A stretch of 64,000 nt of DNA from Climacium dendroides (lineage: Eukaryota; Streptophyta; Bryopsida; Hypnales; Climaciaceae), in NCBI GenBank assembly GCA_950106755.1, contig OX467084.1, positions 7,502,001-7,566,000 on the forward strand. The letters run 5' to 3'. Positions 1 through 64,000 of the stretch are shown in pieces. The first letter of the stretch is position 1. Each line of letters starts with the position of its first letter. A model generated the notes under the pieces. It was not told the DNA's origin, searched no databases, and saw nothing but the letters and a program-made list of their open reading frames with translations. Made by a program: the position numbers and the translations under genes.

Positions 1-1714
1 AAATCTCCTCATTGCACAAAAAATCATCAAAAAATGACTAATTATTCCTTGCAAGGTGATTTAGAGTAAGTTACAACATTTCAATTGCATCTAAAATCTT
101 GCATGTGTGAATTTATCATATACTTATGAGTACACTTATAAGTGGTAAAAATCATCATTGTAATTGCAATCTCCAAGTGTCAAAATTCATAATACACCAT
201 ATTGTGTGTTTTTTATTATAATTTTTTTACATTTAAATTATAGAGTTTTGTTTTTCATTCTAAACTTCATTTATGGTAAAGATTCCAGATTTTTCTAATA
301 TATATTCTAATTGAAATAATTTTATTGTCCCCTTCTACTTAAAAAATTATAATAATATGATTTTTCCATAAAAATTTATTAAAAAAATCAATGTCAATAG
401 AAAATACACTTTTGCATAAGTGAAAAATATCAAGATTTGTATATCAATTATATAATAAAATACATTTAGTGTAATAGTGAAATTTGACTTAAAGCTCATT
501 GTCAAGGGTGTTTTGAGTATAAAAATAAAACAACTAATTGAGAAATTTTCACACTAACCTCCCTTGCTACTTGGACCACTTCAAAAAATTTCAAACTAAT
601 TGGAATGCTTTTGCTATATTTACATATTTATTTTCACTTTTAGTCACAAAGATTAACACTATGACAATTTTTCATGAAAGAAAGTGAAATTTTCATAATA
701 TTTTCTTAATGATTGATATTTGAACAAATGAACCCAATTTAAAAAGGAAAATTTATCTCAAACATGATTGACTATTTCACAATGAATCTAATGTAGTGTA
801 TTCATAAAGCGACCTTTTAAGAGTTAGTCAACCTATCCAATGGTTTTCAAATGCCCAAAAATATTTTTCTTTATTTTTCAATTGAAAAAACTAATGTGGA
901 ATCTAATACATGAGGTTTCATATTTTTTAGAGCATTTATGAATTATTTATGAATTTCCAAATAATTCAACTATAGGCACCTATTTATGATCATATTTGCA
1001 ATCTTCACATGTGTGCAATTTAAAAAAAAATATGGCTTTGACAAAAAAAAAACACAACACTATAGCATGCAAAAAATAATACACAAGGTTCCTAAATACA
1101 ACCATTACTAAACTTAAATGGACCCTATTGATTTTTTAACATTTATAAGGAAGCAATTCAACAATCATTTTTTCATTTATACAAATTAAGTAGACAAATT
1201 AAGTAGACACACCATGGCTTCAGAATGGACCAATATCTAATAAATGGGTACATTGGTGTGTTCTTTTAAATGTGTATATATAATAATTCTTATTACACTC
1301 ACATTAATGCACACTTAATTTCAGAAATTACACTCACATTCTGCACACTCAATTTTAAAACTACTTACTATCCATTTCACAACTTTCTGTAGGAACTATT
1401 TGAAGGTCACAATAAGAACCCACTATTATAGTCCTTTATAGGTCAAATACCAAGTGTAGCAAGTCCCAATGAATTGTGGATCAAAAACTATTTTCAAAGT
1501 CTAGAAAATTCTCAATCAACAAAAATTCCTTACAATTTGGCACTACTCAATATACTTGAGGTAAGGAAAAAGAGATTGACCATCATTAAAAAAAAAAAAA
1601 AAAAAACAATCTTTAACCCTTAGAAGGATGGATTCATGACCATAAAAATCATCCTTTTGGTTGCCATATGAATCATTCATACTACTAAAATCACAAGACC
1701 TTCTATAATATCAC
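1..1714. other. AT-rich intergenic DNA, no gene seen
   Basis: No long reading frame or recognisable domain on either strand. The stretch is very AT-rich with many short A/T runs, including an A run near 1588-1606. A perfect 15-bp tandem duplication (ACAAATTAAGTAGAC, twice) lies near 1184-1213. It probably consists of decayed repeats, but I recognise no family. Confidence 0.6.
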
Positions 1715-2346
1715 ATTTTTACATTGTGTGATATTACAGAGATCCAATCCCTCTGTAATATCTCATTTATACAAAATATGATGTTGTAGAGTTCCAACGG
1801 CTATTTCACCTATGTAATATCACACAGTGTAAAAATATGATATTACAGAAGTACAGTGATATTATGGAGATTTCATATTTTTTGGCTTTACACTTCATTT
1901 TACTTTTCACAATTCTATGATTTTCTAAGCTTTGAATGTTTTCAATTCTAATGTTCTTTTCTTACTACCAAATGATTTGAAACTTTGTTAAATTGAAGCA
2001 ATTTTGGATTCTACAACAAAGTATTTACAAAGTTTGTGCAATTTGACAAATTTGCATTTCAATTCTTCAATTTTGGTAACCATTATTTGTGAGTGAAGAA
2101 ATTTATAAGTAGTGATGTCCTTACAATGTTTTCATATTTACAAAGATTTTTTTATAAAAATTATGATATAAAGATTTTCTTTAATTACTTCCTAATGCAA
2201 TATATGTATTTCCAAAAAATATTGTATGAAAATGTCAATATTTTTATTTTAAGATTATACATACTTTATTAATCTACATTCTATCACATGAAAAATTGAT
2301 GAAAGTAATATAGTTAATGCATAGCAAAGCAAGTGCCAACTGCTAG
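1715..2346 (+). mobile_element. Helitron-like non-autonomous element, copy A
   Basis: One of three related copies in the window (others 42702-43334 plus strand and 63243-63885 minus strand). Shared parts are a 5' block rich in GTGATATTACAG and its complement, a middle block around CTATGATTTT and GCTTTGA, and a 3' end reading AGCAAGTGCCAACTGCTAG followed by T. Similarity between the copies stops at CTAG. A short hairpin (AGCA/TGCT) next to a terminal CTAG before a T resembles the 3' end of Helitrons (CTRR, host T). No Rep/helicase ORF is present, so it would be non-autonomous. Copy A is the most diverged of the three. The 5' boundary is approximate and no TC start could be fixed, so the Helitron label is an inference; the repeat family itself is clear. 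Confidence 0.55.
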
Positions 2347-2915
2347 TTCACTTATAAAATTGCAAAAACATTCATTAGAAGACAAACTACTATAAAAGAC
2401 CTCCCTTTTTTCACAACAAAATTTCAAGGATGAATAGTTGCACTTCCATTGTACTAGAAGAATTCTGTGTCACACAATAAACGTCCTGGACGACGTTTAA
2501 GGGTTAACAATGAAAAAACAATTAAAAGCACATTCATGTGACTATGTGCAGTACATTACAAAAAATTTAAAAATGTGAGAAATAAATCTCATATCGTTGT
2601 CTTGAACATTGCAGTCACGGAACTCCACGACATTAGCATATAACGAACCATTAACACCACCTACCGCTAAACGGCTGCCTATGACATGGTTCATTTTACA
2701 TATCCAGGAACCTCTAGCTTGACACCCTAACATAGTCACCAACTAAACAATGATGACAACACATCTTCCGCACAACACCATGCGCACTACCTTCACATTC
2801 ACACCTGCTTCACAGCAGAAACACAATCCTCAAACACGAAAGTGCTCATATAAGCGCTCAGTCCTCACGCAAACAAATATGAGAGGAGCCCTCGCAGCAA
2901 CAGCATTACACGTCT
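2347..2915. other. 3' flank of the NTF2 gene
   Basis: About 570 bases between the Helitron-like copy and the NTF2 stop codon. The part nearest the gene (about 2540-2915) is less AT-rich and likely includes the NTF2 3' UTR. Short reading frames here match nothing I recognise. Confidence 0.5.
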
Positions 2916-3756
2916 TCAAGCATAGTTCAACCGGAAAATGTCGTTGTACACATAAAAGCTTCCCTGAGGCGTAGGAAGCAGGTGGAACATCTGCAAGAAA
3001 CATCCTAAGCCTGTTATTTTCTTTCCCAAGTTATCACAAGAAGCTAACGAAGCACTTGAATCATCAAAACCCTACACAGAATCACCACCACCTCGAAAAA
3101 CGACTTTTCCCAGTAAAAGCCATTTCAAAGTTACTCCAAGAAGCCTAAGAAACATCCCGGCAGAGAGAAAATTGAATGTAAGAAAGATCCAATTCATTAA
3201 TGTCAAAGCTGCGCCCGAGTTATGAGCCAAACAGTCAAACATACGATCTTTCCCTTCGACACAAATGCCAATCCATTCGCGATGGTTTCTAAGACCAGAT
3301 CGACGCAGCAGCAGCTCAAAATAATATCCAAACACACAAACAACAACAACAGCTCAGACATTTGCCAAGAAAATCCCTCTACCTCACTTCTCAACCAACG
3401 AACCTACCTCAGATCTTGATCCATTCAGATTCCAAAGAAATGACAAAAAAAAAAAACACCTGACTGAACTTCAGCATGTGCTCCTCGCCGGGAAGCTGCA
3501 GGTTGCCGCTCACGAACACAACCATGCCGCCCGCGGGGCCCGAAGGCTGGCAGTCCGTGGTGGAGATGTTGTGCTTGCACTGCTGGAACCCGAGCGCGTT
3601 GAGCCTGTTGCTGATAGCCTGCGCGCCCTGGATCTTCTCGCCCTCGAACGTGAGCATGGAGCCCTCCTGGTAGAGACCGATAAGCGCCTGCCGGTTGGTG
3701 TCGAACGTGGTGTAGTAGTGATCCACAAACGCCTTGCTCAACGCATCGGGGTCCAT
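2916..3756 (-). CDS. NTF2: Nuclear transport factor 2 (NTF2), two exons
   Basis: NTF2 carries RanGDP into the nucleus through FG-repeat nucleoporins, sustaining the Ran gradient. On the minus strand, exon 1 is 3756-3460 (99 codons from MDPDALSKAF, ending KFSQ) and exon 2 is 2990-2916 (MFHLLPTPQGSFYVYNDIF to TGA). The 469-bp intron (3459-2991) has GT donor CAG|GTGTTT and acceptor TTCTTGCAG, phase 0. The product is 123 residues, the usual plant NTF2 length, with hallmark stretches YYTTFDTNR, GLYQEGSMLTFEG, QQCKH, DCQPSG, VFVSGNLQL and FRLNYA. The start fits the family's conserved MDPD N-terminus; an in-frame upstream ATG (to 3873) would add an unrelated leader and lies in the 5' UTR. No lesion is seen. 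This is an ortholog by sequence pattern; the import role is family knowledge. Confidence 0.96.
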
Positions 3757-4379
3757 TTCATACAAACTGACGCTCGTTCGATTGCTGATCTCTGCTGCAA
3801 GGGATGCGGGGGGCCTTAACTTAAGTAATAACCTTAGCGAGCGTGAGGGCGGGCGCGTGGAATTCACGCACAACGATCACGCAACGCGAGGCAGAGTGGC
3901 AAGAGAAGGAGGGAGCGAGACTGTGAGAAAACGGAGTTAGGGTTTCTAGACTCAAGAGCTCCGCCCTTTCTCCGTCCAATGGAGAATGATCCTAGGACGC
4001 ATTCACACCAACTCGCGCGAACTAATCTGGATATACGTGGACGGAACTTCGAAGGATGGATGAGATGTTACACGTGTCAGCATGACATATGTCTGAGGAT
4101 CAGTGCTATTCACAACTGGATGAACTGGAAACTGAACAGAGATTTTGTGTGCAGAACTGCGAGTGACTGAGGTAACTTGGTCTGGCTGCTCTAAAAGCGA
4201 CCGTGCTCTAAAAAGCAACCACTAACGTACAGAGGTACATTTTGCTTTCTTCAATGTACCAGAAGCGTACATTTCAGGAGGTGGTTGGTTTTGGTGAGCA
4301 CTGGGTTTCAACTTCAAAAATTTGTAACTAAGATAACAGGTTCAGAAATCACCCACCCAAGAGCTGAAACTAAATTTCA
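3757..4379 (-). promoter_or_regulatory. NTF2 5' UTR and promoter region
   Basis: Less AT-rich stretch immediately upstream of the NTF2 start. The purine-rich, CG-containing part up to about 3990 is probably transcribed leader and core promoter. A telo-box lies at 3938-3945. No clear TATA box was found. Beyond about 4200 the DNA becomes AT-rich repeat sequence. Confidence 0.5.
3938..3945 (-). promoter_or_regulatory. Telo-box AAACCCTA upstream of NTF2
   Basis: TAGGGTTT on the plus strand reads AAACCCTA in the NTF2 sense, about 180 bases before the start codon. This motif is common in promoters of growth- and translation-related plant genes. The same motif occurs upstream of both RGGA/HABP4 copies. 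Confidence 0.55.
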
Positions 4380-4767
4380 TGGAGGCGAAGCTTCTTGAAA
4401 TAATTTTCAATAAATTTTCCTTGAAAGACAAGTGGAATTGGCATCTAACCCAAGTTGTTTCATATTTTTTTGAGCTTTGTGGAATTAGTTATGAAATTTT
4501 GAAGTTGAAATGGCACAGGGTTTGGAATTGCCCACCTCGTACAATGTACATTGTTTGTACATTGATGAAGGCTATGAAAACAAAATATGTACACATAGTA
4601 TACATTTGAGGATGTAGGCAATTTTAGAGCCTATGCGACATTAGAGCCTATTACCTCAGTTCTACAAAGGTTTTAAAAATAAGAAACGACTTGAGTTAGA
4701 TGTCAATTCCACTTTTCTTCCTTAAATTTATTGAAAATTGTTTCAAAGAGTTTAGCTTCTCCAAAAG
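4380..4767. repeat. Foldback element with ~95-bp inverted arms
   Basis: The arm at about 4380-4474 (starting GGAGGCGAAGCTTCTTGAAA) reappears as its reverse complement at about 4667-4767, with scattered mismatches; both contain CAATTTTCAATAAATTT or its complement and GTGGAATTG. The spacer is about 190 bp. Weaker inverted similarity continues outwards to about 4170 and 4812, so the whole could be a 640-bp MITE. A 76-codon frame across the left arm is an accident of the repeat. Confidence 0.65.
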
Positions 4768-7259
4768 ACCAATCAACTTTTAAAAAGTTGCTTTACAAGC
4801 AGACTACCTTAAGTGTGTGTGGTGGTGGGGCTCTAGGAAAACATAGAATTTTTTTATTATTTTATTATATTTAATTTAATCAAATTCATATTTGGAATGA
4901 GAGTCCCTAAGTTAGTTAGAAGATGTTGAGTAGTATAAAACTAACCATTTTAAAATTAGGGATTGATTCTATTTAAGTGGTTTCTAGAGAAATGGTTGGA
5001 TGCCCATTATCTTTTCAAAAACATCAACCACTCCTGCACCTTGAAAATCCAAAGATCTTATTTGTTGAAAAAAGATTTATTTGGAGTCTACAATGGATAT
5101 ATGGATACAATATCTAGTCTATGACAAAAATACAAATATGGATATAGATGTCCATATATTCAAATATATGTATATATGCAAAAACTTGTAGCTACATATC
5201 ACATGTATTTTACTACAACTATACACACATTTTAAGTTTATCATCTTTGTAATAGATTAAAAAATGACAATAGTTTGGAAAGAATTATGATAGCTTGAAA
5301 AGAATCAACTGTGGATGGTGTTTCTAAGCATATAGAATAATTGTGTACTCAGAAACAACAACCACAATTAGATTAAAAACTTACATTAGCATCTAACCAT
5401 CATTGTCTTATGTAGCTATTATTAAATTTAATAAATAAATAAATTTTAACTTCTATTTTTTAAAGTTAAAAATAAAAATTCATTTATGAAAGAATACAAT
5501 GTTGAAAGTAGGACATATAAGAATGTAAGTTATGATTTTAATTATAGATATTATTTATAGTTATTTTTCTTAAAGCTTTCAAATGATTGATTTTAACTCT
5601 AATACATATGAAAGCTCTTACATTTGATCATTTCGCCCCTCAAGAATAATACAAAAAATTTGAGAATGTCATGTTTTGTGAGTAGATTAGTTGCAATTGT
5701 TTCCATATTATTTCTAGAAATTGCTTATTCCAACATAATAATGTTTTATCCACTACTCTTTCTAATAGTAGGGAAGGGGGTGAACATATGAAGATACATT
5801 CTTTTCTATTATTGGCAAAAAATTCTGACTCTAATAAAAGGGACATTTATTGCCACATCCATCCAAGTGTTGTTTTTTCAATTGTGAGTTTAACTATACT
5901 AAAAGATATCCTAAAATTATATTTATAAATTAATGTAGTTGGTTTCATAAGTTAGTGGTTGTAAAAATGTAGGATGATAGTTTAGCAATATGGTAGGAGT
6001 ATTTAATTGTTACACAAATTTAATTGTAATATATAATATGATGGTTCAAAGATTTCATAATCAAAATGAATGAGTCTTTAATCTATGTTGCAATTCAAAG
6101 GTCTTCAAAACTTAGAAAGTGCACAATATAGGTTATAGTTACAATGTGAAGGATAGACTTCTATGTGGTAGCAAGGTCAATAAAGGTCCAAGACAATTAT
6201 TAGAGAGAGTAATGCCTTTATTGACATTGATGATCAAATCAATTGCTACTCACTTTTATGTAAGTGAAGAAGAACTAAGTAAAGAATCATGTTTTATCTT
6301 TCACCTATTAGTCACACTTACATATGAAAGATTGGTGAATGCACTATCTTTTGTAGTATGTAATTGACTTTATTCACACCCACATCATAGTGTGGCCTAA
6401 GAACAAACCTCTATGCAAGGGCTATTGGTCAAAACCAATTGATGAGACAAAAAAATTCTAATTTTTTGCATGGAGGTCTACAATAATTGTATTCCAAATT
6501 GTAATTGTTTGCTAGCATGAATTTAAGGAGATTTTTTGTAAATTAAAGCAAGAAAATCAATTATTTTTTAAAAAACATTTTTAACCTTAGACTTCAACCT
6601 TTTGTTAGTTTTTAGTATGACAAAAAAAGTGCTCTTGAAATGTAGTGTTTCTTAACTTACATAGAAGTGAACGCATTATTGAATTCAGTAAATGCAATTC
6701 AAAAATTGGAAAACATGAAAGTTCATTTGTGCTTCCTATTTCCTATAGAATTTTATCCTAAATTATAGATGACGATGACTTTGTACCATTTTTGTATATA
6801 CTAGATTAGAAACAAACTTAAATCTAGAGCAACATCTAGTTGTACACTTGTAGTAGCTGGAGACCTCTTTAATGAAGTAAACAATAAGGTAAAAACACCT
6901 AATTGCAACATTTTCATGCATCAACACTTAGAAAATGGCCACAAATGAACACATCCTTGACCTTGAACCACCACAACTTTTAAAAATCAACCAAGGAAAG
7001 GTGAGGAGTTTTTTGAAGCAACTAATGAAAGTTGTGCTTGAAGGGTGTTCATTCAAGGTGAGTCTAGTATTATTTATATTAGGCTATCTTATATTTTTCA
7101 TTTTTAAAAATTTATAAAATATTACTAAAGAGTGAGAAAATTAAGAAATCACTTAGGTTGCATTTCTCTTGAGACAATTAGCTAATGATCTCATCAAATT
7201 ATTTTGATCATTCAACCTTTGACCCAGAGAAAGTCGGTTGCTTTGAGATATTTCTACCT
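4768..7259. other. AT-rich intergenic DNA, no gene seen
   Basis: No exon-like GC-rich stretch and no recognisable protein frame. Frames of 60-82 codons (for example 6119-6367 and 6935-7117) match no family I know and have AT-driven composition. Probably decayed transposon sequence. Confidence 0.55.
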
Positions 7260-7551
7260 TAATCCTTGAAATACAAAGTCTCCTTGTTGTTTGTTTTGTA
7301 TTTGCTTTTGCTAAGGCCACTTGTGGTTGGTTAAGGTAAACTATCCCATTGCAGACAAAATGTGAGCAAGCTCATAGTGGGATGAATTATAATAGTGGTG
7401 TACATTTCAAAACTTGAATGTACACCACCATTACAATTTTGCTCACAATGGGCTTGCTCTCATTTTGTCTGTAATGGGGTAGTTTACCTTATATCTTATG
7501 TTTCTTGGCAATGAAATTCTGTTTCATTTGTTAAAAAAAAAACAAAAAAAA
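7260..7551 (+). mobile_element. Retroposon 3' fragment with A-rich tail, split by a MITE
   Basis: The segment ending CTTGGCAATG...TTTCATTTG and an A-rich tail (7532-7551) resembles the retroposon at 14023-14176, which ends TTTGGCAATGG...TTCATTTG plus an A/C tail. Both also share a CACTTGTGGTTGG/CTCTTGTGGTTGG block. Here the copy is interrupted at 7334-7489 by a foldback MITE. Left limit approximate; no target duplication seen. Confidence 0.5.
7334..7489. mobile_element. 156-bp foldback MITE with TA duplication
   Basis: Nearly the whole element is an imperfect palindrome. The left end AGGTAAACTATCCCATTGCA pairs with the right end, whose reverse complement begins AGGTAAACTACCCCATTACA, and pairing continues through the GTGGTGTACATT/AATGTACACCAC blocks around a loop near 7412-7418. 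TA flanks both sides (7332-7333, 7490-7491), as expected for Tc1/mariner-type MITEs, though the ends are not the usual Stowaway CTCCCTCC. Confidence 0.8.
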
Positions 7552-10500
7552 CCCACCCCGCCTGAAGTCAACTTAGCACTGGGCAACAACAGCATCAAAT
7601 CCAAACACTGATAAGGTTGCTTTGAAATGCAGCATATTGGAAACTGGGTCAGGCATGCATTGAGAACTGAAAGTCCACTTCATGAAGCTCACAATTGAAC
7701 AGTCAAGCAGAAGTTTGCGTAATATTGATGCCCGAGGAGGTTGTCGGTCATAGCTGTAAGCTAAGGTACAATTTCAAATATTTACAATGTCTACCATCCT
7801 GCTACTGTAAAAATTCTGTAAAGCAAGAGGTTTGGAACCAGTCTCACATACATTAGATTACAAAAGTTATTACATTAGGGAGGGTTATTGCATTAATAAA
7901 GTTTGCAGTCATTGCATCTAAGAGATTGCAAGTGATTTTTCATATTGTAAGGTGAAGGTACCCATAACCAATCAAATAAGCAAGTTCTGGACATGGTTTG
8001 GAGTGTTGCAAGGCAAAGCAAATATTTTCAAAGGTGCATTGATAGAAATGACAGGGATTGCAAAAAATTTGGTAATTTTATTGCTTGAACTGAAATTACT
8101 ATGATTTTTGGCAGGCAAAAAGTGCTTCAGACCCATAGACAACCACTAGACGCTTTTAATTCCAATCTTAGCCAAACTACTTTCATGTTTACTACTTCTT
8201 ACTTTCATGCTAACCACTTTGGGACATGTCTCATGACCTTATTAGTTGGGACGCATTTCAAGGCTTGATTGGAAATTGAATCCAACCTCGATGGGAATTA
8301 GAGCACCCTACAGGTTGTACATGGGTACCTAGTCAGAAATGGATACCTCTACCTTACTGCACAAACAAAGAACATTGGACACATCGCATACAAACAACAA
8401 TATCAGTCATTGAATAACACTTTTCATGTTCTTGCACACACATAGATTGCAGATGCATCGCTATCACATATTACATTGTGTATACAATCCAAAGTCTAGA
8501 CCAAGACTGGCAATCAATGTTACTTTAGAGAGGTTTATTACTTTAGAGGGTGTTGCTTATTAAAAATTCTATTGTAACATGATGACTTATTGGACCCTTT
8601 TCATTCAGGGCTAAAATTTGTATTGTACAACTTTTACATTAATTCATGTATCTATGTGACTCACTATTGTTTGGGAAGTTTGCAAAGCTACCTTGATAAT
8701 TTTCCTCCTCTTTGTAAAAAGAATTGGGGGGGTCCATAAGGACATACTAGTTGCATCCTCTCCTTACTATCAAAATCTCTTAGTTCATTTCTTGTAGCAT
8801 CAAATTCTCACCAACTACTTTCTTTCAATTTGAAATTTGCTAAGGTTACAATCCTCCTCTTTCAAAAACATGTTGGTTTTGAAACTAAACTCCAAATTTC
8901 ATTACATTCGACAAATATGGATGATAGAATAGGGATTAGTCACCTCAACCAATCCAAAAAAAGATATTTGCCTTATCCAAAAATATAGCCGTTTCCAACA
9001 ACCCTAGTATTAGCTTTGGATTCTAAAAGATAAGCAACTAAAATCAAACTTCAATTTTATGATAGTAACATCTACATAGCTACTTTTGTTTTTGCACATC
9101 AATTAATTGACAATTCTACCAATTTTTGGTTCAATTTTGGATCTTCAATTTTTACACTTTGAACAATTTTTTCCCCAAAGGCACTAGGGAAGAATGAACT
9201 AACTTGGTAGTTCTCCCCAAACATTGTGACTAACTATCCAAAAGTATTTTTAAGCATATAAAGTAGGAAACTAGGAATCCCATTGCCAATTGTTTGGTCA
9301 TTGCATATAGATATAATTATTGGATCCAAATTTTTTTTGCAAAAGAATAATAAATCAAGGTTTATTTAGCATGTATTTCATCAAACTCATTTTTGGACAA
9401 AAGAAATACATTATAGGATGTCAAAGCATTGTGGTCCCTAAGAGTAACTATTTTTGTCCTTTGGAACTCTAATGTGACTTTCTTACTTTCCTACGTGGTT
9501 CCAGTGGAAATCCCAAAGGATCCCTTTTGTACAATGAAATAAATTTGCTATGTATAGAAGCCACATGGGTGTGTTGATTGAATCCATTATGAGGCGACTT
9601 TCCACCCCAATTCCAAAACTTTGAGTCCCAATCATATATTCTATGCAATCAAAACTACATTAGAATGCAACAAAAGTTTATAATTGAATCCAAAAATGCA
9701 ATCTATATTGGATTTGCTTACCTTTGTCACACCACTCTATGTACTCAAAAACACCACCTAGAGATCATTTTTATTAGATTAAAGGATTTTTTTGGCAAAC
9801 ATTATATATGTATACATCTATAACTAAAAAAACATGGAATATGTGTGCAACTCTATGTGTCCATATCTCAGTTTTCATAATACCTTATTTAATGTAGGTA
9901 TTTGTACCTATATTTCTGTTGTAGACCATATATTGTGTCCATATATCCACCCTTAGATTTCAAGGCAAAGGAGTAGATGTTGTTTTTGAAGGAATTATAG
10001 TGACTCACTATCCAATGCCAAGTGTAGAAGCAAGGATTGTTTTGTAGCGGTTGTAAAACATGTCTAAAGTCTAGAATATACCAAATTTAGATTTGAAGGG
10101 GATAATTTTTTTAAAGGTTTTGATTGGCTACAATCAGGAAGTTTTTGGAATATGAGATTACACTGTGAAGTAAAAGGTTAGGGATCTCCAAGAAGGCCAA
10201 TGATGAGTGCACTTTTTTCTTCTATTGTACCAAAATCTTTAAATCTTGAGTCCTTTGGAATTATAATTAGACCTATATCAAGGAAATGTATTTGATTAAA
10301 ATTTTAGGGATCTTTGTTGAAAAGTGCCATTTTATATATTTTATATTTTTTGCCATTCCATGCCTTCTTGGAAATTTACAATGCCAATCTAAAAGACATG
10401 ACCCTTGAAGGAAGATCTTTCAATGGCAAATGAGGGAACTTAGAGAGACTTCTCTATTTTCTAACCCCTTCATTTTTGGTGTAAATCAGACTTGATTCTT

Positions 10501-12301
10501 GTTGAAATAATCACCCATCTAAATCCCAATCTAAATACTACAAAGACTATCAAAACACAAGACATCCTTGTGATGAATGAAAACAAACATGAATATTGGA
10601 GAATGGGATAGAAAAACAACAATTTCATCTACTGTGATGTTGCTCTCACAAATGTTCATTAGGTGGACACCACATTAGAGTGATGGATGTAATTTGTAGA
10701 ATTACATTAGATCATGTCATTTTGGCTCATTTTTAAGAGCCTTAACCAATAAAAGACAATTGTTTATTGAACGGACAGTTGAAATTTTGGATAGAGTCAA
10801 TTTTGGTCAGATGTTCACGAAATGTTGATACAAGGTGTGAACATGTCCCCCCTTAGTGTAAATTCAATTTTTTTTTCTAATTGGGTGCCTAGATCAAAAG
10901 TTATGCTGCCTTGAATTTTTTTGGTAGTTCAGGTAGCTTTGGAAAACTTTTACGAAACTCCTCTTTTACTTCTAAAATTTGGCAAGTATGTAACTTACAT
11001 GATTTAAGAAACAAATGTCCCAAAAAATAACCATGTAGTGTAAAATCTCATTTTATGAAAAGTTAAAGGTTGCTAGCCCTATTAAACAAGGTAAAAGAAA
11101 CCCTTTTTCTTCTAACTTCAAACTTTGTAATCTTTCAATCCATATAGTCAAAGTTTCTGAAATTTATTTACACATTCCCATAATAGTCTAGTACAAATTT
11201 TTATGTTTGAATTTTGAAAAAACCCTCTATTTTTCATATTTTTCTCATTGCCCTTGAAAGTATAAGTTTTCCACACTTTTGCTTAAAATATTAATTCTAC
11301 AAAGATGTTGAGGCCAAAAAATGATTGATGGATGACTTTCAAGATTACTGATGGATCAATTTATAAATTAGGTGGGTCTTGGTAAAGTACCTTGGTGATA
11401 GGTCTTTTCATTTTAGTATTAAGTAGCATTTGATTCAACTAGGATTTGAAGTATTAGATAGAAGAATTTCCTTGATTTGGCATTTTTACAAAGTTGCATT
11501 TGAAAAAGAAAATTTGTTGATAAGGTTTATTTGGCAATGGCACTTGCTACTATGTAAAGCTTTTGCACAATCTTTTTTTGTTAAGTGAGAGATTGCTTAC
11601 ATTGTATGTGTTTCAAATCTTATTTGTATTCTTTGAAGTATATTTTATTACAACTATTATATAGTACATAATAATAATATATAATACGTAATTTGTAAAT
11701 CTACCTTAGGAATAGCCTAAAAGAGATGGAAAAAATCTACACGAGGAGCTTCCATTTTCCATCTACAAATAAACAAATTAATAAACAATGTTTCATTTTG
11801 TGTTGTTATCTATTTGTTTAGTCCAATTTAAATTTGTAGTAGGTGGTTTTGCAAAGATACATTGCATAAGGCAAGTTTAACTAATATAATATAATTTGTA
11901 GGATTTTTAATTTTTGTGATTTTTTCTCATATTATATATGTATGTATGATTTGTATTGTTTGTATAGGTTGTGTTCAATAATAGTTAGTTAGAATGTACA
12001 TGTTGTACTAATCAATATGGCTAAAAGCACATATAAATTTTGAATTAGAATAGGAACATGTTTAATTGCCTCAAATTTTTAGTTTGAACTACCAATCTAC
12101 TATGCAATGTAGGAAAATGGGCAAAAAGTAGAAGTAGAAAAATATAGGGGCTTATTAATTATGAAGTAATAGCTGAATAGCCTCTAAAATAATTTTTTTT
12201 GAAGCTTGCATGTATATATGAATTACTACGTATACAAAAATACTCGAGTAAAATGGAAATCTATAACCTTCTACCACAAACAACATCAAATTTGTAAATG
12301 A
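7552..12301. other. AT-rich gene-free DNA
   Basis: Almost 4.8 kb with no reading frame of note on either strand. Parts near 8.1-8.5 kb and 10.5-10.8 kb have mixed composition suggesting old retrotransposon sequence, but no reverse transcriptase, integrase or paired LTRs could be recognised. Confidence 0.5.
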
Positions 12302-12700
12302 CACTATTAAAAAATGCATGTTTTATGATCGCAAAAATATGATTGAGGATGATTGGCGACTAGTTACAGTCATATTTTGACCTTGTACTTCATGGGGGTA
12401 TAGTATATGCCTGTTGGGAACGCCAAATACTTCATAGGAAACCGTAGAGAACGCATTTGGGGATGTGGAGTCATATTTTACAATCATATTTTTTTTGAGT
12501 CATATTTTGTAGTCATATCTCCATAGTGATTACATTTTTTTGTTTTGAACAGCCTAAAATAAATTTGGGCAAGGAAATTGTTGACAAAGTGCCTAGTCAT
12601 ATTTTTGGTTCAGTTATATTTTCAGTTATATTTTTTAGGGCAGTCCTCAAAAAATAAAGGTAATCTCCAAAAAATATGGTCAAGACATTGTTTTAGGATG

Positions 12701-12861
12701 TTGAAACCCTAGCTGCTACTTTTTTAAGATTTTGAAACTCTAGCTTCTAGTTCTTTAAGATTTAAAAAACCCTAGCTACCAATTCTTTAGGGTTTTGAAA
12801 ATCCTAGTTGCTACTTCTTTAAAGTTTTGAAACCCTAGCCACCACTTCTTTGGGCTCTTCT
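12701..12861 (+). repeat. Tandem repeat, ~32-bp unit, about five copies
   Basis: Five degenerate units of the form TTGAAACCCTAGCTGCTACT then TCTTTAAGATT. Each contains a telomere-like (AA)CCCTAG core. It sits inside the CACTA element. Confidence 0.8.
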
Positions 12862-13400
12862 TCTTTGTCTTGTGTTGTTTTTTACTTTTTATTTCTTATT
12901 GCTTCTTAATTTTGCTTCGTAGTTTTTTTTTTGTTGTTCTTTAATTCATAATTTAACTCTTACTTCTTACTTTTTAATTCATGCTTTTTATTTTTTGTTG
13001 TTGCATCAAAATTCTTTTTTCTTCTTGCATTTTAATTCTTGTTTCTTCTTGTTCTTTAGTTCATATTTCTTGTTTCTTCTCATTGCATCAAAATTCTTTC
13101 TTCTTCTTGGCTTTTAATTTTTGCTTTTAGTTTTCTTGTTGTTGCATTTTAACTCTCATTTCTTGTTGTTTTTTGTTGTTTCTTGTTGTTTCTTAGTTGT
13201 AGCTCCTTGTTGCATCTTAACTCTTATTTGTTGTTATTTCTAAACACTTATTTTTTTTTCCTTCTTTTTCACTTCATTATCATTGTTATTCTTCCTACTT
13301 TAAACTTGTACCACATATTTTGTATTGTTGTAAGTTTTTGAAGGTTGAATTTTGTTGTTTATTCACTAAAAATTAACCTCTCATTTCTTTAATTGTATAT
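12862..13400 (+). repeat. T-rich, strand-asymmetric low-complexity region
   Basis: Repeated variations on TTCTTGTTGTT, CATCAAAATTCTTT and TTTAATTCTTG give a strongly pyrimidine-biased plus strand inside the CACTA element. No coding capacity is seen. Confidence 0.6.
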
Positions 13401-13729
13401 ATGCAGACATGAAAAATTAGAACAAAGTTGTTGAAAGTTATTTACAACCCAATATAACCATCTTCACATTATTGTAAGGAAAATATACCCTATTGGTTTG
13501 TTTAAATGCTTCATTGTGATATATATGTTTTGTATTAGTGATAAGTAAACATCATTGAAGAAAGTCACATTTTTTCTTGCATGATTGTTTCTTGTAGTCA
13601 TATAATGCTCATAGTTATGCACACCAAAAGGTGACTTTGCACTTTTAAGAATATAATTGCAATCAGTTATAAATTACCAATCACATCTACATGAACTATC
13701 ACATTAATCATAAATATGACTAACAAAAG

Positions 13730-14257
13730 TTATATTTCACATCCGTAAAAAATATATAATTCACGAGAGTCATATTCCACATCATTCAAAAATATGACTT
13801 GAGAGAGTCATTTTCAACATGAGTAAAAAATATGACCTACAAGAGTAATATTCTACATCAACAAAAAGTATGATTGTACAAAATCATATACCATGTTAGT
13901 TAAAATATAACTTACTGCAATTATATTTCATATCAGCCAAAAATATGATTTATTGTAGTTATATTCCATGTCAACCAAAATACGATTCACCACAGTCATA
14001 TTCCAAGTCATTCAAAAATATGCGACCCTCTTTGAGTTTGCTTGTGTTTGTTTGTCCGTGTCCTGGTCTTTGTCTTGTCCCTTGGCCTCTTGTGGTTGGG
14101 GCCTCCCTGTTTCCTTTTTTGTTTGGCAATGGATTTTCCTTCATTTGTTTAAAAAAACAAAAACAAAAACAAAAAACCAAGTCATTCAAAAATATGGCTC
14201 ATTGTAGTCATATTCCACATCAACCAAAAATATAACTATATGGAGTCATATGCTACG
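13730..14257 (+). repeat. Minisatellite, ~38-bp unit, with nested insertion
   Basis: Units follow AGTCATATTCCACATCA, then three to five bases, then AAAAATATGACT plus a variable joint. At least eight degenerate units can be followed before and after the retroposon insertion at 14023-14176. The same AGTCATATT core is scattered near both ends of the CACTA element. Confidence 0.8.
14023..14176 (+). mobile_element. 154-bp retroposon with 20-bp target duplication
   Basis: The insertion ends in an A-rich tail (AAAAAAACAAAAACAAAAAC and on to 14176) and is flanked by a perfect 20-bp direct repeat, CCAAGTCATTCAAAAATATG, at 14003-14022 and 14177-14196. Tail plus long target duplication is the signature of target-primed reverse transcription. 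The body is GC-richer than its surroundings. It is either a SINE or a 5'-truncated LINE end; no box A/B promoter is evident. Confidence 0.9.
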
Positions 14258-14750
14258 CAGGCTTTTTTTCTTTCTTTTCGTTCAGCTCAAAAAAAAGTCA
14301 AGCCCCAAAGAATAGTCAACATATAATGCCATGTTGGCAGCCGTAATTGAACATACAATCATATCACATTAGCAGTCAAATGGCTAATTATAGCTAATTA
14401 TACTCCCCAATGTATATGATTGCTAATATGATTGATGTTCAATACGACTTGTCAGTAATGATTGGACCTAGTCATATTCCGAATCATCTTCAGTGATTTT
14501 GGCGTGAGTCATATTTTGAGATTTTTTGACTCATTGTAGTCATATTTTGTAGTTATAAAACATGCATTTTCTAGTAGTGTGACTAAACAATGATTGGTTC
14601 TTTATATGCCACGTAGGATGGCACATGCTATGTTAATTATTCTCTATGAGTGACTATGTCTATGCTGAACATCAAAAGTTGCATCAATTATACTTAGTCA
14701 TTTATAGGATTATTTACATCATGTCACATCGCAATCAGGGCATTTTTTTT

Positions 14751-15160
14751 TGGCGAAAAAAAGCCAGAATGCACCAAAATAAAACACCTGGCGAAATGGC
14801 CTTTGAAAAGACCGGCGGGAAAAACCACGTGTTTCGCCAAGTTGGCGGCGGACCCGGACAGGTGGGTGCCAAGCCGGCGGCCATCTCGTCCGGCACTTAG
14901 GGTTTAATCGCCAGTAAGTGGCTGTTCTTGCATTCATCATAGCAGGATTTATCGCCACTAATTTGGGTTTAAGACCACTTCGTTCTCCACTCGCAAACCT
15001 AATGTCGCCATAGATTTCTTCGTGATCCGCTGCTTTGATTCCTGTCTTCGCCAACGGAGTGGAGTACTGGAGCGATCATTTCGCTAGTGAAGAACTTCAT
15101 GGCAATATGGTTTCGCCAGTTCCAGCGCAATGGTGTAGGGTGATTTCGCCATGAAGAGCT
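14751..15160 (+). repeat. Left subterminal TCGCCA cluster of the hAT element
   Basis: Nine exact TCGCCA/TGGCGA hexamers, seven in plus orientation, usually preceded by T/A-rich bases (TTTCGCCA, TAATCGCCA). Clustered short subterminal motifs are binding sites for the transposase in known hAT elements such as Ac. Assignment here is by analogy. Confidence 0.75.
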
Positions 15161-15448
15161 ATGCAGGGTTGTAATTGCCACTCTTTTTTTGTGATTGATT
15201 TTCATTAATCCGGCCATCTCATTGCTTGCATTTGAATTCCTTGAAATGGAGGCGTACTTGCATGAATGTTGTGGTGCTGCTTTGGTTCCCTTGAAGTTTG
15301 CTCACGCTGCATGTTTCCACCGTGACATTGTAAATTGTTTTCATTGTGTAATTTGCTTCGTGATTTGCCTGGGACACACCGGGATTGGGTTTTTTCATTT
15401 CTTCTGTGCTTGTCTGTTCTGTGGTCTTGCGAGAGTTTACTTTTGTGG

Positions 15449-18400
15449 ATGGAGTCCGAGCGTGCAATGGCGATTGAACATGGCAATGGAGGTGAAGATG
15501 TAGTTGCGAAAGCACTGAAGGCTGCTTCTGCTGCAAAAATTGCTCAGAAAAAAGCAGAGAAAGCAGCCAAGGAAGCATTGAAGGTGGCCCGCCGAGAATT
15601 GAAACGAAAGGGGAAGATCATCAACTCACGTAGGGCTGAAACGCACAAGAAGACTGTGCAATCGTATTTCCAATCTTCTCGAGGTAGTGGCGGGGGGCAA
15701 CCGCTTTGTTTTGTGTTCGACGGTTGCATGCCAGAAGTACCAGGCGCTGAGCCAATGTCTACAGACGAGTATCCCAGCGAGAAGGAGGCCGAGCAGTTGA
15801 ATCGAAGCAAGTCCATGTCTGTGGATACTGCTGCGACACCGGGTTCATCGTCTGGATCCGGAGATACTTTTGTTTTGAGCTGTAAGTCACCGATGATCAC
15901 ACTCTCTGAATCTTCCTCCGACAAAGATAATTCAAAATTTGTGGAGGTTCCTATACAGTCTGAGGGCTCTTCCTCTGACTCTGACTTCGAGTCTCCTCCC
16001 TCGAAGAAAGGTGGCACAAGCTGCAAGAAGACTCGCAATTCACGTTCCACAGCGCAAACTCGATACGATCGACATCGAAAATTTCAGACCATTTGGGCCG
16101 TGAAGCTGCCGTGGGCGGAAGGTGTGATGGCAAATGACGGAATCCTTCATATGGTGAAATGCAAAGTCTGCAGCGTGATCGACAGAAAGCTCTGTGTGAT
16201 GGCGCCCAAGAGCGACACGCTTTTCAAACATGATGGAAAACGCACAGCACAGAAGGACATGCCGAAGTACAAAGTGAAGGCTGGAGATTACTATGTGGCC
16301 ACTGACTGCAAGCACAGAAAAAACATGCGCCTGTACGCTGCAAAGCCGGCAACGACGGTTCTTGATCAACTGAATCAGTGTAGCAGCTTAGAGGCACAGA
16401 GAAAGAGGGTACAATTTGCCACATTGTTTTAGTTGCTTACTAATGGTCGTCCTATGCTAGAGTTCGAGTCACGTCAAGCTTTGTACAAGCTACTAGATGT
16501 CCCTGACCTTCCTAGTGCACATTGGTGCATCCGTTCTGGCTGGATCATGGCGGGATATATGTACAGACAAGTTGTCGAAGAAACCAAAAGGTTGATTGCC
16601 ACTGCGAGGTATGTAGTTCTTACTGTTGACGAAGTAACTGCGGTTGATAACAACAGCTTTCTCTCAGTTCATGCCTACATTGTACGGGACTGGGTCCGCA
16701 TTCCGCTTTTGATCTCATTGCAGAGAGTTGAGTCGGCACCCAACGCAGAGAATATTACTCAGCTGATCGTGGAAGCCATGCATTCTGGTGCGGCCATGGA
16801 TAATGAATCTGTGGCCATGAAGTTGATTAGCTTCGGTGCAGATGGTGCCTCCACGCTGCAGGGGTCTCGTTCCGGGGTCACTCTCCAAATTAAGGAGAAG
16901 CACACACCCTTTTCAATCGGCGTGCACTGCATGGCCCACCGCTGTAACTTGATGTTTAAGGCTTTATCTCAACTTCAAATCTTCTCTGATATAGAGAAGT
17001 TGCTGCAAGTCTCCTATACTTATTTTTGTAAGAGTCCGAAACGATTTTCGGAGTTCAGAATGTTGGCCAAGTTGACAGAGACCAAAGGTCTGAAAATGCT
17101 CCGAAATGTTCAAACAAGGTGGATGAGCCTCATTGAGCCCTTGCGACGGTTACTTTCTGAGTACCGGACTCTTATTTATAAGATGACTGCTGATTTAAAT
17201 GAGAACAACAAAGCTGAGGTATTTTTCTGTCCTTTCTTTTTACTTATTTCCATTTTTTTTGGCGTGGATTCTTGTTATCGCACCGAGTTGCCTTCATCTT
17301 CTTTCTCCGATGATCGATTAAATTCATGAATTGTGGTAGTCACACAGTGTTGCAGAGGCCACATCTTCCCTTGTTTGATTCTATGCCATTTGGGAACCTG
17401 ACAAAAACAAGTGGATTCTTGCAGGCATGCCTGCATCTCCTCCTGGATCCCTTCACGTTGCTCGGAATGTGCGCTCTCCTGCCGCTCCTTGAGGCCGTCG
17501 ATTCTCTTGTGCAGTTTGCCCAGAAACGGGACGTGCATGTGGGGGATTTTATAGCTACCGTGAAAATTTGTCAAGCATCGCTCTATTGAATGTACGAGGA
17601 CAGTGCAACGGCCTATAACACGGATGAGTTTTGGAGTTTCAAAAACTTACTTGATTGCAATCATGAACAAATCCACATTAAGTGGATTACTGGCTTAAAC
17701 CGCGATGACTATGTTGTGTTGTCATTTATCTGTCATGGAGAGCAAATACATGCAGAGCACAAGGGATCTCCAGTGGACAGAGAAGTCTGGGCTACGCTCC
17801 TGGCCAAGGTTAAGGTGGAATGCACCGGTAAATTGGCTTCAACTTCTTTCCAGTTTTGTATGATGCTCATGACCTTGTATCCTTTTTTTTCTTTCTCCAT
17901 TATTCTAGAATTCTAATGTGTTGCCTTTCATCTATGGTAGGTGCTGCAAAGATGCTAGTGGCTGAACTGGACGGCCGATTCCCAGCCCACAACGTCATGA
18001 CAGCTTTTGGTATCTTTTATCCTCAGTATTGGTATCAACTAAACGCGGAGGACACATTTGACAACCACTTGCGTACACTGATGGACACCTATGGTCATGG
18101 TAAGGTATTGGGTGAGGGCGACAAGAAGATTTTGATTAAACCCCTGGTTGATCGTGATACTTTGATTTTCCAGCGTGCATTGTTCAAAACATGCATGAAA
18201 TCTAATGCACGGCAGCTATGCTCCCACCTTTTGATTTGAATCCATTGACAAAGGTGTGGCGTGTCCTAGATTCCAATAACAGCCTCACACAAAATTTTGG
18301 TGGGTTTATAAAGCTTGCAGAGATGGCGGTCGTTCATGTCCTGGGATCCATTGAGGACGAAAGACTCTTCTCCAGTGTCGGATTTCTGAAGTCGAAGTTG

Positions 18401-18544
18401 CGCAATAACCTCGAGGAGAACTTGCAAGTCGTGGTGGGGATGTTCTCTCAGAGGCTGTTTACACTGGATACCTTCCCTTACCAAAAGGTGTTTGACGACT
18501 GGTTCGTTACTGGAGGGCGGGGGAGATATTTGGCTTCAATTTAG
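15449..18544 (+). pseudogene. hAT transposase (KIAA1586/ZNF862-like), three lesions
   Basis: Likely exons are 15449-17218, 17425-17827 and 17941-18544. The start at 15449 (MESERAM) is preferred over an in-frame ATG at 15335. The N-terminus is Lys/Ala-rich and coiled-coil-like, then Ser/acidic linkers, then a CxxC zinc-finger-like patch (VKCKVCSV). Catalytic-core signs are LTVDEVT and FGADGAS (acidic residues), VHCMAHRCNL (CxxH) and TRWMS; the C-terminus has a typical hAT dimerisation block, EDERLFSSVGFLKSKLRNNL. Lesions: in-frame TAG at 16430-16432 between ATLF and LLTNGRPM, in-frame TGA at 17587-17589 between QASLY and MYED, and a net -1 (or +2) frameshift near 18206-18222. Coding resumes in register after each stop, so these are recent-looking single hits. 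Splice sites are inferred. Confidence 0.88.
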
Positions 18545-19606
18545 TGCATGTGTGCATGAGCCTTTTCTACTTTAGTGCATGCATGAGCCTTCTCTTTCTT
18601 AGTTCATACAAGAGTGTTCTCTTGTAGTCGGGGCAACTTAGTAGGAAGCATGAAGGCCAATCGGCAGATAGTTTTTTTGTCATGTAGTTTTTTTCCCAAT
18701 GGTGCAAAGTAGGATCCTCTTGCACCTCTCATGTTTATGTTTTGAGAATTCCTTTCACAATGGACTTGAATATTATCAGCTTTTTTTACTTGATTTTTGA
18801 GTAGTCTTGAAAATGTTTGCTTCTTCTGCAGGTAAGGTCTCTTTGCATTGTAGGTAGTGGATTTTCTTTATTCCATTTTGTAGTTATTGTATTTCACTGA
18901 AGCCAATAATTGACTTTGGCATCGGAGTGCATTGGATGTGGATGTAGGTGATTGTGCACTCACAAGGTGTTCTTGTCTGAGGCATTCTGGTTGTTCTTCT
19001 GTCAGCAAAAAACATTAGGGCTTTTTTGTTTACTAAGGTGATTCTTCTTGTAAATGTTTGTATGTTTTGTTGTTCAATCTTGTGGAGTCAGAAAGTTTCT
19101 AACTTAGGCTTTGGAGGGGGTTTGGGTTGGGTGCAGGTCCAAATTTGTTTTCCGTCAAATTGTATTACTCAATGTTTGTTTTATCTCTTTCATTAGCTGT
19201 TGTCAATGTATGCTAAAGTTTGCAGGTAAGCTCCATTTCCACATTCATGTCCGTTTTTTTAACTCTTTGATTACTTGATTGACATGAACACATTACCTCA
19301 CTTAAAATTTTCCAACAAATTGCGGGTAGATGTAAGTGATTGTGCTCCCTCTTCTTACAATTTTCCCTTTTCATATTGTGCAATGTTCCATTGTTTGTTT
19401 ATTCTTATTCTTATCCTTGGAAATTTTTACATGCTCTCTTGTTTAATTATTTCACTGAAGAAACTTTCTCACTTAAGCTTCAGAGTGGGTTTGAGTGGGC
19501 GCAGGTTACGTTTTCTACTTGACTTCAGGGAGTCCAAAATTAAACCGCATTTGGCAAAAATAGAGCCCATACTGTAAAAAATGAAATAAAAATTCAAAAT
19601 ATCGCC

Positions 19607-19806
19607 AATTACTACACAACTAACTTCTGCAATTCGCCAAAATAACAACAGAATACACTCCACTTTCGCCATGTAGTACCCACCCTTAAACCGAAATTCG
19701 CCAATAAAACACCATGAAGAAAAACAGAGTTCGCCCAGAAAAGTTTCCTCGATAAACCATCATCGCCACAGGTGAACTACATAAAGCAACAAAGTCATCG
19801 CCAATT
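19607..19806 (+). repeat. Right subterminal TCGCCA cluster of the hAT element
   Basis: Six exact TCGCCA hexamers, all in plus orientation, plus near-matches TTCGCCC and TCGCCT, within the last 270 bp of the element. Orientation matches most of the left cluster. Confidence 0.75.
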
Positions 19807-19880
19807 TTTCGGGCATCTTCACAGAAGGGTCGCCTTTTCATTCATTCCCAAAAACTGAAAAAAAATACGCTGATCGCAAT

Positions 19881-22800
19881 GTTGTTGTGATGTGAGTTGT
19901 CTATTAATTGAAATGATATCTTTATTTGTTAATTAAAAAGTGTTTAATGTTAGAATCTATTTGTGTTAAGAGCTTGGTGCTAGAAGCTTGTATTAGTTGT
20001 TTTGGTAGTGGCCAGTTGATAACCGATTGGTTAATAATTGATACCGAGGTTAATAGGTTAGTGGGATTATGGTTAGGATTAGGTGGCGGTTAGCCGCCTT
20101 GGAATTGTAGTAGCTATTTATGTCAAGTATTGGTTTCTTGTCTCTCTTTTTTCTTTGTTTTTTAGTGGTTGGGAGGTGTAGAGGCACTTGAGGTGCAAAC
20201 TATGTATTTGTTTTTGGATTTTATTTTGAAAAAGGCATTTAGGTGAAGGATTTAGTGTTGTGTTTTGATAAAATGTTGAATCAAAGAATTTTTTTGGATT
20301 AGGGTTCTTGAAAATTAATCTATTATGATGCCAAATTTGAGATCTAGATCTATTATGAAGAAAGAGATATAAGGCTGCAAAGTGGAGGTGTTTGAAATCT
20401 AAATTAAGGTAACCAAAGAGGATGCATTGAAGAGCTTAGATATTACTGAATTTTTGTTTTATGGCTTGAAATTTATATAGTACCTTTCTTCACTTAGTTT
20501 CTTTATTGTGTTAAAATCTTGACTGCTATGGATGTGAGATCTATGAGCAATGCACAAAAATATAATCAAATGTAGAAACCATGACATAGAAACGTTAGAG
20601 TGCAAAAATGTCCACCAAAGTCGAATACTATCTTGAATTAGGGTGAAATTTAGTATGTAAGGATTTGGTAAATTTAATTACTTTATAGCAAAATTTCAAA
20701 ACATTTGGAAAGATGGCCCATAAGATATGCTAGGGAAAAGTCAACTATGTTAGTTTAAGGTATCTTAGGAAGGGTAGAAAGTCAATAGTGAAGAAATGTT
20801 CACCAAAATTGAACATCTTGGATTAGAATGAAATTTGATACGTAAAGAGTTGATAATTAAGTTGATTTACTTTGTAGCAAAATTTTAAAATATTTGAAAA
20901 TACTATCTATCAAATATAGTAGGCCAAAGCTATGCCGATCGATTAAGTTTTAGTGAAAATTATAGAATTGAGATTTAGGTAAAAGGGAGTTTGGAAAAAG
21001 GCTTAGAATTATTTAGGAACTTAAGGATATAAGCATTTTTACAACAAAGGCCTTGTGCTATTCCAAACCTATTCGCTAAATATTCCGACAATGTTACTAG
21101 GATGTCCGCCGTAATGTCATTCTTCAAGTCTAATATCCATCAAGATAGAATATTCATTGTTAAGGGAATAATTTAATTACAATGATGGAAATTTTGGATG
21201 AAAATAGTTGTAATTAGGATGGATAGGATTGTTTAACTAACTTGTTTGACAATTTAGAGGATAAACTAATTTGATAAACAAGATGTACATCCAACTCACT
21301 AGACAAGTTGTGTAGTTTGATAGACAAGTTGTTTAGCTTGACGGACCTAATAAACTTCATCAACTCTTTTTATCTCAAGATAAATCTTTAATTGAAAAAA
21401 TGTAATTATTACTATTGTTATTTGGTTGTCTATATCATTCTAATAGCTACCACTCTTAAATTGACTAAACTTGCGTCTTGCTTACTACAATCAATAAATC
21501 ACTGTAAATCCATTGCACCCAATTATCTATTCACTAAAATCAACTAGTTACAACACTCTATAAAAGTAACTAGCAATAATAATGATGATTACTAATTATT
21601 GCAAATTGATAGTATTAATAAACGTTGTTGGCTTTTGCAGACAATCTCCATGGTCCAAACCCAGCTACAATGAAGGTGTTGTGGAAGTAACAATTTCCAA
21701 GACCTTCAAGTATGTTGCAAGAGTAGATAGATGTCCTTCCAATCTATTGCAATTGCTACAATGTATCAAAACGTGCTATAAAAATATACCTAACTATAAT
21801 TAGTAAGTTGACAATTGTTGCAACATCCCCACTTTGTTGGAAAACCTTTTTCAACTCTATACATATATGTTTGATGAAATGATTGTTGACATTATGACAT
21901 GTTGCATGGTGTCTTCTCATTGTAAATTAAATTATGCCAAAAGAGAGTATGAGACCCATGTGGCTAATAGATACATAGATGTGTGTATCTACTAGTTACA
22001 TGGGTCTTACCAGAAAGGCCATCAACGTACCAATCAAGCATGATTGCTATGAGGATATTAATATAATACTTTTCTCATAGACAAAATTAAGAGAGAAGAA
22101 CCCATAGTAGAAAAAGGCATAGAGGCTTGTCGTGTTTGAAAATACCTATTTAGATCAAAGTTTTCAAAATCATATTTGGACCTCAAGATGTCTATCAGAA
22201 TGTTAGGATTCTATCCCAACATCTATTGGGATCATATTTGCCCATTTTTTAGATGGCTTATTAATTGAGTAGGATGGCTTGTTCATCCAAATTGATGACA
22301 AGCTGTCTAAATTGACGGACAAGTCATCCCCAAAAAATATTTTTTTGGCAAACATGATCTTGATGCATCAGAAGATGTCATGATTAATGGTGACGGACAT
22401 CTTGATGCAAAAAGCCCAAGTCAAATCAAGATAGAAAATTCTAACTTAAATATACTATTGAGAGAGCAACCTATTATGATATGATTATTTTATAACATGT
22501 GACAATGCATTATGTTACATATAAAAAATGGAACTCTTAATTAAAATTTATGTTTGTTTTCGACTATTGTTTGATGTTTGCTAGCAGTAAACAATAAGAA
22601 TCTCAATAAGTATCAAAGTGTAAACTTTTGCATACAAAGATAAAGGGATTTGTATACAAAGCATAGGAGTATTGTGTATTCATACTTACACAATATATAT
22701 AACTTGAGTGTATATATATTTGTAAATGCCATGTATAAATATGATATAATACAAATATCAATATATGTCTAATATGTATAAATTTAAGAAGTTCAAATAC

Positions 22801-22934
22801 ATACATATCATGTATAGATACCGTTGTCGTGATGGAAATGTCTTTAATATATAGAAATCTTATTTAATGAGGTGTTTATTTGGATTTGAATAATTAACCT
22901 TTCATATGAAGAAAAAAAAAGAAAAAAAAAGTGG
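19881..22934. other. AT-rich intergenic DNA, no gene seen
   Basis: No supported gene. A stretch starting TGTTAGAATC (19949) and containing GGCGGTTAGCCGCC and CTATTTATGTCAAG has the feel of a Copia-type LTR, but no second end or target duplication was found. A 73-codon frame at 21582-21803 follows an AG but matches no family. A strong short hairpin lies at 21952-22007. Confidence 0.5.
21952..22007. repeat. Short imperfect hairpin, ~24-bp stem
   Basis: AGACCCATGTggCTAaTAGA on the left pairs with its complement ending ACATGGGTCT on the right: about 24 bp with three mismatches and a small loop. It could be a relic MITE or a foldback RNA precursor. Confidence 0.6.
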
Positions 22935-23206
22935 GGCATGGTAAAAACCATGATTTATTTCAATACTGGTGATTTCTGGAGCTTGTTAACAAATCTTGGG
23001 TGTACCGCATCTTGTCGCTTGCTAAAGGGGATTAGGGTGCCGGTTGGTTGTTTATTTCCTGCTTCCACGAGCAAGTGCCAAGTCGCGAGGCACCTGCAAC
23101 AGTCAATGGGTTCAACGGGAATTGAACCTGAACCGGTAGGGTGACCTTTAACGAATTTTGACAACCAACCAAGTCTACGACTTGGCGATTGACTGCGGAG
23201 CGCCAA
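22935..23206 (-). mobile_element. Candidate tRNA-derived SINE
   Basis: A GC-richer island in AT-rich DNA. On the minus strand it carries a box-B-like GGTTCAATTCC and, about 55-60 bases upstream, a box-A-like TCGCCAAGTCG following GGCGCTCCGCAGTCAA. The 3' side (minus strand) ends at a T-rich run, the complement of the A tract at 22911-22930. Spacing is slightly wide for an intact tRNA and no cloverleaf can be drawn, so a tRNA gene is unlikely. Target duplication not identified. Confidence 0.5.
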
Positions 23207-24465
23207 AGATTTTATATCCCTAGCTATAACTTTAGGACCCTATCTTTAAAAAATATTTCTATCTTTTAGTTGTTAAGAAAGGTTAAAATTTAGTTTGTTT
23301 GGCTATGTTGTAGAAAATGAAAGGTAGAAACTATTTTATCTTTCTTTTATCTTGTTTGGCTAAATTCATAGCCTCGTGTGGAAGGTTGAGTGGGAGTTAT
23401 GGAGGAATATTGGCTTAGCCAATAGGATTTTAATGCCTAATGTGGCTTTGGCATGGGCTGATGTGGCCATTGGAGTTGGATAAAGAGTCGGGGTTGTCTT
23501 GCACACAATGTCTATGATTGTAATTTGTAACTAACTAGTAAAAAATTGTGCATAAAATAACACAAATATGAGGAGTTCTTTAGTAACTAGCACAACCATT
23601 TCATTGTGTGCAAGACTTTGAGGAAGGTAATAACATCCAAAATTATACAAATAATCATTTGAACATTTATTTTTTGGTAGTAATCATGAAAGGATGATGA
23701 GGTCAAAAAGGGATCCATGGATGACATTTAAGAGTAGTGTAGAAATGAGGAACACATTTATTGCCTAAAGATTTATAAATCAAGATCATTTTTGGCAAAG
23801 GAACTTGGTAATAGGTCTTGTCCTTTTAGGTTAACCTTTAAAAGAACATAGTGAGAAGAAATGTAGATTTGAAGTATTTTAATGAAAAAAAATATAGGAT
23901 GAAAAGAATCTAGATATAACTTTTTTACTAAAAATTATAAAACTCAATCAAATTTTTTAACAATTTTGAAGGTAAAACTTCAAAGATTAGTATTTTTTAA
24001 ATACATGATTTTTTTGGCACATGATTTTGAAGAGGATTTCTATTCTTCCTACTAAGTGTTTCGTGCATTGTTTGGAGGCGGTAAATGTATCAATTTTCTA
24101 TTGAAAAATGGAAAAATATTATAATCTCTTTCAAATTAAAAAAAATGATCAAGTCATTTATTTTTTGATTAAAATAAATACCATATGAAGTGTGTCTTGT
24201 ATACTTTAACATATTCCATTTTGTACAATGGTTTTGATTTTTTGTTTAGAACAAAAATTCAAAGTTTCAAGCAATGTGATGTCATTTTTGTTCTTACTTT
24301 ATAACACCAAACTTTAAATCTACTTTTTAATCATCGAATGTCACCATTACTATCTAGTAAAAAGATGCACCCCCTCCCCCGCTCTCATTTTTTATTTAAA
24401 AAAATTTCAGATTGTAGATCTTCTCATAGAAAAATATATGAAACCAATCTCCAAGCCATTGATTT

Positions 24466-24705
24466 AGGATACAAATATGTATACAAAAATAGATATAGAT
24501 ATGTATACATATATGAAAACAAATATGGATACATATACATATATGAAAATAGATATGGATAAGAATATAGTAGATAAATATGGATACATATATAGAAGAT
24601 GGGTATGAATACTTATACAATTGTGGATATGGATACAAAAGACAAATATGAGTACAAAAAACAAATATGGATATAAGTGTGGATATGAGTACGAGTACAA
24701 AAAAT
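24466..24705 (+). repeat. Degenerate ATATGGATACA-type minisatellite
   Basis: Repeated variants of ATATGGATACA, AAATATG and AGATATGGATA in irregular 12-24-bp steps. Translated frames through it (113 and 78 codons, minus strand) are Tyr/Ile-rich products of the repeat, not genes. Confidence 0.75.
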
Positions 24706-24775
24706 GTATACATGTCTACACTAAAATCCCATATCAATTGTAAAACCTCATGTCAATTTGAAATTACAAATTAGA

Positions 24776-24912
24776 AGTGGGGGAAATATTTGGGTTTGGG
24801 TTGGGTTGGAGGTTGGGTTAGATTGGGGAATAAAAAAATATTTAATTTGGATTGTAAGAGGTATTTTGGGGAATTAAAAAAAATTGGATGGGTGAGTGGG
24901 TGGGGGTGTAAA
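24776..24912 (+). repeat. G-rich tract with clustered GGG runs
   Basis: Runs of GGG or longer separated by short T-rich loops (GGGTTTGGGTTGGG and, further on, GGGTGGGGGTG) within otherwise AT-rich DNA. The plus strand could form a G-quadruplex; function unknown. Confidence 0.5.
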
Positions 24913-25618
24913 ACCTTTGCCTCACTATGCGTTCAAAATACAGGTATACATTGAAGTACTGTTGCAAACAATTGAATTCCAACTTTTGTTTCTAGACTAC
25001 TTTTGAGTGCCTTTCAAGACTCGCAAGAACCTAGTCTACATACTCCAACCTATGACCTTTTCTAACTTGATGTTCACCATATGAAATGGTATACAATCTG
25101 AAATAAGCATTCTCTAATATAAATGATAGTAATAACTATTTTGTCCCATTTGTAGTTTAAAAGTGCTAACCTACACTAGCAACCAAGTGATAAGCTTTAG
25201 TTCTACAAATTTGAAACAAAACCTTTAGTTATAAAGATGAAAATTGATTACGTCTATTAAAGAAACTCCATTCAATTTTAATAAATTAAAACCACCACTA
25301 TCTTTCAATACGAACATCTAAAAATAAAGATAATAACATTATGAGTCTTTGTTCTATAGTGAGTCGAAAAAACAAACTATAGTGCTTTATATTCTAATAA
25401 TGTAAACAGAGGGCATTATACAAAGTAGGTACTCATAAAAATGAATCATCAAATAATCTGCAGTTTTTTAATAGAGCCAATAAATCTCCTTGTGTCCCTC
25501 CACATTAGAATTGAACAAGGAGACATATAAATTTTCAAATTAAAAAAAAATTTAGCCCAATTCACATATATTCAAGGCAGATTTTCATGCCTTCTAAATT
25601 AAAATATATTTAAAATTC

Positions 25619-25640
25619 ATATATATATATATATATATAT
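25619..25640. repeat. (AT)n microsatellite
   Basis: Uninterrupted AT dinucleotide run of about 11 units. Confidence 0.9.
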
Positions 25641-26793
25641 TCTCCATCTAGTGTTGCTTCTTTGTTTAGGATGGACTGATGAGTGGGACTTTGATATATT
25701 ACTTTAATAAGTAACCAACTAGCTATTGCACCAAGGAATCATGAAGGATTTAAAAACAACCTTTTAGGATCCTAAAACTTCATTTTTCAAGTTACCACTT
25801 AGATTAATTTTAAATGAAACTCTTTACATAGAATAGATTCCGAATAGTGGAATTTTCATAATTTTTTCTACTTTTGAAGAAGACTAGCCAACTAATGTAT
25901 AGCATTATTCAACAATAAACAAGGATTGTCTTTAGTTTAGTCCTTCAGAACTAGATATAAAAATATTTAGTGAATTTGTTACTAAAGCTTGTACTTAATT
26001 TTATTGGCTTTGTCCCATATAGATAGAGACCAACATATATTAACTCTCACATAAACTATGATTTCAAATCCCAACTACAACCACATTCACACTACACAAT
26101 TTGGTTAGGGTTTGATTGGGGTCTGACTAGTCACCAACTGATTTCCACAATCACCAATCCATCCTTTTAAGGATTAATTTCCCTACAATCCACTACCAAC
26201 AAACTAATATTGTTGTTTACGTATTGTTGTTTACGTAAGACAAAGCCCATTGTTGGTATGACATGTACCAAATCACCATAACAACAATTACTAACCTCCT
26301 ACACTGGATATTGTACTTTTTAATAGATTAATATTGTATCTTTTTTCTTTTGCTATTAACCCATCTAAATAATGTTGTGCCCAGGTTTTCAAAATATGAA
26401 AGTATCAGTTTTGAGCATTTCTTGCTCCTACACTAATCCCACACTTTTGAAACCAAAATTAGAAACCCCACTCTCCAAGGCAATTCCTGCGTCTAGAACA
26501 CGGCCCGAACAAATCTACAAGCAGTGCTTTGGAAATTTCGAATTCCAGAAATGCTGCCATCATTCAAGTCCACAACGACCATTTGAAGGAAGCACTATTC
26601 AAGTAGCAGAACACGGTCATGCCAGTTGCATTTCATGAATTTGCTCAGGTGTGACAGAATAATGTAAAATTAACTGGCAATGCATCGAGTGGCAGACACT
26701 TGACCTAAGTTAGTAGCTCCATATAAAGAGTACGAGCCAAATACTTGCATTAAATAATTAGAATCTTTGCTTGCACTGAAACGATGCAGAGTA

Positions 26794-29700
26794 TTAGCTC
26801 TCTTCCAAGCATCGAGAACATCGACAGACAAAAGCATAGTCTGCAAGTCCAGCCCTCCTCTCTTCCAAAGTGGCATCCTCGTCAATATATGAGATAGTCA
26901 CCTGAATATAATGATGCACCACAGAGCACACATATAAGCTCCTCGCAGCATTTGAATGGCAGTATAGTGCACTAGTTTGGTCTCACGATAATAATCTTGA
27001 AAGGAACTGCAAACAACTGTTTATTCAAGGAAGAATCACGATATCTAAGATTCTACAGTTCTCTGATATCGTTTTTTGGCAGAAATTCTCACATCTAGAG
27101 TTCAATGAAGGTATTAATACCGTAATAGACAAGTGGAGTTTCTGCCAGAAACAATGCAGCTACAGTGAAAAAGGTGAGTGATTAACATTGCACTAGAATG
27201 CTAGGACTGATGACATACCTCTTCGCCTTTTCTAATCGGTCTTGTAGCAAGTAGCACTGCGTGTCCATCTCGATCCTGAGTACATGCACATCAAAAAATG
27301 GATCAATGATCGTATAATTTCATCGTGTCAGCGAGAAAGCTTTCACGTATTATGAGCTTGTAATCTGCATTATTCATAAATAGCAAAATATACTGCAATT
27401 AACCGATAGTAGTGATAGTGGTTGTTCACTTCATCTCGCTTGAACGCCTTGGCATTTGGCCGGCAAGAGTGATTCATGCAGCTTTGCAATGAATAAAAAC
27501 CTGACCCTGTAAGACAGATAAGTTGATAATCATTACATTTTTGCTGAGTACATTACATTACAGATGCCCGCGGCAAACTCAGACCAGATATTTGAAACAG
27601 AGACTTTAGTAAACTTAGACTGTTCCAGGAACTTTTAGACAGCATATTCAAGGCAAACTTCATCAAGATCTGTATGGTTCAAGTGATCATATGGAATCTT
27701 CCCTGCTTGTATGTTTCTATTCAAAATGAAATGAAAAGAAAACAGAATATAAATTAAGTCATGTTCTGGGCGCAAAATATTGGACTGGTGGAGGAAAGAG
27801 AACACACCCTGACAATAGGCGGCATAGTCATCACCTAAAGCATCCAAGAATGGTTTTGTATAAACTTCCGCCTCTGCCTGCAGGTCATCAACGTCAATCA
27901 ATTATCCGCATTCAATATGTTAAAGCAATCCAAGAAAACCCAAGAACGACCTCATACGATTATTATACCCAAACCCAACACCACACCTAAAACCAGCGCT
28001 ATGTACCAGTCATACATTTAGAGGTCTTAAATGTTTAAGAGTCATACATTGTGTTGCTTTTTAGTACGGTACTGGTTTCGGGTGTGCCTTCCTTAGATTG
28101 CTATCACAAGGATAACACGAAAAAAATAAAATAAATTATAAGCATAAATAACAACAAAAGAAAAGAAAAACAGCAAGAAGGGACGACCTTGGCAGCTGGA
28201 GGAAGGTCGTCGATGTACAGAAAATAGTCTTCAACAGATGACGCCACGACAATCTCCCTGAAAGAAAAAAGGTTTGGCTCTTTACAAGCACAATAAACCA
28301 ACAAGATAACTTTCAAACAGGAAGTCGAAAGCAAAACGTCTGCACGCATCATGTATGATCCAGAGAGAACCGATGTGAGGTAGAGAAACCTTTCCCATGC
28401 AGACCTTTTGCAGTGGGTAGGCAATGAATAGACAATAAGTGAGTTGCGCAACTAACAAGTACATATTCAGAATCTCGGGGATATGACAATATTCAATCGC
28501 TGAAGAGGCAAAGCCTACCCATGATTTTTCTCTACCTATGAGCAGCACTTTGAAAATTTACAAGTTATTCATATGATATCCAAATAATACGTATTCTAGT
28601 GCATTGAAATCCTTTCAAAAATAGAGACAAGACCACATTAAAAATTTCCATTCTAATAAGAGAAACCACTCAAACCAGCTGAAAGCCACGGGTTGTTCAC
28701 CGTATGAGCAAAATTAACGACAAGGGACTTGAGCATAATTGTAGAAGAAAAAGAGACTTACAAATTGTTCAACTCGAACATGCCAATTATATGTCCGTAC
28801 ACCTCTAAAGAGAATACTAAACAAGTGCACAAGTTAAGGAAGAGCCACTTCAAAGAAAACTTTTAGTACACAATCCGATGCAAACAGCATGCAGTTAAAA
28901 GTCCGTCTTAAAATAATAATACAATTTCTGATCACTATTAAGGCGACGTAAGAGATCATGATCGCCGCAACATCTAAGAAACTTTAGTAATGTCTTACTG
29001 TTTAGGTTTCTTGCAACAAAATGATAAAAGGGGATACAGGGTGCATAGCTGTCCTCATAAATCGCGCTTTTCAGTAAAGATAATGACTGCAACAGTAACA
29101 TTGCCATTCTGTTAATCGATACTCGCATCTTGAAAATTCACATTGGCTCAAGTGTTCTCTGATAAGGAAGACGAACGATTGAAAACACTCCATTTTCGTG
29201 ATTTGCTAGCATCACAATAATGTGATCAGCCTCGATGACCTGGAAGCATGCAACTCTATGAGGTATGCGGTGGAGTATTTTCCACACACAGCAGCTCAAG
29301 TGAATACCTGGGCTGCAATTTCTTTCATCTGTTCACGAAACTGTCGCTCATCAACTGGATCCACATCGGACGGCAGAGCTACTGTTTCCCACCACCTACA
29401 TATGAAAAATAAACCAAATTTTAGATCCTTAAAACCCTCATATGCTGTAGCATGAGCAATTCAGAACCCTAAATGCCCAAATACCCAAAGTAGCCGCTTC
29501 CATGTCTATATGAGTTGAAATAAATCATTTAGGAAGCTTCAGAGTAGCAAAATGTCCCAATAGTAAGGAGAAACCAAATCCTATATTTTGAACAATAGAT
29601 ATATGTTTGGAACGTTGCCATGATTGACCATTGGCTTCCAAAGTGGACTTTCTATTTTAGCTTGGGCACTTGGGGGGGGTGGAGGTGGGTAACTAATAAG

Positions 29701-32431
29701 TTTCTGGGATTCTAAGAAACGTAAGTCGCCATCAAAATTCCTTACTACAATCATGATTGTAGCCACGCTTACAGGAGTTTGAAGCCCATGGCAAAAGGCT
29801 CCCAGGCCCTTAGTAAAGTTGACTCGTGCTTGCCTCTGATAGTACTCTCAAGTTTCCGGGCTCTCAGCAGGGTTCCAGCAATGACCTGTTAAAGAAACTG
29901 ATGTGAGAAGTGAATTCTACAGGCTATTCAAATTTGAAAGAGTAATATTCACAAAATATACATAATTAGCCTTTTCGCGGGATACTGCACTAACACGAAA
30001 AAAGGGTTATTTCCTTGATGAAAGTATTTCTATGATGGGCAGATGTACCTGAGCGGCTATGTGAAAGACGTCATTTGTTTCTGTTGTCCATCCCAACACA
30101 AGAGCCACAATTATTTGCCGAGTCTTGCTTCATAAACGGCATAAGAAGGAAATCCTAGATTACGAATATCCTCAGACTAATATACATCTGAGTGCATTGC
30201 TGTGAAGTTACAGGAAGTACTAGAAAAGCAACCTCGCCAATAAAAGGCAATTATTTTCCATTTGCCCTGATAGACGTACAAATAATAATCAAGAAGTACT
30301 AGGACACAGCTTAAAGCTGAATTTCGATGAGTTTTTCACATTATTTCAAGATGCAAGATGAACAAAATAAGGCATACCATCCGCAAACTCCTTGAAGCTG
30401 ATCAAAGCATCAGTGTTCTTGCAATGTGAAGAAGGACCCGTGCAAAGTAAGCTGTGGTGCGCCGCCCAAGCTGCATCTGCACACGAATCGCTAGTATCCA
30501 ATAATCTAACATCAATTATCAAAACAATAAAAAATGAGGTAATGGGATTTCCATAAATCTCACAACTACAGATTCTTCTTCATCATTAAACCCCAAGCAT
30601 TTCCTGTTTTCTGTGATAGATCCATACAAAATTGGTTTGAAACAAGAATAGCAACCTGCAATAAACATCATCCAGGCAACCACCCTTGCACGTCACAACA
30701 CGAGGTAACGGAAATTGATTGCTGTAAGGAAGCACAAGGGTCCCGCTAGCAAGAGCAGCCCTTGCATCTGATGGAAGCGCTTTCTTCTTCTTAGAGTCTC
30801 CATTGCATCCGCAATGCTCGTCATCCTCATCCATGTCTTCTCCAGCTTCATCTCGCTCTTCGTTGTCCATGGAAGTCGCTGGTTCTCCATCGCTATCCAT
30901 AACATCGTCACTCGCAGTATCATCTGTGGCAGACAGGGTCGAAACTTACTGCCCAAAATGTCCTTTTCTAGCTTGGCTTCCAATTGCTCAAATGATCTTG
31001 TAACAATTATATCAAATGATCCTGTAGTTGATTTAAAAGGTTTCATCCTGAATTTCTTAAGAGGTTTCGTAGAGAGTCATAGAGATTTCTGAAGAACAGA
31101 TGTGAAAGCAACGAATTGCTATGAATCAATAGCAAGAAATTGAAAATTAAGAGTTCTGCAAAACCTTCTGATAAAGTTCCATCGTTTTGAAGAAGACGCC
31201 GTGTAAACTGCAGCTCAATGGAGCCGACATACCGAAAGCAGTGACTGCACACCATAGCGTCTCTCTGCTCCCAATTAAGTTTATAGTGTGAGTGCTTGTG
31301 TTTGGACCAAACTTGCCAAATTGTTAGAAGTGAAAAAAGTCATACGCACTTCTTTCTGCCTTATTATCTCATTCCACCTATATAACCATCAATATTACAG
31401 CCACTGTGGTTCTAACATGGTAATTAATCAAGCTAGAGGGCCTAGACGGCTGTCCACCCCCTTTCCCAAATTTCTTCATAATATTTCTGTGCAAAAATAG
31501 CTTGATAAATATTTAAGTTTGATGAGCAGTATTCAAAAGTCATGTCCAGTAAAGAATTCCGACGGATTAAAATATGTACCTTGTTGCGGGAGTGTTGAGC
31601 GCCTACAAGCGGCGCTTCTCGTAGTACTAACTCCTCAGAACTAAAATCTCTATCCGCAAAAACACCTGCGATCGGATCAACAACCAAACGAACCCAAGCA
31701 ATTACACTTCAGATCATTCACACCTGAAAAATGAACTGACAAATTGAGCTTAGTTATTGGAATCTCCATTCATAAACCCTAAACCCTAAAAATCCTGAAA
31801 GAACTTGCAATCCTCCGCACACTAGTTTTCTTCGTACAGAAGCAGAACCATTCTTAAATGTCTAACCGTACAGAACCTGCAACAAAATCGTCTCGCAAGC
31901 AAATTGCAACTTCTCGATTCACAAATAATTCCCACGCAGTTGCAAAATCCGTAATCTATGCCTGCAGGCGGCAGCCAGACTTCAATCAACACGGAAATTC
32001 ATACCCTTGCCCATATCGCCATCGATACCGCGTACTTGCAGACCAGGTCCCAAGCCCACCCTCGAAATCTCGGCATAATACTTCTGGAAACCAGGTCAAA
32101 AATTTTCAGTACAAATCTCTCTCTCCATTCCACAACCATGGCATTATCGAACACACCAAGTATACCTCCATTTCGCAAAGTATGAATATCCTCTCATTTC
32201 GTGAAATTTAACAGGGCAAAATTTACAAATGATTGAAACCTCCAGAAAAGAAACAAACTCGGTAGCTGCCACCACCATGGAACTCCAGTAATCCAAATTG
32301 AGGATCAGAACGGAATGTCGCATCCTCTGGAAGAAAATTAGGTCAAACCAAACCTGCATTTCTTGAGGTGCAGGGCGTTTCAGCAGCTGCTTTAAAATTG
32401 CATCGACAGCGCCGTCGCCTTCAACCTCCAT
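26794..32431 (-). CDS. ATXR2: ATXR2/SDG36-type SET-domain methyltransferase, 16 exons
   Basis: Exons (minus strand): 32431-32354, 32083-32005, 31665-31580, 31264-31165, 30923-30656, 30490-30378, 30080-30049, 29885-29773, 29395-29308, 29086-29038, 28816-28762, 28257-28188, 27877-27808, 27506-27430, 27275-27219, 26901-26794. All introns are GT-AG and reading phase is kept throughout, giving 480 residues plus TAA (Arabidopsis ATXR2 is about 470). The SET domain is split: GVFADRDF starts it near residue 53; a MYND-like zinc module follows (C87, C90, C193, C197, C203, C207, H216, C220). WW-containing and EVYGHIIGMFELNN blocks are next, then VEDYFLYIDDLP, the cofactor-binding N412-H413-S414 of MNHSCRPNAKAF, EEVTISYIDE with Y450, and post-SET C471, C473, C476. 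An Asp/Glu-rich loop (about 115-155) sits inside the MYND region. ATXR2 in Arabidopsis methylates H3K36 and works with LBD factors. No lesion is seen. Ortholog call by motif order; substrate is family knowledge. Confidence 0.96.
31774..31790 (+). repeat. Interstitial telomere-like repeat in ATXR2 intron 2
   Basis: AAACCCTAAACCCTAAA lies within the intron between exons 2 and 3. Two and a half plant-type telomere units; it may act as a telo-box enhancer or be a repair scar. Confidence 0.7.
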
Positions 32432-35400
32432 CGCGTTTCAGCAAACCTTGGAGCTCGAAAAATTCGCAGCAAACACACAAGTGTCAAATGCGTCCAGCAA
32501 ATGCCGCTTCCCTTTCCGTTTCTCAAATGCACTCTGCTTCGGTGTGTTCAACAGAGTTTGTGGTGCAGAGGACTACTCGCAGTAACTTACTCTTCAATTG
32601 CACACTACGCACAATGTAGTGCACACTCCAACTCTCTAATTGCACCCTCCGCAATCGCGGAAGCCCTGTATGCTCAATCCTCTCTAATTGCACACCAATT
32701 AAATCGCTCTAAATACCAGGACTGAATCTTCTCTAACTGTACAATTAATCGCACTGAAGAGCACAATATAATTCTGTAATTGCCTCACATGTCTATAAAA
32801 ATTCCAAAATTATTTTGTGAAAATTTCAAATTGCCAAATTTTTGAAGAAAACATGAAGAAAAATTTCATATCTAAGTGGTGTTCAAATCTAAAATTCTCA
32901 AAATAGAAGTAGAATACAGCGTTGAACATTGTGGTATAAAGAAAATTTTCATATCATTCCGTATTTAGAAATGTGGTCATAGACATTCAACTTCAAACTA
33001 TACTAAAGTGCTTATTTTAAACAATTTTTCAAAATTTTCAAGTGGAGAAGAAAGTGCAATTTAGAAGCCTAATTTTGTAAATTTTCCTCAAACGCAATAA
33101 AAATCATTTTGAATGTCAAAATCAAGTTTTTAAAGGAAAAAAAGTTCAAAGTGCTGAAATACACTAAATAGTGTACCTTTTTTTCAGTAAACCCCATAAA
33201 AAATCAAAAATTTACTAAAATATCTTGAACTTAACTCAATGATATGAATATAGAATCAATAAAATTGCACACAAAAAAGTAAATGAAAATTATTCATTTT
33301 TCAGTATGCACAAAGTGTGGTTGCCAATCTGAAAGATACAAAAAGCCCTTAGCATTCTTCCAAGGTGAAAGCTCTCTAATTGCACACTAACCTTCTCTCA
33401 TTGCGCACCATTGTCAAGAATGCCTTCTCAATTACAATCCATTACACGCATTCTTCTCTAATTACAATCTACTACATTCAAGCCTCTTTAACTTCAAACT
33501 TTCTAATTGTAGATTTTTGGATATTCCAAGAACCTCATATTTATTATATAAAGTAACCATTGTTACAACCCTTGCCATGATTCCTATCACAAAATTTGTC
33601 ATGTTTTCATCTTGGAGAAATATCATCCAAATATTTCATGTGACGTTTGTAATGAAAACCTCAAGTAGGATGAAGGAGTATTCTTCCTCAACATGAGCAT
33701 GACAATTCATTGTAATTTGAAATTGTTAGTATTTTATACATACAAATGCAATTACATAATTTTCACATGTCAATTTGTGGGCATATAGAGAAATGTATTG
33801 AAATGTTTATTTGTTCCTTTAAAGTGATGCAAATAAAGAGGCTGTCAAATACATTATAATACTAAATATTGTAGTTGAATTGTTCTTTTTATACATACTA
33901 GATAGACTACCATAATCTTTACTTTAAAAATTCACTCACATCTATATGCAAAAAATATTAAAACGGCTTGATCCATTTATATCAATATTTTCAAGAAGTT
34001 AGTTGGCCTTGAGGAGTTGATGTATTGAATCAACCCTTCCAATTTTAAATAATCATTCAAGTAAAAATGTGAGGAACGGTGGCCTCAAGCTATAGTATAC
34101 ATTTTTGGGGAGCTAAAATAATTAAGATTATCTTTGTAGGTTTGAAGACCTACTTGCCACTTCAACTTGACCATCTTCATGACCTTTCATCATTGTAATT
34201 TTTATTCCGCTTTGGTGGATCTTTGTAACATTTTGTAAAGTGAAGTCAAATTGAATCTTCCTCATCATTATATCATTAAGTGTGTGACTTCAAAGGTATT
34301 CTAAATGGTTTTGTATTCAAAACATGCTTATTGGTTGAAAATAGCCAAACATCCACAAGCACTTAACCCTTTACGTACTAAGAATTCACTATTTTAAGTA
34401 GTGGACTTTGATTGAATGTTTTGTAGAAAGCATAATCTAAATGGAAAATTTTATTATATAATTATCTTGAGTGAAGAACATTTCATTCATTGGTTTAAAT
34501 AAATAAGAATCCCCATATAAAATCTCTAAAGTTGCTGAAAAAAACATGAGACCCAATTTGGGCTTCTTAGACACTAAAGGGTTAAGGGGTAACAGTAGCA
34601 CTTAAAAACCCTAAATGCAAAACCAATCACTTGAGGCATTACAATCCTTTCATAATGTTCTCATCCAATATGTACTCATTGAAGAAATTTCAAGAATAGT
34701 CATGTTTCATATTAATGTAAAAGATAAAGTAATGTTTCAGGTATATCAATGATAAAAATGCTCAAAAAAACACACAATTATTCTTTATGATATTTTACAC
34801 CTAAATTTTTGATCTCAAATTTGAACTAGGGGACAAGGATTAATACGATTCTCCTATACTTATTTTCAATGTTTACTCCAAAGATTTTAAATGTGATTAC
34901 ATAGGCTCTAATGATTCCTTTTTATTTTTGGTTTCGGAGTCCAATATACACTTTGGAAAGAAGCACGTTAGAACTGTCATCCAACATATACATTCATTTG
35001 TCAATTTCATCGTGCTTTTAAATATAATTATTAATCTTCATTTAAAATTTGACAAATAATATTCATCTAAAATTGTTTTTGACGATTTCATCTACTATTT
35101 TCCTACCTTTCAAAGACATAGAAGGAGCTAAGGGAATCAAATGTTTTTCAACTACATTAGAGGGTTGTTTCAGGTCCATTCTCCATGTTGGAAACCAACC
35201 ACTACAAGCCAAAATTCAAATTAATATTTTTCAATCAATAAAAAATTAATATTCAATAAAAATATAATAAAAATTCAAAAAAAATTACTTTTATTTTCTA
35301 AGTTGACAAATGCTTTGCCACATCAAATTCCTATTGTGACTGGGTTCCCATAATCCAGGAACTTGGGAGGACTCAAGCCCCCTATAGACCAAGTGAATCT

Positions 35401-35587
35401 CACTCTAAAAATTAAGAAACTCACAAAAATTAGCCCATAATCCCACCACCTCCGAGGTCTCCAAGAAAGAAGGACAAAAGCACCAATCATGGATGAGAAG
35501 TTCACTCCAACAAGCGTGTCCGGATGGATGAGACGTGAATGAGGTGCCCCCTTTGACCTTAGGTCAGCCTCGCTGACGTCACCAAAG
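32432..35587. other. ATXR2 upstream region and AT-rich intergenic DNA
   Basis: The first 300-400 bases (GC-richer, with CG-containing runs) should hold the ATXR2 leader and promoter. Motif CTCTAATTGCACACC recurs loosely at 32590-32770 and 33370-33480. The rest is AT-rich with no supported gene. Confidence 0.5.
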
Positions 35588-36065
35588 CCAATATTTTCTA
35601 GGTCATGACACAGCAGCGGACGGAAGTGGAGTGGGCACAGACGCTGACATGGCCAAGCTAGGGATAAGCTCCAAACCCTAAAACGCTTGAGCGGTAGGGG
35701 CGAGGGCCTGGTGCCTCCTTGCTCGTTCCCTTTCACCTCCGCTCCTGCTCATCTTCCTCATTTGCCCTTCCATCACTAACCCTCTTTTAGCTCACACTTC
35801 CTCTCGCTCTCTCGCTCTCTCTCGTGCTCTCCCTCCTTGCGTTCGTTTTTTTCTTTCCTTGGGTCGTCTTGTTTGTTGTGTTGCCCCGCTTCAGTCTCTT
35901 TCATGGGAGTGAGCTTGTTCCTGGGTCGCCATTCTTGGATTGGAGTTGCCCGGCCGCCGCTGCGATGGTGATGTGAGCTTTAGGTTCGACCGACTCCTGA
36001 GGGGATTTTGGTGGTAGGGACGTTTTCCACGGGGCGCGGATCAGGCATCCGAGGCGCGAGCAGCC
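35588..36065 (+). promoter_or_regulatory. Promoter and 5' UTR of left RGGA/HABP4-type copy
   Basis: Contains a telo-box (35673-35680), a CCAATATTTTCTAGGTCATG block at 35588, and a TC-rich tract (35801-35855) typical of plant core promoters. From 35847 it is identical to the right copy; before that it is only partly similar. Transcription start not determinable. Confidence 0.6.
35673..35680 (+). promoter_or_regulatory. Telo-box AAACCCTA, left RGGA promoter
   Basis: AAACCCTAAAA 393 bases before the left ATG. The equivalent motif is kept in the diverged right promoter at 53483-53490, which suggests constraint. Confidence 0.6.
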
Positions 36066-38386
36066 ATGGCCACGAAGAATTTCTTCGACTTGCTGGGGGA
36101 CGACGAGAACGAGGACCCGGCGCAGGTGGTGGTGCGCGCGAATTCGCTCGCCGCCGCGGACGCCAAGCCGGCTGCTGCCGCCGCCAACGCCGGGACGAAG
36201 AAGCCGGCCGCGGCGGCCGCCAAGCTGCCGTCCAAGCCCGCTCCGCCATCGGAGGCTGGTACGTGTGCGTGGGATTGGACGGGTCGGCCCCCCTTGCATT
36301 GGCTGGTTTTGGGTCCCTAGGTCGCGTCGCCATTGGCGTGGGAGCGTGTTGGGTGCGTAGGTTTTTGCGCATCGGGGAGCGCGTGGGTGGGCGTTGTGGC
36401 GTGTGGGGAGTGGGTGCGTGAGCGAGTGCGATTGTGCGTGTGGATTGCATGTTTGGATGGAGTTTGGTGCGCGCGGGGATTCGTGGCATTGCGTCTTGGG
36501 TGCAGTCGGCGATTGGTGTCGTCGTTGTCGGCGTGGGAGTGTGTTCTGACGGTGTTTTTGTGTTTGTTTCCTCGCTGTTTTGGTTTCAGTGCGAGATGGT
36601 CCGCGGGGTCAGTATGATGGCGCCCGTGGCGGCCGAGGTGGTGGTCGCGGAGGACGTGGCGGTCGCGGTGACCGGGAAGGAGGTGGCCCCCGTGAGGGAG
36701 GAGGTTATAGAGAACGCGGCAGCTACAACAACGACCGCAATGTCGGCAGCACTCGCGACGCGGACGGTTTCGTGGGAGGTCGCGGGTCGCATGGCGACAA
36801 GCCCGTGCGTATCGAGAACGGCGAAGGTCGGTCCTACGAGGGTGGTCGCAGCAGAGGAGGTCGCGGTCGCGGATACGGCGAAGGTGACGAGCGCCCACGC
36901 AGGCGCGAGTTCGATCGTCACAGCGGGAACCCTAGGGGGTGAGCTGCGGTCCCCTTTTTTGCGTTGTATGGATTTGCTGGGGTGCGTTGGGGTTCTTGGT
37001 TTATTGGCATTTGGTTTCCGTGTCTTGTGGATTTCTCTGACGTGCTGGGTGCCCTTCTTTTTTGTTTTTTCGTTTTCGGTGAGTGGAGTCCATTTCGGCC
37101 GCATTATCCTTGTGCTGAATGTCCGAGCTATTTTGCAGCAGGGCCTTGCATGAATGCGTGGCTGTGAATCGTATTTGAATTCCATTCTCTTACCTAGCGT
37201 CTTTCAGATATGAGACCGAAAAGAGAGCTGGTTCTGGCCGCGCTAACTGGGGAACGGACGTCGACCCAGCACTGATCCAGTAAGCCACATGGGGGGACCG
37301 ACTCTGGAGTTCTGTGCTGTGATGGCTTCGGCTTTTTTCTGTGTGGAGTTGTTCGTCTCGTTGCCTGCTGACCATGTCTCCTTGCGTTTGCAGGGAAACT
37401 GTCGAGGGCGTCAAGGAAGATGAGAAGCCCGCCGTGGAAGGAGCAGTGGTCGACGAGAAGAAGCCCGAGTCCGAGCCCTCCGCAGAGGTGGTGGTGGAGG
37501 AAGGCGCAGCGGAGAAGAAGGACGAGGAAGAGGAGGACAATGTGAGAGCTCTTTCTTCCTTCATGTTTGTCCGTCCCATGCGGGAGTTTGACGAGTCCGT
37601 GGTCTTGATGACGAGTCAGCGAGAGTTGACGTGAGGTGGTGCTTGTGAATGTGCGCAGGAGATGACTCTGGAAGAGTACGAGAAGGTATTGGAGGAGAAG
37701 CGCAAGAGCCTGGAAGCCGCCAAGGCCGCCGAGAGAAAGGTCGAGGTGGACAAGGCCTTCTCGAAGATGCAGCTGGTGGACAACAAGAAGCGGGACGAGG
37801 ACATCTTCATCAAGCTGGTGTGTGACCGACGGATTTTGTAGCTGAAGTTTTGTGTTCGATGCAAGTTGCTCGTTCGTGGTGAGAGGCCTGGATTGTGGAG
37901 GCGACGTTAACATCTGTGCTTGTGTTTGTGTGGTCTTCAGGGTCAGGACAAGGAGAAGGTGAAGAGGGAGGCCGCCGAAAGAGAGGAGAAGTCCCGAAAG
38001 GTAACGAGCGCACGGTGCATTGTTTAGGATTTTAGGGGTTGCTTGGTTTCGTGGTGTTTTTTGTCTTTTTCGAGAAGGAAGTGCGTGTGCTGAACTTGTT
38101 TCTTGTTGTGGTTGAGCAGCCCGTGAGCATCAACGAGTTCCTGAAGCCAGCCGAGGGTGAGAAGTACTACGGTCCTCCTTCGAACCGCGGGCGTGGAGGT
38201 CGCGGTGGCCGCGGCGATCGCCGTGAGGGTGGCGAGCGCCGCGAAGGTGGTGGTCGCGGAGACCGTGAGTCGAGCCGCGGCGGTTTTGGCGGCGGCAGGT
38301 TCGGCGGCCGCGGTGGCGCTGGTGGAGGTGCATCGGCGCCGAAGATCGAGGACCAAGCGCAGTTCCCAACTTTGGGAGGCAAGTGA
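36066..38386 (+). CDS. RGGA: RGGA/HABP4-type RNA-binding protein, left copy, 7 exons
   Basis: Exons 36066-36258, 36590-36938, 37208-37279, 37394-37541, 37659-37817, 37941-38000, 38120-38386; all GT-AG and in phase, 415 residues plus TGA. The N-terminus has the Stm1-type motif KNFFDLLGDDENEDP (4-18), then an Ala/Lys-rich linker, a first RGG/Gly-Arg box (about 72-160), the core signature TEKRAGSGRANWGTD (184-198), acidic KDEEEEDN, a helical charged MTLEEYEKVLEEKRK segment, VSINEFLKPAEGEKYYG, a second RGG box and a C-terminal AQFPTLGGK. HABP4/SERBP1/Stm1 proteins bind RNA and idle ribosomes; plant RGGA is linked to stress tolerance. The start is the only ATG fitting the family N-terminus. The gene is convergent with an identical copy on the other arm. 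Confidence 0.95.
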
Positions 38387-39896
38387 GCGAAGCTGGCCGA
38401 CGGTGTGGGGGAGGCAGCTGAGGATTTATGTGCAGGAAGACCCTCGGGGTATCTGCAGTAATGACAAGCTGCCTGGGTTTGTTTAGGAAGTGTTTTGTCG
38501 ATGTAACAAAGTGTAGTGTGGCAGGGTCCAGGAAGCTGCTGTTAGATCACTTTAATCCTCTGTTTCTTATTTTTCTGCTTTTCTGCCAATCTGCCAGAGC
38601 CTCGTGGGTGTGGTCGATGTGGATTTGCCAATCTTAATGAGAAACTCCCTTTAAATGGTTAATTGTTAAGACTTGGTGGTGGTCGGGAGAGTCGCATGGG
38701 GACGACGTGAAGGTTTTGAATCCGCGGCGGGGATGTAGTGTTCGTGTAGGACGCGAGGGTGAACGTGCCATGGTTATTAGGTCTGCTACTCCATATGGGG
38801 GATGGATCGGCCTGAATCGAGTCCCACTGCCATTTGTAGGGTTAAAGTGACGGTCTTGGATGTTGGTGTTTAGATGAGATCGACTTGACTCGATGGACTT
38901 GACCTGGACATCAGTGTTCGTTTTTGCTATCTTCATTTTGAGTGAAACGGTTAGGATATTTGAACACTTCTGTAGCACTTGAGCATCTATCTGGCACGTT
39001 TTTGAGAGTTTCGTGAGGAATGGGGACGGTGTGGTTGATCTGCTTGGATGCGTCGACGGTGGCCTCGAGGAGATTCTGGCGGAGGGCTTCTTGTCCTGGC
39101 CCCCGAGGAAGGTTTTGTAGCTTCAGGAGGCATATTCGTTCCCTTTTCTGAAGGCATCGAAGGGAACACGCTTCGGACAGTTCCTTGCACGACGAGAACC
39201 TAGTGAGTTGCGAATCGCGCAGCGGTGAAGGTGAATATCCATGATGATCATTGTTGATAGAGGTGGGTTGATGTAGCAGATACCGAGCATCCCATGCAGG
39301 AAAGTGCAGCAAATCTTTGGAGAGGGGTCTGGTATTGCTCGGCAGGTTCCTTGGTAACGTTCGGTATCGGGAAAGTAGATGCACGCGCTGGGATCTTCAG
39401 AAACGGCCTGGAATATTTGGGTACTTGATACAAAAAGAAAAGTACTGGGTTCCGATACCCCCTTGACATTTCGTAAGGTATGTGCACCACGTGAAATGTA
39501 CGGGTTTCAAGTGGTGATTGTGGTTGCGCATACTTTAGAATTCGTGCTGTCAATCATGGGCATCTGGGAAATGACACCGAAACCAAAATTTTCAGATTGA
39601 ATTAGCTGAATGAGTACGGGTCTTCTAGTCCTAAATTCATTTGGAGGGAGTGTTCCAAAAGTGTTTCAGTTCCATAATTTGTAAGGAATTTGGAGCCACA
39701 GCATGGGAGATATTGTTTCCGAGTGGGAAGGGGTGTGGATCAAGTTACGGTAGACTGACACCCCATTCCGGACGCCCACCCCATTCCTCTTCTGCTGCAG
39801 GCTTTGCTTTCGTTAGCATCGCGTTAACATGTGTGAAATCCCAGTGATGCTTGTCGTAAAGTCTTTGGAGATTTGGATAAAATGTCATTCTTAAAG

Positions 39897-40104
39897 AACA
39901 CAGTGTGCCGTTGCCACAGTCACAATAAAAGTAAAAGGTAATTTTCTAATTCCTAAAAACTTCAAAAATTGATAAACTTTCACACCATGAGTGGGAACAC
40001 CACAAAACAAAGCTTGTGCACCCCTCCTCGTGAAGAGCTTTTTGACAGTACCAAGAATGTGACTAGGGGATGCACGGTCCAAGAGATCTCAAACAAAACA
40101 AACA
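39897..40104 (-). repeat. Single-unit copy of the 150-bp repeat element (left arm)
   Basis: The minus strand reads GTTTGTTTTGTTTGAGATCTC, then CTTGGTACTGTCAAAAAGCTC, GAGGAGGGGTGCACAAGC, GTGTGAAAGTTTAT and ends near GTGGCAACGGCACAC. It matches the element at 61388-62071, which has four units between similar ends. Confidence 0.75.
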
Positions 40105-41501
40105 CTTAATGGATGGAATTGCATTGCAAGTTGTAAGTTGCTTACATCTTTGAGGAGTGGTTAGATCACTTTGGGAATCATATTATATCTATCTACCAAT
40201 ATCAAGGATTGGTGGCATATAATTCTTGATGGACATGCTTCCTAGGTGATGCTAAGCATAATGACAAAGGTTGGAGAAATGATCATAGATAGACCAACAC
40301 TTCTATCAATCACTAGCCATGCAATGCAACCACTAGATGTAAATGTGTTCAAGCCGTTGAAACATATGGTTCATTCAAAATAAAGATCAAGGGACATCAA
40401 AAATTGTACTTGTTAAAGGCATGTTTTCACCGAACTCCATGTACAAGCGGTTCTAAAACGCAATAGTGATAATTGTAGTTGTGATAGGATTTGTTTAGTG
40501 GAAATGTAGGTTCTATAATTCACAAGAAGTACATAATGCCGTTGTTCACATTTGTGGCGTTAATCAATTTCTGTTTTTTTTATGAAAAGTGCTAGCTAGG
40601 CAAATGACAAGATGGAAAGGAAGGGGGTTCACACCAACGGCTATTTTTTCCTTAGACTGAGCTTTACCCCCTTCTCTTGTGCTGCACATTGTATTAGATA
40701 CGTTCTCTAGCGTTTCACTGCCTTTCACTTCCGTCATCCTCTCCCACAATTTCTCTGTCTTGTTGCTCAAAGTTTTTGGCACAATTTATTGTTTCTTCAA
40801 GCAATTTTTTCAATCGGGAAGAGCTATAGCTTACTTTGCTTTTGGTTTCATAGCTTGTTTTTAGTAGAAACATTGCCAAAACTTTGAAGTTTGTAATGTT
40901 GCCATAGAATTGAACTATTGTTGTTTCGTAATCAAGCTTGACAATGGAGATTAGTAAACACCGCAAGTAAGACTTGCGAGATTTTCTCAAATCTTCATTT
41001 GGTAAGAGGGATGTGCTACAGTGATGAAGCTAAACTTTTCTGCCCCACCTCCACAACTTTGCACCTAACACTACACTTACAACTTTGCCAATTAGGACTC
41101 CACATAGGTTCAGGGGATAAAAACCACGGTTGATGTAAACAAGAACAACTCTAAACAATACAACCACCACTCTTTCCAAATCCTTAAGGCCAAGTGAGAA
41201 TTGGGCTTCACTAGTTAGAAAACCTTGAAGAAAGCATTATCAAAAAACAATGTCAAAGAGTGGCTTCTTAGGATTATAGGTAGTTGACTGTTTGATAGTG
41301 ATGCAAAATAAAATATCTCCTTCCTCGGCGTATTCATTCCTTTTGTGAGCAATGAATACGAATGTTGAAGTCAACATCTATGAACTTGATGGTACATATA
41401 ATGACTTCCTTATGCAACAACTCAACAAAGACAACGAGGAAGACTTGAAAAGAACTTTGGATCTTTATTTCTATTTGTGTGAATCAAGAGAATGACCTTA
41501 C

Positions 41502-41563
41502 AGAATAAAATAATAAGTATGATGATGTGAATAGAATAAAGTAATAAGTATGATGATGTGAAT
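41502..41563 (+). repeat. 31-bp tandem duplication (left arm)
   Basis: AGAATAAAATAATAAGTATG plus GATGATGTGAAT-type unit repeated twice with a single A/G difference. Mirrored at 47578-47639. Confidence 0.85.
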
Positions 41564-42701
41564 AGTCTGCAAGGCAACAATTTGTCAAGCCATGGACCAA
41601 TGCAAGGAAGCTATTTTTAAGCCTTAGGCAATGATAGGTTAGGCCAAGAGGTGAAAGGACAAGATAATAATTATATAAGAAGATTCTTGGAGCTACCTTG
41701 TATTGAAGCATTATCATTGTAGAAGACCAAGAGCACAAGCCATTCTAGACTTTTATTACCTCATCTGAGTGTAATTCCAATCTCCGTTAGAGAGCCTAAG
41801 ACAAGAAAGCATGCCACAAAATTAGAAGTAGAAAATAATAATCATTAGAGTAAATTCCTACAACAAAGTGTAAATTGGATTTGATATAGATGAAAGTTTC
41901 TTACAATCTGGGTCTACATAATAACATTGAAAATATCTATGAAAAAATCTTAATTTGGTCTAAAGAAAAACCTTTATGTCATGGTGCATAATTTACACTA
42001 AATTTAAAAATATTAGTGATAACAATTGAGATTATTTTCAAATATTTTTACATAGGCCATTGTAAATGTTTTTTGTTTTTGTTTTGTTTTTTTCTTTTTT
42101 TCTTTAAAAATTTGTTATGCTCAAGTAGATATTTGATTGAGGTGTAAATAAATTTCTTTATAGCTTGGAGATGGCCTTAGAACCATAATTCAAGAATAAG
42201 ATTTCTCTTAAAACCAATTTAGTATTTTCAATCATTCTCTACTTCTTTCTACTTACTATTTTTTTGCCTAAATGAAAACACAATTCCAAATGATCTGAAA
42301 TTTTTTTAGCATGTAGCCAACTTCCCTTGAAAAATGAATCCAACGAATCACTACAATTTTGGACATTTTTTCATATACAAATGTGACCTTGTGAAGTGTA
42401 GGTGCCCAATTTTTTGCAAGGCCCAAAATGGGGTTTTTGTCACTTCAAACACTAACATCTTGCAATCCACATGATGGAAATTTCTGAATTTTTTTCCACA
42501 TATCATGATAGAAAACTGTTGTACATGTTGTTTGAAATTTTTGTTAGTCACTGAATCATCACTCAAGGCTTACTCATGTTGAAAGACCTTCAATGCTTCA
42601 TTAAAAAAACATTCACTAATCACTTGCACTTGTCTTTCAATTCATCATGCATCACACTGCCTATGAAGCTACATTCAATATAGAAGCTACATTCAGTATT
42701 T

Positions 42702-43334
42702 TCATACAATGTGATATTACAGAAATAGAATAGCATTTTGCAATCATTTCTATAATATCACTTTTTACAAAAGGTGATATTATAGAAATAATATAGTTGT
42801 TGCAATTAAGGTGATATTAAAGAGGATCCATAGGATGATATTATAGAGGTAGCAAATCCGTTGCTTCTCTTAGCTTTACACTTCTGTGCACTTCTATGAT
42901 TTTGTGCTTTTGTGAGCTTTGAGCTTTAATGATTTCAATTTTCTATTGCTACTACCCAATGATTTTGAGAAATTTATTCAATTGATGGGATTTTGGATTT
43001 CACAACAATTAAGTTGTTCACAAAGTTTTTGAGATTTATAAGTTTTTCTTTTCAATTTTTCAATTTCGATTGCCATTTTTTGTAACAATGGAGTCAAATT
43101 TCTAATGATTCTAATGTATGTGTATCTTTTATAGTATTTACCGTTGCATATGTTTCATTCATCATTCAATAAATTTCTATTGTACATTTCAATATATACT
43201 TACTTATAAAAATATTATACAAAGATTTTAGTCATTTTTATGCGAAGATTTATTGAAATGTTTGGTCCTAATATATAAAAAGCCTTATAAAATTTTAATG
43301 ATGAATGTGTAGCATAGCAAGCACCAACTGCTAG
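42702..43334 (+). mobile_element. Helitron-like non-autonomous element, copy B
   Basis: Closely related to copy C (63243-63885) and more distantly to copy A (1715-2346). It includes a hairpin with a perfect 15-bp stem, TTTCTATAATATCAC (42747-42761) against 42774-42788, conserved in copy C. The 3' end is AGCAAGCACCAACTGCTAG followed by T. It begins about 20 bp from the inner end of the left palindrome arm. Confidence 0.6.
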
Positions 43335-44639
43335 TATCACTTTAAAAAACTAGGGTACATGTTGTGTGAAGTTTTTAATGAGAAATAATAAAAACTGCAT
43401 TCATAGGAAGTAGCTCAAAATTGGTACGTTGCCAAAAAACATAGTTTAAGCTTTGGAAGTTAATTTTGCCCTTGATTTCGGTTTTCATTTGTTGTTTTTA
43501 TGCTTTATGCATGTTATGTCCAATTCCAATTCCAATATGGACTTAAACATATATGCTTAATTATTATTTACATATAGTAGATACATTCATTGAAAAATTA
43601 TAATGTGATTTTCTTGGGTATAATTTTGTTGGCTTTATCTAGGATTTCATATCCGCACTCTTGCACCAAAATTCTTATTTGGTATGGGTGGATAATTGTT
43701 TATTTTGACGATTAGATCAATCAATCTTACAATGCCAAGTTTGCATACCATAAATTATGCTACACTACTACCACAACTATTCAATAGTATATCCACATGG
43801 CAAATATTTTAGACCATATGAAAAAACCATTTTGGTGTAACTTAAACCCAATATCACCTAAAGTTTAAACTATTATAAATAATAGTTGGACTTAAATTTC
43901 TAGAGGTAAGCTAAAAAATTGATACCGTTAGTCTTTGATCCCAAACTCTTCCGTGTTTGCTTGTGTATGTGAGGTTCATGGTTCACCATCTAGTTATGCA
44001 TCTTTTAGCTTCACTAAAAGTAGTGATGTTTCTACTTTACTTCCCATTTAACTTCAAAGGAAAACTACTACTTTGTTTTACTATAATTAGAAATCCAATC
44101 ACTGGAAGCTTTTACAAAAGTTTATACACTATTCTTCATCATTTCCATTTACCCAATAAGCTTGGAATGGAAGTATACCTAACTACAAATCTTTAATTGG
44201 ACATGGTCCAAACATAACCAAAAATTGTCATGTGTCATGAATAACCTTAATTTATGTACATTTCATAATACTTGAAAATTCTAGTTCCTTAGTTTGGACT
44301 AAATTAAGACTAGTTAACACTAAGGCTAGTCTCATTGCCCCTAATTTCTTCAAGGTTGTCCTACTTTGTTAGATATGCCCATGGGAAGCAAGAGCCCAAG
44401 ATAGAAATAGTATGATACTTTCCAAAGTATTGGTGTAAATCCAAGAAAAATTGTACCTAGGCCATATTTTTTATTATTAGATCATTAGATCCAACATTGT
44501 GAACTACAAAATCAATTAATCCCTAAAGGTTTTTGCTTATGTTATCACCAAAACTACTCCAAAACTATCATTTCTAGTACAAGTACCAAATTTTAGAATT
44601 AAAAAAATTTTGAACACATGTAAACATAGGATCTTGTAG

Positions 44640-44955
44640 TACGCTGATTTCAAAAAATGTAGAATAAATTTCAAAAATTTTCATCATGTGGATTGCAGGA
44701 TATTAGTGTGTGAAGTGACAAAATTCTATTTTTAGCCTTGCAAAAAACTGGGCACTTGCACTTCACAAGGTCACATTTGTATGAAAAAATGTCCACATGG
44801 TGGTTACTCTTCAAGAATCATTCTTCAAGGCATGTTGGCTACACGCTTGAAATATCTCAAATCATTTGGAATTGTACAACATATAGGAAAAATAATAAGT
44901 AGAAAGATGTAGAAAATGATTTAAATTACTAAATTGTTAAGAATTTAATTATGGA
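44640..44955 (+). repeat. Diverged third copy of inner-arm sequence
   Basis: Aligns directly with 46620-46935 of the right arm: shared blocks TTCATCATGTGGATTGCA / TCCATCATGTGGATTGCA, AAGTGACAAAA, CACTTCACAAGGTCACATTT, GTTGGCTACA and AATCATTTGGAATTGT / GATCATTTGGAATTGT. It differs by many substitutions and small indels, so it is far older than the arm homogenisation. Confidence 0.8.
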
Positions 44956-47577
44956 ATTGAAAAATGTCAATCTCAAAGATTGTAATAAAAAATCTACATC
45001 CAATATTTTTATTTTTTTTCAAAAGTATTGAAAGTTGAGTTAAATAAAGGACTTCAAAGTTTATTTTAGATCCCATAACTATCCGTAAACTAAAACTCTT
45101 CATGACTTTCATCTCATTAATCAAAATGGAATGATTTAAAACTTTCAATATATATATAAACTCAGAAAACTTATTTCTTAACCCCTAATGTCCCAAGGCC
45201 TCTTTTCTATCAAAAACCATTCAAAATTGCCATTTCTAAAGTATAAAGAAAAAAAATTAAGTTCTTTTTTGGCATATCTAACCATAGGATCTTGTTCTAA
45301 ACCAATATAAGAATTTGTGGAAGAACTTTTATAAACATTGACTATGTAGATTGCAAGACATTTGCATTTAAAGTGGAGGAAACAAGTTCTTTTGGACCTT
45401 GCTCAACTACATTTTTTGGCTCAATTGAACCTTCATAACTTATAATTTTTGCTCTACTGATTTTGAATTTCTAATTTTATATGATAAAAAATTGAGTTGA
45501 AAATCTTCAAAAAAAACCTCAAGAAAAACACAATTAGTTTTCAGACACTAATTATTTTTAAGTAGAAATATATTCAAGATTGAAGAAAAATCTAAATTGT
45601 TAATTACTCTATGATGGAAATGAAATACACTAATCTCCATAGTGAGATTATTCTAGCAAGAGATATTATGTTTGTGAAACTTTTGTTTTTGAAAAATTGC
45701 AAAAATTGAGGTTAAAAGTAAATCCTACAAATTATTTTTGTAAAAGATGTTTTGATTGCTCAAAAAAAAGTTTGTCCATAAATTTTACACTACAAATCCA
45801 AGTAGAATAAATCACAATCTTTTCATGTATAGTGGGGTACCAATCAGAATGGCGTTTTTGCATTCATAGGGAAGGAAATTTCACATCTTCCAAATTTGAC
45901 AACCTTTCAAGGGCTAAAAAATTGGACTTTGACCATGAGATTTTTGGGTATGACATAATCCTTAAGTTAATTACATGTGTGTCAAATTTCAAGGCCAAAA
46001 GATTTACAAAAAGAAAACGATATTTGAAATCTATCAACATATATATCCATGAGAAAAATTTCACTAATGCCAACTTCAATATCCTCCCATGGACTGAACT
46101 TTTTTTTCCTCCCTATGAAATTTTCGACATAAGACCAACCCCATGTTGATTACATGTCTAAAACATTTCAAATCCAAAAGATCCACATAAAAATAGGTAT
46201 TCAGTATCTACGAATAAGTGTAACTTTGTGAAATACTTTTAAAGACATATTGGAAATTTTGAAATTTCTTTGAGTTCTGATGTTTCCAAATTGATATTAT
46301 TCATATGATGCAATCTTTAAATATAAAAGCTTCTCAAGAAAAGTAGTGACATTCAAATCTAGATGTGTGCACTTGTCTCAATTAAAAGAATCCTCTTGCT
46401 TATTTGTTGTGTATCATACACACATGAACAAGATTTGTGTTGTGAATGATAATGCCTCAATATTGAATGTAGCTTCATAGGCAGTGTGATGCATGATGAA
46501 TTGAAAGACAAGTGCAAGTGATTAGTGAATGTTTTTTTAATGAAGCATTGAAGGTCTTTCAACATGAGTAAGCCTTGAGTGATGATTCAGTGACTAACAA
46601 AAATTTCAAACAACATGTACAACAGTTTTCTATCATGATATGTGGAAAAAAATTCAGAAATTTCCATCATGTGGATTGCAAGATGTTAGTGTTTGAAGTG
46701 ACAAAAACCCCATTTTGGGCCTTGCAAAAAATTGGGCACCTACACTTCACAAGGTCACATTTGTATATGAAAAAATGTCCAAAATTGTAGTGATTCGTTG
46801 GATTCATTTTTCAAGGGAAGTTGGCTACATGCTAAAAAAATTTCAGATCATTTGGAATTGTGTTTTCATTTAGGCAAAAAAATAGTAAGTAGAAAGAAGT
46901 AGAGAATGATTGAAAATACTAAATTGGTTTTAAGAGAAATCTTATTCTTGAATTATGGTTCTAAGGCCATCTCCAAGCTATAAAGAAATTTATTTACACC
47001 TCAATCAAATATCTACTTGAGCATAACAAATTTTTAAAGAAAAAAAGAAAAAAACAAAACAAAAACAAAAAACATTTACAATGGCCTATGTAAAAATATT
47101 TGAAAATAATCTCAATTGTTATCACTAATATTTTTAAATTTAGTGTAAATTATGCACCATGACATAAAGGTTTTTCTTTAGACCAAATTAAGATTTTTTC
47201 ATAGATATTTTCAATGTTATTATGTAGACCCAGATTGTAAGAAACTTTCATCTATATCAAATCCAATTTACACTTTGTTGTAGGAATTTACTCTAATGAT
47301 TATTATTTTCTACTTCTAATTTTGTGGCATGCTTTCTTGTCTTAGGCTCTCTAACGGAGATTGGAATTACACTCAGATGAGGTAATAAAAGTCTAGAATG
47401 GCTTGTGCTCTTGGTCTTCTACAATGATAATGCTTCAATACAAGGTAGCTCCAAGAATCTTCTTATATAATTATTATCTTGTCCTTTCACCTCTTGGCCT
47501 AACCTATCATTGCCTAAGGCTTAAAAATAGCTTCCTTGCATTGGTCCATGGCTTGACAAATTGTTGCCTTGCAGACT

Positions 47578-47639
47578 ATTCACATCATCATACTTATTAC
47601 TTTATTCTATTCACATCATCATACTTATTATTTTATTCT
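47578..47639 (-). repeat. 31-bp tandem duplication (right arm)
   Basis: Mirror of 41502-41563. Confidence 0.85.
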
Positions 47640-49036
47640 GTAAGGTCATTCTCTTGATTCACACAAATAGAAATAAAGATCCAAAGTTCTTTTCAAGTCT
47701 TCCTCGTTGTCTTTGTTGAGTTGTTGCATAAGGAAGTCATTATATGTACCATCAAGTTCATAGATGTTGACTTCAACATTCGTATTCATTGCTCACAAAA
47801 GGAATGAATACGCCGAGGAAGGAGATATTTTATTTTGCATCACTATCAAACAGTCAACTACCTATAATCCTAAGAAGCCACTCTTTGACATTGTTTTTTG
47901 ATAATGCTTTCTTCAAGGTTTTCTAACTAGTGAAGCCCAATTCTCACTTGGCCTTAAGGATTTGGAAAGAGTGGTGGTTGTATTGTTTAGAGTTGTTCTT
48001 GTTTACATCAACCGTGGTTTTTATCCCCTGAACCTATGTGGAGTCCTAATTGGCAAAGTTGTAAGTGTAGTGTTAGGTGCAAAGTTGTGGAGGTGGGGCA
48101 GAAAAGTTTAGCTTCATCACTGTAGCACATCCCTCTTACCAAATGAAGATTTGAGAAAATCTCGCAAGTCTTACTTGCGGTGTTTACTAATCTCCATTGT
48201 CAAGCTTGATTACGAAACAACAATAGTTCAATTCTATGGCAACATTACAAACTTCAAAGTTTTGGCAATGTTTCTACTAAAAACAAGCTATGAAACCAAA
48301 AGCAAAGTAAGCTATAGCTCTTCCCGATTGAAAAAATTGCTTGAAGAAACAATAAATTGTGCCAAAAACTTTGAGCAACAAGACAGAGAAATTGTGGGAG
48401 AGGATGACGGAAGTGAAAGGCAGTGAAACGCTAGAGAACGTATCTAATACAATGTGCAGCACAAGAGAAGGGGGTAAAGCTCAGTCTAAGGAAAAAATAG
48501 CCGTTGGTGTGAACCCCCTTCCTTTCCATCTTGTCATTTGCCTAGCTAGCACTTTTCATAAAAAAAACAGAAATTGATTAACGCCACAAATGTGAACAAC
48601 GGCATTATGTACTTCTTGTGAATTATAGAACCTACATTTCCACTAAACAAATCCTATCACAACTACAATTATCACTATTGCGTTTTAGAACCGCTTGTAC
48701 ATGGAGTTCGGTGAAAACATGCCTTTAACAAGTACAATTTTTGATGTCCCTTGATCTTTATTTTGAATGAACCATATGTTTCAACGGCTTGAACACATTT
48801 ACATCTAGTGGTTGCATTGCATGGCTAGTGATTGATAGAAGTGTTGGTCTATCTATGATCATTTCTCCAACCTTTGTCATTATGCTTAGCATCACCTAGG
48901 AAGCATGTCCATCAAGAATTATATGCCACCAATCCTTGATATTGGTAGATAGATATAATATGATTCCCAAAGTGATCTAACCACTCCTCAAAGATGTAAG
49001 CAACTTACAACTTGCAATGCAATTCCATCCATTAAG

Positions 49037-49244
49037 TGTTTGTTTTGTTTGAGATCTCTTGGACCGTGCATCCCCTAGTCACATTCTTGGTACTGTCAAA
49101 AAGCTCTTCACGAGGAGGGGTGCACAAGCTTTGTTTTGTGGTGTTCCCACTCATGGTGTGAAAGTTTATCAATTTTTGAAGTTTTTAGGAATTAGAAAAT
49201 TACCTTTTACTTTTATTGTGACTGTGGCAACGGCACACTGTGTT
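49037..49244 (+). repeat. Single-unit copy of the 150-bp repeat element (right arm)
   Basis: Mirror of the left-arm copy, here in the same orientation as the four-unit version at 61388-62071. Confidence 0.75.
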
Positions 49245-50754
49245 CTTTAAGAATGACATTTTATCCAAATCTCCAAAGACTTTACGACAAGCATCACTGG
49301 GATTTCACACATGTTAACGCGATGCTAACGAAAGCAAAGCCTGCAGCAGAAGAGGAATGGGGTGGGCGTCCGGAATGGGGTGTCAGTCTACCGTAACTTG
49401 ATCCACACCCCTTCCCACTCGGAAACAATATCTCCCATGCTGTGGCTCCAAATTCCTTACAAATTATGGAACTGAAACACTTTTGGAACACTCCCTCCAA
49501 ATGAATTTAGGACTAGAAGACCCGTACTCATTCAGCTAATTCAATCTGAAAATTTTGGTTTCGGTGTCATTTCCCAGATGCCCATGATTGACAGCACGAA
49601 TTCTAAAGTATGCGCAACCACAATCACCACTTGAAACCCGTACATTTCACGTGGTGCACATACCTTACGAAATGTCAAGGGGGTATCGGAACCCAGTACT
49701 TTTCTTTTTGTATCAAGTACCCAAATATTCCAGGCCGTTTCTGAAGATCCCAGCGCGTGCATCTACTTTCCCGATACCGAACGTTACCAAGGAACCTGCC
49801 GAGCAATACCAGACCCCTCTCCAAAGATTTGCTGCACTTTCCTGCATGGGATGCTCGGTATCTGCTACATCAACCCACCTCTATCAACAATGATCATCAT
49901 GGATATTCACCTTCACCGCTGCGCGATTCGCAACTCACTAGGTTCTCGTCGTGCAAGGAACTGTCCGAAGCGTGTTCCCTTCGATGCCTTCAGAAAAGGG
50001 AACGAATATGCCTCCTGAAGCTACAAAACCTTCCTCGGGGGCCAGGACAAGAAGCCCTCCGCCAGAATCTCCTCGAGGCCACCGTCGACGCATCCAAGCA
50101 GATCAACCACACCGTCCCCATTCCTCACGAAACTCTCAAAAACGTGCCAGATAGATGCTCAAGTGCTACAGAAGTGTTCAAATATCCTAACCGTTTCACT
50201 CAAAATGAAGATAGCAAAAACGAACACTGATGTCCAGGTCAAGTCCATCGAGTCAAGTCGATCTCATCTAAACACCAACATCCAAGACCGTCACTTTAAC
50301 CCTACAAATGGCAGTGGGACTCGATTCAGGCCGATCCATCCCCCATATGGAGTAGCAGACCTAATAACCATGGCACGTTCACCCTCGCGTCCTACACGAA
50401 CACTACATCCCCGCCGCGGATTCAAAACCTTCACGTCGTCCCCATGCGACTCTCCCGACCACCACCAAGTCTTAACAATTAACCATTTAAAGGGAGTTTC
50501 TCATTAAGATTGGCAAATCCACATCGACCACACCCACGAGGCTCTGGCAGATTGGCAGAAAAGCAGAAAAATAAGAAACAGAGGATTAAAGTGATCTAAC
50601 AGCAGCTTCCTGGACCCTGCCACACTACACTTTGTTACATCGACAAAACACTTCCTAAACAAACCCAGGCAGCTTGTCATTACTGCAGATACCCCGAGGG
50701 TCTTCCTGCACATAAATCCTCAGCTGCCTCCCCCACACCGTCGGCCAGCTTCGC

Positions 50755-53075
50755 TCACTTGCCTCCCAAAGTTGGGAACTGCGCTTGGTCCTCGATCTTC
50801 GGCGCCGATGCACCTCCACCAGCGCCACCGCGGCCGCCGAACCTGCCGCCGCCAAAACCGCCGCGGCTCGACTCACGGTCTCCGCGACCACCACCTTCGC
50901 GGCGCTCGCCACCCTCACGGCGATCGCCGCGGCCACCGCGACCTCCACGCCCGCGGTTCGAAGGAGGACCGTAGTACTTCTCACCCTCGGCTGGCTTCAG
51001 GAACTCGTTGATGCTCACGGGCTGCTCAACCACAACAAGAAACAAGTTCAGCACACGCACTTCCTTCTCGAAAAAGACAAAAAACACCACGAAACCAAGC
51101 AACCCCTAAAATCCTAAACAATGCACCGTGCGCTCGTTACCTTTCGGGACTTCTCCTCTCTTTCGGCGGCCTCCCTCTTCACCTTCTCCTTGTCCTGACC
51201 CTGAAGACCACACAAACACAAGCACAGATGTTAACGTCGCCTCCACAATCCAGGCCTCTCACCACGAACGAGCAACTTGCATCGAACACAAAACTTCAGC
51301 TACAAAATCCGTCGGTCACACACCAGCTTGATGAAGATGTCCTCGTCCCGCTTCTTGTTGTCCACCAGCTGCATCTTCGAGAAGGCCTTGTCCACCTCGA
51401 CCTTTCTCTCGGCGGCCTTGGCGGCTTCCAGGCTCTTGCGCTTCTCCTCCAATACCTTCTCGTACTCTTCCAGAGTCATCTCCTGCGCACATTCACAAGC
51501 ACCACCTCACGTCAACTCTCGCTGACTCGTCATCAAGACCACGGACTCGTCAAACTCCCGCATGGGACGGACAAACATGAAGGAAGAAAGAGCTCTCACA
51601 TTGTCCTCCTCTTCCTCGTCCTTCTTCTCCGCTGCGCCTTCCTCCACCACCACCTCTGCGGAGGGCTCGGACTCGGGCTTCTTCTCGTCGACCACTGCTC
51701 CTTCCACGGCGGGCTTCTCATCTTCCTTGACGCCCTCGACAGTTTCCCTGCAAACGCAAGGAGACATGGTCAGCAGGCAACGAGACGAACAACTCCACAC
51801 AGAAAAAAGCCGAAGCCATCACAGCACAGAACTCCAGAGTCGGTCCCCCCATGTGGCTTACTGGATCAGTGCTGGGTCGACGTCCGTTCCCCAGTTAGCG
51901 CGGCCAGAACCAGCTCTCTTTTCGGTCTCATATCTGAAAGACGCTAGGTAAGAGAATGGAATTCAAATACGATTCACAGCCACGCATTCATGCAAGGCCC
52001 TGCTGCAAAATAGCTCGGACATTCAGCACAAGGATAATGCGGCCGAAATGGACTCCACTCACCGAAAACGAAAAAACAAAAAAGAAGGGCACCCAGCACG
52101 TCAGAGAAATCCACAAGACACGGAAACCAAATGCCAATAAACCAAGAACCCCAACGCACCCCAGCAAATCCATACAACGCAAAAAAGGGGACCGCAGCTC
52201 ACCCCCTAGGGTTCCCGCTGTGACGATCGAACTCGCGCCTGCGTGGGCGCTCGTCACCTTCGCCGTATCCGCGACCGCGACCTCCTCTGCTGCGACCACC
52301 CTCGTAGGACCGACCTTCGCCGTTCTCGATACGCACGGGCTTGTCGCCATGCGACCCGCGACCTCCCACGAAACCGTCCGCGTCGCGAGTGCTGCCGACA
52401 TTGCGGTCGTTGTTGTAGCTGCCGCGTTCTCTATAACCTCCTCCCTCACGGGGGCCACCTCCTTCCCGGTCACCGCGACCGCCACGTCCTCCGCGACCAC
52501 CACCTCGGCCGCCACGGGCGCCATCATACTGACCCCGCGGACCATCTCGCACTGAAACCAAAACAGCGAGGAAACAAACACAAAAACACCGTCAGAACAC
52601 ACTCCCACGCCGACAACGACGACACCAATCGCCGACTGCACCCAAGACGCAATGCCACGAATCCCCGCGCGCACCAAACTCCATCCAAACATGCAATCCA
52701 CACGCACAATCGCACTCGCTCACGCACCCACTCCCCACACGCCACAACGCCCACCCACGCGCTCCCCGATGCGCAAAAACCTACGCACCCAACACGCTCC
52801 CACGCCAATGGCGACGCGACCTAGGGACCCAAAACCAGCCAATGCAAGGGGGGCCGACCCGTCCAATCCCACGCACACGTACCAGCCTCCGATGGCGGAG
52901 CGGGCTTGGACGGCAGCTTGGCGGCCGCCGCGGCCGGCTTCTTCGTCCCGGCGTTGGCGGCGGCAGCAGCCGGCTTGGCGTCCGCGGCGGCGAGCGAATT
53001 CGCGCGCACCACCACCTGCGCCGGGTCCTCGTTCTCGTCGTCCCCCAGCAAGTCGAAGAAATTCTTCGTGGCCAT
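50755..53075 (-). CDS. RGGA: RGGA/HABP4-type RNA-binding protein, right copy, 7 exons
   Basis: Exons (minus strand) 53075-52883, 52551-52203, 51933-51862, 51747-51600, 51482-51324, 51200-51141, 51021-50755. They encode the same 415-residue protein as the left copy, with identical frames also across introns. All domain signs are retained: FFDLLGDDENEDP, two RGG boxes, RAGSGRANWGTD, EFLKPAEGEKYYG and AQFPTLGGK. Introns and UTRs are identical too, so the two mRNAs cannot be told apart except upstream of about 53294. It faces the left copy tail to tail; the stop codons are 12.4 kb apart. Confidence 0.95.
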
Positions 53076-53554
53076 GGCTGCTCGCGCCTCGGATGCCTGA
53101 TCCGCGCCCCGTGGAAAACGTCCCTACCACCAAAATCCCCTCAGGAGTCGGTCGAACCTAAAGCTCACATCACCATCGCAGCGGCGGCCGGGCAACTCCA
53201 ATCCAAGAATGGCGACCCAGGAACAAGCTCACTCCCATGAAAGAGACTGAAGCGGGGCAACACAACAAACAAGACGACCCAAGGAAAGAAAAAACGAACG
53301 CAAGGAGGGGAGAGCACGAGAGAGCGAGAGAGCGAGAGGATGAGGGTTTGGGGTTGGGCAGTGGGGGGTATGAGCAAGGCAAGCTCGACGATGACGACCA
53401 GAGCTGGATTGGAAGGGGCTTACGAGGGAGGCTCGAGCTCTGTGCTTGCCTTGCCACCCCCCGATCCTGTCTCCAAACCTTTTAGGGTTTCCATCGTATC
53501 CCTAGCCTTGCCACGTCCTTCATCTGGTGCCGCGTCATGCCCTAGAAATATTGG
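53076..53554 (-). promoter_or_regulatory. Promoter and 5' UTR of right RGGA/HABP4-type copy
   Basis: Identical to the left promoter up to 53294, then diverged. Shared islands beyond that are the TC-rich tract, TTTTAGGGTTT (telo-box), TATCCCTAGC, and GTCATGCCCTAGAAATATTGG against the left copy's GTCATGACCTAGAAAATATTGG. The left has about 20 extra bases between the last two islands. No TATA box identified. Confidence 0.6.
53483..53490 (-). promoter_or_regulatory. Telo-box AAACCCTA, right RGGA promoter
   Basis: TAGGGTTT on the plus strand, AAACCCTA in gene sense, 415 bases before the right ATG. Counterpart of 35673-35680. Confidence 0.6.
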
Positions 53555-56500
53555 GGACCCGGATCCCACCCCTCATTACTCTAGATTTTATCTAGAATTT
53601 TATTTTAAAAGCGTCTCAAGACTTTGTATAATTCTATTTTAAAAGCGTCCAAAGGTTGGTCTAAAAGGGCAAAAGGGCAATGGTCTCTTTTATTTTGCCT
53701 TCGTATGGAATTTGCCTTTGTCGTAAGGGTCGGAGTGTCACAAACGTGTTGGTAAACAAGGTTTTAGATTCTTTTGGAATGCATTTTTTTATATTTGAAT
53801 GTCGAACCTATACACTTCAAAAGAGTCGAATATACACCTATCCTGTATTGACCTTAGTCTCTCACGAATAGAGGATGTACATCATAGATATGAATGAGTG
53901 AATAGAGGGCGATTTGACAAACATGTTGTATGTAGATTTAATTGATTTTGTAATAGAGTCTTTTCGGATATGACATGTATAGCAATCATTTTGTATAAGA
54001 GTTGAGTTTGATTTCCATGCAATGCATTACATATAGGGTAGACATGCTTGAGAAAATAGAAAAGAAATTTGAACCTAATCTATTGCTCAATCTTCGCATT
54101 TGTGTATCATGAAGAAGCACTTTTTGCAAGTATTCTTGTTTTTATATAGGGCATCAATTGTACGATTCAGGCTTGACTATAAGCACCTCTTGACCGCAGA
54201 GGTCCTTTCTTCATTTTGAGACAAAGTTGAAATTTTTTTCAAGGAACCTTTTATTGCCTTGTTTTTTAAAGTTGAGTAATATTCAAAAATATTATGCATT
54301 ATGTCATGGGGGCGATTGACATCTTTTCCAAAGTCATGTATTTTTGCTAGTTAAAATAATTATTATAGTTTTTTCTGAGTGAAAATTGTTATTTTTCTAA
54401 ATATGACCCAAAACCTATTTTATGTGAATGTGAACTTCAAGACCTTTCCAATCATAACAAACATAATTGGTTCGCCCAATGGTCATTGAATTCCAAAGTA
54501 CCACATTAAATCAAGCAAACCATACTAAAATAGAAAATAACAGCAAGTATGATGCAAAAATTTATAAAATAATTTTAATCACACGAAAAAATAGACTTTT
54601 GAAAAATCATAAGGTCTTTAAAGAGGTAATAGTAATAGGTGAGGTATTGTTGGATTTCAAAGGATTTTATAAGACTCTTACATGAACCCTTTCCTTTATC
54701 ATTTTTGTAAAGTTTATTCATTGTTGAGTTTTAGAAAATAGTATTGAAAGAAAAGGGGCATATTTTTTTCCAATTACATAGTTTAGAATTTTGATTAACC
54801 CCTAAAGAACCATAGTCCCCTAGGGGGACAAAATAGATGTTGGACAGGTTTCTATGAAATCAACCTTTAGTGAAATTTTTAAAACTTTCTTATAAGATAG
54901 AATAACTTATTAGCTTTATAGGAACATAATTTTATTTCAATCGGTGCCCAAGAACAAAAGTTATACCACAAAAAGCCCAAATTTTCATTTAATGAGTAGA
55001 AAAGGAAATCCACAAAATCTTAAATTTTAAATTTTTATGTTTTTATTATTATAGATTATATTTTGTCTACATGTGAAACTTTGATTTATCCTATTTGAAT
55101 TAGTGATGAGAAAGTTATAAACAATCTTGTTTTTGGGAGCAATCTAAGCATCTTTTTGATAAAATAACTTATATGATTCATTTTTTAATGCAATTTTCAC
55201 AATTTTTCAAAAAAAATTGTTTTACAAGGTTAAGTTTGTTTGCAAGAACAATCTCACCATTGAAATTATTGTATTTCAATCCCATTTTATGGCTATTAAC
55301 AATTTGGAATTTTTTTTTCAATCTCGGAACTACTTCTACTTGACAATTCTTTAAGGAATGAAAACCAAGAGTATATGTGTGTGTGTTGAAAAATTCCTAG
55401 AATTTTGACTCAATTTTTTAATACAAATTTTTTTTAATTCAAAGTCCATAGTACATATTTTTTCCCAAAATGGTGGTCAAAGTCATTTGAAATTGTTGGA
55501 GAGTGTTCAAAAAATTTTCTTTTTTTCAACTTTGAATGCTAATATTTCTCAATGTAGGGTCAAACTTCATAATATTTTTACCACATTATCTCAAAAAAGT
55601 AAAGTACAAGATCTTGTAGTTAGATACTAAATATATTTTTTTAAATATTGAATGAATGCAATGGATTTGGCAATTTTGAGTGTTTTTTGACATAAAAATG
55701 ACCTTGATCTTTGGGGGGTAATGGATGATGAATTTTAATTCATGTGACACGCTTATATATTATATAATTGCAATTTGACTCTTAATAAATCAAGAAATTT
55801 GGACATTGGCTGCATCATAACAAATTATATACTATAGCAAAATATTAACTACAATAATGGTAGAGTTGTTGTAGACAACTACATGATTTATTCTTTCAAC
55901 TTTTTGTTAGATTTTAAGAGACTAAAGAGCTCACTTTGGAATCTTTTAGAACTCAAACCTTTCTTTAGACATCATAATTTGAAATTTTTGCACAAGATTT
56001 TGAACATAGATGTTAATCATCTTAATCTACACTTGAAGTTTTGTTTCACATCATTCTAGTAAATTTTGGCAAAGTAATAAGCTTTTAAAAATTCAATGCC
56101 AAAATGGGCAACTAAAAGTATATTTAAAAAAAAACTAATTGGTTTTATTTGATTTTATAGATTGATGCTTGCTCAAAACCATTAAAACCATTCTATTCCT
56201 AATAATGAGGTGAAAGTTATATGGAGTTTTTGTGGTGGCACATGAAAATAGAAGAAACATACAAAGTTGTTTTTTGAACTCAATTTCAAAAATATACAAA
56301 AAAAGTAATGGATGTCTATTGTTTTTCAAGAATATTTTCAATATCGGGATTAATAATTCTTAATTTTTTGTAAAAATTTGTTAGCGGTTTAGTTATTTCC
56401 TTCTTCTAGTACTACCTTCCAATTTATAATTTTCTTAAAGAAGAATATGAAAAATAATTTTAGTTTAATTTTTTAATATATATTCTCAATCCATTTTCCA

Positions 56501-59500
56501 ACATATTGGCTAAATCTTATAACTTCTAGATGTACATGTTTTTTCTAAAAATGTTGAAAGATAAAACTTCATCTTTAGAAAGGGCTAGAAAAAAATACTT
56601 TTAGAAGTTTAGACACATTGAACTTGCAATGGATGTAGATGTTTACTCCAAAATTTTAGGAGAATGTCTATATTTAATCAAGTTATCAAAAAGATCCTAT
56701 GGTTGGATTTGTTAAAGAATAAACATAATTAAATATTTCAACCTTGTTTTGGGTGCAAGTATTTTGAAGTATTTTTGGACCTCAAAAATTGTTGTATGTT
56801 TACGGATCATTTTGTATGAAATGTCTATATATATTCAATATTTTGGTTTTTGCTCTCGGTTTTCTGAGGGAAAAAATTGTCAGCATTTGTACATGCCTTG
56901 TGGTAGATGATTTATTTTTATTTTTTCCTTGCACAACATTTAGGATGAGCTTTGATGGTTCTTGTTTGAGATCCCAATTGGGGTGTAATTGTTGTGCATT
57001 TCCTTGGAGAGCCCTTTGAAGACTATCATCATATTCTATAGATTGTCTTTTAATCCCTAAAGGCCTAAGGATTTCTAACAAAACACAAATGTAATATACA
57101 ATATAAGTTCCATAATTTTTTTAAGTTTACATCAAAAGTAAAAATGTTAAGCATTAAGAGTAAAAATTCACCATGCAATCAAAGTTTTTTCCACTATCCA
57201 TAGATTTGCTTCAAATGATTTTTAAGGTTGAATTTCAAAAATTCACCAAAAATACAATTTCCATCTTTAGCAATTGAAAATTTCTACAATTAGTCAAAAA
57301 ATTTGCTTCAATCAATTTTCAAGAAAATACATAAGATTTAATAATTAAAAAATCAATATTCTCTCCATATAGTAAATTTATAATACTAAGCAAATGCTAA
57401 ACACTTTATAATGTTTTTCTTATAATTTTTATGCAACTGCAACAATCTTATTTTTAGGTTTAAAAATAGAAAGACAACCCAATTTTGTTTGTATAAAAAA
57501 AAAATCTTGAAAAAGAAGTTTTTTCCACACAAATTGTTGCCCAAAGCCAAGCACTAACTAGAGAAAGTAGTGATTGGGCCTATTAGTATTAAGGCACCAT
57601 AAGAATTAATTTTCTTGCGGATTTTTTCAAATTTATTGTCTAGGTTTATATGTTCTAGTGATTTCACTCCAATTTTATTTGGCTAGGCAATTTTGTATTG
57701 AGATTTTCACTAAATGTTACAGGATATTAAATGTTTTAGGTAATTGCATCATTTGTCACTTATGTCATATTAAGGGACTTGTAAGAAAATCATTCAAGGC
57801 AATAGATGCACTTTTTCTATCAAATTTTGCATTTTCTTTAAAAATTTCTACATTTTTAATTGGGATTTACAAAATTCATATATATGCCGATTCTAAATTA
57901 TATAGTACAAGATTTGATATTTACCAACATGGTATAAAAAAGTCTCAACAAATGGAATGAATGAAAATGGTCGATGGAGATGGAAGTCTCTTAAAAGGCT
58001 AGGATGGCTAGGATGTTGTAGTATATAGATAAAGAAATTATTTTGGATGTCCTTGCTAGGCTTGAGGAACAACTTATAGCTAGTGAGGAGGATCAGGAAG
58101 CCATATTACAATCACTGAAGAAGATTGTAGAACCTCCAAAAGTTCCTTAATAATAGTAATGTTTTGAGTGTCTATTAATGCATTCTTTCATTCTTTATAT
58201 TCTTTATAAACATTTTTATCAAATGTCTGGATTTTAGGGTATGTATATGATTTTGGACTTTTTCAAACATTTTGGATGTGATGTGCCTACAAGATCTTTA
58301 TAAAAATATGTCATTGCAATTGTCAAAGGCTATGCCATTTATAAAAAAACTATAGTTGAAGAAATACGAAATGACTAATATTTCATTATTTAATTTGGTA
58401 TTTTTGTACTACACACAAGACTTTATGATTCCAAAACACATAATTATTTGATAAAGCAAAAAAGCAACTCATATTTTTTTTAATTTAGCGTACAATACTC
58501 TTGCATTTCATTAAATACAACATGACCAATTTCTTAATAAAAAAATAAAACTTTGTTTTTTTTGTATAAATTAGCCTAAAATCCAATGAACTTACCTAAG
58601 TTCAAATTTTAGGAACTACATAGTTATGAGCATGGTTACAATTAATTAGAATAGACATTTTTATTTTAAAACTTAAAAGTTCATTGCAAACAAAAATGTC
58701 AACAAATATCACAATAATATATGAAATATCATATAATTCCCAATCCCTATTAGCTAGAACAATAGACTAGGAACTTTTCAAATCACGCAAATGATAATGG
58801 CACAACCAAAAACCACCTTTGACCTACACAAAAAAGGGTTTATATTTCATGAATCTCAAGACCAACCTTGAGCAATCTATTCTCGAAAAATAGTTGGGCT
58901 ACCTTAGTCTTCTTATTTCCAATCCCATGGATGTGATGTTGGGCTCCCTATGCGCTTAAAGTTATAAAATGCATTTATACAATCAGTCTTTCATGATCCA
59001 ATTGCAATCAATATTTGGAAGCAAACATCAATTGTTCATATTGTAACCTTAATATTAGAGATTTTTTTTTACTGTTTTTATGAATGCAAACTTAGTGGTC
59101 ATTTATGGGATTATGCACTAATGTCAATGCAAGAGAGGTTGGATCCTCACCCTCATATTCAATAGAATGCCTACATCTTTAGAAAAGTATTTATAGAATT
59201 TATAAAGTGATATCACATATTTGGCCTTTATTTCGCAATGTAGGTTTTTAGATCTCCTTACTTATTTGAAATACAAAAGTGTTTGCCCAAGAAAAATGAT
59301 CTTCACATCATCTTTAAAACATGCTTTGGCAATCTCTAGTTCATTGTAGAAAAGTGCCGGGATTGGGAAAAAGTTTTGTGGGGTGTCATAAATAGCCTTT
59401 GAATGCTACTAATATAATGGCAAAATTTTAAGATAAATGGATGTATTCCAATCACTTAGGATTCCTTGAGGATCAACAAGTAAAAATGGACTATAAAAGG

Positions 59501-60923
59501 CCTTTCTTGGGCATTATTGTTTAGCCTTTGATAAAAAATATAGAAAATTAAGTATAGAATTTTTTTCATTTTGTAGTTGATGTTATCTTCTTGGGTTAGT
59601 AGATTCTTTGGTTCAACAAGTGCATCAATTTTTTGGTGATTATAAGGGGAGGTTCAATGCCAAAATAAAACCCTATGAAATGCAAAACTATTGATATATA
59701 AAAAACAAATCATAATCTTTTTTTGTTTAAATAAGCCCTAGTAACTTGGCCAAGTACAAAATTTGAAAACTGTGTAATTCAACTTCATTTAGATAGGTAT
59801 TTTTTTGATAAAAACTTAAAAATCTAATTGTTTGAAAATTTAAAAATATCAATAAAAACATATATTGTAATTTGAAATATCAATTGATATTTGAAAATAC
59901 ATCTAAAACTATATAATGAATATTGTAAAATGGTGATTTCATTAATGACTAGTGTTGACCTTTAAATACTTTAATGATAATCTTATTTATATAAAACATT
60001 GCAAACCATTTTTGAAAATTGATTACAAAATCTTAACATTTTGAATTTTTTGAACTTTATTGGTATTGAAGTTTACAACCAAGGAAATGTATGTTTGACG
60101 AGATGTTTGATATCATTAACCTCTATTTTATTAAAGGCTTCCAAAACTTAGTGGATGTTTTGTAAGGTCTTTTGTGATTCATAAATTGATAAAAAAAAAT
60201 TCTCATAGATTTTTAAAATTTTGACGTAGTTAGTTAATATTAAAAATTTCATTTGAAATTTTTGATCATTTGGTATTCACAAAACATTCATGTTTATTAT
60301 AGCCCAATTATAGATGGATGGATTATTTGTCTTTCTTCATTGATGGCATTTGTTTGGTTGAACTTCCCCAAGTGAGTTGTACTTTATGTTTGCTTCGTCT
60401 TGAAGCTATTTAGAAATCTTGGTTGTATTATCAAAAAGTGATTTTATACTTTGAAGAATAAAATAATGTGATTGGTCATAAATTGAAGGTCTTAAGAATT
60501 TTATATTGTTCTATATAAAGCATGGAATAAGATAGTGTTCAATCATAATATATATTTTTTAGAAAATGAATTCAAAGTGGTAGTCTATAGTAAAAACTAG
60601 TACTTGCTAAAATATTTGTTTTTATGTAATGTCCTAATTGCATTTTTTCCATGTAAGACTTTATGTATAAATTTAATACAAATTTAAAACTACGTACACT
60701 AATAATGAAATTTAGTGTTTCTAATACTAATTACAAATTCTTATACTGAATGTCAACAATACCACTAATAGTACCAATACTAAATATCATTATGAATTCT
60801 AATTGTCGACTGAATGACAATAACAATGAGTCATATTGGTAAATAACAATAAATTTCATTATTGGTATAGTATTATGGTGACTTTGAAAATCAAATCTAA
60901 TCCAATGCATCTCCTCCAAATTA
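53555..60923. other. AT-rich gene-poor DNA
   Basis: Over 7 kb without a supported gene. 58028-58150 is a 40-codon frame with coding-like composition (KEIILDVLARLEEQLIASEE) ending in TAA, with an in-frame stop just upstream; it could be a stray exon or gene relic. Other frames (54467-54685, 56789-57019, 57658-57960) look random. Probably old repeats. Confidence 0.5.
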
Positions 60924-61175
60924 CTTCCTCCATCCCAAAATGATTGTCCACTTTGAATGTCATATTTTTTAAGGTTGTTTTAAGTAAGTCAAAAAATATT
61001 TTCTTGTGGCTAATTTTATTTTAGTTGCAATGAATATGTGCAATTTTTTTCATTGATTCTAGTGATATAAAATTTGGAATCTTTCTTGATTATGTTTTCC
61101 ACAATCTGGTCAATGAAATAGTGGCTCAAAAATATATAAATAAAATTGTGGACAATCATTTTGGGATGAAGGGAG
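60924..61175. mobile_element. Stowaway-type MITE, 252 bp
   Basis: Left end CTTCCTCCATCCCAAAATGA and right end (reverse complement) CTCCCTTCATCCCAAAATGA form a 28-bp terminal inverted repeat with two mismatches, flanked by TA on both sides (60922-60923, 61176-61177). The CTCCCTCC-ATCCCAAAAT end is the Stowaway signature. Non-coding. Confidence 0.93.
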
Positions 61176-61347
61176 TACAACTCTTCTGGGTTTGTGTTTT
61201 ATTTAGATTTGTCTTCTCACTTTAAAATCACAATATCACTAGTACAAATGTCCTAAAAAAGGCTATGGTCTAAAATGGTTTTGTGTTAAATCCATGTCAT
61301 TTTTCATGGAATTGTATTGTTTTTAATACAAATTTATATATACATAT

Positions 61348-61352
<5 letters not shown>

Positions 61353-61384
<32 letters not shown>
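61353..61384. repeat. (TA)n microsatellite
   Basis: About 16 uninterrupted TA units, directly before the 150-bp tandem array. Confidence 0.9.
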
Positions 61385-61386
<2 letters not shown>

Positions 61387-61387
61387 T

Positions 61388-62071
61388 GGTTTGTTTTGTT
61401 TTGTTTGTCACGATGAGATCTCCTAAACTGTGCGTCCCGCGGTCGCATGCTTGGTACCGTCGGAAAGCCCTTTGTGAGGAGGGGTGTACCGGCTTGGTTT
61501 CGTGGCATTCGAACGTATGGTGTGAAAGTTGTGCATTTTTGAGTTATTTTTTGTTCTGAAAAATTAGAAAATTACTTTTATTTATATTTTGGTCATGATC
61601 TTGGTACCGTTGGAAAGCTCTCAGCAAGGAGGGGTGCATGAGCTTGATTTTGTGGCGTTCCGACTTACGGTGTGAAAGTTATTGAATTTTGAAGTATTTT
61701 TATGAACTAAATAATTAGAACATTAGTTTTACTTATATTTTGGTCACAATCTTGGTACTGTCGGAAAGCCCTTAGCGAGGAGGGGTGCACGAGCTTTGTT
61801 TTGTGGCATTTTGACTCACGGTGAGAAAGTTATGCATTTTCGAGTTGTTTTTTGTTCTAAAAAAATTAGAAAATTATTTTTTCTTATATTTTGGTCACAA
61901 TTTTGGTACTGTCAGAAAGCTCTCGGCAAGGAGGGGTGCACAGGCTTGGTTTTGTGGCATTCCGACTCACGATAAGAAAGTTATGGATTTTTGAGTTGTT
62001 TTTGGTTTTAAAAAGATTAGAAGATTACTTTTACTTTTGTTTTGATTGTGGCAATGCCACAGGGCACTCTA
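61388..62071 (+). repeat. Tandem array, ~150-bp unit, four copies
   Basis: Landmark (C/T)TTGGTACYGTYRGAAAGC recurs at 61450, 61600, 61751 and 61902, each followed by AGGAGGGGTG, a CTTGRTTT/GCTTTGTTTTGTGG stretch, GTGTGAAAGTT-like and ATTAGAAAATTA blocks. Ends are GTTTGTTTTGTTTTGTTTG and GTGGCAATGCCAC. The palindrome arms contain the same ends with one unit. No coding role is seen. Confidence 0.88.
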
Positions 62072-63242
62072 GCTACTTTGATGTGATCTACTACATTGCT
62101 TTGATTGCATGAATAAAAAGAACAAATTTGAACACTAAGAAATTCAACAACTTGACTGAGATAGAAATTATTTTCTCCACACTAACTTTGATTATTGAAT
62201 GTTGATTTTACACTAGTCTAAGTAGCAAAAACAAACATAGAGTGGTAGCCTTGCATTGTTTTTAGCTAATAATATATGCTATCATGACAAAATGTTTGAG
62301 ATTACTAGGTCTTAAGCTACATATCTTAGATAGTTATGTGAAATGTTTCATACTACAAGGTGTTAGAAATGGAATGAATTATTTTGAGTCCAATATTCCA
62401 TTGGAATTGCACGAGATGTTTCTTTGAATTCCAAGTTTATTGTTTCAATCTTGTTGCTCCAACCCATATAATTCAATAAAATATATTGATAAATACTTAA
62501 ATTACCTCTTTGTAGAGTGCTTAACTCCAATGAACATTTTTTTATAGAAAATCACTTTATATAGTAGAGAGTATTATGTTGCAAATTAAATAATTCAAAA
62601 AAACATTATTAACCCATGCACATGAATTCTCTTAGATGATGAGTTTGGTGACTTATGAAGCTTGGGTACTTGTAACTTGCTTGTTTCTATTTGCTTGAGG
62701 TTTAGAATTTGAAAAATACAAAATATGCTACCTTAGGCCATTTTTTTGTAGAACATATCTTGACTTACTTCATAATGTTATGTTTTTGTGAATGAATCTC
62801 ATGGTTTGCCAAATGAAGAAATAAAATTAATGGATGTGTTAGATGATTTTTGAGGTCTTTAGAAGATTGTGAGTTCCTAAGCTTTGGGGAACGTGGAAAC
62901 AATGCCAAATCAATAGTTTGATGTAGTCAGGAGATGGCCATGCAATATGACCATATTTAATTAGTTTTTAAAAATATTTTTATAAATAAAATAAATAACC
63001 CCAAAACAATTTTTTGGAGCCTTCAAATCTCTACTAATGTCTTTACTTTATATATTTATTGTACAAAATTTATGTATTTAAATTAAAAAAATAAATTTGA
63101 AATTGCATAAATAAGAATTTTACCTCTGAAGAAAACAATGGAGTGAATGACAAATTTCAAGAATTTAATACAAGAGCTCTACAACACCAATAGAAATCAT
63201 GTATATCAAAGTATATTGAAAAAGTTATTTTGGTCTATTATA
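62072..63242. other. AT-rich intergenic DNA, no gene seen
   Basis: Nothing recognisable on either strand. Confidence 0.55.
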
Positions 63243-63885
63243 CTAGCAATTGGCACTTGCTATGCTACGTATTCACCATTAGAATTTTTATGTATTAGAT
63301 AGAATGCAAAGCAAGAATTTCAAAAAATCTTCATATAAACATTACTAAAATCTTCATATAATTTTTTTTTATAAATAAACATATGCTGAAATAAACAATA
63401 GAAATTTAATGAATGATGAATGAAATATATGAAATGATGAATACGATAAAAGATACACATACATTAGAATGCATTAGAAATTTGACTCCATTGTTACAAA
63501 AAATGGCAACCCAGATAGAAGAATTTAAAGGAAAAACTTGTAAATCTCAAAATCTTTGTGAACAATTTAATTGTTGTGAAATCCAAAATGGGTTCAATCT
63601 AATAAATTTCCCAAATCATTTGGTAGTAGCAATAGAAAATTGAAATCAGAAGCTCAAAGCTTACAAAAGCACAAAAATCATAGAAATGCAAAAAAGTATA
63701 AAGCCAAGAAAAGCAATGGAATTTCTACCTTTATAATATCACCATATTGATCCTCTTTAATATCACCTCAATGGTAACGACTATATTATTTCTATAATAT
63801 CACCCTTTGTAAAAAGTGATATTATAGAGGTGATTGTGAACCGCTACTCTATTTCAGTAATAACACATTGTGTGAAAATATGATT
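63243..63885 (-). mobile_element. Helitron-like non-autonomous element, copy C
   Basis: Minus-strand relative of copy B. The end AGCAAGTGCCAATTGCTAG (followed by T) forms a clean AGCAA/TTGCT hairpin at its 3' terminus (63243 side). The internal hairpin 63789-63803 against 63816-63828 matches that of copy B. The 5' side is near 63885 but not sharply defined. A 76-codon frame inside (63413-63643) is not a gene. Confidence 0.6.
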
Positions 63886-64000
63886 TCTATGTATGTATGA
63901 TTGAAAATATTTTTATAAAATAATTAAAATAATTATTTTAAAGACTTATCATAATCATTATCATGCATTCTATTCAAATATATCAAATTTTTACTAATAT

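Follow-up and report, generated by a model that had tools for sequence, protein, structure and literature searches.

A palindrome with identical RGGA gene arms and diverged outer promoters in the moss Climacium dendroides suggests gene conversion between inverted paralogues

The window analysed here is a stretch of 64,000 nucleotides from the moss Climacium dendroides (assembly GCA_950106755.1, contig OX467084.1, positions 7,502,001 to 7,566,000 of the forward strand), and all coordinates below count from its first base. Besides a pair of RGGA/HABP4-type genes, which sit in the arms of a large palindrome, we recognised an NTF2 gene (2916-3756) and an ATXR2-like SET gene (26794-32431). Among the best 120 of 521 protein matches, NTF2 was closest to an unnamed protein (96%), followed by named proteins from Physcomitrium (86%) and Ceratodon (83%). 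The ATXR2-like gene matched Ceratodon at 84 and 88%, Physcomitrium at 77% and Sphagnum at 66% (best 120 of 406). For the RGGA protein, the best named matches came from Ceratodon purpureus (65%) and Physcomitrium patens (65 and 64%) among the best 120 of 1025; the same 120 contained an unnamed protein matching at 74% over 61% of the length and did not contain the window's own RGGA protein. The best named matches of all three genes thus indicate that the window is of moss origin.

Several other elements were seen along the window. A series of long plus-strand open reading frames at 15326-18541 is presumably transposase-like (hAT-type); searched in five pieces, these frames matched no Pfam family above the cut-off. 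The 161-bp stretch at 7332-7491 matches its own reverse complement at 83% and is perhaps a short hairpin element. A tandem array with a 151-bp unit in 3.9 copies lies at 61450-62044, and pieces 77-82% like it occur in both palindrome arms (39904-40063 and 49078-49237). Scans of the window for tRNAs and Rfam families gave no match.

The initial annotation had described a full RGGA/HABP4-type gene in each arm, and our gene models bear this out. Splicing and translation placed copy 1 on the plus strand at 36066..38386, complete from start to stop, and copy 2 on the minus strand at 50755..53075. The two coding sequences are identical, each with 1248 nt in 7 exons and an intact reading frame of 415 amino acids. 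In Pfam searches the protein contained both Stm1_N (PF09598; 72 bits against a cut-off of 23) and HABP4_PAI-RBP1 (PF04774; 78.7 bits against a cut-off of 21.8), the domains that place the arm genes in the RGGA / HABP4-SERBP1-Stm1 family. The predicted product is an RGGA-type RNA-binding protein. The copies are convergent, with transcription directed at the spacer, and each arm includes about 4.3 kb of DNA 3' of the gene. Three minus-strand open reading frames in this downstream DNA of the left arm (38637-39506) matched no Pfam family above the cut-off. Therefore, the locus holds two nearby inverted copies of one gene, the arrangement expected of a gene-converted inverted paralogue pair.

Using BLAST of the window against itself, we recovered the inverted pair 35799-42695 / 53340-46443 with 99.87% identity over 6901 columns, 2 mismatches and 6 gap openings. 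We therefore define the left arm as 35799..42695 (plus) and the right arm as 46443..53340 (minus). Base-level alignment showed that 35847-42681 is the exact reverse complement of 46460-53294: 6835 bp each, with 0 differences, at a coordinate sum of 89141. Identity covers introns and noncoding DNA as well as exons. The giant palindrome reported in the initial annotation is thus present in the sequence, and so is the mirroring of its arms at a constant sum through introns and noncoding DNA. We regard chance as out of the question as the origin of such a match. The spacer (42696..46442) is 3747 bp long when measured from one aligned arm to the other and 3778 bp when only the identical parts of the arms are taken as its limits.

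The arms differ only at their edges, namely in the outermost 48 bp and on the inner side past 42681 / 46460. The outermost 48 bp are CT-rich (35799..35846 on the plus strand in the left arm) and contain three indel events (CT, C and T). The arms had been called free of indels, which is true of 35847-42681, where the initial annotation had set the arm, but not of these 48 bp, and the latter likely represent the edge of a homogenised tract. With homopolymer runs defined as at least 6 A or T or at least 4 C or G, the identical core contains 56 runs, none of which differs between the arms, yet three indels fall in the 48 bp outside it. We count this in favour of conversion. Base composition changes along the arm, from 64% GC at the gene side down to 25-31% at the inner end; with this drop in view, we did not take raised GC as a sign of biased conversion. 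The RGGA introns have 52.9% GC; the values for the NTF2 intron and for two introns of the ATXR2-like gene are 40-41%.

At the inner side we found no mirror homology past the arms, with or without the dispersed repeat described below, as 8-78 of 100 shuffles reached the score in the 10 tests performed. This 645-bp repeat (42693..43337, plus) starts 11 bp past the identical part of the left arm and matches 63240-63883, in inverted orientation, at 84.5% over about 645 bp. A third piece of the family (1878-2090) is 74% like the second, and the ends of the family look Helitron-like. The spacer also holds old copies of another repeat. These diverged copies lie at 44608-46954 with spacings of 659, 663 and 1983 (about 3 x 661) bases, and one of them crosses from the spacer into the right arm at its inner end. 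The left arm has two copies of an 18-bp unit at its inner edge (42665-42699); this doubling was not seen at the right arm and is possibly filler from end joining. The inner edge fits either the inner end of a duplicated unit or an end-joined repair.

We then compared the DNA outside the two outer edges and identified two conserved blocks upstream of the RGGA genes. The first, which we call the promoter core, lies at 35646..35689 (plus) for copy 1 and at 53474..53517 (minus) for copy 2, with 35 of 44 positions identical. The second lies at 35588..35615 (plus) and 53528..53554 (minus), with 24 of 27 aligned positions identical and one gap. The blocks are collinear, with order and orientation conserved with respect to the gene they precede, and the cores end 109 and 133 bp away from the arms. 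Over 0-330 bp outside the arms, the alignment score was reached by none of 300 shuffles (best shuffle 37), and over 100-330 bp the score was 43 compared to at most 25 in 300 shuffles. The second block scores 34, less than the 37 of that best 0-330 bp shuffle. In an earlier test of the outer flanks, 1 of 200 shuffles reached the score with 150 bp, and none of 200 did so with 300, 500 or 800 bp. The promoter core was also recovered (38 bp, E 9e-4) when the 10-kb flanks were compared by BLAST.

The homologous stretch is narrowly bounded. Alignment was no better than shuffles in the 0-130 bp adjoining the arm (68 of 300 reached the score), at 330-1000 bp (35 of 300) or at 1000-3000 bp (218 of 300). 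A lenient-gap alignment of the promoters scored 424.5; the best of 1000 shuffles scored 382.5, and the highest value in 816 comparisons with real segments from elsewhere in the window was 316.5. Control alignments with other promoters of the window scored 280 and 288 (NTF2) and 223 and 219.5 (ATXR2-like). Gaps are so frequent in this alignment (144 gap columns, with 192 of 239 aligned columns identical), and its best shuffle comes so close, that our claim of promoter homology leans on the two blocks rather than on it. With two genes as controls, there is still some chance that the blocks are a motif which many genes of this species share.

The change from diverged promoters to full arm identity takes place within little more than 100 bp. 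DNA just beyond the arms appears homologous but strongly diverged, and the two genes look as if they have old, separate promoters. The blocks themselves give no date, since function may have kept them and the homologous stretch is short. We judge the gene pair to be old because the DNA around the blocks, as opposed to the blocks, has lost alignability. A mobile-element origin of the arms was considered and set aside; in the alignment, homologous promoters rather than a target-site repeat adjoin the outer edges.

Diverged homologous promoters stand directly outside identical arms, and therefore the copies appear to be old, with the arms apparently made identical later; the duplication would be older than the identity of its copies implies. 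We believe that an old pair of convergent RGGA paralogues was probably homogenised by gene conversion between the copies. This reading is favoured because the promoters outside the arms have diverged while 6835 bp within them show no difference, and the contrast suggests a recent replacement of one copy's sequence by that of the other. Gene conversion had been proposed in the initial annotation by analogy with sex chromosomes. The proposal gains strength from the strongly diverged homologous promoters, and its sex-chromosome part, discussed below, is not supported.

In our model, a break in one copy would have been repaired from the other copy. The CT-rich leader, or a site close to it in the homologous 5' part, would have been the starting point of repair, with copying then passing through the gene and about 4 kb of downstream DNA. 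The tract would have run out where the duplicated unit ends on the inner side, or else have been closed by end joining. As an outcome, one protein would be made under two different promoters. A single conversion event of ~6.8 kb and many smaller tracts fit the data equally. More speculatively, and with less confidence than we place in conversion as such, this may be an autosomal inverted pair in which a single long conversion replaced one copy, entering by homologous recombination on the promoter side and closing by end joining on the inner side, so that one protein was kept under two independently evolving promoters. Gene-bearing palindromes would then be an ordinary product of moss DNA repair and not the mark of a sex chromosome. 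We offer this wider proposal tentatively and consider it doubtful as a whole.

An alternative is that assembly error made the arms identical, either as a fold-back or as a consensus collapse of two similar copies. A simple fold-back should show mirror symmetry running into the flanks or lack a unique spacer, but past the arms mirroring is absent both from the outer flanks and from the two ends of the spacer, and the palindrome is therefore no simple fold-back. Collapse could yield arms identical except within 48 bp of unique DNA, and it could have erased a few arm differences. However, it requires arms that were nearly identical beforehand, and the contrast with the promoters would stand. We consider assembly error unlikely as the source of the identity.

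A single, very recent inverted duplication of the 6.9-kb gene segment could also account for what we see, in which case no conversion is needed and identity simply reflects youth. The absence of differences across 6835 bp agrees with this, as do the inner edges, where a new junction predicts no mirror homology beyond, and the lack of homology past 330 bp outside the arms. However, the promoter blocks of the first gene recur in diverged form outside the second arm, with order and orientation kept. Recent duplication fits this badly because a new copy at a random place would adjoin unrelated DNA, and we find the explanation improbable.

The last alternative is that the locus is a palindrome of a moss U or V sex chromosome, in which arm-to-arm conversion protects a sex-linked gene. 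As in the palindromes of the human Y and willow W, the arms are inverted, carry genes and are >99% identical. Sex linkage is a fair question because every Ceratodon RGGA protein among the best 120 of 1025 matches has a U or V tag. There are three of these, two with V tags (KC19_VG184200 and KC19_VG071400) and one with a U tag (M758_UG120600), and their genes sit on records 110.5 and 112.2 Mb long. The part of PMC8000587 available to us gives more than 100 Mb for each of the U and V chromosomes of Ceratodon. We read the locus tags as chromosomes, and the two record lengths would fit U and V.

However, the neighbouring genes point elsewhere. Among the matches listed, the best Ceratodon matches of NTF2 and the ATXR2-like gene carry chromosome 4 and 7 tags; thus, two of the three recognisable genes match autosomal Ceratodon tags and RGGA matches U/V. 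We also placed the window RGGA in a tree of 15 proteins, 5 of which lack an organism name; another, KC19_VG071400, drew a flag for its unusual composition. Within the moss clade, no terminal branch is shorter than that of the window protein (0.10). The Ceratodon purpureus RGGA proteins listed (P0001, P0005 and P0008), all U/V-tagged, have branches of 0.25-0.43. The groups tested were picked after the tree was seen, and the single Ceratodon copies tried were KC19_VG184200 and the U copy; pairing of the window RGGA with either was rejected (p 0.003 and 0.010, respectively). Grouping with the whole fork of three Ceratodon copies and one unnamed protein was not rejected (p 0.391), nor was grouping with the Physcomitrium pair and an unnamed protein (p 0.402). 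The analogy with sex chromosomes drawn in the initial annotation is thus not supported, given two neighbour genes that match autosomal tags and the rejected pairings, although the U/V tags of the three Ceratodon RGGA proteins leave it some chance. We regard a sex-chromosome palindrome as very unlikely, and an autosomal RGGA locus appears more likely, short of proof.

Near-identical gene-bearing palindromes are mostly discussed for sex chromosomes, and mosses are a plant group known for efficient homologous recombination. Among the titles and abstract openings listed from open-licence literature on palindromes, inverted duplicates and gene conversion in plants, none describes a structure of this kind from a moss. 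Conversion that keeps paralogues alike is an already known process, of which the moss palindrome is a striking new case. A clear autosomal-looking example, in which old promoters adjoin full identity, would document a very long conversion tract that arose in nature. The RGGA pair would also give a natural test of one protein driven by two promoters.

The palindromes of the willow W chromosome have a similar geometry. As given in the accessible part of PMC7023750, those of Salix purpurea have gene-bearing inverted arms with a few-kb spacer (W.P1), the arms are >99% alike on average, and conversion was inferred. In contrast, the willow arms are about 20 kb long and lie in the female-specific region of a sex chromosome, whereas the moss arms are 6.9 kb and sex linkage is not supported. 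The willow case was also shown with a second species, whereas the moss palindrome is known from one. In primate X palindromes, conversion likewise keeps the arms alike, and GC content of the arms is raised (PMC8981503, in the portion available). In the moss arm, high GC is instead confined to the gene-side part and is explained by the GC-rich gene.

Closer to the moss in ancestry, tandem genes of Physcomitrella are highly similar, suggesting gene conversion (PMC3045890, available in part, citing Lang et al. 2008). They belong to the plant cases of tandem or inverted paralogues that evolve in concert through gene conversion, which share with our locus adjacent paralogues that are more alike than their age suggests. 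Unlike in those tandem genes, the tract in Climacium spans introns and 4.3 kb of downstream DNA with no difference and stops at diverged promoters. No comparable tract, with full identity ending at diverged promoters, is described in the available text of PMC3045890. Gene targeting in Physcomitrella involves transformation with added DNA, whereas the palindrome is a natural locus whose event we infer. Even so, the part of PMC6521618 available to us describes targeting by homologous recombination at one end and apparent end joining at the other, and homology at one edge only, as in the palindrome, would fit the same combination of recombination and end joining.
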